A stretch of DNA of 64,000 nucleotides from Rugalucina vietnamica (Eukaryota > Mollusca > Bivalvia > Lucinida > Lucinidae), in contig OZ024879.1 in assembly GCA_964017185.1 (NCBI GenBank), forward strand, positions 24,927,456-24,991,455. Reading direction: 5' to 3'. Shown here in pieces: positions 1 through 64,000 of the stretch. The notes under the pieces are model-generated. The model searched no databases. It saw only the letters and a list, made by a program, of their open reading frames with translations, and was not told the DNA's origin. The stretch's first letter is position 1. Each line of letters begins with the position of its first letter. Position numbers and translations under genes: made by a program.

Positions 1-586
1 AAACCACCCTTGAGAAGAGCAGAAAACGGAGTCGGAGTTAGCTGCTCTTTAGCATTTGAAACAAATCTCGGGCCATATACTTATAATGGGAAAAATCCCC
101 TAGGCTGCGGTGCCAGATTCCCCTAGGTGCCGTTCCTTTTTTGATTCGATTTTTGGACAAATTCTTTTATTTTGACAACAAACTATTGTGTCAATACAGA
201 AACAAATCGAACTAGGAATAATTCTATTCAAAATAAAGGCGAACTTACGAGGAAGCCGGAATATAGAAGCCCAGCAAAATGCATTTTAGGGGCGGTCCGT
301 CATTTTACACCACGATCGCAGCAAATAAATTGTCACGCACGCAAAAACATCATACTGCACTAAATCACAATGCTGGTCAAAATTTTGTGTGATCTTTTAA
401 AAGTCCCGTGCAATACTTACTCTATGCCTTTCCTGATTATTTTTGCGTGAAACTACCTTGGAAAGTAAGCAACCTTTTGTAAAAATAAATAAAAATTCTC
501 GTAGAATCCGTTGCTGATCCCGTAGGCGCCGGAAAGGGCGATTTGATCCCGTAGATTCCGTTAAGGCTACCCACCGTGATATAGAA
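1..586. other. Non-coding stretch, no gene seen
   Basis: AT-rich sequence with short GC-rich islands (around 92-140 and 500-560) that share the words CCCCTAGG and ATCCCGTAGATTCCG-like phrases but form no clear repeat. No convincing open frame or RNA is visible. Confidence 0.5.
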
Positions 587-747
587 GCCTCCGTGGCGCA
601 GTGGTTATGTCACTCACCTTGTAAACCAGGAGTCGCAAGTTCGAACCCTGGCTTCTCCAGTCTGTCAGACGAGACTATAAACCGAGGTTCTGTCTTTATA
701 TGACCTTAGCTGTTGATGGGATGTTAAACCCCAAATCAACCAACCAG
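587..747 (+). mobile_element. tRNA-derived SINE (tRNA-Thr-like head)
   Basis: The first 74 bases (587-660) resemble a tRNA. There is an A box around GTGGCGCAGTGGTTATG, an anticodon-loop sequence CTTGTAA that places TGT (Thr) in the anticodon, and a B box GTTCGAACCC. The 3' part (661-747) contains GGGATGTTAAACCCC, the tail block seen again near 35,335, 42,010, 44,635, 48,435 and 51,865. No CCA or perfect acceptor stem is present and the tail continues directly, so this is a SINE rather than a tRNA gene. Internal pol III promoter function is inferred from the A and B boxes. Confidence 0.75.
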
Positions 748-1343
748 TTATAATATTAATGTCACAGATACAAGATATACATGTTTTATATGCTTTTTCA
801 TTAAACTTAAATTAGTACTTTTAAAATCATGTAAAAATTGTATTCAACTCAATTGGTAGGATAAATTTGTCTTAAGATACGGGTGTAATGATATGCCATT
901 TTTTAGCCAAAATTTTATGTCTTCATTTTTGTAATGTTTCTTTAATTAATTTTATCAGTTCTCATTTTGCCAGATACGATGTACATGAAAACATGTTCAT
1001 AATTTTTCATCATGGCACACTATCTCTCATGAATGAAATAAGAATAGATTGCAAGTATGAAGGCTTCAGAAGTTGAGGGATAGAAGTGTCGATAGAAATA
1101 AAGACACTGATAAACTGGGTGATTATGGCAGAGCTGATGTGCCTCTTTATTATTATTCATTTTATTATAGAAGATGGCATAGGAAATCTACTTTTCTCCA
1201 CTGGATGCATAGTGCCAGTGTATTTGCTAGAGTGAATTAAGCATCTCTATTTACTTTACAATGTATTCTATACAGAAGTGATAACTCCTGTAATATTATT
1301 GTGATTTGAAATATTAATGTAAAATGTTACAATAATTGTTTTT
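748..1343. other. Non-coding stretch, no gene seen
   Basis: AT-rich sequence with only short accidental open frames. Nothing recognisable. Confidence 0.5.
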
Positions 1344-1552
1344 TATGGTGGCATATGTCTACCGGGTTGATTTTGTTTAGTTTTGACGCACCCCAACAGT
1401 AGCATGGTATGAGACATATTGATGTTGTTCAGCTTCCTAGCTGATTCAGCTAATAAAAGAACAACCCTTAAGATTTTGTTGTAGTTAAAATGTCAGATTA
1501 TAATATGAGGTGTGTTGAGGTTATTTTCTCCTGTCAGTCATATGCCACCATA
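1344..1552. mobile_element. Small TIR element (MITE-like)
   Basis: A 209-bp unit bounded by perfect 14-bp inverted termini TATGGTGGCATATG (1344-1357) and its complement (1539-1552). The interior has no coding capacity. Superfamily unknown. The termini are themselves partly palindromic (GCATATGC), so a chance inverted repeat is possible. Confidence 0.45.
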
Positions 1553-1780
1553 GTTCTCTATCTTTGTTATCACTATTCTGTAGCTGATAGACAGATATGT
1601 GAAAAATCAAGATAAAGTCAATAAAATCTTTCCAGCTAGCTTCATTTCCATTATACATATATGCCCAAGTTTCCTTTTCAAGTTCATATTAAAGCCTACT
1701 TTTAGTATTGAAAAAAATTAGGTCGAAATTACTCAAGAAAAAAAGGACTTGATGAAACAAAATGTTTTGACTGAAGGTTG

Positions 1781-4700
1781 TCACTGGACAAAGTTGATTT
1801 TTGTAATAACTCCATTCTTAAGGAAGCCATCCAGAGCCTTATATTGAAAGAATTCCTCAATACATTCCATATCCTTGTCTGACTGTAGTAGCCCCCAGAT
1901 AAATGGTGTTCCCGGTAGAGTCGGGTCTCCGCTGTCTGACTGTAGTAGCCCCCAGATAAATGGTGTTCCCCGTAGAGTCTGGTCTCCGCTGTCTGACTGT
2001 AGTAGCCCCCAGATAAATGGTGTTCCCTGTAGAGTCTGGTCTCCGCTGTCTGACTGTAGTAGCCCCCAGATAAATGGTGTTCCCGGTAGAGTCTGGTCTC
2101 CGCTGTCTGACTGTAGTAGCCCCCAGATAAATGGTGTTCCCGGTAGAGTCTGGTCTCCGCTGTCTGACTGTAGTAGCCCCCAGATAAATGGTGTTCCCCG
2201 TAGAGTCTGGTCTCCGCTGTCTGACTGTAGTAGCCCCCAGATAAATGGTGTTCCCGGTAGAGTCGGGTCTCCGCTGTCTGACTGTAGTAGCCCCCAGATA
2301 AATGGTGTTCCCCGTAGAGTCTGGTCTCCGCTGTCTGACTGTAGTAGCCCCCAGATAAATGGTGTTCCCTGTAGAGTCTGGTCTCCGCTGTCTGACTGTA
2401 GTAGCCCCCAGATAAATGGTGTTCCCCGTAGAGTCTGGTCTCCGCTGTCTGACTGTAGTAGCCCCCAGATAAATGGTGTTCCCCGTAGAGTCTGGTCTCC
2501 GCTGTCTGACTGTAGTAGCCCCCAGATAAATGGTGTTCCCGGTAGAGTCGGGTCTCCGCTGTCTGACTGTAGTAGCCCCCAGATAAATGGTGTTCCCCGT
2601 AGAGTCTGGTCTCCGCTGTCTGACTGTAGTAGCCCCCAGATAAATGGTGTTCCCGGTAGAGTCTGGTCTCCGCTGTCTGACTGTAGTAGCCCCCAGATAA
2701 ATGGTGTTCCCGGTAGAGTCGGGTCTCCGCTGTCTGACTGTAGTAGCCCCCAGATAAATGGTGTTCCCGGTAGAGTCTGGTCTCCGCTGTCTGACTGTAG
2801 TAGCCCCCAGATAAATGGTGTTCCCCGTAGAGTCTGGTCTCCGCTGTCTGACTGTAGTAGCCCCCAGATAAATGGTGTTCCCTGTAGAGTCGGGTCTCCG
2901 CTGTCTGACTGTAGTAGCCCCCAGACAAATTGTGTTCCCTGTAGAGTCTGGTCTCGGCTGTCTGACTGTAGTAGCCCCCAGATAAATGGTGTTCCCTGTA
3001 GAGTCTGGTCTCCGCTGTCTGACTGTAGTAGCCCCCAGATAAATGGTGTTCCCTGTAGAGTCTGGTCTCCGCTGTCTGACTGTAGTAGCCCCCAGATAAA
3101 TGGTGTTCCCGGTAGAGTCTGGTCTCCGCTGTCTGACTGTAGTAGCCCCCAGATAAATGGTGTTCCCCGTAGAGTCTGGTCTCCGCTGTCTGACTGTAGT
3201 AGCCCCCAGATAAATGGTGTTCCCTGTAGAGTCGGGTCTCCGCTGTCTGACTGTAGTAGCCCCCAGATAAATGGTGTTCCCCGTAGAGTCGGGTCTCCGC
3301 TGTCTGACTGTAGTAGCCCCCAGATAAATGGTGTTCCCCCTAGAGTCTGGTCTCCGCTGTCTGACTGTAGTAGCCCCCAGATAAATGGTGTTCCCGGTAG
3401 AGTCTGGTCTCCGCTGTCTGACTGTAGTAGCCCCCAGATAAATGGTGTTCCCTGTAGAGTCTGGTCTCCGCTGTCTGACTGTAGTAGCCCCCAGATAAAT
3501 GGTGTTCCCTGTAGAGTCTGGTCTCCGCTGTCTGACTGTAGTAGCCCCCAGATAAATGGTGTTCCCCGTAGAGTCTGGTCTCCGCTGTCTGACTGTAGTA
3601 GCCCCCAGATAAATGGTGTTCCCTGTAGAGTCTGGTCTCCGCTGTCTGACTGTAGTAGCCCCCAGATAAATGGTGTTCCCCGTAGAGTCTGGTCTCCGCT
3701 GTCTGACTGTAGTAGCCCCCAGATAAATTGTGTTCCCGGTAGAGTCTGGTCTCCGCTGTCTGACTGTAGTAGCCCCCAGATAAATGGTGTTCCCGGTAGA
3801 GTCTGGTCTCCGCTGTCTGACTGTAGTAGCCCCCAGATAAATGGTGTTCCCTGTAGAGTCTGGTCTCCGCTGTCTGACTGTAGTAGCCCCCAGATAAATG
3901 GTGTTCCCTGTAGAGTCTGGTCTCCGCTGTCTGACTGTAGTAGCCCCCAGATAAATGGTGTTCCCTGTAGAGTCTGGTCTCCGCTGTCTGACTGTAGTAG
4001 CCCCCAGATAAATGGTGTTCCCCGTAGAGTCGGGTCTCCGCTGTCTGACTGTAGTAGCCCCCAGATAAATGGTGTTCCCCGTAGAGTCTGGTCTCCGCTG
4101 TCTGACTGTAGTAGCCCCCAGATAAATGGTGTTCCCTGTAGAGTCTGGTCTCCGCTGTCTGACTGTAGTAGCCCCCAGATAAATGGTGTTCCCTGTAGAG
4201 TCTGGTCTCCGCTGTCTGACTGTAGTAGCCCCCAGATAAATGGTGTTCCCGGTAGAGTCTGGTCTCCGCTGTCTGACTGTAGTAGCCCCCAGATAAATGG
4301 TGTTCCCGGTAGAGTCTGGTCTCCGCTGTCTGACTGTAGTAGCCCCCAGATAAATGGTGTTCCCCGTAGAGTCTGGTCTCCGCTGTCTGACTGTAGTAGC
4401 CCCCAGATAAATGGTGTTCCCGGTAGAGTCTGGTCTCCGCTGTCTGACTCGAGTAGCCCCCAGATAAATGGTGTTCCCGGTAGAGTCTGGTCTCCGCTGT
4501 CTGACTGTAGTAGCCCCCAGATAAATGGTGTTCCCGGTAGAGTCTGGTCTCCGCTGTCTGACTGTAGTAGCCCCCAGATAAATGGTGTTCCCGGTAGAGT
4601 CTGGTCTCCGCTGTCTGACTGTAGTAGCCCCCAGATAAATGGTGTTCCCCGTAGAGTCTGGTCTCCGCTGTCTGACTGTAGTAGCCCCCAGATAAATGGT

Positions 4701-6218
4701 GTTCCCCGTAGAGTCTGGTCTCCGCTGTCTGACTGTAGTAGCCCCCAGATAAATGGTGTTCCCGGTAGAGTCTGGTCTCCGCTGTCTGACTGTAGTAGCC
4801 CCCAGATAAATGGTGTTCCCGATAGAGTCTGGTCTCCGCTGTCTGACTGTAGTAGCCCCCAGATAAATGGTGTTCCCCGTAGAGTCTGGTCTCCGCTGTC
4901 TGACTGTAGTAGCCCCCAGATAAATGGTGTTCCCGGTAGAGTCTGGTCTCCGCTGTCTGACTGTAGTAGCCCCCAGATAAATGGTGTTCCCCGTAGAGTC
5001 TGGTCTCCGCTGTCTGACTGTAGTAGCCCCCAGATAAATGGTGTTCCCCGTAGAGTCTGGTCTCCGCTGTCTGACTGTAGTAGCCCCCAGATAAATGGTG
5101 TTCCCGGTAGAGTCTGGTCTCCGCTGTCTGACTGTAGTAGCCCCCAGATAAATGGTGTTCCCCATAGAGTCTGGTCTCCGCTGTCTGACTGTAGTAGCCC
5201 CCAGATAAATGGTGTTCCCGGTAGAGTCTGGTCTCCGCTGTCTGACTGTAGTAGCCCCCAGATAAATGTTGTTCCCCGTAGAGTCTGGTCTCCGCTGTCT
5301 GACTGTAGTAGCCCCCAGATAAATGGTGTTCCCTGTAGAGTCTGGTCTCTGCTGTCTGACTGTAGTAGCCCCCAGATAAATGGTGTTCCCGGTAGAGTCT
5401 GGTCTCCGCTGTCTGACTGTAGTAGCCCCCAGATAAATGGTGTTCCCCGTAGAGTCTGGTCTCCGCTGTCTGACTGTAGTAGCCCCCAGATAAAAGGTGT
5501 TCCCCGTAGAGTCTGGTCTCCGCTGTCTGACTGTAGTAGCCCCCAGATAAATGGTGTTCCTGGTAGAGTCTGGTGTCCGCTGTCTGACTGTAGTAGCCCC
5601 CAGATAAATGGTGTTCCCTGTAGAGTCGGGTCTCCGCTGTCTGACTGTAGTAGCCCCCAGATAAATGGTGTTCGCGGTAGAGTCTGGTCTCCGCTGTCTG
5701 ACTGTAGTAGCCCCCAGATAAATGGTGTTCCCCGTAGAGTCTGGTCTCCGCTGTCTGACTGTAGTAGCCCCCAGATAAATGGTGTTCCCGGTAGAGTCGG
5801 GTCTCCGCTGTCTGACTGTAGTAGCCCCCAGATAAATGGTGTTCCCGGTAGAGTCGGGTCTCCGCTGTCTGACTGTAGTAGCCCCTAGATAAATGGTGTT
5901 CCCCGTAGAGTCTGGTCTCCGCTGTCTGACTGTAGTAGCCCCCAGATAAATGGTGTTCCCTGTAGAGTCTGGTCTCCTGACTGTAGTAGCCCCCAGATAA
6001 ATGGTGTTCCCGGTCGAGTCGGGTCTCCGCTGAATCTCATCTTTACTGTGTAGTAGGCATAGAAACAGGCATAGTGACCGTCCTCACTGCTCTTACCAAA
6101 ACAGACCATACAGTAGCCCACTGCCAGGTCAGCACCTGTATTGTGTTTGTCATCAGTATAACAGGGCTTTCCTCAGACTGGAGCTGCTGCAGTTTCTGTC
6201 GAAGTCTTTCACTTATAC
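1781..6218 (-). pseudogene. Broken paralogue of the 9815-11025 gene, with a VNTR inside its last exon
   Basis: On the minus strand an exon starts after a splice-like acceptor (TTTTAG, 6219-6220) and encodes GISERLRQKLQQ, matching GVDNEWREKLEG of the downstream paralogue. After an apparent 1-bp frameshift near 6170 it encodes TDDKHNTGADLAVGY and SSEDGHYACFYAYYTVKMRF, which align with LDDLKHYQGDSKLEYG and SDDRAHYSCIYGWYSADVRF. It then enters about 72 units of 19 codons (SGDQTLRGTPFIWGLLQSD). After the array the same frame continues as KDMECIEEFFQYKALDGFLK and NGVITKINFVQ, ending at TGA 1781-1783. This matches RYRALDGFLKNGIIHRINFVA of the paralogue. A TAG at 5882-5884 (TGG to TAG in one unit) interrupts the frame. 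The remaining units stay in frame because every unit is a multiple of 3. The exon homologous to 10875-11025 was not found upstream. Function unknown. The frameshift and stop make it look like a pseudogene, although assembly error in the array is possible. Confidence 0.7.
1877..6010. repeat. 57-bp minisatellite, about 72 tandem copies
   Basis: Units are 57 bp with very high identity and almost no length change. The one visible exception, near 5974, lost 6 bp and so stays in frame. Most variation falls on two positions: the codon read as CGG/CCG/CAG (Arg/Pro/Gln) and the codon read as CAG/CCG (Gln/Pro) on the minus strand. The array lies inside a coding exon. Because 57 is 3x19 and stops are rare, long frames are also open on the plus strand and in the other minus frames, but only the GTPFIWGLLQS frame joins homologous flanking protein sequence on both sides. 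Confidence 0.95.
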
Positions 6219-6591
6219 CTAAAACAACAAATCAGCCAACTTACAACAGCTGATTTTGATTTTTCATGTAAAATTTGAAGGGAGGGGGGCTTTTACTGAA
6301 CCCTCATGGCACAAGTGTCTGAAAACCACTGTTCTTCAGCTTATTTTCATTGATAATTTGATCATCACTGTGTTGCTACTGTACCTTCAGGACCTCTGTA
6401 ACAGAGCTGTGTTGTCGTGAAAACAAATGGCTAGGAACTCATGTTGGTATTTTATCGGTAAACAATTTGGTTCAAATGAGACCAGCATTCTTACGATTGA
6501 TGTGAGAGTCTGTATACATAAAGCATCAGGATTTAGCAAGTAATCAAAAGGAAATTGACATACATGTAATATGATGCATATTGTAGAAAGG
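6219..6591. other. Presumed intron of the VNTR gene copy, no feature seen
   Basis: Lies immediately upstream (minus strand) of the exon acceptor. A G-run near 6281-6290 is the only notable item. No exon matching 10875-11025 was found here. Confidence 0.4.
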
Positions 6592-7143
6592 TACAAGTAG
6601 GCAAAGATCAGGAAAAGGTGCAATCAGAAAAAGATTCCCACTCCAAAAACCGAGGTGGGAAAAAACCAAACTAACAATCAGGTACTTATATCATGAAACA
6701 TATCGTAAGCCGAATGAGCAGCTATTTTCCCAATAGGTGGCCACTCAGTTACCTTAACTTAACTAAAAATATGAAAACATACATAAGGCGCCAACAGCAC
6801 AAAAAAATTTTTACACACCAAGACATAAAACAAAAAGAACCACCACAGAAGTATCGACTTGGAACGATCAGCAACACAAAGTTACTGGCGGGCTTAAACC
6901 GGTTTTACATGGCCATAACCTCACCCTCAGCTTCTGCAGTGGTTCATAACATTTAGTTAGTTATTCGGTCCTTGTGGTGAATCTCTAACTAGTCAATGAA
7001 TCATCAAGAACAAACAAATAAATCATGATAAACATCCTGGTGAATCAAAACCCAGGACTCACAGACTGAGTAAGCTGCCCGACGATGGAGATCCCTGGGC
7101 GCCGAATAACCTACTAACTCCGGAGCAAAAGAAAAACACCAGT
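6592..7143 (-). mobile_element. Dispersed repeat family D, copy 1
   Basis: About 550 bp that is nearly identical, in inverted orientation, to 21,372-21,930. In the minus orientation it ends in TTGCCTACTTGTACCTT, an end also seen near 35,085, 46,370 and 60,480. A related block (GAGCAGCTATTTCACTAAAGG) is at 34,735. It has no coding content. It may be a SINE-like or other non-autonomous repeat of unknown class. Confidence 0.7.
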
Positions 7144-7768
7144 AGAGTAGTTTTTGCACCAGTCATTTGTGCACCCCTAAGGCCGGGATAGCAGGGACAT
7201 AGCGGAGCTAAAGTGCTAGGCTTTAACCTCTAATGAGTCCTTGCAGTGCCGGGGATTTGCGGGGAGTTGCATTTTCTGCCAGATGCGAGGTCACATTCAT
7301 TCAAATTAGATATTTATGGTATTTTGAACACTTTATTACTTTTATGGTACTTATTCAATCTGCAAATTTATGCATCTTAACATTTCCGTACATAAATTCA
7401 AGCCTCTTTTCTCATTCTGTTTCTACAACAACTCCCACATTTTAGCAGAGATTTTGCCACTAATCTGGCCCCGCAGTGACGGGCTTTTAGCCGGGCTTTA
7501 AAAACTGAAGCTCCATTATTCCCCGGTCCAAGGGGAGCCGAGGATACAAATGACTGGTGCATTAATGGTAGGTAATGATAAACAAACTACAGGTCAGGCA
7601 CCAGATATTTAATTCAGTGAAAAGACTAGGCAAAGACATATGATCAAGTGCCAAGAAATACAGTATAGAGTGCATTGCCTGCATAAGTGCCAGCAAGCTG
7701 GCTGACTGCTTTTTTCAATGTTTTTCTTGCCGTTTCTTAATTTAAAATAGTTATGACATGTACATATA
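7144..7768. other. Non-coding stretch, no gene seen
   Basis: Contains GC-rich phrases such as GCAGTGCCGGGGATTTGCGGGG (7244 on, abridged) but no repeat partner or frame that I can support. Confidence 0.4.
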
Positions 7769-8716
7769 TATATACACATGGAAATAAGTTAGGGAACACC
7801 TGTAATAATTTGACTACCAACATAAGACTGTATATATCCTTCTTTGCAAAAATTATGAAGAATACTTTGACAATTTGTCAGAATCTGTAGTCTCCAAAGT
7901 TGCTTCTATGTGAAAATGGTTAGCATCAGACATAAACTGCGGCGGAGAGCGGCCATCTTAGATTCAGAAAATGTTTGCTAAATTTAAGAAACGCCCTGCT
8001 TGTCTTTGCGATAACTTCATTATTTGAACTCTTGTTGTCTTAATTTTTCGTAAGCATAAAGCTGAGACATTGTTTGTGGAACATTGATCATAAATTCTTT
8101 ATTTTCTGACCGACTGTCGGCGGTAGGCCCATACTTTTCCGGGGTTAGGTTTCATGTCCACGTTTTGTTCTTTGGGTATACATTTTGCAGGTTCAAAATG
8201 TTGGGCCAGATATTCGATATGACCCTTTAGGAATGTAAACATGTACGTTCTGGTTATAGTGCCCTAGCGGAATTATTCTTTTACGGCTTTATTTGCAAAA
8301 TATCCAAGAATTTTGCTTTCCATAGAAATCAATGCAAACTGTAGATTTTGTATGATTAGTTGGTTTGGAGATGAAGCATGGAGATTTAGGTACGAAGTCG
8401 TTTATTCTTTCAAAACGATCAGATTCAACATTTTATTCCTGTTTTGCTTTCAAAAACTGAGTTTTGCGGAGTGCAGAAGCAAAAAGGCAAACTTATATTC
8501 ATTAAAAGTGAATTTTTTCGCATATGACATATTGTATCTTCCGTAGCACAACGACAAAATGTTGTGAATTTCCATAAATTGGTCTGTAGCTAGGCCAAGG
8601 TATGAAATATATGTGATAAAAATTTCAGTATCGCCAGAAAAAAGGAAAATGGATTTTTTCAAACTTTCCCAAAGGGCTAAAAGTGTTCCCTAACTTATTT
8701 CTATGTGTATATATAT
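7769..8716 (+). mobile_element. Tc1/mariner-like non-autonomous element, copy A
   Basis: About 0.94 kb bounded by inverted termini CATGGAAATAAGTTAGGGA / GTGTTCCCTAACTTATTTC with TATA-rich flanks, so a TA target site is plausible. The interior matches 11,220-12,156 in the opposite orientation at high identity, including a GCGGCGGAGAGCGGCCATCTT block. No transposase motif is seen in the short open frames. Assignment to Tc1/mariner rests on the TA-rich flanks and TIR style only. Confidence 0.65.
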
Positions 8717-8839
8717 AGAATATACAAGACAAAGCGGAAACACATTGGTAAAACTGGTCTGGTCAGAATTTTATTAAGGTGAAAATGATGTTTTCACTGT
8801 TGCTAGGGTCAAAACTCTAAGAATACCGGTGATAAGCAT

Positions 8840-9027
8840 TAAGTTTGTCACAGGCTTTGATCGATTAGCATACTGTAGATAAACCTTAAGTTTGTCACAG
8901 GCTTTGATCGATTAGCATACTGTAGATAAACCTTAAGTTTGTCACAGGCTTTGATCGATTAGCATACTGTAGATAAACCTTAAGTTTGTCACAGGCTTTG
9001 ATCGATTAGCATACTGTAGATAAACCT
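8840..9027. repeat. 47-bp direct repeat, 4 copies
   Basis: Four essentially identical tandem units at 8840, 8887, 8934 and 8981, each starting TAAGTTTGTCACAGGC. Each unit contains ATCGAT. No coding sense. Confidence 0.95.
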
Positions 9028-9128
9028 TACATGTGAAAAATTTACCAGTGAAGATTTTCCAAAGAGACAAGTCACAAGTAAACATCACATGAGTGTCATA
9101 TAATGCCATTACATCAGCTTGCAACATA

Positions 9129-9364
9129 TGAGCCGCATCGTAGGAAAACCAACAATGTGGTTTCCAAACAGGTCTGACACAAACCGGACTGTACAAGCAC
9201 AGAAGATGGCTAGAGATTGGAAATTTTGGATTTAGAAGGTAGAGGAATTGTAGTATCCATGTAGCGAAAACAAAGGCGCTAATCAGCTTCGCGGTTACCG
9301 CGAAGCTGATCTGCGCCTTTGTTTTGGCATATGCAGATTGTTGGTTTTCCCATGAGGCGGCTCA
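9129..9364. mobile_element. MITE family T (TGAGCCGC termini, internal hairpin), copy 1
   Basis: Bounded by TGAGCCGCATCG and an inverted GCGGCTCA end. The middle is a perfect-looking stem built on AACAAAGGCGC and AGCTTCGCGGT, which would fold into a long hairpin. Related copies lie at 13,779, 16,780, 18,647 and 55,166. Translating this element gives the recurring spurious peptide GADQLR...DQRLCFRY, so short frames over these copies are not genes. Confidence 0.8.
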
Positions 9365-9814
9365 TATGATTGGCTTTTTACTTAACCTTGCATGCACATT
9401 TGAATTGCAATTGAGCTTTTATATTGCAAAATTTGCTCTACTGTTTTACATTCTGATTGAAAACTTAATATTCATTTATGCCATACTTGTAAAAACAAAA
9501 ATGAAAGGGGAGCATAATGCTAATTATCTCTGATCTAAAATAGACATAATAATTATAAAACAACTGTTCGGATCTGTTGACACGAAACTGTTGATATGAA
9601 ACTGATGAATACTTCTGGAGACTGGTATATAAACGTACGGAGGTTCTGAGCGACATAACAAAAACTACATGGTAGCTATTATGAAAGTGTTATTAAGAAA
9701 AAGACAAGCAGGTTCATGAGGTCATGTAATTATTTTCTAGAGCATATGAAGAGTCCTGCATATTGTCTGGACATAAAGGCCGTTACATCTATTGATCAGT
9801 TTGCTGCTGAGAGT
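9365..9814. other. Presumed 3' flank of the 9815-11025 gene
   Basis: AT-rich sequence just downstream (minus strand) of the TAG stop at 9815-9817. No clear AATAAA signal or repeat was identified. Confidence 0.35.
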
Positions 9815-11025
9815 CTAGGCAACAAAATTAATTCTGTGGATAATCCCATTCTTAAGGAAACCATCTAGAGCCCTGTAGCGCAGGAAGTCGTGTATGGCCT
9901 CAATGATCTCGGGTGCGAGGGGAATCTTGTCTATTTCAAATGTCTTGATGTTGATCAGTCCCCATAGTATAGGGTGGTCTCTCGTAGTCAGTTCCTCGGT
10001 GAATCTCACATCGGCCGAGTACCAGCCGTAAATACAGGAGTAGTGTGCCCGGTCATCGCTCTGACCAAAGTTGATGAGCCCATACTCTAGTTTGGAGTCA
10101 CCCTGATAGTGTTTGAGGTCATCCAGGTACACCTTCCAAGAGCCAAATATGATACCTTCCAACTTCTCTCGCCACTCATTGTCAACCCCTACAACAACAG
10201 TCCCAGCAGGCACATGACGTCAAAATGACGTCAGATCGACGTCGGTGCGACGTCATGACGTCGCATCGACGTTGATATTACGTCATTTTGACGTCATGTA
10301 CACGCCGGGAATGTGTTCTCATACAGGCATTTGGACCTCTGCCCATTGGGCCAACAAATGGGTTGCTTGTGCCTCCAGGCAAAGCTTATAGCGTACTAGC
10401 TGACCATCTGGTTACTGGTTAACGATTTGGAGGTCTCAGCCTGCCTAGTCAAACCATCTATATATAATTTATTTATATATATCCCAGCGGGCACATGACG
10501 TCAAAATGACGTCACATCAACGTCGATGCGACGTCATGATGTGACGTCATGTGCCTGCTGGGTATAAGCTTTATCCCAGCAGACACATGACGTCAAAATG
10601 ACGTCATATCAACGTCGATGCCACGCAATGACGTCGCATCGACGTCGATCTGACGTCATTCTGCCGCCATGTGCCTGCTGGGAATAGTTTACTTGAGAAG
10701 TTGAGTGTTTTAAAATGTTTTAAAGCACATTCATTCCATTGCTAGGTAGAAGTCTCCTAAGATGGAGCGAAACCATATATCAGGTATAGCTCAATTTCAT
10801 TTGAATATGCCAAGATACTTAAATATGAAAACTTAAACAAATAAATATAAATAGATGTACATGTAGTTACCTACCAGGATAATTGTTTTGCATGTAAGTC
10901 AGGTATTTCTCTATCATATCAGACCGTATCATAGGCTGTTCCATAACCTGGACCTTCTCATTCCATGTATCTACCGTCTTCCCCTGGATGGCCTGACGAC
11001 ATTTCTCTATTGCACTCCGAGATAC
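9815..11025 (-). CDS. Unknown protein, two C-terminal exons (partial gene)
   Basis: Two minus-strand exons join cleanly. Exon A (11025-10875) follows a CACCAG acceptor, encodes VSRSAIEKCRQAIQGKTVDT and WNEKVQVMEQPMIRSDMIEK then YLTYMQNNYP, and ends in phase 1 at donor G|GTAGGT. Exon B (10188-9815) follows acceptor GTTGTAG and begins GG in matching phase, giving GVDNEWREKLEG, SDDRAHYSCIYGWYSADVRF, DHPILWGLI and RYRALDGFLKNGIIHRINFV before a TAG stop. The encoded piece is about 174 residues, acidic and without a membrane segment. I do not recognise the family. Upstream exons and the start codon were not found. The frame is intact, and the 1781-6218 copy conserves the same residues around the Tyr-rich and C-terminal blocks, so this is probably a real gene and that copy its tandem duplicate. 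Confidence 0.65.
10202..10310. mobile_element. Palindromic CRE-rich MITE (family C), copy 1
   Basis: Starts CCCAGCAGGCACATGACGTC and ends in an inverted, slightly decayed CCGGGA. It is filled with ACGTC/TGACGTCA palindromes. On the minus strand it lies only 12 bp from the AG acceptor of the 10188 exon, so it supplies much of the region where the branch point would be. Confidence 0.8.
10311..10482 (-). repeat. Dispersed repeat family E, fragment
   Basis: Carries the phrases CTTGTGCCTCCAGGCAAAGC and GGTTACTGGTTAAC, followed by GCCTGCCTAGTCAAACCATC. These match 16,540-16,640, 35,120-35,200 and (more weakly) 61,440-61,530. Class unknown. Strand is arbitrary. Confidence 0.55.
10483..10562. mobile_element. 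Palindromic CRE-rich MITE (family C), copy 2
   Basis: CCCAGCGGGCACATGACGTC at one end and its inverted GCCTGCTGGG at the other, 80 bp in all, flanked by TAT on both sides (possible TAT/TATA target duplication). Confidence 0.85.
10575..10682. mobile_element. Palindromic CRE-rich MITE (family C), copy 3
   Basis: CCCAGCAGACACATGACGTC through an inverted GCCTGCTGGG, with internal CATCGACGTCGAT palindromes. It sits 12 bp from copy 2, so the two lie almost side by side in the intron. Confidence 0.85.
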
Positions 11026-11219
11026 CTGGTGGAGACACGGTGCTTATGAACAAATGTGTTTCATCAAATACACAGAGGATCTTACACGAGTGGTCATTTT
11101 ATATGAAATTTATTAAACGAGCCTTCGGCGAGAAGCCCTTCGGGCTTCACAGACATTAAAACAGCCTAATGTTTTTCATCATCCAGTGAAAGCTAAAATC
11201 TGAATTTCAATCCTTAAAT

Positions 11220-12156
11220 GTATACACATAGGAATAAGTTAGGGAACACTTTTAGTCCTTGGGGGAAAGTTTGAAAAAATCCATTATCCTTTCTTCTGGC
11301 GATACTGAAATTTTTATCACATACATTTCATACTTTGGCCTAGCTACAGACCAATTTATGGAAATTCACAACATTTTGTCTTTGTGCTACGGAGGATACA
11401 ATATGCCATATATGAAAAACTCCACTTTTACTAAACACAAGTTTGCCTTTTTGCTTCTGAACTCCGCAAAACTCAATTTTTGAAAGCAAAACAGGAATAA
11501 AATGTTGAACGTGATCGTTCTGAATGATAAACGACTTCGGGCCTAAAACTTCATGCTTAATCTCAAAACCAACTAATCATACAAAATCTACAGTTTGCAT
11601 TGATTTCTATGGAAAGCAAAATTCTTGGAAATTTGGCAAATAAAGCCGTAAAAGAATAATTCCGCTAGGACACTATAACCAGAACGAGCATTTTTAGATT
11701 CCTAAAGGGTCATATCGAATATCTGGCCTAACATTTACAACCTGCAAAATGTATACCCAAAGAACAAAACGTGATCATGAAACCTGCCCCCGGAAAAGTA
11801 TGGACCTACCGCCGACAGTCGGTCAGAAAATAAAGAATTTATGATCAAAAATCAACAAGAAATGTCTCGGCTTAATTACAACAATGTGAGTTCAAATAAT
11901 GAAGTTATCGCAAAGACTAGCAGTGCGTTTCTTAAATTTGGCAAAAAAAATCTGAATAAAAGATGGCCGTTCTCCGCCGCAGTTTTTGTTTGATGCTAAT
12001 CATTTTCACATAGAAGTAACTTTGGATACTACAGAGTTTGACAACTTATCAAAACATTTTTCATAATTTTTACAAAGGAAGATATTCACAGTCTAAAGTT
12101 GGTGGTCACATTATTACAGGTGTAATAACTTAACTTATTTCCATGTCTATATATAC
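11220..12156 (-). mobile_element. Tc1/mariner-like non-autonomous element, copy B (inverted)
   Basis: Inverted partner of 7769-8716 with the same termini (GGAATAAGTTAGGGAACAC and ACTTATTTCC) and TATA-rich flanks. Its interior is collinear with copy A in reverse complement. Short frames inside are shared by both copies but carry no known motif. Confidence 0.65.
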
Positions 12157-12829
12157 ACCTCGACAAAAGTTTAGCATATTCTAGTTTTAAAGTGCAAAAG
12201 TTAAAGGCCCGCAAAATATTTCAAAAACATAAAACAGATTCGCAATTCTTGGATTTAGAAAGGAAGCATGTCGTAGCATGTCGTAGCAGAGACCAAATGA
12301 AAAATTTGTCTTAGATTTTTAAAACTTTATGTGCTACAATATGTATTATTTTGATAATAAGCCGTATTTCTAAAATCTGAATTCTACACCCCATATGACA
12401 CGTCTGTTCAAAATTCACACCCAGATCAAGGAAACGTATGTTGAAACAACCTGTTACATACAAAAATGAGAGCTGTAAGTCAAACTCTGGCATTTCTGGA
12501 AAGAACAAAAATGTATAGAATGTATAGCAGAATTGCAATGTTAAACATTTTGAAAATAAGTTTGTCGCTAAAGATGTCTAATGTCTACATCTCAAATGAC
12601 AGGATAATGGAGTCTATACCACATTATTATTCTGTCTGTGGACTAAAGATTTTACTTAGTTTCCTTTTATAAGGTTGAATTTAAGTGCTTTTTAAGAAGG
12701 TTTTAAAAATGTGTCGAAAATCGCACTTTCAAAACAAAAGCCTTTTCTTTTGTCATTCAGTATCTATATAACTGCTGATTTTGAATCTGAAAAAGCACTG
12801 GTTGTTTCCGCTGTAACCATGGCATCGAA
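12157..12829. other. Non-coding stretch, no gene seen
   Basis: AT-rich. A small duplication ATGTCGTAGC occurs near 12,268-12,290. Nothing else supported. Confidence 0.4.
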
Positions 12830-13560
12830 TTAGTCCAGTAGCCATCAGCATAACCTGGAAGATGGTGCCGCATAAAATTTTATTGTGGTTTCTAGTTCAC
12901 TAGGTCATGCTTGTTCAGAAACTGCATGATGCCACCCAGGCATCATTGAGCGTTTTTGAAAAATCAAGATGGCGTCCAAGATGGTTGCCATAAACAAGAA
13001 AACAGCACCCCAGAGTTGAATGTACCATTGCTTTGTGTATAAAATACTCATATGCTGTAAAAATGAGTACAAAGATTGTTCTGAGTTTTGAACCCCACGT
13101 TACTGTTATGAGGCAAGATGGTGGCGAAGATGGCTGCCATATTCATAATAAAAGTGCTGTTTTCTTAATAAAACGGGAATCAACCGCTGCATAAAAACAA
13201 TGTCCTGTGCTTGAAAGTCCATTTTGTTGTAAAAATAATAGTTAAGTGTTTTGGTTTCAATAATGACCCCACATTATAACAACGAGGAAAGATGGCGACC
13301 AAGATGGCCGCCATAATTATTATTTAAACGAATGCGTTTTCTGATTAACACAGCATTCTTGTGCAGCATAAACCCAAGATGGTGGCCAAGACGACCACCC
13401 TACTCATGATTTAATGTTATTTGGCTTCAGTAGCATTTGAGTGTTGCAAATAATGAATGATTTGTATTTGAAATGATCATTTTATGTTGTAAAGAACGCA
13501 ATTTAATTTGCATGTTTTGTTTGGACCCCGCATAACAACAATGAGGCACATTAGGCAATG
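12830..13560 (+). repeat. Repeat family Y with tandem AAGATGGC-type blocks
   Basis: Degenerate units of roughly 150-175 bp. Each has a pair of AAGATGG motifs at about 12,966, 13,112, 13,288 and 13,375 (for example AAGATGGCGACCAAGATGG). Flanking words such as ACCTGG..TGCCGCATAAAAT and CATCATTGAGC recur in reverse complement at 24,620-25,150, showing a dispersed family. The motif equals the vertebrate YY1 consensus. Whether it binds anything here is inference. Confidence 0.7.
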
Positions 13561-13778
13561 TACACTACGCACAATACGATTGAGAACATTTTCACTGATC
13601 AAAACATCTTTTCAATGTAAGTTACATATTGATTTAGGGGATTAGGGATACAAAGTAATCTATACCACTAAATGTCAACTCGTAAAATTGACTGTTTAAA
13701 TATAGGAAAGAAAGATGTACGAGTATATCTATTTTCTTTTAAAAGATAATTTAGTGTATCCGTCAGTAGAGCTATATA

Positions 13779-14015
13779 TGAGCCGCATCGTGAGAAAACC
13801 GGTCTTCGGGGTTTCCGACCAGGTCTGACACAAACCGGCCTGTACAAGCTCAGAAAAGAGCCAGAAGCTTGAAATTTCGGATTTAAGTAGAAGAGGAATT
13901 GTACTATCCGAGTAGCGAAAACAAAGGCGCTGATCAGCTTCGCGGTTACCGCGAAGCTGATCTGCGCCTTTGTTTTCGCCTAGGCAAAAGTCCGGTTTTG
14001 TCACGATGCGGCTCA
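13779..14015. mobile_element. MITE family T, copy 2
   Basis: Cleanest copy: TGAGCCGCATCGTGAGAAAA at the left and its inverted CACGATGCGGCTCA at the right. The central stem contains CAAAGGCGCTGATCAGCTTC folding back on itself around GGTTACC. Flanked by ATAT on both sides. Confidence 0.85.
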
Positions 14016-15420
14016 TATATAAGACGCTAGGCTCTTGGTTTATATGTCTGTATTGAATTTGGAAACGATGCAGCAGACTGAGGAAAGCATATAAAGCTGG
14101 TTAACAAAAAAGAAAGGAAAAAAAATAAAATGTGAATAGAAACTCTGAATTGGGAAATACAACATTACCGCTTTATATATATATATATATAGTCACATTC
14201 CAAATAAGTACATATGTAAACCTTGACCTAGTCTTCTTAGCACATGGATTTAAATTGATGGAGGAATTCGAAATTGTTGGCTGGAAAGTTTCCGAACGAT
14301 GATCGCTCGATCGCTTCTAGGGCTGTTAGTATGGTGGTTTGCAAAAACTCATTTAAGTAAGGGCCACAAACGCATTTCACACAAACATAATTTATTCAAG
14401 GCTCTCCCATGGGGATTGACCTTGCCATGGTATACCATCGAGAGTTGGCTCCCAGGATTCTTCAGTGTTGAAGGACAGTGGGGATATGAGGATTACTAAC
14501 ACACAATATGTCTTGAAGCGAAAAGTACTAGTTGAGAAATCCATACACAGTGCGCTGGCCTGATAGTGCTATTCTGTGGACGACCCATAAAAACTGCCGA
14601 ATGTTTATCTGTACGCGATCTTGGATTGTTACTTACTAGGCTGTAGCATTATAAAAGCATCACTGCACCATGTCCTTCGCCAGCAGGATAAGCGGTTTTA
14701 CAAAAGCACTACCATAGCATTCCCTTAACACTATTCGAACTTCTCAGCAGACCACTGTTGAAAAGATACGATGATTTCGGTATTTAATGATTGTGCAAAG
14801 AACTGTGACCATCTCATCTTGATACCAAAGACAGATGAAAAGCATACTCACTTATCGTGTTCGGACCTAACGCTAACTCTGTTGAAGTGAGACCTGGTGT
14901 GACACTAGCAAGAAGTGAGATGGTTAAAGTCATTGTGAACTAGGGAGGAAATGTGTAAGCGTCATTAACGAACGTTTCTGTATTGTCCAGTACTAAATTT
15001 CTACAATCAATGTAAACTAAAAGGCAGCTACTTTATATACAAGAAAAGATATGACACAAGTGTCATATCAATAGCTTCAATTTTCTATCGCAGTCAATAA
15101 CGTATAAGACAAAGCGCGCACCGAGCGTGTGGAAAAATATGCCGCAAATTCAACCAATGTATTTCCATAGACATACATACGTGGTTTGTCAGAAAAGTTC
15201 GTGTACACCATTTATATTTTCAACAGAAAAATGAATATATCTGCTTTTGCAAAAGTATTTTATAAGCAAATATACAAGAAATTTTATTGAAATCTGACAA
15301 AAACACGTCATCTACAGCCTTTTCCCTGCACTTCCGAACCGAGTGCGGGGCAAAGGTCAACGTCTCTATATGACGTTACTTGACATTTTAAGCCGCCAGC
15401 ACGTTATACATTTGTTTCAG
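14016..15420. other. Non-coding stretch, no gene seen
   Basis: Only a short (TA)n run near 14,174-14,192 stands out. No supported coding exon, repeat partner or RNA. Confidence 0.4.
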
Positions 15421-15478
15421 GGTGTTTTTTTTTGTTTTTTTTTTTTTTGTTTTTTTTTGTTTTTTTTTTTTTTTTTTA
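15421..15478. repeat. T-rich homopolymer tract with G interruptions
   Basis: Runs of 8 to 18 T broken by single G. Frames rich in F or K over it are artefacts. Confidence 0.9.
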
Positions 15479-15656
15479 ACAAAAGATCCTTGGCTATCAA
15501 CATTTTTATGTCTGTGTATCCAGGTGTCAAATGCAGATACGCCGTACCAATTCTCGCAAAATTGTTCGTCCACCTGTTGAACATGTGTAACAATTTCTTG
15601 CGGCGAGCATGCCAGACAGGTAATCTTCCGTTTATCATCATAGGTGGACTTCTGAG

Positions 15657-15711
15657 CAGCTGAAAATCGTCTGTTCTCAACTACAGCTGAAAATCGTCTG
15701 TTCTCAACTAC
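15657..15711. repeat. 27-28 bp tandem duplication
   Basis: AGCTGAAAATCGTCTGTTCT plus CAACTAC occurs twice head to tail. No function apparent. Confidence 0.9.
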
Positions 15712-16504
15712 TGAGAACTAAATAGTAACTGACAGACCGATGACGTTTCTGTTGTTTGTAACATTTTCATCGTATCTGTGGGTGATTTCCTTAACGAAAC
15801 ATACAATCGGCGTCGGCTGTTCTCCGACGTCAAATTACGCCATTATTTCAAACAGATTTTTCGGTCTGCTTCTGATTTTTTCACATAAATCAAACAACAC
15901 TGCCGCCAAGTCGGAATCTTTCTGAAACTGAAGTCAGTGTTATTTGGTTTTAGGACGAAATGTTTTAATGTTATAACATATTTAAGTGCCGTTTGACAGG
16001 GAAAAAACACAATATGAAAATCGTCACATTTTGTTGACGTTTTGGCACCTGTCCCGTGTGGCCCTACGTACGCTTAAGTAGAAAATATGTCATATTTAAC
16101 GTGTTGATACTTCAAATTGAAACAAATTCCTCAAATATGCTCATAAGATATTGCTGCTTATATTTATACAAAAACAAAAAAACTTAAACAACAGCACTTT
16201 ACTTTTCCTGCTAGCCAAGGTGTCCACAAACCTCGTACATGTGCGTTCTGTACGCTTGGTGTACGTTAAAGTATTTTAAGCATGCAGCATGCTTAAAGCT
16301 CGACGTGTCCCGGGTATGTGTCTTATACGAATAAGTTCAACACGCGTTACATTAAACGTTTGATACGCGCCTATACTGTATTGTGTGCTTAACATATCTG
16401 TACAAAAGTACATGCAATCCAAAATTTTCAGCATGCTGAGATTATGATACGACCTGTACACGCTAATCATTTGTGACTGTTATTTTCACCATAGAGACTA
16501 TGGG

Positions 16505-16779
16505 CCCCCCTCCCATTGGGGCCTAAAGAAAGAGATATAGGCTACTTGTGCCTTCAGGTAAAGCTAAATACACTGCTGACTGATTACTGGTTAACTGCGC
16601 TTGTCTGAGCCTGCCGAGGAAACATTTCAAGTCAAACCATCCATACGTATAAGCCTTTTGTGTCTTAGTTGGATAGTTATATTTCAAGCACTTGTTGGAT
16701 GTGATGACATCCTCATTTTGGGTAAATGTCCTGTAAAAATGGAGGCAACATCCCAACATGACCAGTCCCTGAAGCAGCA
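16505..16779 (+). repeat. Dispersed repeat family E, longer copy
   Basis: Shares with 35,090-35,320 the succession GATTACTGGTTAA, GTCTGAGCCTG, GTCAA(A/G)CCAT, TAGTTGG.TGGTTATATTT, and GGAGGCAAC.TCCC.ACATGACC. Directly abuts a truncated MITE T copy. Confidence 0.65.
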
Positions 16780-16933
16780 TAGAAGCTTGAAATTTCGGAT
16801 TTAATAAGAAGAGAAAGTGTACTATCCGTGTAGCGAAAACAAAGGCGCTGATCAGCTTCGCAGTTACTGTGAAGCTGATCTGCGACTTTGATTTCGCATA
16901 GGCAAAAATCCGGTTTTCTTGTGACGCGGCTCA
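16780..16933. mobile_element. MITE family T, copy 3 (5' truncated)
   Basis: Retains the GAAGCTTGAAATTTCGGATT segment, the CAAAGGCGCTGATCAGCTTC hairpin (somewhat decayed) and the GACGCGGCTCA end, but not the opposite terminus. Confidence 0.75.
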
Positions 16934-17097
16934 TTTGATAATGCAACATTCATCTGTCTGGGTCTACCAGTTATCGCCAGTACTGAAAATCTTTTTTCAG
17001 CGTACTGCTAAATAGACTCCATAAAAAAGGAAGAATAAAAACGAATGAAGAAAGAAAAGAGGCTTATTATGATAACAAAGAAAAAAATGAATAGCGG

Positions 17098-17172
17098 ATA
17101 CTCGGCGAAATTCGAACCTGTAAGAGTCTGATTAGAAGATCGATGCTTAACTCACTGAGCTAATGGGGCCGA
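17098..17172 (-). mobile_element. tRNA-like SINE head or tRNA pseudogene
   Basis: The minus strand reads GGCCCCATTAGCTCAGTGAG (A box), an anticodon-like CTTCTAA loop (TCT, Arg) and GGTTCGAATTT (B box). The 3' acceptor side does not pair with GGCCCCA, so it is not a functional tRNA gene. Confidence 0.6.
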
Positions 17173-18646
17173 CAGACTTATAACGGCATTACTCATGTTA
17201 TCATTAATATTTATGGTCTATAAATAATAATCTAAAAATAGTTGCCATTATCTGCTGGTTTCCCGTTATCAGGTTTATGTTAGATGTAAATATATTCGGA
17301 ATAGGAACCAGTGCCATGCTTAATTGATACCGAATCATTTTCCCGCCCTTGATTAGAAGAGAAAAGAGAATCAGGCTATCTCGGCTTCATTCGTACCTTC
17401 GAGGTTATCATAAAAAAAACTATTGAAGTGACCACGGCAGTGTAGCGCTAAATACAAACCGCGATGAACTATTATTATTATGAAGAACAGACAGGCACTA
17501 CAGGCATAATCAATGATAGAAATCATGTCTTAAGCATGTCGTTTATAGATTAGAAACCGAAATAACAATTTGTATCGAAATAATTGGTGACGAATATGCC
17601 TAAGGCTTGCAAAGACCGCAGACTGATGACCGCCGACCGAATGACTACCCATGGCCTCTAAGCAGTCTTTTTAATTTGAAACGTTAGTAACTTTCAAACT
17701 TTTAAGTGTCCCAGTTGAAAAAACAATCTATTTACTTTTTGTATGTCTACAGCTTTACATCCTAAAATAATCATATTGACAAATAAACAATCTTTTAAAA
17801 CCGGACTTCTTTTTTTCTCGGATGGATATCTACATGGAACTTTTCCATTACAGTTATAGCTATAGAATAATACATTGAAGGGTTAAAGCTATATATATAA
17901 AAGGGACATAAGGGGAAGGGAAGGACCGTAAATATTGGGTTTAATGGTAAAACACCAGACCGTAGTCACCTTCCTTTTTGCAGTCCATGCTACTAGTATT
18001 CCTGCCAGGATGCACAGAAAAGGATCAGTCTGCAAAACAATGTCGAAGGGCTTCATACCTGATCAGGTGGACTGAGTAAGCCTTTACCAGATCATATCAG
18101 GTAAACGATCGCATTTGGAGGATGTACATGTAATGGCAGCAGCGTAGAAACATCCCTGTAAGATATATGGTTTGATGTAAAACAGACAAACAAAGGCTAG
18201 CAAACACTTCCAAGTTTAAGTCATATACATATACACAGTCGTTTACCAAAACAAAGTGAAACCAGGACATGTGCAGACATCCATTTGAAACCCCGCTATC
18301 TATCAATATAAATGGTCATAGTCCTAACTAAAGTCAAATGGTCGAAAGTAATGTTGAAGGGTTCTGCGTGCTTGTGCCAAGTACAAGAGGCGACAGCTTG
18401 GCTCAAGCAACAGGTAGTAGAATGCTTCTTAACAACCCAGCTCATCATCAAAATATAGGCGCTTCATAAAGCAACCAGCCTGTACATGGTTTGGCAAATG
18501 CCATTGAAGAAACCGCTGTTGCAATAGTTGAACAATATAGCTGATGACGTTTCAGTCTCGGATTTAGATTAAAATGCCTATTTTAACTTAAAGTTTCATT
18601 ATATGATGTAGTTTTCCATCCCTCTTTTTATTCTGCACTAAACAAA
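17173..18646. other. Non-coding stretch, no gene seen
   Basis: AT-rich. No repeat partner, exon or RNA I can support. Confidence 0.4.
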
Positions 18647-18861
18647 TGGGCCGCGTCATGAGAAAACCAACAATTCGCATATGCGAAAACAAAGGCGCAG
18701 ACTAGTTTTGCAACTGCGATCATCGCCTATGTATTCGCTACACGGATAGTACAGTTCCTGACCTTTCTAAATCCGAAATTTCAAGCTTGTATGCATCTTC
18801 TTTGTTTGTATAGCTAATTTTATGTCTGGCAACGTTGTTGTTTTCCTCATGACGCAACCCA
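18647..18861. mobile_element. MITE family T, copy 4 (rearranged)
   Basis: Termini TGGGCCGCGTCATGAGAAAA and CTCATGACGCAACCCA are recognisable. Internally the CGAAAACAAAGGCGC arm and the CTAAATCCGAAATTTCAAGC segment are in the reverse order and orientation compared with other copies. Confidence 0.65.
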
Positions 18862-18889
18862 AATAAGCTTTAGACAAGCATTTTGAATC

Positions 18890-18960
18890 AAAGGCCATTT
18901 TCCCTTTTATCATGATTAAGGTGGCCATCTTGGCCACCATCTTGAATCATTGTTGAGTCG
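18890..18960 (-). repeat. Repeat family Y, fragment
   Basis: GGTGGCCATCTTGGCCACCA is the inverted form of the AAGATGGCC motif pair seen at 12,966-13,400. Confidence 0.6.
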
Positions 18961-20084
18961 GACTAAATGAAAACTAACTTGTTCTGTAAACAAATTAAAG
19001 TGAACAATTCAAATACTAGACGTTGGTTATACGCAGCACATGCATGTTGTATTTTGCTATTACTGCAGCTGGTGATGTGCCGTGTGGCGGCCCTAAAAAG
19101 TCTCCCCGTACATCATCCATAGTGCAGGTATATTTTCTTTTTTGGTCCTTTGAGATCAGCGAAGATATTCTGAGAACTCAGAAATTTATTATCGGTTAAG
19201 ATTCATTTTCTAGCCAATGTTTAATATATTTGGCCCCATTTAGATAACACTAGTCTTTGTATCGACTACCCTGTTGAAAGTTGCAAAATTTCAGTAATTC
19301 TCTTTGGCTCCATGTTGCCAAATCTAAAGGGTCACTGACGAGACTTCAATAGTCGAAACCGCGGTATGGCCCATCACGTTTCTCATTAATGTGTTCACTG
19401 CTCTTAAAGGATTTCAGTTTTAATTTTTATTTATCAGACACTGCATGAAATAATGCGTTTAAGTAAGTTTACAATTTCGTAAAATTCCATAAAACTCGGT
19501 GCTTTAGATTTAATTCAAATTTTAGGTGGCATAAAAATTGACGTTGTTGTAACAATTAGTTATGCTTTTTATTGCATCTTTACTTGCGTATGAGCATACA
19601 TTAAATTAGAAATAATTTGGCCTTTAAGATTTTATTAAGATTTAAGAAAACGAAAACATGAAATGGTTGAGACACTTAAACTTAAAGTAAACTTCTCATA
19701 TAAAAGACAATAATTAACAATTATATGCCCAACAATTCGGTTTGTAAAATATAATTAAAAGTTTAAACATGAATAAAATGTGAAGTTTTTGTTCCTCTTA
19801 AACTACAAGTAAACGGTGTGAAAATTTCATGAAAATTAAATGTACTAAAACTTGATGTTTTTGATGACCGTAAATCTCATTAAACTTCGACACTACTAAA
19901 ACAAAGCTTATATTCTTAAATTGGAGTCTTCCTTCCAACTGTTGATATGGCGGAATATGTTAGTAAATTGTTAGGGTATATTGTTTAGCGTATTGTATGT
20001 CCTCCCCAAGTAACCTACATGTCATGTTCTTTCAGTCGAAGATCCGCTGGTATGAGTCCTTGCTTAGACAGGTGTGAAAACGGA

Positions 20085-20190
20085 CTTGCAGCCTAAGTCC
20101 GGGAAGACGGGAGGGTGCAGGTAGGGGGAAGGGTACTGCTTATAGGGAAACCAAAAGCGGTGGGTTCGAATCCCACTGCGATCTTCATTT
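20085..20190 (+). mobile_element. tRNA-like SINE fragment (3' half)
   Basis: AAGCGGTGGGTTCGAATCCC is a T-arm/B-box sequence, followed by a pyrimidine-rich tail. The 5' half is poorly tRNA-like. The minus-strand peptide VGFEPTAFGF over it is a typical spurious translation. Confidence 0.4.
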
Positions 20191-21371
20191 CTCTTTTTGT
20201 TTCTTTTTCTCTTTTTTCTTCTTTTTTATTTTCGTTGAAACACCTTAACACGCAGTCCAATCTATAGTTCGATAATGAGCGGGTGGGAAAAGAATACAAC
20301 CATTTTTGAGACGGTACTTGCATTTTTACGACACAAATGTTGTTTAAAAACCAATGTTCCGCTATTTTTGATATAAACGATATAGCGCATACAAACGGTT
20401 ATACCACACTGCACGTTCTGGTATAAAAATTATGTCGCAGTCATGTCTCGTGCAGCACGCAAATATGCGCCAGTATAAATCAGCCCGTGAAAATTGAGGG
20501 GTTGAAATTAGACTACGTCCTTATTTTGGCCAGATTTTTTTTCCGGTATTTTGCAATCACCTGTGAAGAGGTAAGTGCTATTGGACTACGTATTATTGTA
20601 TACTTTAAATTAATATTTTTGTTTAAAGCCCCACACTTTTGAAAATATGTTGATATGAATCAATTACGTCGTCTCCAAAGATGGAGGGGTTGAGTATACG
20701 TATACTTTTACGGAGGAGGCATTCTTGTTTCATGAGTTATTTTGATTTGGCTATAGCTTTTCGTCCTATAAGCCCCCCCCCCCCCCACTCCCCAGATGCA
20801 TGTTAAATTCAATGTGAAACGGATGAATACTAACTGAGGATTATCCTTTAACAACAAAGGTTCTGATAAAATCATTTGAGCCGCAAATTTCACAGACATG
20901 TGAGTAGATCAGGAAAGTTATTTTCACTCCGCTCTGCTTCGGTATCTCGTTCTACCGTGTGAGGTTCGGGTAATTACGAAACAGCAAGGGGAAATAATGA
21001 ATGAGAAGATCTGGTAGTAATTTGTCATATTTCAGAAATGTGGCATCTTCGTTCGTTTAAATTTTATATTATTATTTTTTGCCGGGGGGGGGGGTGCAAA
21101 TCTACAATAATGGGCAAATCTACAATCTTGTTAAATCCGATATACATTTAAACCTCTAGGCTGATTGTGTGACTGTAAAGGTCGGTTTTATCGGACCTGA
21201 TCGGAAACAAAATTGTTGGTTTTCACATGCAAAGGCTCAGAGCATATCATTACCAGAACTTACCAATGCAATGTGTAAAAAGGTGTAAAAATTGAAGAAA
21301 AAAAAATCCGTCGAAAACAAAAAAGATATTTATTGGGGCCGGAGCTTCTTGTCTGTTGCTTGGCCCACCGG

Positions 21372-21930
21372 GGTCCAACTGGTGTTTTTCTTTTGCTCCG
21401 GAGTTAGTAGGTTATTCGGCGCCCAGGGATCTCCATCGTCGGGCAGCTTACTCAGTCTGTGAGTCCTGGTTTTTGATTCATCAGGATGTTTATCATGATT
21501 TATTTGTTTGTTCTTGATGATTCATTGACTAGTTAGAGATTCACCACGAGGACCGAATAACTAACTAAATGTTATGAACCACTGCAGAAGCTGAGGGTGA
21601 GGTTATGGCCATGTAAAACCGGTTTAAGCCCGCCAGTAACTTTGTGTTACTGATCGTTCCAAGTCGATACTTCTGTGGTGGTTCTTTTTGTTTTATGTTT
21701 TGGTGTATAAAAAATTTTTGTGCTGTTGGCGCCTTATGTATGTTTTCATATTTTTAGTTAAGTTAAGGTAACTGAGTGGCCACCTATTGGGAAAATAGCT
21801 GCTCATTCGGCTTACGATATGTTTCATGGTATAAGTACCTGATTGTTGGTTTGGTTTTTTCCCACCTCGGTTTTTGGAGTGGGAATCTTTTTTCTGATTG
21901 CGCCTTTTCCTGATCTTTGCCTACTTGTAC
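21372..21930 (+). mobile_element. Dispersed repeat family D, copy 2
   Basis: Inverted and nearly identical partner of 6592-7143, reading from ACTGGTGTTTTTCTTTTGCT to TTGCCTACTTGTACCTT. The low divergence suggests recent activity or gene conversion. Confidence 0.7.
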
Positions 21931-21954
21931 CTTCTTATAATATATTTGCTAAAA

Positions 21955-22210
21955 CATTAATTGTCGGTACACGTTACAACCGCCTCGCCGAGGAGGTTCT
22001 AACGAGTACCAACAATGTATGTTTTGGATCAAATATAAGAAAAATAGGTATAACCCTGTAATCCCCAATTTACAAGTACCCACAGTCTATGTTTTGGATC
22101 AAATATAAGAATAATAGGTAAACCCCTGTAGTCTCCAATTTTAATGTATAAAATTGGGGTTCAAGGGGTATACAATTCATAGACATGTTTTCCTGATGGC
22201 TTGACTGTTG
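21955..22210 (+). repeat. Hairpin repeat family H, copy 1
   Basis: GTACACGTTACAACCGCCTC pairs with GAGGAGGTTCTAACGAGTAC. It is followed by two imperfect tandem copies of a block with TATGTTTTGGATCAAATATA. Related to 22,725-22,850 and 32,628-32,835. Confidence 0.65.
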
Positions 22211-22724
22211 CTTTGAGATCGATCGAGTGACAATTTACGTCAAACACTTAAAAGGATGCACATGAAGATTTCTGTCATTGAGCAAAACGTTTAGACAATC
22301 GAGTCTGTATACACTTTTAAAGTTTTAAAATCCACATAAAGTCCCGGCAATGTGGGTCAAATTTGTGGTTATATCCCAAGGCCGGGACCTGAACGATAAC
22401 AATAATGAGAATCAACACCTGAGAGTTGTTCTTATGGCAAAAATATATTCGAGAGAGGCTTGGGTATTTGCATGTACGTGCACTAAAGTAAGCCCACAGC
22501 ACATCCCCGGAACATCGGAAGTTAAATCCTGACACGAAGGCCTCGTTTCCCTCGGTAGATACAAATGACTAGTGCGGAACAAATTATTGCAAATATAGGT
22601 AAATGTGTATTTTGAGCTGTCATAGTCTGTTTTAAGTTCAGCAATGTGTGTTTTTAACCAATGTCATAAAAATACATAATTCATCAAGAAAACATGTCTG
22701 TCAAATGAATAACACATTGTTTCC

Positions 22725-22850
22725 CACTTGTATATAGTAAAACTTGGGTATGCAGGGGTATACCTATTTTTCTAATGTTTGTTCCGAAACATAGATTGCG
22801 GTACTCGTTAGAACAGCCTCAGCGACGATCTATGTTTTGAGGAAAAATGT
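22725..22850 (-). repeat. Hairpin repeat family H, copy 2 (partial)
   Basis: Contains AAACATAGATTGCGGTACTC, GTTAGAACAGCCTC and a returning GATCTATGTTTTGAGG. The GC-rich stem is decayed. Confidence 0.55.
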
Positions 22851-23049
22851 TAAAAATATCAATTTTTCCTGGTGAAATTATCAATTTTTACATGTGAAAA
22901 ATGTCTGCGTATTGCATGGGCAAGTTTTCTCACAGGCGCTTGAAGTGATAACCATTAATCATTAAAAAAAATGCCCTTATATTTTCGTCATGGGTCATGA
23001 AGTATACACTGACTGTAGGTGGAATCGACAAAATGAAATGAAAATTCAA

Positions 23050-23600
23050 TTAAGCTAGAATCTCACTGGCATGCAAAATTTTCGCGACTGTTTGCCAATT
23101 TTGTCACGGACTTTCGCACGACATTCGTGCGAGTGGTGCACAAGTATCTTGAAAATTTTCATGTGTCGCAAACTAGTCGCGAACTGGTCGCGAAGTTTTT
23201 AAACTGGTTTAAAAAAATTTATGCAAATGTATTCGCCAAAATATTTCGCAAGACTGTCGCGCGACTGTCGTACGAATGAAAGCTACATTCGCGGGAAAGT
23301 GAGACACTCTTCCGAATGTCAAGCGACTGTCGTGCGACAGTCGCGCGACAGTCGCGAGGTATATTTTCAAGCATGATTAGACCGAAATTCGCGAATTTGT
23401 CGCATAAATGTCCATTCAATGAGAATGCAACGTAAAAGCTACATGTTTGTATCGTTAATCTTTGTCGCGAAATAGTCGAGAACTATTCGCGATCTAGTCT
23501 CCAGATGTCGCATTCCATTGAGGTAGGGGCCTTAAGCTCGTATCTCACTGGCATGCGAATTTTTCGCGACTGTTTTGCGAATTTTGTCGCGGACTTTCTA
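23050..23600. repeat. TCGCG-rich palindromic block with 70-bp direct ends
   Basis: A segment beginning TCTCACTGGCATGC and running through TTTTCGCGACTGTTT to GGACTTTC occurs at 23,060 and again directly at 23,540. Between them are many GTCGCG/CGCGAC words, including GTCGTGCGACAGTCGCGCGA near 23,327, which is self-complementary in part. CpG density is far above that of the surroundings. Confidence 0.65.
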
Positions 23601-24619
23601 TTTCGGTCAGCTGTTTTCATTTTAGTCTACAAAGTATGTAACTTTTGTATAGGTATTGTTCATTACAAGAGCACAAACGCTAAACGTATTTTGTATGCTT
23701 TATACAGCTTCACTGAAGATTTCAATATCCATCCCCTCCGGAAGAAAGGTACCTATTACATAAGCCACCTACGAAGAAACTACGTATACCTGAAAAAATC
23801 AGCCATGCGGCATCCTATCTTAATTTAGGATAGTATAGATCATTATTCGGCTACTGTGAAGGTCAGACATCATCAAAATTTGTACAGGTTAGAAGGAATT
23901 GCTCGAAACTTGTCATTTCATGATGTCGCATGACAGAACAGGTAAGGCACAAAGCTTTGATTGAAATTTTGGCGCATCTATCACGCTGTTTCTACGAAGT
24001 GTTGCAAGGTCATTTTCATATCAGTTTAAAGCTTATGTGATATACTTTATACTGCGCATACACATATACAACAACTATCTACAGAGAAATGAGTAACAAT
24101 GATCTTACCTGGCAGATTCATTTATCCATGGTTTGTTTACACAATTTATTCATCCCACCTATCCGGAAGTACGCTTTAAATCAACCCCTCCGTTCCGTCG
24201 CTCAGTTATTGATTGGACTGCGTGCTTAAGGAACCTCTAACATAGAAAAATACATAAAAATATTAAAATGCTAATAATAATTCTGCATGAGTAATTGTCC
24301 AATTTAAATCAAGTTTTCGTCAGAGTAAACTCCGAGTTTCTTACGAGTTTAAGCGAACACTATTTCGCATTTACAATACATATAATTTGAGTTTACGTTC
24401 TTTAGATTTCAGATTTTGTTTGAGTTTAATTTGAACATAAACGCAGTAAACTGTTACAGTTTACGTTACATTAAACTTAAAGCAAACGTGAATTATACCT
24501 GAAATAAAATTCCAACGTAAATTTACAAAAAATCCAATTAAATTTGAAATTTAATTACGTTTTGTGTGAATTTTAATAGGAAATTAAACGCGTTTTTTCA
24601 TGCAGTGAGATAACAAGTA
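23601..24619. other. Non-coding stretch, no gene seen
   Basis: Includes the right end of the possible CACTA-like element. AT-rich TTTAAACTT-type words recur from 24,300 to 24,600 and resemble 19,640-19,900. Confidence 0.4.
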
Positions 24620-25150
24620 CAATATATTATGATTTTGGTGGCCATCTTGATCACCATCTTGCCTTTTTGTTATGATTGGAGCGTCATAACATAAAACACA
24701 CTAAATCATGGTGTTAATGTTATTTACAACATTAATATGAGCATTTTTAACACAAACATTGTGTATATGCAACTCTGGGATGCTGCTTTCTTGAGGTCAA
24801 CCATCTTGGACGCCATCTTGAATTTTGAATTTTTCAAACCATGCAATGATGCCAGAATGTCGTAATGTATATTTTGAACTGGTATTTTTGGTTAACCAGA
24901 AAAAGACAGCGTAGACAACTAGAGAAGTGAACTTCTTGTTTCCCATACATACTATTATGTTGGTTTTTGCAATATTTTCCGCCATTTGTCGGCCATTTTG
25001 AATATTTCAAAATGCTCAATGATGACAAGGTGGCATCACTCGGATTCTTCATCTGAAAGGTATCAAGAAGTGAAAACCATAAAAACATTTTATGCGGCAC
25101 ATATTTCCAGGTCACAGGCCAAATCCATGTTTGGCAACTGGACTAAATAT
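24620..25150 (-). repeat. Repeat family Y, inverted copy
   Basis: CCATCTTGATCACCATCTTG (24,644), CCATCTTGGACGCCATCTTG (24,801) and CCGCCATTTGTCGGCCATTT (24,980) are inverted AAGATGGC pairs. Read on the minus strand, the flanks match 12,840-13,000. Confidence 0.65.
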
Positions 25151-25419
25151 TGATTGCGTCAACATATTTATTCAATGAGGTAAGTTTTTACCAGACGTGT
25201 TTCCTTCATTTTAGACATATAATTATGCTAAACTTTTGACGAAGAGTATATATGCAGATGAGCTGCGCAGTTACTAGTTTGTGCATTTTTCAAAACACTC
25301 GTCTCCTTCACTACCGTCTTATAATAAACACCATTTTAAGCCCCTGGTCATCAGAGCACTCCACGATCAGCTGCGCCAAAGTGTGATCCATTACGAAAAC
25401 TTGCCCATGCAATATAGAA

Positions 25420-25454
25420 TAGAATAGAATAGAATAGAATAGAATATTCTTTAT
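25420..25454 (-). promoter_or_regulatory. LINE 3' end: polyadenylation-type signal and pentamer tail
   Basis: On the minus strand AATAAA (25,449-25,454) is followed by GAATAT and about five TATTC repeats, ending at ATTGCATGGG. Such short-repeat tails are typical of LINEs that prime on their own 3' repeat. Confidence 0.6.
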
Positions 25455-25676
25455 TTCCACAAGGGGCCCGATCATAGGGCATACAACACAGCATTTATAA
25501 ACATATATGTACAGTAATGCAAGCAATCAAGACAACACGCCTACCATATATTAGGAAAAGATAGGTTAAACCAATTAAGGTAGTTTTTATGGATTATTCT
25601 TTTCTATTTCATCTTATTTCTAGAAATAGAGCCTTACAGACATGAACTTCTACTGAGTAGACAAAAAAGAAAACTT

Positions 25677-25677
25677 G

Positions 25678-25714
<37 letters not shown>
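25677..25714. repeat. Poly(A) run, about 36 A
   Basis: Lies inside the LINE 3' UTR and reads as poly(T) in the LINE sense. It may be part of the element or an insertion tail of another plus-strand element. Confidence 0.9.
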
Positions 25715-25718
<4 letters not shown>

Positions 25719-25890
25719 GAATACCCTATCATTATAGCATTCAGTAGGCGTGTCTTCTTAATAAATATTCACATGAAAATATATCAAATTTACACATATA
25801 TACACAAATAAAAATAATTACAACAATGGCTTGCTTATATTTTCATCTTAAAAATTTTTATGAAAGTGACTAGAACACGTGAGTACTGGA

Positions 25891-28800
25891 TTATTGCTTC
25901 CTGATTTCCAAACAGGTAAAAATAAAATTCGAGAGTTTTTGTATGACATCCTCATTTTCATTTGTCAGAAGCCATATAAATTTATTTTCATCTGTCAAGA
26001 TATTAAAATTTTTGTATGTACTCTTCAAATACAAATATAATTTATTACGTTCCTCTTGATATTTCTGACATTGTAGCAAAAAGTGCATTTCACTTTCAAC
26101 TTCATTGGTGTGACAATTTTTACAAATTCTTTCAGTTGATTTAACATTTTTGTACCTGCCTCTTTCAATAGCTAATTGGTGGGCACTTATTCTAAACTCT
26201 GTGTAGCATTTTCTGACCTCTCTATTTTGAATGATGCGGAGATATATTTCTTTCTTGAATTTTGGTTTAAAACAAAAGTAAGTTCGTAGTTTTCCTTGTT
26301 TATCAACTGCATTTTCTTTAATCTGTTTTTCCCAGTAGCCCATTGAACGTTTAATAAGTAATGATTTGATTTCATGCACACTCATATTTACATCAATATT
26401 AAGTTGATCAAAAATAAATGACAATCCTGTATACCAACTTTGCTTACCATTATTAAATAGTTCTTTACTTGTATTCAGACTCTGCGCTAATAGGCTATCA
26501 CTTTCCATATTTTGAATGCGCTTGAAATATTTTATAACTCCACCGATTATATCTATAAAATAAGGTGTCCTACCTAATTCACCGTAAACTGCTAAATTAG
26601 TAGATTTCTTATGTACACCTAACACATACTTATAATATTTAGTTGTTAATTTTTCACATTCATAATTGGAATATGCCTTTTCTAACTTGAATTCTGTTTC
26701 ATTCTTTAAAGCTGTTGATGATGGCGAACATAAACCCCAAATTTCACTTCCATATAGCAAAATAGGTTTAACTGTATGGTCAAATATATGTAAGCTAGTA
26801 TCTATATTCGGGGATAAATCTCCAAAAATACTTTTGAGTTTGAAAAATGCCTTAAGAGCTCGCTTGTACAGATCCGTTCTTGCATGTGAAAATGATCCTG
26901 AAGCAGCAAAAACCACTCCCAAATACTTATAAGTTTTCACATTTTCTATCAACTCTCCATCAAAATAAAATTTATAGGGTAATAATTTTCCAGTCTTATT
27001 GAATACAATTGTTTTTGTTTTATTAATATTTATATCTAAACACCATCTCTTACAATAGGCTTCAAGTTTTTCAAGACAGTTTTGTAAACCTATTTCACTT
27101 TTAGATAAGAGTATAACATCATCAGCATACATAAGGCAGTTTAAGTTACAATCTCCCAAACTAACAGCATCACAATCTTCATCAAAAATTCTTGGTAAGT
27201 CATTTATGAATATCTTGAATAAATTAGGGCTAAGCGTATCTCCTTGTCTAACACCCAGTTCTGACTCGAATTCTTCAGTAAGACTATTGCCTATTCTAAT
27301 CCGCAATTTATTTCCTAAATACATATTTTTAACAATATTATAAAACAATCCAGATATGCCTAAGTTCTGCAGCTTCAAAAATAATGCCTGATGTAAAACT
27401 GAATCAAATGCTTTTCTGAAATCTATAAAGCATGTGAACAACCGTGCTTTACTTTGATATGTATATTTCTCAATCAATGTGCGCAAAACAAACATATGAT
27501 CTGATGTGCGCGCCTGTTTTTGAAATCCAATTTGCGTTTTACTAATTACCCTATTCTCATTCAAAAAATTATCAAGTCTAGCATTAAGTATGGAATTAAA
27601 AAGTTTTCCCAGGCAGCTCATAATGGTGATACCCCTATAATTTGATGGGTCCGACTTTAAACCTGACTTATAAATAGGGTTAATATAACCGCTTTTCCAT
27701 GCTTGGGGATAAACACCAACCTGTAAAATTGCATTAAATATTTTCAAGATACAAGGCAACAGGATAGATTTACCACATTTTAGCATTTCATTACATATAC
27801 AATCCAACCCTGATGATTTACCATTTTTTAAAGCACTTAAACTTTTGGTAATTTCAGATTCAGTGATAGAAAAATCGAGTTTATTAAAGGATTGACTGCG
27901 TTCTGCTTGCTTCAATAACTCCTCTACTTCCTTTGCTCTTTCTTGAAATTTAGATGGAAGAGTATTAAGATTAGAAAAATGTTCCGACATTTCTTCAGAT
28001 GAAGTCATTGTTTCTGTCGTCGATTTTTTATCATCTTTTAGTTCATTTAAGAGTGACCAGTATGCCTTAGGATCTTTCTCAAATAGGTTATTTAATTGAT
28101 CAATAAGGTTAGCTTTATATTGTTTTCGCTTAAATTTACACAACTTACTATATAATTTCCTGTACCTATAAAAACTCCCTCTGACTATAGGATCATTAGG
28201 GTACTTTGCAAATTGCTTACCTTTGAAATCTAATGTTTTTCTCATTTTCAAGAGGTCTAAATCAAACCATTTTTTATTCCTCTTAAATTTACTCTTCCTA
28301 ATTTTCTTTTTCCTGAGACACTTATTACCAGCACTGTACAATATTTCAGAGAATTTATCTACAATATCATTAACTTCAACTGTATTGCTTATTTGCATAT
28401 CTAAAACATCATGCAATCTATCCATAATTTCTCCACTCTGTAATTCATTATAAAAAAGTTGAGGTGAAAAATCATCCCACTTAAATTGCTCTGGAAAATC
28501 TTTTAAATTCTGTTTATGTTCATCTTGAAAAAAGTTAGCAAATATTCTGACAGAAATTTTAGAATGATCAGACAGTCTTAAGATAGGTTCATCAACATGG
28601 AAGTATAATACATTTGACATTTGTTCTTCAGATACTAATCCATAATCTATAACGCTATTACCATTATATTGGTAAGATGTGTATTTACCATGCAAATCAC
28701 CAAACGTCCTACCGTTTAGAATTCTTAGTCTACTTGAAATGCATATTTCTAATAACTCTCTTCCTCTTGAACAAACCTTAGTATCCTTACTATTTCTGTG

Positions 28801-29379
28801 AACAATATTAGAGTCAATAATATAATCTTCATGCAGGGGTAAATAATTGTCATCATCATTCATAATAAAATCATCTTCAGTACCTGTCCTAGCATTAAAA
28901 TCTCCCATTAACATCACTGACCCTAATTTCTTGTATTTTGCAATGTCTGTTTCTACCATTTCTAAAAAATCAATGTTTTGGTCAATATAATAAGAGGAAT
29001 ATTGTGGTGGTATATACACAAAACATACATATAGGTCCTTATCAAAACCAAAAAAGTTTTTATCCATTAAAAGCCATTGATATTCAGAACATGTAGATGA
29101 CAAATATTTTACACCTTTTCTTAAATTTCTTTTTATTAATATGCCTAAGCCACCATAATGCTGTTTACCCTTTGAAGATTTTCTTTCTATGTAATGTAGA
29201 ATATGTTCACTAAAATTGCAAGTACTGATGTCACTTTTTACTTCAGCTAAACAAATAATGTCACATTTTTCAAGACTTCTATTGAATAAAATGTCTTTTG
29301 ATTTATCAGCCTGTTTGGAAATTAACTTATTTATATTCCAGTAACCAATGTTTATAGATGATTGATGTCTATTCGTCAT
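25891..29379 (-). CDS. LINE ORF2: APE endonuclease and reverse transcriptase
   Basis: A 1162-residue protein that nicks target DNA and reverse-transcribes the element RNA at the nick. The APE-type endonuclease is at about residues 8-275 (N17, E46, GDFNAR with D160/N162, SVIDYGL with D245, SDH at 270-272). The RT is at about 560-830: SNYRGITIM, IDFRKAFDS (D653), GVRQGDTLSPNLF, YADD (751-754), and KTKTIVF. A C-terminal zinc-knuckle-like CX2CX9HX4C reads CKNCHTNEVESEMHFLLQC. The full reading frame is intact and all catalytic residues are present, so the protein could be active. The start ATG overlaps the ORF1 stop as TAATG, suggesting termination-reinitiation rather than an independent start. 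Codon use is A/T-rich like the surroundings. Confidence 0.93.
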   Translation of the reverse strand: MTNRHQSSINIGYWNINKLISKQADKSKDILFNRSLEKCDIICLAEVKSDISTCNFSEHILHYIERKSSKGKQHYGGLGILIKRNLRKGVKYLSSTCSEYQWLLMDKNFFGFDKDLYVCFVYIPPQYSSYYIDQNIDFLEMVETDIAKYKKLGSVMLMGDFNARTGTEDDFIMNDDDNYLPLHEDYIIDSNIVHRNSKDTKVCSRGRELLEICISSRLRILNGRTFGDLHGKYTSYQYNGNSVIDYGLVSEEQMSNVLYFHVDEPILRLSDHSKISVRIFANFFQDEHKQNLKDFPEQFKWDDFSPQLFYNELQSGEIMDRLHDVLDMQISNTVEVNDIVDKFSEILYSAGNKCLRKKKIRKSKFKRNKKWFDLDLLKMRKTLDFKGKQFAKYPNDPIVRGSFYRYRKLYSKLCKFKRKQYKANLIDQLNNLFEKDPKAYWSLLNELKDDKKSTTETMTSSEEMSEHFSNLNTLPSKFQERAKEVEELLKQAERSQSFNKLDFSITESEITKSLSALKNGKSSGLDCICNEMLKCGKSILLPCILKIFNAILQVGVYPQAWKSGYINPIYKSGLKSDPSNYRGITIMSCLGKLFNSILNARLDNFLNENRVISKTQIGFQKQARTSDHMFVLRTLIEKYTYQSKARLFTCFIDFRKAFDSVLHQALFLKLQNLGISGLFYNIVKNMYLGNKLRIRIGNSLTEEFESELGVRQGDTLSPNLFKIFINDLPRIFDEDCDAVSLGDCNLNCLMYADDVILLSKSEIGLQNCLEKLEAYCKRWCLDININKTKTIVFNKTGKLLPYKFYFDGELIENVKTYKYLGVVFAASGSFSHARTDLYKRALKAFFKLKSIFGDLSPNIDTSLHIFDHTVKPILLYGSEIWGLCSPSSTALKNETEFKLEKAYSNYECEKLTTKYYKYVLGVHKKSTNLAVYGELGRTPYFIDIIGGVIKYFKRIQNMESDSLLAQSLNTSKELFNNGKQSWYTGLSFIFDQLNIDVNMSVHEIKSLLIKRSMGYWEKQIKENAVDKQGKLRTYFCFKPKFKKEIYLRIIQNREVRKCYTEFRISAHQLAIERGRYKNVKSTERICKNCHTNEVESEMHFLLQCQKYQEERNKLYLYLKSTYKNFNILTDENKFIWLLTNENEDVIQKLSNFIFTCLEIRKQ

Positions 29380-31757
29380 TAATTATATCGTCCATGATAA
29401 TAACCATATCTCGGTCTATCCCGCCGTGAACCGCCATTTCGTCTACCATTGAACCCATTGGATGGCCTGTATCTTCCGTTCCCATTCGATTGTCCTAGAG
29501 CTTTATGGATCGAAGACTTCAGGTTGGCACTGAGTTTCTGAGTGCCAAGGCGCGACAGATGTTTACCGTCAGCGTTCAGAATTCCTTTAGACGGTTGCCC
29601 CCGATAAAACAGATTTCCGTTATCACACAGAGATACGCTTTCCATATCCGCCAACTTCTCCTGTAGAAGGACATTTAATTTCATGACTTTACGGTTAATG
29701 CCCTCCTCTCTGCGTGGTAGTCCCATCGATACGACTATTTTGGTATTTCTAGCTTTTTGTTTAATGTCTGTACATATGTTGTGTACCTTTGCAGCGCAAT
29801 CCTCTGGTGTCTCTTTTTCCATGTCGTTTTCAAACAGATGCAAAACGACCGCATCAGGATTCTCTTTCATCTGGTCTATGTACTCCTGTCCTTCTTTGAG
29901 GGTGTATTTCGTGGTTTTCTGCACCTCTACTTCTGTGCTGGACAATCGGTTAGCATCGATATATTTGATATTTGAAGTTCCAATCAACAGCACTGACTTC
30001 TTGTCAGGTATGGCTTCAATGTCGATAACAGGTTCTTCACTCGGTGTAGATGATTTTTCTCTAACGTTACTTTCTTCTTTCTGACTCCTCACTTTCGCCC
30101 GCGATTCAGTAGCTGGCAGCTCTTGCACCTGTTCCTGGACTTTCATAGATCCCTGCTGGACAAGAGAGTCATCTTTTCTAGATGCGTGCATCTTCCATGC
30201 CAGAACTTCATCTTGTAGCTGTAGCAAATCAGAATTCTGTTTCTTGACTTTTTCTTCCAATTCTAATATAACTTCACATTTGATTTTCAGTCTTTTCTCC
30301 ATATTTTCTACATCTTGTTGTATAATCCCTGCCTGGGTTTTGGATGACTCATATTTCTGGTTGAGAACTGATAAGGCACTTTGCTGTTTGGCTGCGACCA
30401 TTTCTTTCTCGAGGTTTACTTCAAATATCTGCTGTTTTAGTTTCTTATTTTCTCTGTCTTGGTTTTCAATTTTCAATGAAAGTGTTTGGCAATTATCACA
30501 TTTCTTGTCAGGTTTTGATGAAGTCTCTTGATTCTGTGTTTTCAAACTGTCCCTTTCTTCTGTCAATTTTCTTATCTGGTTCTGTAAGTTTGTAGTATTA
30601 TTGTGAACTTTAGCGAAGTTGTCGATGGCATTAATAAAGCTACTTTCAAGTCTTTGAACGGTTACGTCTTGGAAATCAGTTAGGCATTTGTCGATGGAAG
30701 TGAAGGATTCCGGTGTTTGTGTCTCTCTATCGGTTGTAGCTGACTTTCCCTTTTTTGTCTTTCCGTCACTATCTGATTCATGCTGGATGCATTTGTCACT
30801 CATCTGTTTCCCATCTGATGGTTTATCTGTTTGGATACAGCTGTCCACATGTTCCACTCCTGTTTGTGTTTCTGATTCAAGATATTTCCCAGGTTGGACA
30901 ACAGGGTATTCAAAATGATCTTTCACTCCCCTACTCTGTTCTTGGCATTTTTCATCTGATCCTGACATAGCCATCATTTCATCAAATTTTCTATTGAATT
31001 CTGTATCCATATTTGAACAAGTTTCACATGTATACTTTCTTTGTGATTTCTCATACATGTATAACTGGTAGGCTGGCAGTTTAGAGCATGTATAGTGAAA
31101 CCAAAGTTTACAGTCTCCGCACTGAATACCATCATCTGCGACTGGACTCTTACAGGTTCCGCAGTTATATTTCTTCTCTGATATGACATCACTCTTCCGC
31201 GTCTCCTTTCCTTGCTGAACATCGCTCCTTCTCGACTCTCTTGTAGATTTTGTCTCGCTACTCCTTTCCTCCTCTATGGATTTTACCAACTCCTGCCAAT
31301 GGCAACTTTCTGAAGAAATTCCAGACTTCGCGAGCTCATCCGCTTTAAGATTACCAGCAACATCACCATGGCCCTCTACCCAGCACCACTTCAACTGTAA
31401 TTGACTTGAGAGCTTGTCTAATGTGATCCACAGATCTTTGTTCAGGACATCTGACTTCTGCTTAGTTTTCCAGCCATTTGCTTTCCACTGAAGTATCCAT
31501 TTGGTTATCCCTTCTTTAACATATTTGCTATCAGTACTAATCTGGACTTGCTTCATTTGACTGTGCTTTGCTTGGACTAATGCGATTATTGCGGCGGTCA
31601 ATTCTGCTCGATTATTTGTTTGCTTCTCTCCAACAAGGTACTCACTTACGTTGAGAGGGTTTTCTTCGCCCCAGAACACGCCGCATCCCCCCTGGGGGTC
31701 CTCCTGTCCATTATTTCTGCATGCCCCATCAACGAAGACACTGACGAAGTCATCCAT
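29379..31757 (-). CDS. LINE ORF1: RNase HI, PHD finger, coiled coil, SGNH esterase
   Basis: A 792-residue protein. Residues 1-146 are RNase HI with the full acidic set D10, E52 (NNRAELTAA), D76 (STDSKYV), H130 (EGHGDVAGN) and D140, able in principle to cleave RNA in RNA:DNA hybrids. Residues 199-247 form a PHD-like finger, C199-C202-C213-C216-H221-C224-C244-C247. Residues 280-350 are acidic with TQT motifs. Residues 365-530 look like a coiled coil. Residues 585-755 are an SGNH hydrolase-like domain: LLIGTSN (S595), LFEND (N644) and DGKHLS (D730, H733). The tail (757-792) is Arg/Gly/Asn-rich and probably binds RNA. PHD plus esterase is known for CR1-type ORF1 proteins. An N-terminal RNase H in ORF1 rather than at the ORF2 C-terminus is unusual to me. 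The ATG has G at -3 and +4. Confidence 0.9.
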   Translation of the reverse strand: MDDFVSVFVDGACRNNGQEDPQGGCGVFWGEENPLNVSEYLVGEKQTNNRAELTAAIIALVQAKHSQMKQVQISTDSKYVKEGITKWILQWKANGWKTKQKSDVLNKDLWITLDKLSSQLQLKWCWVEGHGDVAGNLKADELAKSGISSESCHWQELVKSIEEERSSETKSTRESRRSDVQQGKETRKSDVISEKKYNCGTCKSPVADDGIQCGDCKLWFHYTCSKLPAYQLYMYEKSQRKYTCETCSNMDTEFNRKFDEMMAMSGSDEKCQEQSRGVKDHFEYPVVQPGKYLESETQTGVEHVDSCIQTDKPSDGKQMSDKCIQHESDSDGKTKKGKSATTDRETQTPESFTSIDKCLTDFQDVTVQRLESSFINAIDNFAKVHNNTTNLQNQIRKLTEERDSLKTQNQETSSKPDKKCDNCQTLSLKIENQDRENKKLKQQIFEVNLEKEMVAAKQQSALSVLNQKYESSKTQAGIIQQDVENMEKRLKIKCEVILELEEKVKKQNSDLLQLQDEVLAWKMHASRKDDSLVQQGSMKVQEQVQELPATESRAKVRSQKEESNVREKSSTPSEEPVIDIEAIPDKKSVLLIGTSNIKYIDANRLSSTEVEVQKTTKYTLKEGQEYIDQMKENPDAVVLHLFENDMEKETPEDCAAKVHNICTDIKQKARNTKIVVSMGLPRREEGINRKVMKLNVLLQEKLADMESVSLCDNGNLFYRGQPSKGILNADGKHLSRLGTQKLSANLKSSIHKALGQSNGNGRYRPSNGFNGRRNGGSRRDRPRYGYYHGRYN

Positions 31758-31984
31758 TACAGTTGCGGTGGTCGGATATTCACTGATTTTTAAGAAACGG
31801 CTAAGAGTTCGAAATTCAAACGTCGTCGGCTATAAGGGACACTTCTTCCTCACCTGACTGTATATTATTTTCAATAATCACGACCTTGTAGACCTTGAAT
31901 TTGGTTAAAATCTTCTAATTATTCTTGACAATTTCAAAATTCATTGTTTACATACGAACGTCACTTCCGTTAATCTTATAATAT

Positions 31985-32587
31985 ATGGGCCACAACGTGA
32001 GAAAATGTACCTTCGGACAATTTTTTGAGTATAAGAAAAACAAAGTTACTTTGAATGTTTAATGTTTCTAGAGTCTATTAGTCTTTATTTGACCAGATTA
32101 TTTAAGTTATTTTGTGAGTTATGACCAATTTACTATATGAACCCTACAGACGTCATTGTCCTAAAAAATGACGTCAAAATTGTGTAATGCATTTCTGCAT
32201 GCCAGTAGAGCTTACAAAACTCGATGCGTTTGCTAAAAACTGTTTTGCACTGGCCAGAACCTATTGTAAAGATAGAAGCATGCTATCCTTACAGGCAATC
32301 TGTCGTAATTATTTTGTCTATTGTTATGATGATGCGGTTGCTATGGTTACCGTTTAACGATAGATAATTGAAAATAATGTGTATTATGGGCTAAAACAAG
32401 GGCAGATAACTCCAAATATTGAAAAATAATATGTTTTAAAACTCATTCATTTGGTAGCCCAGTGTTCTAAGATTACAAATACAGTGTTATTTCTAAAACG
32501 TATATTACATAATTTTTCCGCATTTTGCTGTTTTCTACTTGTAATGTCAGAATGTCCGAAGGTACATTTTGTCGCGTTGAGGTTCAT
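31985..32587. mobile_element. 0.6-kb TIR element with CAACGYGA ends
   Basis: ATGGGCCACAACGTGAGAAA at the left and TCGCGTTGAGGTTCAT at the right are inverted, continued inward by TGTACCTTCGGACA and TGTCCGAAGGTACA. The termini resemble MITE family T (TGAGCCGCATCGTGAG). The interior is non-coding. Confidence 0.75.
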
Positions 32588-32627
32588 ATAAGATTAATTA
32601 TAAATTTTCAGATGATTTTTTTATTTC

Positions 32628-32835
32628 CATATTTTTGCTCAAAACATAGAATGTGGGTACACGTTAGAACCGCCTGGGCGAGGCGGTTCTAACGAGTACC
32701 CACAATCTATGTTTTGGAGCAAAAATAAGAAAAATAGGTGTACTCCTGCATATCCCAGTTTTGCTATATAAAAGTGGGGTATAAGGGGGCCACTATTACA
32801 CGGACATGTTTTCCTGATGTCATGCTTCGATGGAG
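32628..32835 (+). repeat. Hairpin repeat family H, copy 3 (cleanest)
   Basis: 32,641-32,714 forms an almost perfect stem: AAAACATAGAATGTGGGTAC pairs with GTACCCACAATCTATGTTTT, and GTTAGAACCGCCT pairs with AGGCGGTTCTAAC. The downstream part resembles 22,115-22,200 (ACATGTTTTCCTGATG). Confidence 0.75.
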
Positions 32836-33393
32836 TCTGAATTTTAAACGCTGTTCGTGCCTTGCATAACCAGAACCTAGCCGCGAAATAAGGTAAAACA
32901 TGCAATCTGCTAGTACATGTCGGTGGCCTAACGCATTATGTGATGACCATAACATTTATATACGGAAGTTACACCCACCTAATAGCTATGGTCATATGGA
33001 TTCTGGTCGCCTGATCACGACTTACCACAATGACAACGCTTACCGGAATCTTTTCCAGATTTTCCACCGCTTCATCAATGGCCGACTTTCCAAACATGTC
33101 ATTTCTCGTCACAAGGGGCGGTACCACTGAGAATTTCCTATACAGAAAAATAAATAGTTTCACTAACAATTCTCGACTGGACCGTGGAAATTAGCATTTT
33201 CTCTAACAATCATTCTCATGCACACCGTTTTGCTTTCAGAAATGTTAAACCATGAAAAATATTGATACTTTTGCCCATGCTGTGTCTAGACAAATACCGA
33301 GAGAAGCTACATAATTTTGCCTTTTGTAGTCTGACTCCACCTATGCCTTAAATATTGGCATTATTCTTATAGGCTACCACACAGTATATGGCA
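32836..33393. other. Non-coding stretch, no gene seen
   Basis: No repeat partner, exon or RNA I can support. Confidence 0.4.
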
Positions 33394-33984
33394 GAGGTGC
33401 ACCATGCCGGGGATTTTTGTAGACATATATTTTCTGAAAGCCAGTACCCTAAGCTACTAAATGCCGCTTGTTAGCACTCTGGCTGCTGGGGCTTTATCGT
33501 GCCAGAGCCTGTTACGTACTTTACCGATGTATGATTTTTAAATTCAAGCTGCTAAGGGGATCACCAAAATTTATGACAAAAAACAAATATTTGACAAGAA
33601 CTTTATTTTTGAATATGTAGCAGAGATGTTACCTAATCTAACAGGACCAAATTCAATAATATGTAGATTTCATGACCACTTGTACAACAGAAGTAACGTA
33701 AATAACCCATGTAATTTGGCATCTCCACCGTGTTTCGTTTCTTATAGAATATAGCTTAGACCAAATACCACAATACAATTTATATTATAGTTATCTACAG
33801 TCCTTGCCCTTTAAAATGACATATAGAAGAGCTCTCTGTGACCTTCCATCATTCCACAGATGCTGATTGTCTTCCCCTACCCCCATTTAAATAGTATGCC
33901 AATTAATAAATATTTCCCAGCAGAAACAGAACAAAGACACTTCCTTTCCCGAAAAACATCCCAGTTTTCGAAATAAAACCTCCA

Positions 33985-34375
33985 TAGGTATTAAAAGCAC
34001 ACAAAAATCAACTACAGACGATGCTTCTTGATAATGGAACATATTTTACGTAATGTCATGGTTATGTATGTAACAATTTTGTATTTTCACTATAGAATCA
34101 TATACTTATGATTAATTGCAGATTATCATTTGTCTCTCACAGTTATTTCAATTAAGAAATTAAATTTATTGAATATCTATCCCAAATGGTATTAAAAGCA
34201 CACAAAATTAACTACAGAGCATGCTTCATGATAATGGTAGCATATTGACATGGTAACGTACGTAACAATTTTGTATTTTATCTATAGAATCAAATACTTG
34301 TAATTTATAGCAGATTATCATTCTTCTTCTATAATTATTTCAATTAGCAAATTAAACTGAAATCTGTCATAAAAA
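33985..34375. repeat. Two tandem copies of a ~195-bp unit
   Basis: GGTATTAAAAGCACACAAAA at about 33,993 and again at 34,189. Each is followed by ACTACAGA, CTTGATAATGG-like, GTAACAATTTTGTATTTT and CAGATTATCATT. Confidence 0.8.
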
Positions 34376-34719
34376 TGAAAGAAATGAGAGTTAAAAGGGC
34401 AACAATCGCTCACCTGATAACAATTAAGTCTGAAAAGGATTAAATTAGTAAAGGAATGGAATAAAATTTATTTGTTGCCATTCTATTCTGCTAAAATACA
34501 AATTTGCGTATGCACATTATTGTATAGTTCTATTATGATCGTAGACTCGCGTCACAGATTAACAGTTTTAAAACTGAATGACTCTCCTGTTGCGATTGGT
34601 CAAATACATTCACTTCCTTCATAATGTTAATGGTAAAGCTGTGGCGTCAGTCTACTACGATGGGTATAATAAATCATACGTATCAAAATTGACCACAAGG
34701 TGAAGGCTCTAAAGAATTT

Positions 34720-35345
34720 TATATTAGCTGAGTGAGCAGCTATTTCACTAAAGGTGGCCATACAACTACCTGAACTTAACTACTTCCGTGTGACTTCAGA
34801 TATCGACACCAAAACCTAAAACAAATACATGTAGGACCACAAAGGACATACAACCTTGGGACGTTTGTGAAGCAATGTAAAATTGTGTATTCATGTGGGT
34901 TTGCTCTTAAAATGCATCCATTCTTTCACAATAAAACGAAAACTACACCACCGATACAGCCTGCATATGTTTTCTAAGTATTAGTGCCTAATTGTCAATT
35001 TAGTTGTTTTCCCACCTCGGTGTTTGGAGCGTGAATTTCTTTCTGATTGCGCCTTTTCCTGACCATTGCCTACTTGTACCTTTTTAGGATCACAGGTAAC
35101 CCAACTGAAACTACTGACTGACTGACTGACCATCTGATTACTGGTTAAACGCTTAGGTCTGAGCCTGTCCAGCAAAAGTGGTTAAGTCAAGCCATTCATA
35201 CATATAAGTCTCAATGGTTTAGTTGGGTGGTTATATTTGAAGCAATTTTTGGATGTCAGGACGTCCAAATTTTGGGTATAAGTCCCATAAAATGGAGGCA
35301 ACGTCCCGACATGACCATAGCTGTTGACTGGGACGCTAAACATCA
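34720..35345 (+). mobile_element. Composite of repeat families D and E with SINE-type tail
   Basis: GAGCAGCTATTTCACTAAAGG resembles the middle of family D, and TGCCTACTTGTACCTTT is its end. Family E follows (CTGATTACTGGTTAAACGC, TTAAGTCAAGCCATTCATAC). The whole ends in GTCCCGACATGACCATAGCT then GTTGACTGGGACGCTAAACA, the shared SINE tail. Confidence 0.55.
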
Positions 35346-37239
35346 ATTCAAACAAAGAAACCTTGGAGCAAAAACAGACTGCCATATGAGCCTCAGTGGA
35401 CTGGGCAAGACACACGAAGGGTCTGGCCCCCAGCTCAGCCTACTTGAACAATATTTCCAGACAAGCCAGTAATGCGAATTTTCATTCCTGACCATGTACT
35501 TCTTACAGAAGTTCAAATAAGATATTGAAGGTGCTATAGAATGGCCACACTAACAAATTCACCATTTTACGTGTAAAATGTTTTGTCTCTCAAGGGCAGC
35601 TTATGCCGTAGTTCAAAGGAGATGCGATCAAAGATATAACCTCTAGAGTGACCATAGTACTTTCACCCATTAATATTATACATTGTCATGGAAACCGGAG
35701 TTCTGTTCTGATCTGGTTCTTCCGTATGCGTTTAAACTGCAGAACTGTATCCGTTTAAATAAAAGACATGTAGCTTGCGGTATCGCAGGCAGTAAATGCA
35801 CAAAATGACAAATTTTCGTGTTAAAGAGGGCAGCTATTAAGTGTTTTCTGTCCCATAACCACCATTGTTGGTTGCTACTGATTGTTTTAAAGTGATGGTT
35901 TGGATTAAATTCTTATTTGATGTTAGATGGAGTAGATATAATATAACTCCTTTGTTGCCGTTTTTGTGTTTTGCCGTGTACTTGTAGACAATTCACGGTA
36001 AAGAAAGTTTCAAACAACCAAGTTCTCACTCCTGGACTCGACTCTGTACAACTAGGTCACCACGCTCCCCACGGTGTATCTTGGTTCAGAATTAAGTAGT
36101 GCCTACTATGATCTCATCATTAGCAACCTAATTATGTTGGGTTTTGCAGATTTCATGCAAGTATCCATCTTTCACCAACCATCCAATGCATGTGGGGCGT
36201 ATAACCAATCAAAAGGAACACAGCCTCAAGCTGCACTGAATGTTGTTCTCAATGGAGAAGAACGCTCGTTTAGCACTGTCACTCTGTCTTACCACATCGG
36301 TTCGGTATAATTACATGTATAGCTCGGCAAATAGGTCACTGTATGGGCGTTACCTTATGAATACGTTATTGGGTATGGTCTACTTTTGACCTAGGTAAAA
36401 GCCAAAGGTATACAGTTGAAAGACTCAACTCACATGTTGTCCTTTAGAATGAAAATCCGAGTTTGTCTTGTTTACTGGATTGGACAAAATATAAGTAGCT
36501 GATCTTTAACGGTAAAATATGTGACAGCGCTCTAGGCTGACTGAGTTTGACTTTTCTATTATCTCCCTACTTGAATAGATGGACTAGCCGACCACGCCCA
36601 GATATGAATATTAAAGTTGCCGCCCATACAGTGACCCATTTGCCGAACTATATAATCATTTATTATTTCACTGACAAAGTACATTTTGCCAACATTTTTT
36701 CAGCAGTCACATTTAAGCAAATATATAAGAGTTTATTTTATGTGTAAGACAAAACACATAATGGTCTAATATTACAATAGTGTAATTTCCTGCAGAAAAT
36801 TCCAATTTAGAATGCAACAGTTTTGACATAATAGAAGTAAATAAAGATATCTTGCCAACGCCACAAAATCCACATTTTTTTTCGATCCCTTGGATTATGG
36901 TAAGACAATTGAATTAGCTATATAGCACACTCACTCAAAAGCCTTGATGACACCAATCTTGACGTCAGTAGACATATCTGCAAGGCTCATTTTTATGTAG
37001 CTTCAACAAGTTTAGCCCTATAGTGCCTTGTGACACACTAGCTGTAAGGCTATGTCACATAACCATGGCTAAAGTTAATCAATCCACCTTCACATTTTGC
37101 TTGCATAAATATGACGAAGATTGATTGTTCTGTTGTATTGAAAGACTGATTAGAATATAAAATGATGACCAAAAAACACTGAAACCCATTTTAGAGCCAA
37201 ATTCTGAAATCTAAGATGTGTTTTATTTTTGTTCAGATT
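35346..37239. other. Non-coding stretch, no gene seen
   Basis: Short open frames only. No motif or repeat partner recognised. Confidence 0.4.
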
Positions 37240-37990
37240 CATAAGCGTTTAGAAATCTCAGCCCTTTTTGTATGAGTGGAAATGAATTAACGACACGTAC
37301 CGTTATCTACATTACCATATAACAAGACACTAGGTGACATGCATTAAGGTGGCGCTGTGTTAGTATTAAGATTGTGACCATTAAAACAATGGCGAATTTA
37401 AACTTAAAATGCATCATTGAATTGAGTTTTTCACCCAATGACCCTTCAAGAAACCATATTATGTATTTTCAAATATGTATATGTCAAATGCATGTATGTA
37501 GTCAAGCAATCCACTTGATCGAAACAAGTTTCACTCAACGGGATACAGTTGCAAACAAAGTCCAAGCATTGTTGGTTAAATAATTTGGACAGCAGACTTA
37601 CTTGATAACACTAAATTCATTATTTCGAAGCAAATCCTCACAACTTATTTCACCTCAGCCCTCTGTATGAAGGGACTGTCCTTATGGTATCTTGCCGTTA
37701 TCTACGTTACCAATGACAAACCACTCGGTAACAATCAATAGATGCCATAAGTTTACCATTTAGACAATGCCAAGTTTAAACTAGAATGTATCGTTGAATT
37801 GTACTATTCCCCAGTGTCCCTTTGAGAATGACTAAGTATGATTTAGTTTTACAAGTAAATATATGTATAGTGGCAAGTGGGGACGACACACGTTTCAATA
37901 TATGACATGTAGTTGCAAACAAAGTACAAACTTTTGAGTGAACTAATTCGGATAACAGACTTTATTCAAAAATATTTCCACACAATCAGT
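37240..37990. repeat. Two diverged tandem copies of a ~420-bp unit
   Basis: CAGCCCT(T/C)TTTGTATGA, CCGTTATCTACRTTACCA, TTTAAACT..AATG.ATC.TTGAATTG and AGTTGCAAACAAAGT recur in the same order in 37,255-37,610 and 37,655-37,990. Confidence 0.65.
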
Positions 37991-39023
37991 TTGTTCATTT
38001 GCGTTAGAAATTCAATGTACTGTTTGTTCATATGGAACGTCTACTGCATATTTTGTTACATACGTTACCATACATGGTACAATGAATTATGTTCATAGAA
38101 AAGCATCTGTTTTAGCATATTTTTCCTATTTGCTAATTTTTGTGTTTGTTTAAACACAAAACTTCATAAAAAAATTACCAAATGTAGATTTTATGGCGAT
38201 TCTTATGAAATTGGCAACATGTCACGTACGTAACGCATTCAAAAGGCCGCTACGTCCAAACGCCCCAACGGTCAGAGTGCTAACAAGTGTCATTTTGAAG
38301 GGAATTGGATGGGCTTTCAGAAAATTATACCCTACAAAAATCCCCGGCATGGTGCACCAGGGTCTATAGGCTCCTCAACGTCTATTACTATCGATAATCA
38401 GTGTCGGAAACTCCAGCCTGATTTTGCCCGTCAAATCCCTATACGGTGTCCATATGGTTCGAACTTGTGCGGATGCAGCGACGTTTCCTGAACTGAACTT
38501 TATTTTACATCTCAGATCACTACAAAGGTGATGTTAGAGGTAAATATGCATTGGTGGTCAATATAGCATTGTACACACGTACGAGTACGCCGCCTTTTGG
38601 AGTTTCGACTGCGCCCACCCCCAACCCCCGAAAAAAGAAAATGCTCAAACAGAATACAGGTTACCTGTGTAGGACCAAGGATAGGAACTTTTTACCGCCC
38701 CGGAAACCCCTCAACACCGTGCTGCTAAGGGTCAACCCAACCTGTGCCATTTTCTGAAACAGAGCCGAGGGGCGTGTCCAAGCCTCTTACGTTCGTTCTG
38801 CTGAAAATGCTGATCATTTTTCTCGAAGTCCACATTAAAATAACTAAAGCAATTTTAAAATCATGTGTACAAACTAAAAAAAAACAACATTATTCCATTA
38901 TCATAAACATTATAAACATTATTATAATTCCAATATTGGCATTTATCCGTCTCATGCAAGCGGGTAAAGCAACTTGAATTTGACAATTCTTACGCATCAG
39001 TTGGGCGAAATAAAAATCATTAC

Positions 39024-39031
39024 TCGACAGC

Positions 39032-39062
<31 letters not shown>
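39024..39062. repeat. (AAT)n microsatellite
   Basis: About eleven AAT units. Frames encoding L or Y runs across it are artefacts. Confidence 0.95.
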
Positions 39063-39210
39063 TACCACTTGGTTGAATAGCATTTGTACAACAAAAGCCA
39101 CACATATCACTCCCGATTCCGTACTTGTCCAATCACAAGACCAAAACAGACATAATAAAACTTCGACGAAAAATGCATTTTGAATCAACTGGTGATTCGG
39201 CAAAAGTAAC

Positions 39211-40564
39211 AAGTTCACGGCTAACAAACCTTTAAATGCGTAACCGCCGGTTAAGAAAGAAAATCCGATTCACGCCCTTCCGGTTCCGCATATGAAGACC
39301 AAGAAAAGGTAAACAAAACATACACTACTAGGATCGATTGATGATTATATTTTAGTACAGAAATATATCGATTATCTATGAATGCTATTTTGTCACTTAT
39401 TTACTATTGTAACTCAGCACCAAAGCAGCTCGCAAAATAACTTGATGCTCTTTGAGTTATTTATTCCCTTCTTCGAACCTGGTGTTCCAACAAGGCCAAA
39501 GTCGGCGAAATACAACTAAAAATTGGACAATTTGCTGGTAAATATCAAATTTTAGTGATTGTTCCACGACAAATTTACAGATATGTATTAACGAAATTGC
39601 ATCTGATGTCTGTTTCAGTATTTCGTTGTGTTAGTGCCCGTCATTATCGATTTGAAGGGAAGGAAAAGATGGGTACGCATTTAATCATTAAAATATGAAG
39701 GATATATTTCAAGATACGTTTGAAAACCTCAACCTGTTCAAGTTATGGTATTTTTTTTCCTTGTAAAGCGTTTTGAAAGACATAAAACCAAGAAAAAACT
39801 AATTAAAGTATACAGAATGCTGTAAAATCGTCTTCATGAACAGGAATATCATGCATGTGAACTATTGATACATGTATTTCATAGACAGTTTGTATTATTT
39901 TATATAAAACATTTTCACTGCAAATATCACAAACACACACCAAATTTGAGTAAGCAACTATTAAGAAAGGACGAGAGAATGTGACAATAATCTTCAGCGT
40001 AAAACAATTAACAAAAACAAAAACTTTAATACATGTGTTCTATAATGACTATAATGCTATCATTCTAATGATTAAATTCGTAACCGAAATGTTCACACAG
40101 CTTTTAACCACATATGCATAAAATGCATTGGCCAGACCAAAGAAACTGTCACCAGACCTCACACAATGTTAAAATCATCTGCGCTCTGTATTGCTTTCCG
40201 TTAGTATGGACGTATAATGAGAGGAAATCTAAAAGTATCCCTGAGACTGACCCACATTTTCGTCGTGTACAATGCAATCCCAACATGTGTTTTGGGGTAG
40301 GGAATAAAAATCATGATTATAAAGAAAAAATTCTGGAAATCCTTTGGGGTCCAAATACAGCAATGTCTAACTAATAAAATAGCATTGATAGAATTATAAT
40401 ATTTGTCTTCGAATCGTTTTACTCGGAATGTTTTACTCGGAAACACGAGCTGCAAAAGTTTGTTTACCTTTTGTTGGTCATCTGATGCGAAACCGGAAGG
40501 ACATGAATCGGATTTCTTTTCTTAACCGCGGTTACGCATTTAAAGGTTTGTTAGCCGTGAAGTT
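39211..40564. mobile_element. 1.35-kb TIR element
   Basis: About 100-bp inverted termini: TTCACGGCTAACAAACCTTT at 39,214 and its complement ending near 40,561. They continue through GCGTAACCGC, AATCCGATTCA, CTTCCGGTT and AAAAGGTAAACAAA. Interior AT-rich with no transposase motif. No clear target duplication. Confidence 0.75.
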
Positions 40565-41689
40565 GCATTTAAAATAATAGCTAAACATTACCTTCTTGTA
40601 TTTAGTTAGCTGTGATTTCTCTCCAAATGAGCCAAAACTTGATGGTTCTAAAGTTACTACAGCTTAGCAAGCCCTTGTGCATAGTACATGCATTATATAC
40701 TGACAAACCGAAAGTGCAACCCTTAAAACAAGCGTAGTCACGAAAGAAAACACTTACCTCATAAGACATTAACCAGCCCAGCTCTATTACATGTATAAAG
40801 AGAAATTCCACGGCCATGTATCAGTAGCAGACCTGTACATTTGAAGACTTGGCTGCGGACACAAATACGTTGAGCTTCCCATATTTGATTGCATATCTGC
40901 TTTTAGCCGGCTGACCAAAGTAGGTTTTACGCCAGAACTAACATGTACTCATTCATGTAAGTGTCGAATGATCTGTCAAGAGCGATGTACTTTCTGTATA
41001 GACAAATTAACTTTTCCTGGAAAAGTGAAAATGTGATTTAAAATAGAAAACCAAACAGTCGAGTCATGCGAAGCACTACCACCTGATTGCAGTAATAACG
41101 AACAACAAATGGTTTGCTGCCACGTGTATATTAACATCCATTATCTTAAAGCTGGAAGCAGGATTTATATAAATACAGTAATTTATCCGGTTTCGAATCT
41201 TATCCAGTTCCGAATCAAGTGGTTGTATCGTCACGAACTACACAGCAGCTGTTCAATTAAAAAACAAATGTTTTGTATGGTCATAAAGTCTATCTTTTTC
41301 TCTTCCTCTGCACGAAGTCAGATTTTGAAAACTTATTTGCATGCTAAAAATAAATCTGTTCTTCGAGATGACCTGTCGAATTAGAATGTATATTGCACTT
41401 GTGTAATTATCCGCAAGGTGCAGGTTTCCGCAAAATGCATGAACCTTGAACATTATTTTTTTTACACTTTTGGTTCCAACATGTGTTCCAACATTAATTA
41501 TAACACAACTGCTGACCAGGAAAACTGAACTTCATTTATTGATTTTCTGTTGCGTAGGAGCTTGTTAATTTTATCTACCAATTTAGCTAGTTTCGGGTCA
41601 GTAAAAATTAATTGTGTCGACATAGTACATGTACTCGTAAATCTATTAATATCGCAGTACACGTCTTAGCGCTAAACCTAAAGGAACTG

Positions 41690-41713
41690 CGTGCGTGCGT
41701 GCGTGCGTGCGTG
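41690..41713. repeat. (GTGC)n microsatellite
   Basis: About five GTGC units. Confidence 0.9.
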
Positions 41714-41764
41714 TCGCCACATTACCACAATCTTTCATTTGCAATGCAGTTTGTTTGAATTGAT

Positions 41765-42028
41765 GCTTAACGTTCTAGTTCACAGCTATGGTCATGTCAG
41801 GACTTTGCCCCCATTTTATGGGACTTGTGCCCAAAGTTCTCACCGCTGTGTCTAGTGTGGGTTCGAACTCCGCTCTGGCCATGTGAGACAAACCAAGTTC
41901 TGCTTGCGAGCGTGTCAGGTGGTTTTGTTTTTCTCGGGGTTCTCCTGTTTTCGTCCCACATACTGATTGGCGCGTCTCATATGAGCTGAAATAATCATGA
42001 AAGGGACGTTAAACTGAATCAAAAAAAA
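41765..42028 (+). mobile_element. SINE with GGGACGTTAAACTG tail
   Basis: TGTGGGTTCGAACTCC is the B-box region. GTCTCATATGAGCTGAAATA and AAAGGGACGTTAAACTGAAT precede an A-run tail. It shares its 3' half with the copy at 42,385. Confidence 0.7.
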
Positions 42029-42197
42029 AAGGGGGGGGGCAAGTTAGGATGCCTTGACATCCTAAACTAAACGTGCTTCAAATATAACCACACAACAAAG
42101 CCAAGAAGGACAGACACAGGGTTCGATCCTCACGTTGAGCGCCGAGTTATGCTTTTTGGTCCTCATATAAGGAATCTAGCAACACCTCTCTTTTTCA

Positions 42198-42256
<59 letters not shown>
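42198..42256. repeat. (CT)n microsatellite
   Basis: About 27 CT dinucleotides. Confidence 0.95.
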
Positions 42257-42384
42257 AAAGTTGTTCTGTCTATTATTTTGATTTCTTCTTTTGACATAAT
42301 AGTCTAGTGAGTAGCTGTTTCCCAAAAAGTGGCTATTCAGTTACCAAAACTTAACTAAATAAATGAATGCCAAATCCCACACCC

Positions 42385-42640
42385 CGTTGCCGAGTGGTGA
42401 AGAGCTGATTTCATTAACGCGTTTCATTCGATCGTCTCACCGTTGTGTTTGTTGTGGGCTCATGTGAGACAAGATCTGCTTGAAGATATGCCAGGGTTTT
42501 GTTTTTTCTTTTTTTTTTCTCGGGGTTCACCCGTTTTCACCACACCAACTGACTGGCTCGTCTCATATGAGCTAAATGATCTTAAAAGGGACGTAAACTG
42601 ACCCAAAATAGATAGATAGATAGATAAATAAATGAATGAA
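42385..42640 (+). mobile_element. SINE, second copy, with (GATA)n tail
   Basis: Head-like CCGTTGCCGAGTGGTGAAGA, then GTGAGACAAGATCTGCTTG, CTCGGGGTTCACCCGTTTTC, GTCTCATATGAGCTAAATGA and AAAGGGACGTAAACTG, ending in GATA repeats. Same family as 41,765. Confidence 0.7.
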
Positions 42641-43541
42641 TTTTAACGGGGGGGGGGTGCTGGAAGATGTTTCTGGGCCTGGATATTATTTTTCTCTCAC
42701 GACGCGGTCCTGCCTTTTTATTGGTATATATTACAATACGTAATATAGTAAACTAGAATTTACTCTGTCCTAGATATGTTTTTCTGCCAAAATTGGTTCC
42801 TGTTTTTTTTTTTGTTTTTTTTTTTTAAATCTCTCCCCCCCCCCTTCCCCAATAATAAAAATCAAATGGTCGTTTCCTTACGCAGGTGATTCTTTGTGCA
42901 GTCGATCTGCATCGCGAACAAAACATGCTGCATACTCCTGTTAGATATCTCTGTTTGTGCAACATTAAAGCTGTGTTTGAAATTCAATGTTAATCAAACA
43001 GGTGAAAGTTAAACTCATAAAACGTCAACAACAAAACAAACAAACAAACAAAAAAAAACAAACCAACAAACAAACAAAAATGAAAATAACCAATGCACAG
43101 CCCATGATTACCAGCTCTTTACTGCAAAAAATCTGGAACCAGACGCCAATATCCAGAACGTAAGTTATACGTCGTATACATGTACACAATTTTGGACACT
43201 TTTTCTATCTGAAATGGTAAACTGTGTTTAAGTCTTGTTTTATAAAGAAGTAATGAAGCTACAAACTCAAAATCATAACGCAATAGCGCCAGAGAGTGTC
43301 TCGTTTAAAAGTTATCGCAAGTGATTCGGAACTGGATAAATGATTCGGAACTGGATAAATTGGTGGTCTGCTTCAAAACCATCGTGTGGCCCACAGAAAA
43401 TTCACAATTAATCAGATTGAAGTTCATTATTTAGAAAAAGGATTATACTTTCTAATGGTAAGGTCGAAACCTAGTTTGCTGTGAGCAATTATCTGGAAAC
43501 CACTTCGAAAAAAAAGTGACCCGGAACTGGATAATTTACTG

Positions 43542-44610
43542 TACGGTCTTGTTAGAATCCACGTAGACAGTTGATCTCATTTTCTACGACATGCGTCTTG
43601 ACTGATGCTTAGTAGAGGGGATACAACCATACCATGCATTGTATAGTAAGAAGATTTCAAGTAACTAATCATGCCACCGCTGGTGTATATGGGTCATTAT
43701 CAAAAATGGAGCAATCCAGAAAGGCAAAACGAAAAAAAAATAATTGTCCATTTTTTCTTTTTTAATGGGATAGTTTTATTAACAGGGGCATCTAGAATAT
43801 AGAAATAAAATATGCCGAGTTTAACTGAACAGATATTGCACCAGCATTAATCAATTGTATGGTACCCTTGAAAAAATATCAGTGCTGTCGCGAACAAACT
43901 TTCTTGCGTATAACGCTCATTTGATAAGACTTTCCCAATCTGTAAGTGGGGGCATATATAACTTGTCACGAACAATAGTTCACACAAGCCTTAAATACTT
44001 TCAATGAATTAACGAGAAAGGGAGCTTCAGTGAAAATACTGTGATTTGTTCTGTTTCTGAAACGCTTTATTTTTGTATACATTATCTTGTAGGATTAAAT
44101 TAAAAATAAGTTCTGCTAAACGTTTACTATCTCAGTATCATTACATACCAAAAGCAATTACTTTTATATGATGCGTTTTGAGTATTTTAAATAATTATGA
44201 CCGTGACAGCACTGATATCGTGACAGCACTGATGCTGTCGTGACAGCACTGATAATTATCCGATCTCGAATTTTTATTCCAATGTGTTCGGAAATAATTA
44301 ACTTCTGACCATTTACCGATGAGCTTAGGGGCAGTGACTCACTTAAGGTCGCACGGCTTATGCTCTAACCAGGGACACCTTTGCGTAGATCCAATGCTCT
44401 TACAAAGCACGTTCGCTTCACGCAAACCAAACGCGATGTAACACGTAAAGCGCAGTAGAAGCGCTATTCATCTTATCACTGTAAGCTGCAGCATGAGAAA
44501 ATGTGTCTTTCGACCAGGTCTAAGACAACCAGGATTGTTCACGACAAAAGACCGCATTAAATTTGGGACCCTATCACGGGTTTTAGGGAGCTGGGTAGCA
44601 GGGCCGTTTT
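43542..44610. other. Non-coding stretch with a small triplication
   Basis: At 44,202-44,252 the word CGTGACAGCACTGAT occurs three times. No gene. Confidence 0.5.
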
Positions 44611-44819
44611 GTTTGTTTGTGTTTGTGTTGGGGCTTAACGTCCCAGTCAACAATTTTTCAGTCATGTCGGGACGGGGCCAACGCTTCCTGGGTTTAACCG
44701 ATACTGTAGGGAGTCAATGTGTCTTGCCCAAGGACACATCACGGTGACGCCTGTGGGGATCGAACCCAGGACCTCTCGATTCGGAGTCCGACGCTCTACC
44801 ACTACGCCACCGCGCTCCC
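44611..44819 (-). mobile_element. Complete tRNA-derived SINE with target duplication
   Basis: On the minus strand a tRNA-like head (44,819 down to about 44,747) has GTGGCGTAGTGGTAGAGCG (A box), CTCCGAA in the anticodon loop (CCG, Arg) and GGTTCGATCCC (B box). The body CACCGTGATGTGTCCTTGGG and the tail GACTGGGACGTTAAGCCCC follow, with a TTTG-rich end. Direct repeats CAGGGCCGTTTT (44,599-44,610) and CAGGGCCATTTT (44,820-44,831) flank it, differing at one base, consistent with LINE-mediated insertion. Confidence 0.85.
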
Positions 44820-45250
44820 CAGGGCCATTTTAGCTTGGGAAAGCTGGAAAACAATTGAAGGGAATTGGGGATTACTAGGAGAGAACACTTGGTTTTAGGA
44901 TGATGGGAGCAAGGAAAAGATTTTTAGGGAGAAAGGTCATTTTTCTTTTAGTGAGCTTGGAACTAATACCTCCTTGGATGGGCCTAAAATTTAGGTTAAC
45001 TTTCAGCTGAGCTGCACACTTTGCTTTTACATACATCCCATTAAATCCCACTTTTATGTACATGTAGTGGGGTAAACAGGGTAAAATTGGGTATACAATG
45101 TTACTTCTTTTTGTTTCTTAATTTTGACCCTAGGCGGTTCACAATCAGATAATTTTTTTCTTCAATTTTTAAAGCTAAAAAAATCTCTGTATATTGCATA
45201 GGTAACACATTTTCGTGATGGTATGCATCATACAAACACACTAAAAGACA

Positions 45251-45260
45251 CATGCGTCTG
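45251..45260. repeat. Left target-site duplication candidate of the 18.5-kb unit
   Basis: CATGCGTCTG directly precedes the terminal TAGGGGACC. The right flank has CATGCGTCAG. The first 8 bases are identical. Confidence 0.6.
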
Positions 45261-46234
45261 TAGGGGACCGGAATGTCCGCGGACCGGAATGTCCGCAAAA
45301 AAAATAAGTTGTTTTAGATATGTATTAAAACATAAATAATCGTTAAATAAGTTTATCAAATGCAAAAATTCGGGGAAATAATTTTCATAAAAACGAAAAA
45401 AGAACTTAGAAAAAATTCCTTGCGGACATTCCGGGACGCCCCAAAGGGACCGAAATGTCCGCAGGCCCGAAATGTCCGTAAATGTTGTTTTCTCTTTAAA
45501 CCGACAAAATACCCATCGATTATGCCTTATTAATACGATAAAACAAGTAAATAATAAACATAATGACCATTTGACCCACAAACCACGAGTGTCTGATTAT
45601 AATAAAACATGTTTGACCGTTTGGTCACAATTTCTTCCATGATTACACAATTGTCATTCTGTCGTTCAAATTATTGCATTTCAACGGTAAATTTTAACTC
45701 TTAAGTGAGTTTACATGACATTATTCACGGTAATCAACAGTTTAAATAGCTATAGTTTCTAAAAAAAAAATCTTGCGGGCATCCCGGACCATTTAAACCG
45801 TCTGCAATGTCTGCAACATTTAAATTTATACTAAATGAGGAAAACGGTTAATGATTAAAACGCATGTCATATTATTGCGAAAGTTGAAGCAACTAATCAT
45901 AAACTAATTGTAAATTATGGTCCACAACGCCTATTATACAACAGATCAGATCACTTTGGCCCCGACTGATTTCTATTATTGATAACAAATACATTATCTC
46001 TAAGATATGCTTTGCTTGTGTTTCGACGAACAGTCGGAACCCTTTTTAGTTTACATCCTTGTAATTCTTACGTAACAAATGCATTTCAACCGGACATCTT
46101 CAGTTTACATGACAATATTTATAGTTTTTAACAGATATAATAGTAATAGTAATAGTTTCAATAAAAATGTTGCGGACCATTTTGGTCGTCCAGCAATGTC
46201 CGCAACATTTAAAGTTTATCACAGGTCTGATCAC
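45261..46234 (+). repeat. Left TIR of the 18.5-kb element
   Basis: Contains four stations of a GC-rich near-palindrome, GCGGACATTCCGG ... ccGNAATGTCCGC, at about 45,268, 45,419, 45,774 and 46,169 in otherwise AT-rich DNA. These could be transposase-binding or hairpin sites. Confidence 0.8.
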
Positions 46235-46483
46235 TCAATCTTACTAAAAGTGTCATTTTACTTAGTATAAATACCAAACTGTTCATTCAATTTTTCCTTA
46301 TCTCTGTTTTTGGAGTGGACATTTCTTTCTGGTTGCGCCATTTCCTGATCATTACCTTCTTTTACCTTTATAAAGCTTCTCTAATTCTGGTTCCGGGAAC
46401 GGACATTATTATTGTTACTATTATTTCTTGATTAATGATAATGCTACGAATGCGATCCGGCTTAGAGAGTGTGCTGGTCGTGT
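46235..46483 (+). repeat. Inner inverted repeat B (left)
   Basis: Pairs in inverse with 60,377-60,635 from ACTCAATCTTACT to GAGAGTGTGCTGGTC. Its GTTTTTGGAGTGGACATTTC and GCGCCATTTCCTGATC parts resemble the end of dispersed family D. Confidence 0.75.
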
Positions 46484-47699
46484 TTATTGTCTCTGTCTCA
46501 ATCAAAGCAGGCGGCCGCCGTGGCCGAGTGGAAAAAAAAAGAAGCAATCAAAGCATAAAAAGGGCGAATGCGCAAATTATAAAAAGTTCAGGTGACGTGA
46601 TTTTGCGTTTCTTTTTTTGTTCAGTATATATTTGTCTTAGTTATTTACAAGGGGGGGGGGGGGGTGTTACATCAATGAAGTTAATAACATTATTTATTTC
46701 CATAGAATGTCACCTTTGAAAGCTTATTAGGGTGGTAAATACATGTATGGACAAAATTTCGCTTCATATGAACGCTACACAAGGGGTTGCAAAGTGGGCG
46801 GAGCTCACACACAGGTACACACGCTATACAAAGGGTTGCAAAGTGGGCGGGGCTTTAAAAGACGCAGGTAGCTGGCTACTTTCAGGGGTCATAAAACTGA
46901 CCATATTCGTGTGCCATAATTGGTTGCAATAGACATCTACTTATTTATTAGATTTGGACATCCAAAAAATACTTTTCATATGCTAGAAACAAGCAATGAA
47001 AACTATTCCAAAATATTTACTATTCCAATTTTGGATTTTATTCTGAATAAAATGTCTAATTTATACGCGCACCTTTGTACAAACAGGGACAGAATAAAAC
47101 GCTGAAATTTCTGCTGAATTCAGCAACTGTCTGATCAGCGGAAATATACTAAAACGCTGAAATACTGAACTGCTTATTTTTTGTTGAACACCACTTTTGA
47201 TCGTTGTTACAGGTTAAGCAAATGCAAATTGTGAATAATGTATTTGATAACATTCGTCAGTGCTTATGCAGTGTCTTTGTCCGTGTGCGACCATACCATT
47301 TAGAAACTTGACAGTCGTTTGCTGATGTGCTGATTTGAAATAAATTAGCTAGTATGATGTATTGAAATACATCAAACGTATTCAAACTGTTGTTATGTTT
47401 TGGGTATAGCTCCTGCAGCTTCATGCATGTGGGCAGTTTGATACGCTATCGCGCAGTCTGATCACATCACCGTAATTCAAGATAATTACATTTAGCTTAG
47501 CTTAGAAAGAAATCAAACCTTTCCACAGTGGCTATGGTTTCATATGATGTGTTGTGCTCTACTTGGTCAGAAGTCTCACTAGAGAAAAGTGTTTATCGTA
47601 GAATGTGCAGTCCGGTCTGGGTTCGATTAGAAATGCATGTACATACCAATTTAAGAAATTGAATAAGTGCAAGACGGGCCTTCCAGATATGGCAGTTCT
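46484..47699. other. Non-coding stretch with small repeats
   Basis: CCGTGGCCGAGTGG near 46,518 is a tRNA-like head fragment. A G-run is near 46,650. GGGTTGCAAAGTGGGCGG occurs at about 46,780 and 46,831. No gene. Confidence 0.45.
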
Positions 47700-47852
47700 A
47701 AAACACGTTTTTTTTACACACGCAAGCACGCCCAAGCACGCACGCACACTCGTATGAACATATGTGTACATACAGTCATGAATAAGCAAACATGCATGCA
47801 TGCGAGCGCACACACGATCGCCCTTTCGAATGTACAGACATGTGCATTTGCG

Positions 47853-47883
<31 letters not shown>

Positions 47884-47983
47884 ATGCGGGCATGCACGCA
47901 TGCACACACTCGTGCACTCGCACGAACATACGAGCATGCGTGATGCATATATCGAACATATAAGCATTTATTTATACATACAA
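47700..47983. repeat. Alternating purine-pyrimidine CA/GC-rich tract
   Basis: Runs such as CGCGCGCGCACACACACACA with GCATGCATGC-type words. Frames rich in C, V, H or T across it are artefacts. Such DNA can adopt Z-form. Confidence 0.85.
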
Positions 47984-48284
47984 GTAGTACCCCCGCCACT
48001 TTGCAGGCAGTTATTCAAGATTACGCAACATTACGTAATAATAACGCCGTAGAGGCGTTAATTGGTTATAATTAATTCTAGGAACGAATCAATATTGACT
48101 CGGCGCGAAGCGCCGAGAAGGAGCCGCGCCACGGGAAGACGCGCGCGCGAAAAACGTAGGATATGCGAAGTCTGATCAGGCGCAGCCTGATCAGTGCCCC
48201 GCTAAACTGTTGTCAGCACGTAGCATGTATCGCGAAAAAAAAGGTTCATTACGGAGAAAACTCTCATTTACATAAATAAGGGGT

Positions 48285-48460
48285 TCGATCCCCCATTTGT
48301 GTCACCGTTCTGCGTCCTCGAGCAAGAAGCATTAACTGCCTCATGAGTACTGACTAAAACCCAGGAAGCGGTGCCCCCCCCCCCCCCCCCACCCCTGGTC
48401 CCGACATGACTGAAAATATGATCGCTGGGACGTTAAACCGCATTACAAACGAACGAACAA
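48285..48460 (+). mobile_element. SINE fragment in left palindrome arm
   Basis: GGGGTTCGATCCCCC (B box), then TGTCACCGTTCTGCGTCCTC, a C-run, and GGTCCCGACATGACTGAAAA with GCTGGGACGTTAAACCGC. Related to the SINE at 44,611-44,819, but lacking a clear tRNA 5' half. Confidence 0.75.
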
Positions 48461-48954
48461 ACATACGAATAAGAGAATGGACAGACGAGACATAATTTTA
48501 GGGTATGTCATTTTAAGCCGATTTGTACAGAAAAAGACCCCTATTAATAATAAGACCGATACTCAGGCTCTTGCAGCTTCATTATATTAGCAGGCGATAA
48601 TTGTTCATATTTAGCTACGGTCAACTATTATTTTGGCGCTTTCACTGCGAAACCAGACAACAGCCGCGTCAATCCTAAAAGGAAAAAAACTATCAAACAG
48701 AAAAATGTAAGTACGCACCAACAAGAATGACAGGAACAGTTTTTAGCGATATATATATTAATGTACAGTACACGCACGTTTGATACCGGTTACCTAGAGC
48801 ACCATAGTCGGCGTTTAAGGAAGGCACATTTTGTCTTTAGTCGCTATCTAAGGCACTATTTTTAACCGTCTGTCATCGTTTGCCCCGGTTGCACAGAATT
48901 AGATGCAGAAATTATTTTGCCGAACTTATTAATTATTTAGTAAAAACCGATACT

Positions 48955-49227
48955 TTATGCAACCAAAACGCGATCCTCCGGCTTCGTTTCATAAGGAGGC
49001 GATAATTGATCATATTTAGCCAAAATTATATCCAGGATCGAACTATAATTTGGCGGTTTGCGATGCCAGTTAATAGCCGCGTCGTACCAAGAAACCGTTT
49101 CAGTTAAGAAGACCATCTTATACTGGAAGAAACCGCATTTAATGCGAGACTTTTTCGTATTATCTAAGTAGTGATAAATAAAACGCAAGTCGGTAGTGCA
49201 TGTACCTACATATTTCGCACACATCAT
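48955..49227 (-). CDS. Short conserved frame in palindrome arm (left copy), function unknown
   Basis: A 90-residue frame, MMCAKYVGTCTTDLRFIYHY then LDNTKKSRIKCGFF, AAINWHRKPPNYSS and ILAKYDQLSPPYE. The mirror copy at 51,102-51,362 keeps the frame despite a 30-bp deletion, and differs at the stop. A diverged repeat of the DAA..W segment lies about 400 bp further out in each arm (near 48,690). I do not recognise it. It may be an exon remnant rather than an expressed gene. Confidence 0.3.
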   Translation of the reverse strand: MMCAKYVGTCTTDLRFIYHYLDNTKKSRIKCGFFQYKMVFLTETVSWYDAAINWHRKPPNYSSILDIILAKYDQLSPPYETKPEDRVLVA

Positions 49228-50019
49228 TTATAGATACGTTTTAAACGAAAAGAAATACCTACGAATACAATTTTATCGCGATTGCACATCATCTTTTGAT
49301 GCGCTTAGGCTCATTGTCTAATTAATATCCAGACCCAGTAATGTTATTTGCATTATAACTTACATGTCTCGTCTGAAATAATCCAGTTGGACATTATTTG
49401 GTTTATCTATAAATTAAGCTACTTTAACCTCTGCGGCGTACTCTTAGAATTATGCAGAATATTTCTGAAGTGGCAATAATCGCCTTTAATCTGCTTACGA
49501 TTCCTAATTGGACTATCTTAGTTTGTTCATCCCATCAAATATTTCGATGCAAATATTTCAGTGCATCTCTCATTTTTCTGTGATCGTAGGATGCTAATTT
49601 CATGAACAAAAAAATCAGCACACCTTCATTTTAACTGCCAAAAAAATTTGGAATTTGTATTTTCTATGAAAATGGGTGCCAATTTCATGAACAAAAATAA
49701 AACGTACGATGTACGATTTTATGGGACCATGATCAGCACACCTTCAATGTTGTTGGTGGTGATGATGGTGGTGGTGTAAATGTGGTGGTAAGGTAGTGGT
49801 GGTGGTGGTGGTGGTGGTAGTGGCAGGGTGGTGGTGACATCATGTACCTAACGAACGTCCTATACAGCGCAAATATATGTTGCGCCATAGACCTGCAATC
49901 CTTGTGTCAACACGCTAAAGGCTCTAGATGGTGGTTTAAATGTGGTGGTGATGATGGTGTAAATTTCGTGGTGGTGTTAATGTCGTGGTGGTGGTTTAAA
50001 GGTGGTGGTGGTGTAAATG

Positions 50020-50050
<31 letters not shown>

Positions 50051-50281
50051 GGTGGTGTAAATGTGGCGGTAGTGTAAATGTGGTCATGGTGATGGTGGTG
50101 GTGGTAATAAGGAGGTGGTGGTGGTGGTAACCGGTTACCACCACCACCACCACCACCACCTCACCACCACCACCACCACCACCACCTCCACCTTACCACC
50201 ACCACCACCACCACCACCACCACCTCCTTATTACCACCACCACCATCACCATGACCACATTTACACTACCGCCACATTTAC

Positions 50282-50312
<31 letters not shown>

Positions 50313-51101
50313 CATTTACACCACCACCACCTTTAAACCACCACCACGACATTAACACCACCACGAAATTTACACCATCATCACCACCACATTTAAACCA
50401 CCATCTAGAGCCTTTAGCGTGTTGACACAAGGATTGCAGGTCTATGGCGCAACATATATTTGCGCTGTATAGGACGTTCGTTAGGTACATGATGTCACCA
50501 CCACCCTGCCACTACCACCACCACCACCACCACTACCTTACCACCACATTTACACCACCACCATCATCACCACCAACAACATTGAAGGTGTGCTGATCAT
50601 GGTCCCATAAAATCGTACATCGTACGTTTTATTTTTGTTCATGAAATTGGCACCCATTTTCATAGAAAATACAAATTCCAAAATTTTTTGGCAATTAAAA
50701 TGAAGGTGTGCTGATTTTTTTGTTCATGAAATTAGCATCCTACGATCACAGAAAAATGAGAGATGCACTGAAATATTTGCATCGAAATATTTGATGGGAT
50801 GAACAAACTAAGATAGTCCAATTAGGAATCGTAAGCAGATTAAAGGCGATTATTGCCACTTCAGAAATATTCTGCATAATTCTAAGAGTACGCCGCAGAG
50901 GTTAAAGTAGCTTAATTTATAGATAAACCAAATAATGTCCAACTGGATTATTTCAGACGAGACATGTAAGTTATAATGCAAATAACATTACTGGGTCTGG
51001 ATATTAATTAGACAATGAGCCTAAGCGCATCAAAAGATGATGTGCAATCGCGATAAAATTGTATTCGTAGGTATTTCTTTTCGTTTAAAACGTATCTAAA
51101 A

Positions 51102-51362
51102 ATGATGTGTGCGAAATATGTAGGTACATGCACTACCGACTTGCGTTTTATTTATCACTACTTAGATAATACGAAAAAGTCTCGCATTAAATGCAGTTTC
51201 TTCAAGTATAAGATGGTCTTCTTAACTGAAACGGTTTCTTGTTACGACGCGGCTATTTCGATCCTGGATATAATTTTGGCTAAATATGATCAATTATCGC
51301 CTCCTTATGAAACGAAGCCGGAGGATCGCGTTTTGGTTGCAAAAAGTATCGGTTTTTACTAA
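51102..51362 (+). CDS. Short conserved frame in palindrome arm (right copy), function unknown
   Basis: Mirror image of 49,227-48,955 with ten codons (NWHRKPPNYS) deleted in frame and six extra C-terminal codons because the left-copy stop is not present. The protein level match is close to identical elsewhere, which may only reflect the youth of the palindrome. Confidence 0.3.
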   Translation: MMCAKYVGTCTTDLRFIYHYLDNTKKSRIKCSFFKYKMVFLTETVSCYDAAISILDIILAKYDQLSPPYETKPEDRVLVAKSIGFY

Positions 51363-51829
51363 ATAATTAATAAGTTCGGCAAAATAATTTCTGCATCTAA
51401 TTCTGTGCAACCGGGGCAAACGATGACAGACGGTTAAAAAGAGTGCCTTAGATAGCGACTAAAGACAAAATGTGCCTTCCTTAAACGCCGACTATGGTGC
51501 TCTAGGTAACCGGTATAAAACGTGCGTGTACTGTACATTAATATATATATCGCTAAAAACTGTTCCTGTCATTCTTGTTGGTGCGTACTTACATTTTTCT
51601 GTTTGATAGTTTTTTCCTTTTAGGATTGACGCGGCTGTTGTCTGGTTTCGCAGTGAAAGCGCCAAAATAATAGTTGACCGTAGCTAAGTATGAACAATTA
51701 TCGCCTGCTAATATAATGAAGCTGCAAGAGCCTGAGTATCGGTCTTATTATTAATAGGGGTCTTTTTCTGTACAAATCGGCTTAAAATGACATACCCTAA
51801 AATTATGTCTCGTCTGTCCATTCTCTTAT

Positions 51830-52012
51830 TCGTATGTTTGTTCGTTCGTTTGTAATGCGGTTTAACGTCCCAGCGATCATATTTTCAGTCATGTCGGGAC
51901 AAGGGGGGGCACCGCTTCCTGGGTTTTAGTCAGTACTCATGAGGCAGTTAATGCTTCTTGCTCGAGGACGCAGAACGGTGACACAAATGGGGGATCGAAC
52001 CCCTTATTTATG
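51830..52012 (-). mobile_element. SINE fragment in right palindrome arm
   Basis: Reverse complement of 48,285-48,460. The C-run differs in length between the arms (G-run about 7 here against about 19 C there), which shows post-duplication slippage or assembly noise. Confidence 0.75.
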
Positions 52013-52439
52013 TAAATGAGAGTTTTCTCCGTAATGAACCTTTTTTTTTCGCGATACATGCTACGTGCTGACAACAATTTAGCGGGGCACTGATCAGGCT
52101 GCGCCTGATCAGACTTCGCATATCCTACGTTTCAAGTTCGCGCGCGCGTCTTCCCGTGGCGCGGCTCCTTCTCGGCGCTTCGCGCCGAGTCAATATTGAT
52201 TCGTTCCTAGAATTAATTATAACCAATTAACGCCTCTACGGCGTTATTATTACGTAATGTTGCGTAATCTTGAATAACTGTCTGCAAAGTGGCGGGGGTA
52301 CTACTCATACATATACAGAAACGTCCTTGTGCAGTACAAACCCAAGCATAGACAGACGTACGGACGGACGGTATGGTCAACATACATGGAAGTTAGAAGT
52401 AAGAACTTTAAAGTTAGAAATAAGAAGTTAGAAGTTAGA

Positions 52440-52760
52440 GATACAGAATAACCTCCCGAGCACGGGCGCAGGCACGCGTGAAGGCACGCGCGCGCCAGCT
52501 CGCATGCACACACATGTGCATTTGCGCATGCATTTGCCAATGCCAAACACATACAGACATACAGACATGATCGCGCGGGCCCATGCATACTAACACTCGT
52601 ACACTCGCACGAACATATGTACATTAGAAATAAGAAGTAAGAAGTTAAATTAAGGAATAACCTGGTCTGTTACACTTGTCAATGCACATGCACGCCCGAG
52701 CACGGACGCATGCGTGCACGTATGCACACACGCGCATACTCGCACTTGTGACTAAAAATG
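52440..52760. repeat. Second alternating purine-pyrimidine tract
   Basis: GCACGCGCGCGCCAGCTCGC and CATGTGCATTTGCGCATGCA resemble 47,720-47,960, so the palindrome lies within what may have been one such tract. A (AGAAGTTAGAAATA)-type repeat is present at 52,390-52,440 and again near 52,625. Confidence 0.65.
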
Positions 52761-52799
52761 ATGATTAGGCGCTACACAATAAGTTATGATTAGTTTATT

Positions 52800-52963
52800 G
52801 GTTTGTCGAACCATGATACATGTACATAGAAATGTTGACTTGGACGTTAAACACTCCCCCACAAACACACTCACATACACACTGTGCGGTATTTTTTTTA
52901 CTAGTAAACTATTCTGATTCTGATTCTGTTTCTGAACCATTATGTCGAGTGATCATTAAACAC

Positions 52964-53014
<51 letters not shown>

Positions 53015-53078
53015 AATGAATGAATGAATGAATGAATGAATGAATGAATGAATGAATGAATGAATGAATGAATGAACG
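52800..53078 (-). mobile_element. SINE-type fragment with compound (AAAG)n(AATG)n tract
   Basis: On the minus strand the words GAATCAGAATCAGAATAGTT and TACTAG are followed by GTGTGTATGTGAG and GTTTAACGTCCAAGTCAAC. The same succession is at 56,285-56,400 and 61,820-61,945. The tract 52,966-53,076 is about 12 AAAG then 14 AATG units. Confidence 0.65.
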
Positions 53079-53381
53079 GAAACGATTGTTTCAAGCATAC
53101 AAACATGTAGCGTTTTCTTTTCAAATAAATGAATGAAGTGAGAAGTTCTTTTCTTCTTAAGTCTACTTTTTACTCTTTTTCGGAAACACATTAATTTATA
53201 AGATTTCATAGAATTTTTAAATTTCTTAGAAAAAGGTAGCGTTTATGTCCCCCAAGGTAGTCGCTTATCACAAGGGGGCTGTTTAGTGCAATCAGTTATG
53301 ACACACTTTTGATTAATGGCCTACAGTAATCGCCGATGGTAATTTCAAGCATTGCACTTTGCGCCACCCTTATTCTCTCAA

Positions 53382-53427
53382 CCAATCCAATTACAGATGT
53401 TTTATACCCTAACCCACCTTATATAAA
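53382..53427 (+). promoter_or_regulatory. CCAAT plus TATA promoter candidate
   Basis: CCAATCCAAT at 53,382-53,391 and TTATATAAA at 53,419-53,427, about 30 bp apart. A GGGCGGGGC box is at about 53,446, and a direct duplication of GTTTACCTGAATATCTGCAT occurs at 53,455 and 53,478. It precedes the only GC-rich frame in the region. Confidence 0.5.
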
Positions 53428-53566
53428 CAATCACTGAATTCGGTGGGCGGGGCGTTTACCTGAATATCTGCATATAGTTTACCTGAATATCTGCATATAA
53501 ATCAATTTCACCAGTCATGTCATTAAAGGTCAACATATCACTTTCGTCCTAGACGTTGAAGGGTGA

Positions 53567-54433
53567 ACATCGACTCACTGATCACCAACCCACAACCTAG
53601 AGATAGAGACTCAGACAGATCTTCTAGAGCTGCCTGCCATCCTTGTCACAGCGCTCAAGGCATACCACTTCTCCGGGAAGCCAGTCTGGCGGATCGGTGA
53701 AGGCTTAGAGCATGTGAAGGTAGAGCTTACGTTTAAGCTGCCTACCGTGAAAGAAAAACCTGTAATGTTAACAGAGAAAGAAAAACCTGTAATGTTACCG
53801 ACCAGACGAGAGAAGGCCAAATGCAGGAAGCCCAAGCCTGCACCTTCTGCTCCCATCATGCCGACGACGCAGTGTCCACCACCAGCGACACCAACACTAC
53901 CGTCACCAACGCCAGCCACCATTGTCCGACGACAAGTGACAGCGCCATCGCCATCACCAACGACACCACCAGTCACCAAGAAACCACGTCGAGAACCGTT
54001 GCTACCGACGCCCACCAGCGCACCCACTCCTCAGCCAGAGACCAAGCCTACGCCAGCTGCTCCACGCCGACCATTCGCCGGAGAATTCAAGGTCAGAAAG
54101 GTCAAGTCAGAGATTCTCCGTACCAACTACACCAACCATCGAGACAAGACCAACTACGTCCGTGAGTACTGCCACGAGAAGGGGAGAGCGTCGATCCAGG
54201 CTCTACGACCGAAGACCGGCCCTCGCCACACCCACTACCTAGTCAGCGACTTCTACGCCTACGACTCCACCGACTACTACCTACTGACCTACAAAGATAC
54301 TCCGGAGTATGACCACTACAAACGACTTTGGCAACAGGGCGAGAAACTATCCAGCGAGTTTGTCAACGACTGGAACTACTTCTGCACCACGGTCAACATC
54401 CTCGAGCTACGACCACCAGAAGCCACGTCGTGA
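53567..54433 (+). CDS. GC-rich orphan protein with proline-rich middle, start uncertain
   Basis: The frame is open from 53,567 (after TGA 53,564-53,566) to TGA at 54,431-54,433, about 288 codons. There is no ATG before 53,765, so the true start is an upstream exon joined at an acceptor such as CCTAG near 53,554 or 53,600, a non-ATG start, or VMLTEK. The N-terminus reads LLELPAILVTALKAYHFSGK then PVWRIGEGLEHVKVELTFKL. The middle is P/T/S-rich with basic patches (KKPRRE). The C-terminus, RTNYTNHRDKTNYVREYCHE, HTHYLVSDFYAYDSTDYYLL and DWNYFCTTVNILEL, is Tyr-rich and looks globular. Third codon positions are C-rich, unlike its AT-rich surroundings. EKEKPVML is duplicated. I do not recognise it. 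It may be cargo or an element protein of the 18.5-kb unit. Confidence 0.55.
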
Positions 54434-55165
54434 TCGCTGCCAGCACCTGCCTCTGCCTCCTGAACCTCGAAACTTCATTGCTAAGCCGCTAGCAAATGTC
54501 CGAGATCACTGTTCACATGGATTGCAGCGTCCGTAGCTGTTTAATCATGTGCAGTTTCAAAACTAGGTCATTTCACCGACCTAGCACAGCCATTAAGCGC
54601 GGCCCTGAATGAGAGCAATCTGATTGGATATCTCATTTGACCTACTTTTGCTCTCGAGCAAGATAGTGAAATCACTGATTTGCAGCCGAATTGGCATCGA
54701 TTTCCTATCTATTCTTATGCTCACTTTTCGACCATGGCGTTCAAAATTCTAAAAAGAAGTGCTCCTCCACTTTTTCTGGCTTGACTTGCATTGTCCGCTT
54801 ACATTGGGCACCGGCGAACAGCGCGATTGGCTTTTTGCTGTCACCGCCACGATTTGCAGCCCAGGAGCACTTAACCTTCGTCCTTGAGGTGGAATACTGG
54901 ATTAAGTCCGTTCAGCCCGGCATGACGAAAAACTGCCACTTTCTACTACTACTACTACTACTCTTTTATTTAAAGAAATAAAAGGTTTATTTATTTATTA
55001 TTTCACTCAACAACAGCAAACTGCAACATGGTATGTTTCAGGTATAGGTTTGAATTATAAAGGAATGCTGCCACACGTCCTTTTAAAAATGCACGGGGTC
55101 AAAATAACGCTTTATACAAATCACATCATTTTTGATGCGTTACTAAAGTTTTATGAATTAACAAG
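54434..55165. other. Presumed 3' flank of the orphan gene
   Basis: GACCTAG/CTAGGTC inverted words near 54,564-54,582. (CTA)n is at about 54,944-54,961. AATAAA at 54,977-54,982 is a possible polyadenylation signal about 540 bp after the stop. Confidence 0.4.
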
Positions 55166-55405
55166 TGAGCCACCTCGTTGGAAAACCAACAATGTGGGTT
55201 TTTTTCGAACAGGTCCGACACAAACCGGCCTGTACAAGCACAGAAAAGAGCTAGAAGCTTGAAATTTCGGATTTTAGTAGAAGAGGAATTTTACTATCCG
55301 AGTCGCGAAAACAAAGGCGCTGATCAGCTTCGCGGTTACCACGAAGCTGATCTGCGTCTTTGTTTTCGCCTATGCAGATTGTTGGTTTTCCCATGAGACG
55401 GCTCA
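55166..55405. mobile_element. MITE family T, copy 5
   Basis: TGAGCCACCTCGTTGGAAAA to CATGAGACGGCTCA with the full CAAAGGCGCTGATCAGCTTC hairpin. It most resembles copy 1 (both end in GATTGTTGGTTTTCCCATGA). Confidence 0.8.
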
Positions 55406-55869
55406 AGTTTAAAGTGTGGAGACCAAGTCTTTAGATATAATTGCATTGCTGATTGCTTCATTTAGTTAAAATTAATTCGAATTTTCCTGCTCGAACAACA
55501 TACTGGGGTGATGTTTTCAGGCCCAACATTAACAAATTGGTTACACCTGGAAAATCACATTACAAATTGTATGCCATTTTTCTTTCGAATCGATGAGGTT
55601 TTAAGCAGCCAATGTTGCCACACATTTCAATCGAAGCCCCAAACGATTCACAATAAAAACGTTCGATACATTTAAAGGAAAAGCTTTAATGAATGGTTAA
55701 AATTTACTATTTGATTATTTTATTTATTTTTTTTCAAAAGGAGATAATGTCAATGCGAAGCAACTTTGCAAAATCCTAACCGAATGTCGGAGCGAGATAG
55801 TATTTTTGACGGACAATAAGTGGTCTTTGGCACAGCCTGTTCAAATCGTGTGAAAACGGCAGTCTTGTA

Positions 55870-56000
55870 CTTAATGAAGTTTCAAACGTGAATTAATTTA
55901 CATCGACCGCTTTACATACATTATTATGTCCATGTTCCGTATTGCACAGGCTTCAATTGTAAATTTAGCCCTTGGTCGTTTGAAACATATTAGCTCATAA
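55870..56000 (+). repeat. Repeat family G, short copy
   Basis: TTACATCGACCGCTTTACAT, TCCGTATTGCACAGGCTTCA and GCTCATAATCACCTAGA match 56,455-56,565 and 62,035-62,140. Confidence 0.75.
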
Positions 56001-56109
56001 TCACCTAGATAAGAATGTATAATCGCGCAAATGTAGAGTGAAAGTGGTAAAACATTCGCTCAAACGTATGCATACAAAAGTCGCGCAAAAGCCTTCGCGC
56101 AAACGTATT

Positions 56110-56318
56110 GGTCGCTTATGTTTAGTGGTTAATTGACATACATGTATGTATGTCTTATGCCACGAATGTTTGTTTCATATGCCCTTCACGAAATATATAA
56201 ATTAAACATTAACTTATTGGTTAACGTCCAAGTCAACAATTTTCATTCATGCCGTGATAAAGCATAACGTTGCCATGCCCAGAATCAGAATATTTTACTG
56301 GTGAAACAATACCGCACC

Positions 56319-56359
<41 letters not shown>

Positions 56360-56700
56360 CGCCTAATGATCAATTTTTAGTCATGCCGTGATGGAGCTAC
56401 AAATCTTCCAACTTGGTGCGAAAATTACAATTTTGTGCTTTTAAGGTTTCACAAGTGAATTTATTTATATCGACCGGTTTACATGCATTATGTCTATACT
56501 CCGTATTGCACAGTAAATAGCCTTGGGTCGTTTAAACCATATGAGCTCATAATCACCTAGAATAGATACGCATTTGATATGGGATATTGTACCTGGATTG
56601 TTTATTAGGGGTGATAGTGAGGGGTATTCCCCTGTTACGAATACACAGAGTCGGATATTGCACCGACTAAGAACTATTCCGCGTACCTTTCCGATACACA
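56110..56700 (+). repeat. Repeat family G, long direct copy 1
   Basis: From TTAATTGACATACATGTATG through a (GT)n tract (56,325-56,358), ATCGACCGGTTTACATGCAT, GGGATATTGTACCTGGATTG and ACACAGAGTCGGATATTGCA. The same series recurs at 61,610-62,290. Confidence 0.8.
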
Positions 56701-59700
56701 AAATACCCAGGGAGCCAAAAGTCTCTATCTCGCAAAAAAAAAGGTTGGAGGTGACATCTCCTGCTATAGTTGTTTTGAATGCATTTTTGGATAGCTCTGA
56801 CCTTCCAAAAGAAGGTCTAAGTGGACTGCTCTGGAAATTTTTTTGGCGTGATGCTTTAATCAGACGGTATTTAGACGTACTATTTGTTATACAGCTGAAA
56901 TTCAGTACACAACTATATTACGAACAGTCATATTTGTAGTATGTTTCTTCATTATCGTATACTATCCTGATGCCATTTAATCTTGTCTGATTGCAGCTGA
57001 GTATGTCTTACCCATGTATAAAGCTGTAAATGTGTCATATGAGTAAACTATGTGTCATCTTAAGGCATTGAATTACATTACCCCACCCACTTAATTTATA
57101 TGTAAAACTTTATGTGCAATTATGAGAATCATATTTTTATCAGTACATTTTTATCAATAAATGTTGATGTCATCATTATTTTTATAACAATTTTTATTGC
57201 TTTTTCCTCTGTTTACATCCTTTTCAAAGTTTATTTACTCATGTAGAGACAACACAATGATTGGTAAATGCGGAAAAAAAAGTCTGCAAAATTAAAACTT
57301 GGCTTCTCATATTGCCATTTGAAGTGTTTGGGGCGGGTTATCTATAGGACTTACCTTGTACCCTTAGAACAAATGCTCATGGTGCCATTTTGGTCAGAGG
57401 ATCACTTTTATGCCCATTTGTGTCACATAAAATCACAGTGCTCACCCTCAACCCTAATAAGCAGTTACCCCTATATTACCACATGTATCTTGGCTACTGA
57501 TAGACATAGAGAGCAGAAATAAGTATCAAATGATTGTTTTGACAATGCTCTATAACCATGTAATAAGATATAACATCAAAATGACTTCCTGGTGTTTGAA
57601 TATCAATGAGAACTTTATATATTAGAAAAAAAAATCACATAAAAATGGAGTATACCAGCACAATTGCTTATTACACCTCAGCAATCAAAAGATCTAGACA
57701 GCTCAAAATTGGTATCAAATGATTGCTGTGACAATGTTCTATAACCATATAATAAGATATATAAACAAGCTGGCTATCTTAATCTCAATTATTAAAGAGA
57801 ACTTTAGATATTAGAGAAAAATAACAGATAAATGAAGGGGGTATACCAACAACATTGCTGATATCTCAGCAACCAAAAATTCTAGAGAGCTGAAATTTAT
57901 ATCAAATGATTGTTATGATAAAGTTCGATAATAATGTGATAAAATACAGACATACTTTGACTTTCTTGGTGTTCAAATATTAATAAGAACTTTCAGTATT
58001 AGAGAAAAATCACAGAACAATGGAGGGGGTATACCTACAGAAACGTTTATAGCTCAGCAACCAAAAGCCATAGAGAGCTGAAATTGGTAACAAATAATTG
58101 CTACGACAACCACAAAATATGATACATAAATAATCAGACTTTCGTGCTGTTCGAATATTGATGAAAACTTAAAATATTAGAGAAAAATCGCAGACAATGG
58201 AGGGGGTATACCTACGGAAATGTTTATATCTCAGCAACCAAAAGCCGTAGAGAGCAGAAATTTGTATCAAATGATTGTTATGACTATATTCTATAATCAA
58301 GATATATAAATAAGCTGACTATCTTGCTGCTCCAATATTTAAGAAAACTTAAGATATAAGAGAAAAATCATTGCCAAACGAAGGGGGTATACCAATAAAA
58401 TTGAAAATATCTCAGTGACCAAAAGCTCTAGAGAGCTGAAATTGGTTTCAAATCATTGCTATAATAATGTTCTATAATCATGTTATAAGACGCATAAATA
58501 ATACTACTTTCTTGTTGTTGGAATATTGATGAGAACTTTAAATATAAGATAAAAATCTCAGAAAAACAGAAGGGGTATACCAATGGAAACGTATATATCT
58601 CAGCTACCAAAAGCCATAGAGAGCTTAAAATGGTATCAAATAATTGCTATGACAATATTCTATAATCATGTAATAAGATACATTAACAAGCTGACTTTCT
58701 TGTTGGTCAAATATTAAGAAAACTTAAGATATAAGAGAAAAAATCATTGGCAAACGAAGGGGGTATACCAATAAAATTGAAAATATCTCAGTGACCAAAA
58801 GCTCTAAAGAGCTGAAATTGGTTTCAAATCATTGCTATAATAATGTTCTATAATCTTATGATAAGAACCATAAATAATACTACTTTCTTGTTGTTGGAAT
58901 ATTGAAAAGGACTTTAAATATTAGATAAAAATCTCAGAAAACATAGAGGGGGTATACCAATGAAAACATGTATATCTCAGCAACCAAAAGCTATAGAGAG
59001 CTGAAATTGGTATCAAATAATTGCTATGACAATATTCTATAATCATGTAATAAGATACATTAACAAGCTGACTTTTTTGTTGCTCAAATATTTAAGACAA
59101 CTTAAGATATAAGAGAAAAATCACTGGCAAACGAAGGGGGTATACCAATAAAACTGCTAATTTCTCAGTGACCAAATGCTCCAGAGGGCTGAAATTGGTA
59201 CCAAATGATTGCTAGGATAACATTCTATAACCATGTGCTAAGACACACAAACAATCTGACTTACTTGTTTTTCCAATATTGATAAAAACTTTAAATATAA
59301 GAGAAAAATCGCGGAAACATGGAGGGGATATACCGACAAAATGTTTTATAACTCGGCAATCAAATGTCCTTGAGAGCTGAAATTGGCATCAAATGATTGC
59401 CATGATAATGTTCTATAATCAAATGATAAGATAAATGAATATTTTAAATATCTTGTTATTTAAATATTGATGATAACTTAAAATATTAGATACAAATCAA
59501 ACAAACATAGAGGGAGTATACCAACAGAAACGTTTATATCTCAGCAACCAAATATCCTTGAGAGCTGAACTTGGTATCAAATGATTGGTATGACAATAAT
59601 GAACTACTCACTAGATACAGTTGTAGTATTTCATAGCCGCTTGCTTAAAGGTGTGCATGATCCAGTCTATGGAACAATGAGAACTTACATCTGACATTTT

Positions 59701-60262
59701 ATAGGAAACGGTAATCTGACCATGGACTTGGTCATGATAATGATGAACAGATGTAAATTCATAAAGAAACTGAATGACAAAAATAAACATAAATACTTGT
59801 ATAAATAATGTTTAGAGCACATCCCATATTCATTTGTTCTTCAATGTCTCACGAATCAATATGCATTTATTTAAATTTCATGATTCATATTATTATGTAA
59901 GTGGGTGGGGTAATTCAACATCATAAATACTAAAACAACAGCTGCAAAAGTATGAATTAAAGAATATAGTAAGATTACTTCTTTATCTGTGATTCCTAGC
60001 ATTGCTCTAGACTAGAAAATTAAGCAGTTTATGATCTGAAACACAAAGGATATGTTCATATATCTAGAAAACGTTTGTTATACGTAGGCAGCTCAAATAG
60101 CATGAAACAATGTGTAATTTAACCACCGCGCCAAAAAAATTTCGTGAGCAGTTCACCCAGGCCTTCAATAGGATGGCAAAGCCTAACCAAAATTGTATTC
60201 AAACCAACTATAGCAGGTGATGTCACCTCCTCTCCCCAAAACAGGGCTTGGCTCCCTGGGTA
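56700..60262. mobile_element. 3.6-kb inverted-repeat element carrying a satellite core
   Basis: TACCCAGGGAGCCA..GAGGTGACATC..CTGCTATAGTTG..TTTTTTTGGCG at 56,703-56,850 is matched in inverse at 60,120-60,262. TTGAATTAC..TACCCCACCCACTTA at 57,068-57,098 is matched in inverse at 59,898-59,925. Between lies an 11-copy tandem array. Non-autonomous elements with satellite cores are well known in bivalves. The class here is uncertain. Confidence 0.6.
57490..59600. repeat. 187-bp tandem satellite, about 11 copies
   Basis: The word GGGGGTATACC recurs at about 57,650 (variant), 57,839, 58,026, 58,205, 58,386, 58,571, 58,760, 58,948, 59,137, 59,325 and 59,515, spaced 179-190 bp. Each is followed by CTCAGCAACCAAAAG, AGAGCTGAAATTGGTATCAA and TTCTATAATCATG. 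Units are clearly diverged, so the array is not freshly amplified. No coding sense. Confidence 0.9.
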
Positions 60263-60376
60263 AATACACTCACGGAGGCGGCATTGGTTTTGCAGCCACG
60301 AAGCATTAAATTCCCCTTATTTCCCATGTAACGTTTTCGATATCCAAAGTCCATGAATGTGAATATGGGAAATGTT

Positions 60377-60635
60377 CCATAAACGTGACCAGCACACTCT
60401 CTCAGCCGGATTATCATTAATCAAGAAATAATAGTAACAATAATAAAGTCCGTTCCTGGAACCAGATTAGAGAAGCTTTATAAAGATAAAAATAGGTAAT
60501 GATCAGGAAATGGTGCAACCAGAAAGAAATGTCCACTCCAAAAACAGAGATGAGGAAAAATTGAATTAACAGTTTGGTATTTATACTAAGTAAAATGACA
60601 CTTTGAGTAAGATTGAGTGATAAGAAAATCGTCAT
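60377..60635 (-). repeat. Inner inverted repeat B (right)
   Basis: Inverse of 46,235-46,483. It continues at its outer side into CCCATATTCACATTC and CCCATGTAACGTTTTCGAT (60,315-60,370), which also occur directly at 62,330-62,385. Confidence 0.7.
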
Positions 60636-61609
60636 TCAGAAAACAAATACGTGTGTTCACACCTCGTATTTATCACAAACAAATGCCTATGTTCACACCT
60701 AGAAGATTAGGTTGATAACACTATCATTTTACAAGTAGAAACCTTTACTTAGAGAGAAGTGCATGTACTCGCACGAACTATCATGTCCTAGAATGCTAGA
60801 ACATTGTGTTAAACAATTCTGCAGCTTTCAAAACCACACAGAAACTGATATATTTTTTCAGTTTTACCAGCAGTGTTTTTGTCAAGTTGGGACTAGATAA
60901 CGAAAAGAGGCTCTTTTTGCGGAAAGATGTGAAAAGAGGTGTTTGAATGCCAAAATAGTCGTTTATGATGCATATGATGCAATATAAATTAGTTATTTCA
61001 GAGAGTACGATAGTAGCAGCATGCCATAATGCAAGAATTTCTGAAATATTAAATGTTGGCAAATAGGTGCGATGGCTTAGTGACGGGGCATCTTTAATTA
61101 CTAGGTATGACTTATCACGGTAGGTGTTAGCTGGCACGCGTATATTGCTCATGACACCTTGGTTAATATACCCATTACAGATTATCATCGATATCGTGAT
61201 TTTTTAAAGAAGCAGTATTACTATTTTATCTTAAATAAATGGAAAAATTGGAATTCACGCATATTGTGTCTCTATTTAATGGTAAAATGCCTCTTTTCAC
61301 ATCTTTTCGCCTCTTTTCGCGAAAAAGCCTCTTTTCGCTATCTAGACCTACCGTTTTCAATGAATTATATCACATATGGACAAATTAAATATTCAGATGG
61401 AAATATGGACCCGCGCCAAGTCCGGTCACGAGAAATTGCTAGGCTGACTATATGATTACGGGTTAACTACCCCAGAATGTCTGAGCCTACCCAGGAAAAG
61501 TGGTTTTAGGCAATTCCATTAAAACATATAAGCATCAGTATATAAAATAAACTTAACTTATTGTCAGTCAACTATTTTCAGTCATGCCGTGAAGCAGATA
61601 ATGCTTCGC
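60636..61609. other. Non-coding stretch
   Basis: CTCTTTTCGC/GCGAAAAGAG words near 60,900-60,940 and 61,290-61,340 are inverted to each other. A family E fragment is at about 61,437-61,540. No gene. Confidence 0.45.
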
Positions 61610-61860
61610 TATCGTCGCTATGCACATGTTTAATGGTTAATTGACATATGTACGTCTTATGCCACGCATGTTTGTTTCATATGCCTTTCACGAAATATAT
61701 AAAATAAACTTAACTTATTGGTTAACGTCCTAGTCAACTATTTTCAGTCATGCCGTTATGAAGATACTGCGTCGCTTTAACGTGGCCGTGCCCATGTTAT
61801 ATGATTCCTCGACATAATGGTTCAGAATCAGAATAGTTTACTGGTGAAACAATACCGCAA

Positions 61861-61915
<55 letters not shown>

Positions 61916-62290
61916 TGTGTGTGGCGCCTAATCGTCAATTTTAAGTCATGCCGTGATGGAGCTACAAATCTTCCGACTAACTTGGTGCGAAAATGCCAAT
62001 TTTGTGCTTTTGATGAAATTACACAAGTGAATTTATTTATATCGACCGCTTTACATGCATTATGTCTATGTTCCGTATTGCACAGGCTTCAACTGTAAAT
62101 AGCCCCGGGTCGTTTGAACCATATGAGCTCATGATCACCTATGATGTGCATTTGAATTTGATATGGGATATTGTACCTGGATTGTTTATTAGGGGTGATA
62201 ATGACAGGTATTCCCCCTGCTACGAATACACAGAGTCGGATATTGCACCGACTAAGAGCTATTCCGCTTACCTTTTCAATACATTAATAC
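61610..62290 (+). repeat. Repeat family G, long direct copy 2
   Basis: Direct match to 56,110-56,700, including a (GT)n tract at 61,864-61,913. The pair brackets the satellite element but shows no PBS, polypurine tract or gag-pol, so they are not LTRs of a complete retrotransposon. Confidence 0.8.
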
Positions 62291-62767
62291 AAACACTGGT
62301 CCCGCAGCCACTCAGCATTTAATTTCCCTTATTTCCCATGTAACGTTTTCGATAACCAAAGTTCATGTATGTGAATATGGGACATTGTCAATTAATTGTA
62401 TATGATTTAGTTTGAAGACTTAAAAGTGTTTCAAACAGTTTCAAACAGTTCCTGATCTTTGCATACTTGTACCTTTTGATGTAATGCTACCGTTTCCCCC
62501 CTAATTGCGTTTTTTTTTTTAATATACAGAGACTAATATTGGATAGGCATTGAACAAACGTAATAAAAGTTACAAGAATGGAATTCTCTGAAAATTTATG
62601 AGTACTTATGACCCGTGACCCGGAATGTCATCAACATTTTATGTTGACAAATAATATTTAAAACCGTTAATAACTATTAATTAAGACAGGCCCGACTGTC
62701 TATTGAAACACAAGAAATATATATCTTAAATATGATGTATTCAAATAACATAACATAACAACAAAGT

Positions 62768-63752
62768 GATCAGATCTGTGATAAACTTTAAATCTTGCGG
62801 ACATTGCTGGGCGGCCAAAATGGACCGGAATGTCCGCAACATTATTATTGAAACTATCCCTATTATATCTGTTAAAAACTATAAATATTGTCATGTTAAC
62901 TCATTGAAGATGTCCGGTTGAAATGCATTTGTTACGTAAGAATTACAAGGGTGTAAACTAAAAGGGTTCCGACTGTTCGTTGAAACACAAGCAAAGCATA
63001 TCTTAAAGATAATGCTATCAATAATTTGCTGTCAATAATAAAAATCAGTGGGGACCAAAGTCATCGGATCTGTTTATAATAGGCATTGTGGACCATAATT
63101 TACATTTAGTTTATGATTAGTTGCTTCAACTTTCGCAATAATATGCCATGCGTTTTAATCATTAACCGTTTTCCTCATTTAGTATAAATTTTAAATGTTG
63201 CGGACATTGCGGGGCGGTCTAAATGGTCAGGGATGCCCGCAAGATTTTTTATTGAAACTATAGTTATTAAAACTGTTAATTACTATGAATTATGTGATGT
63301 AAACTCACTTAAGAGTTAAAATTTACAGTTGAAATGCAATAATTTAAACGACAGAATTACAATTGTGTAAACATGGAAGAAATTGTGACCAAACGGTCAA
63401 ACATGTTTTATTATAATCAGACACTCGTGGTTTGTGGGTCAAATGGTCATTATGTTTAAAATTTACTTGTTTTATCGCATTGATAAAGCATAATCGATGG
63501 GTATTATATCGGTTTAAAGAGAAAACAACATTTACGGACATTTCGGGCCTGCGGACATTTCGGTCCCTTTGGGGCGTCCCGGAATGTCCGCAAGGAATTT
63601 TTTCTAAGTTCTTTTTTTGTTTTTATGAAAATTATTTCCCAGAATTTTTGCATTTAATAGACTTATTTAACGATTATTTATGTTTTAATACATATTTAAA
63701 ACAACTTAATTTTTTTGCGGACATTCCGGGCCGCGGACATTCCGGTCCCCTA
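62768..63752 (-). repeat. Right TIR of the 18.5-kb element
   Basis: Inverse of 45,261-46,234 with the same GCGGACATTCCGG-type stations at about 62,797, 63,199, 63,535 and 63,717. The terminus ends CCGGTCCCCTA. Confidence 0.8.
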
Positions 63753-63762
63753 CATGCGTCAG
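63753..63762. repeat. Right target-site duplication candidate
   Basis: CATGCGTCAG follows the terminal CCCCTA directly. Compare CATGCGTCTG at 45,251. Confidence 0.6.
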
Positions 63763-64000
63763 AGAAGGTTAAAATTTTCGTATTTTCATGTTCCATAGAC
63801 CCCTAGTCTACCGGGTCCCTTTTTTGAGGTGTATGAATTTGGTAGGTTTTACGGCACATCCGTACCAACGCCAGCAGCAGCCAGAAGTAGCAAATTTATA
63901 TCGCTTTGAAAATCATTTGATGTGTGTGTGGGTGATACAAATTCAAAATGCTTCTTCGACCACGGTATCAAATTAGCCCCGGGGGTGGTACTCCCATAAT

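Follow-up and report, generated by a model that had tools for sequence, protein, structure and literature searches.

The block at positions 45259-63754 of the window (the whole 64,000-nucleotide stretch that was analysed) probably belongs, as a single copy, to a family of large DNA transposons that are non-autonomous and are moved in trans, most plausibly by an integrase-type (rve/IS3/IS481-like) transposase. The family is present in many copies, with terminal inverted repeats (TIRs) in convergent pairs, exact target-site duplications and insertion sites that are also found without the element, in agreement with the sequence-only reading, which had described the block as a large mobile element.

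The mobile unit is 18,496 bp in length, corrected from 45251..63762. The sequence TAGGGGACCGGAATGTCCGC is present at both unit ends, and the inverted homology begins two bases further out than was first read (TGTAGGGGACC, at 45259 and 63754), giving termini of TG...CA. A duplication of 8 or 10 bp had been proposed for the flanks; with the homology extended by these two bases the direct repeat is exactly TGCGTC, 6 bp, the left copy (45253-45258) matching the right (63755-63760) exactly. Both longer versions are rejected, since the terminal TG..CA belongs to the element's ends (the "CA" of the right-hand CATGCGTC being part of the element end) and 6 bp are left. As the duplication is 6 bp and not 8-10 bp, the likely superfamily changes. 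The left TIR (45259-46235, forward strand, starting TGTAGGGGACCGGAATGTCCGC) and the right TIR (62765-63754, reverse strand, ending CCCCTACA) are borne out by alignment of 45259-46235 with 63754-62765, at 91.4% identity over 1000 aligned columns with gaps counted, so that the 974/985 bp previously given for them stands as an extent and fails if it was meant as an identity. The inverted repetition extends further than was first read, with another segment of ~260 bp, of which the left part (46226-46487, forward strand) is 89.3% identical to its inverted partner on the reverse strand (60379-60625, read as 60625-60379).

Across the 1.09-Gb host genome the 22-bp end occurs at 214 sites with three or fewer mismatches, against a single site for the reversed control. 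Amongst the 100 end sites listed there are 33 convergent neighbouring pairs less than 100 kb apart and no divergent ones, and duplications flank 24 of the 25 facing pairs that were read. Of these pairs, 23 have exact duplications of 6 bp, one has 7 bp and one, a 954-bp copy (L047) whose left end has an altered first base, has none. The main count is of 24 pairs (23 with exact 6 bp, one with 7 bp), with L047 as the 25th facing pair, and it leaves out 16 of the 33 listed pairs. On C9-C17, sequence was read for a minority of the copies. Chance is a poor account of the matches, with 6-mers taken from different pairs agreeing in 48 of 506 comparisons as against 23 of 24 within pairs. One of the 16 listed pairs outside the count, a 92.7-kb pair (C8:41752817-41845548), has GACGTC on both sides. 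A 19-base piece of the end gave no matches in viral contigs. Several observations count against the preferred explanation: L047 has no duplication and another pair has 7 bp, 34 of the 100 listed ends are without a listed partner, although for some of them (L042, L052, L010) a partner exists whose end carries mismatches, and two neighbouring listed ends within 100 kb share the same orientation. It might be argued that the block is a segmental inverted duplication flanked by chance repeats, with no transposon involved, as its arms are long and a transposase was not found in the scanned ORFs, yet this is refuted by 214 ends, 33 convergent pairs, 6-7 bp duplications in 24 of 24 pairs and sites free of the element.

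Those element-free sites come from copies of the insertion-site repeats that lack the element, which were compared with the flanks of filled copies. The element boundaries are confirmed in this way for two insertions, by comparison of the C6 copy with L030 (96%) and of the C7 copy with positions 44608-44821 of the window (92%), and roughly for a third, by comparison of the C5 copy with L027 (81%), where the 6-mer is one base off with a 1-base gap beside it. The target tends towards a CpG-centred palindrome, GACGTC/RACGTY: a CpG lies at the centre of 22 of the 23 exact 6-bp duplications, 16 of the 23 conform to NACGTN, 20 match at least five of the six RACGTY positions and nine match RACGTY strictly. 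Among the papers listed in a literature search for RACGTY in connection with transposons, none contains that word. Furthermore, copies of 22.7 kb and 32.7 kb, which sit at sites with different duplications, have ends that are 99.3-99.4% identical over 1.5 kb, and from this near-identity it follows that the family has moved recently.

The window copy itself is a core of ~9.2 kb plus three later insertions, and it is the landing of these other elements inside the core that accounts for the 18.5-kb length. Nested insert 1 (47983-52305) is a 4.3-kb palindrome-like element with ends AGTAGTACCCCC...GGGGGTACTACT, that is AG..CT, and arms of ~2.1 kb that are 96% identical; it is flanked by a 6-bp target duplication, CATACA (47977-47982 and 52306-52311), and its site is empty in two other copies (L020, L026). 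Nested insert 2 (53529-54969, forward strand) is retroelement-like, with TTAAAG on both sides (53523-53528 and 54970-54975), a run of (CTA)n towards the 3' end and a portion (54457-54969) that matches a LINE 3' end in a C12 copy. Within it lies a GC-rich ORF of 239 aa (53714-54433, forward strand) for which no family was found, with no relatives in PHROGs or PDB and with eight pattern matches in viral contigs, none of which was confirmed. This ORF had been taken for an orphan gene carried by the element; that it is cargo of the family is rejected, as it sits in a nested insert that other copies lack at that site and that matches a LINE over its 3' part. Nested insert 3 (56704-60262, edges placed to within a few bases) has ends TACCCAGGGAGCC...GGCTCCCTGGGTA, contains an 11-copy tandem array of a 188-bp unit (57507-59597) and is absent from its site in L013 and L022. 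When the centres of six pairs of 4.6-7.3 kb were compared with the core, four matched it and two (L068 and L069) held other sequence with no recognised domain.

A further feature of the TIRs is a 13-bp motif, CCGGAATGTCCGC, that is found at 16 sites in the window as against 0.39 expected. Seven of these are in the left TIR (45268-46203, motif scan with up to two mismatches), eight in the right TIR and one at 62620, just inside the right TIR. The arms bear clusters of the motif ~350-400 bp apart, and its spacing is similar in many of the 35 ends examined; these repeats are a likely candidate for a transposase-binding array.

Mutator/MULE elements typically make target duplications of 8-11 bp (8-10 bp in typical Mutator elements) and hAT elements of 8 bp (5-8 bp), and it was to these that a duplication of 8-10 bp had pointed. 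Since 23 of the 25 facing pairs that were read have 6 bp, that pointer is lost, and hAT or a typical Mutator is rejected by duplication length (in the 24-pair count 6 bp in 23, 7 bp in one and 8 bp in none), which alone is not decisive, hAT variants with 5-6 bp fitting by length alone. Mutator too is allowed by length alone, as the available text of PMC10045372 gives 4-10 bp for IS256/MuDR jointly. This leaves some room for a non-integrase superfamily that duplicates 6-7 bp and favours a particular target (such as Dada), or for a Mutator or P-type Foldback element with an odd duplication length, to which the one 7-bp duplication and the long, internally repetitive TIRs would be suited. Foldback/Galileo elements have internally repeated long inverted repeats and vary greatly in length, the copies with the longest TIRs being non-autonomous (PMC3573991, in the part available), and the family's own repetitive inverted repeats are best read as Foldback-like. 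The same part of PMC3573991 gives Galileo (P superfamily) duplications of 7 bp, whereas here 7 bp is seen in one of 24 pairs and 6 bp in 23, and TIRs of up to ~1.26 kb, whereas the arms here carry the spaced clusters of the 13-bp motif. We therefore regard a non-integrase origin as improbable.

No Pfam family was recognised at E<=0.01 amongst 128 ORFs from six loci, the scan having recognised five of eight control ORFs, and there were no matches to RNA families at gathering score. That no transposase lies inside, as previously stated, holds for the scanned part of the window copy's ORFs and of the other copies. In the 22.7-kb copy, four samples of 2 kb each contained core-like pieces and LINE fragments, and no integrase was seen in them. 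Polinton/Maverick elements have long TIRs, AG..TC termini, genes for a protein-primed polymerase B, an integrase and capsid proteins, and a length of ~15-20 kb, a size that the block fits, and repetitive TIRs together with copies of 288 bp and 1.1 kb would be unusual for them. The copies here end in TG..CA, span 288 bp to 33 kb and have no polymerase, integrase or capsid gene among the ORFs scanned. It would thus seem unlikely that the family is a non-autonomous Polinton derivative mobilised by a Polinton integrase, even though 6-bp duplications are typical of Polintons (PMC10045372, available text) and the 6-bp duplication and AG..CT ends of nested insert 1 hint that a Polinton-like enzyme may exist here. 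The rve_3 integrase domain was found in at least 139 places (150 of 1874 candidates scored). On C1-C8 there are 70 of the places listed; no listed pair encloses any of them, and one is at most 120 kb away from an end on the list. Stand-alone rve_3 frames of 384 aa occur at C11:38201214, C13:28753831 and C3:67302329. Neither the scanned ORFs nor the rve_3 search yielded an autonomous partner, which counts against movement in trans by an integrase-type enzyme.

That explanation draws on the likeness to other integrase-type systems. Ginger elements have TGTNR ends and palindromic targets, RTATAY for Ginger2 and CCGG for Ginger1 (PMC2836005, in the part available); the family shares with both the TGTNR 5' end (TGTAG...CTACA) and a short palindromic target, and differs from both in its 6-bp, as opposed to 4-5 bp, duplications and in that they encode an integrase-like transposase, none being found here in the scanned ORFs, and from Ginger1 in TIRs of ~1 kb as opposed to ~40-270 bp. 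GingerRoot makes 6-bp duplications and has TA..TA or occasionally TG..CA ends (PMC10045372, available text); the 6-bp duplication is shared with IS3EU/GingerRoot in 23 of 24 pairs, L047 being without one, whereas their ends are mostly TA..TA and their autonomous members encode a transposase, no IS3-like DDE transposase being found in the parts scanned here. From the TG..CA ends, the TGTNR motif, a palindromic target and a stagger of 6 bp we infer that the family is moved in trans by an integrase-type DDE transposase of the rve/IS3/IS481 group. Made elsewhere, this enzyme would recognise the 22-bp terminus and probably also the 13-bp motif that recurs within the ~1-kb TIRs, and would join both ends to a GACGTC-like target with cuts staggered by 6 bp, from which 6-bp duplications would follow; its own element would bear TGTAGGGG ends. 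Rather more tentatively, the family may represent a superfamily, or a major lineage, not yet described, which combines an integrase-type enzyme, a CpG-centred RACGTY target, 6-bp duplications and arrays of enzyme-binding motifs along kilobase TIRs; these arrays would enable it to move units of at least 20-30 kb, and possibly of 93 kb, together with passengers.

A misplaced terminal TG..CA, by which a 6-bp duplication is read as 8-10 bp and the likely superfamily is changed, is a common trap. What emerges here is a family of very large TIR elements that has moved recently and whose target is well defined, and the CpG-centred palindrome raises the possibility of a connection with methylation, or with proteins binding to CRE-like sites (TGACGTCA). 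Finally, the 22.7-kb and 32.7-kb copies with their near-identical ends suggest that the family mobilises DNA of much greater length than ordinary DNA transposons do, passengers included.

Pairwise alignment of the ends of the 18.5-kb unit at window positions 45259-63754 gives inverted homology between 45259-46235 and 63754-62765 (91.4% identity across an alignment of 1000 columns, gaps counted), beginning at both ends with TGTAGGGGACC, two bases outside the TAGGGG from which the sequence-only reading had started its inverted-repeat unit. The inverted homology proposed there is real, its ends having been set two bases too far in; with the ends at the outer start of homology the element is 18,496 bp long and the flanking direct repeat becomes exactly TGCGTC (45253-45258 and 63755-63760). 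The longer direct repeat proposed earlier, CATGCGTC, has to be withdrawn, as on the right side it takes in the terminal CA of the element itself. Two other inverted pairs lie in the window, one of ~950 bp (7767-8717 and 11215-12155, 88% identical, 4.4 kb overall) and one at 6578-7143 and 21378-21943 (97% identical, about 15 kb overall).

In the host genome (1.09 Gb, 47 contigs, the window corresponding to C11:24927456-24991455) the left 1 kb of the element has at least 54 matches, with 40 of 228 candidates scored, and its 22-bp end, allowing three mismatches, occurs at 112 + 102 sites, against 0 + 1 for the reversed control. Pairing was counted on 100 listed places of this end, all exact matches: 33 neighbour pairs within 100 kb face inward, none face outward, and two neighbours share a direction. 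For 34 ends the list contains no partner; some of these pair with a mismatched end absent from the exact list, as in locus L042 (288 bp), locus L052 (1.1 kb) and C8:52115761 with an end in L010 (C numbers denote host contigs). The listed pairs span 1.1 to 32.7 kb, apart from one doubtful pair on C8 (41752817-41845548; L072, L073), whose facing ends are 92.7 kb apart with GACGTC flanking both. They may bound one giant member or be unrelated to each other, the latter being conceivable because GACGTC is the commonest target of the family.

Target duplications were counted in 24 pairs, the window copy included; 17 came from the list of 33 and seven from elsewhere. Of these 24, 23 have an exact 6-bp repeat, the pair at C1:58950279 having instead a 7-bp repeat, CCACGTA. 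Identical 6-mers occur in 48 of 506 comparisons between different pairs, so target preference alone does not explain the matches within pairs. Among the 23 sites, position 3 is always C, position 4 is G in 22, position 2 is A in 20 and position 5 is T in 19; NACGTN is found in 16, and RACGTY fits at five or more positions in 20 and at all six in nine. NACGTN also flanks five of the seven unpaired ends that were examined (L029, L030, L031, L043, L044, L057, L058). A 25th facing pair outside this count (L047 569-1522, 954 bp apart) lacks a target duplication, and the first base of its left end is altered; it may be a chimera or have lost part of its sequence. A repeat at window 10197-10683 is rich in GACGTC.

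Three insertions sit in repeats of which uninterrupted copies are available: that on C6 is matched by L030 (96%, GACGTC), that on C7 by window 44608-44821 (92%, GACGCC), with the copies in L040 and L053 differing at the site, and that on C5 by L027 (81%, CCCCCC for CCCCTC, a 1-base gap adjoining). Spanning matches for C2:24.3 and C8:19.5 are weaker (70-75%) and do not place the junction exactly.

Comparison with other copies resolves the window copy into a core of ~9.16 kb, within the range of the 9-10-kb pairs, and three insertions. The first, at 47983-52305, is 4.3 kb long and palindrome-like, its ~2.1-kb arms being 96% identical. It is flanked by the 6-bp duplication CATACA and has Polinton-like AG..CT ends; no long ORF was seen in it, and the site is unoccupied in L020 and L026. 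The second (53529-54969), flanked by TTAAAG and empty in L013 and L026, contains the GC-rich 239-aa ORF (53714-54433, + strand) earlier called an orphan gene; a (CTA)n stretch lies close to the 3' end of the insertion, whose last ~510 bp match the 3' terminus of a LINE carried by the C12 copy (90%). As that LINE, at a nearby location, has a different duplication of ~12 bp, it represents a separate event. In the C12 copy (L020-L022) a single internal site is occupied by two LINE copies arranged in tandem, ~98% identical to each other, with target words of ~12 bp. The third insertion (about 56704-60262, ends TACCCAGGGAGCC/GGCTCCCTGGGTA, empty in L013 and L022) contains a 188-bp tandem array. Another array, of a 57-bp GC-rich unit (73 copies, 97% alike), occupies window 1876-6032 and is open in several frames on both strands.

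The 13-bp motif CCGGAATGTCCGC, allowing two mismatches, occurs 16 times in the window against 0.39 expected: seven in the left TIR, eight in the right and one at 62620, just inside the right TIR. Many of 35 ends share a layout of two direct copies at the tip followed by inverted pairs near 165/192, 515/543 and 915/943, whilst some retain the tip copies only; the series is a putative enzyme-binding array. The arms of the window copy differ by ~9%, yet its left arm is 97% identical to that of the C12 copy, which suggests that the two arms had already diverged when these copies spread.

For the GC-rich ORF, Pfam gave nothing above cut-off, and PHROGs and PDB yielded no relative. Neither 10 of the 56 stop-to-stop ORFs (at least 60 aa) of the element, with none above the Pfam cut-off, nor 128 ORFs from L017, L018, L062, L063, L068 and L069, low-complexity ORFs being left out, with no family at E<=0.01, gave a match. 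As a control, eight LINE or presumed-LINE ORFs were put through the scan, which recognised five (endonuclease, RT or RNase H). It missed the first ORF of the C12 LINE, 777 aa long, and two L018 frames, of which the 257-aa one appears endonuclease-like, so the scan can miss short or diverged pieces. LINE-type sequences lie inside some copies (C12, C1:41.3, C2:32.5). The window has a LINE of its own at 25894-31829, whose first ORF (29382-31829, - strand), upstream of an endonuclease-RT ORF, has RNase H together with a PHD-finger match that falls slightly short of the cut-off, an unusual order for a LINE.

The integrase domain rve_3 was found at at least 139 genome places (150 of 1874 candidates scored), many of those listed lying in frames longer than 1,000 aa, which is what LTR retrotransposons would be expected to show. 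None of the 70 listed places on C1-C8 lies within a listed end pair, and one lies within 120 kb of a listed end. Stand-alone frames, three of 384 aa and one of 348 aa (C11:38201214, C13:28753831, C3:67302329, C13:28772357), are candidates for the missing transposase, as leads only. By its ends, 6-bp stagger and palindromic target this enzyme is probably of integrase type, by likeness to Ginger1, Ginger2 and GingerRoot as described in PMC2836005 and PMC10045372, the first of which gives RTATAY as the Ginger2 target.

Finally, over 1.5 kb the ends of the copies at C1:70620731 (32.7 kb) and C2:32485381 (22.7 kb) show identities of 99.3% and 99.4%, and their target duplications differ (GACGTC and AACGTC), which suggests that large units have moved recently. 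In the 22.7-kb copy, four samples of 2 kb each contained core-like pieces and LINE fragments and no integrase. The family is genuine and has been recently active; its members are large non-autonomous DNA transposons that make 6-bp duplications at a RACGTY-like target.
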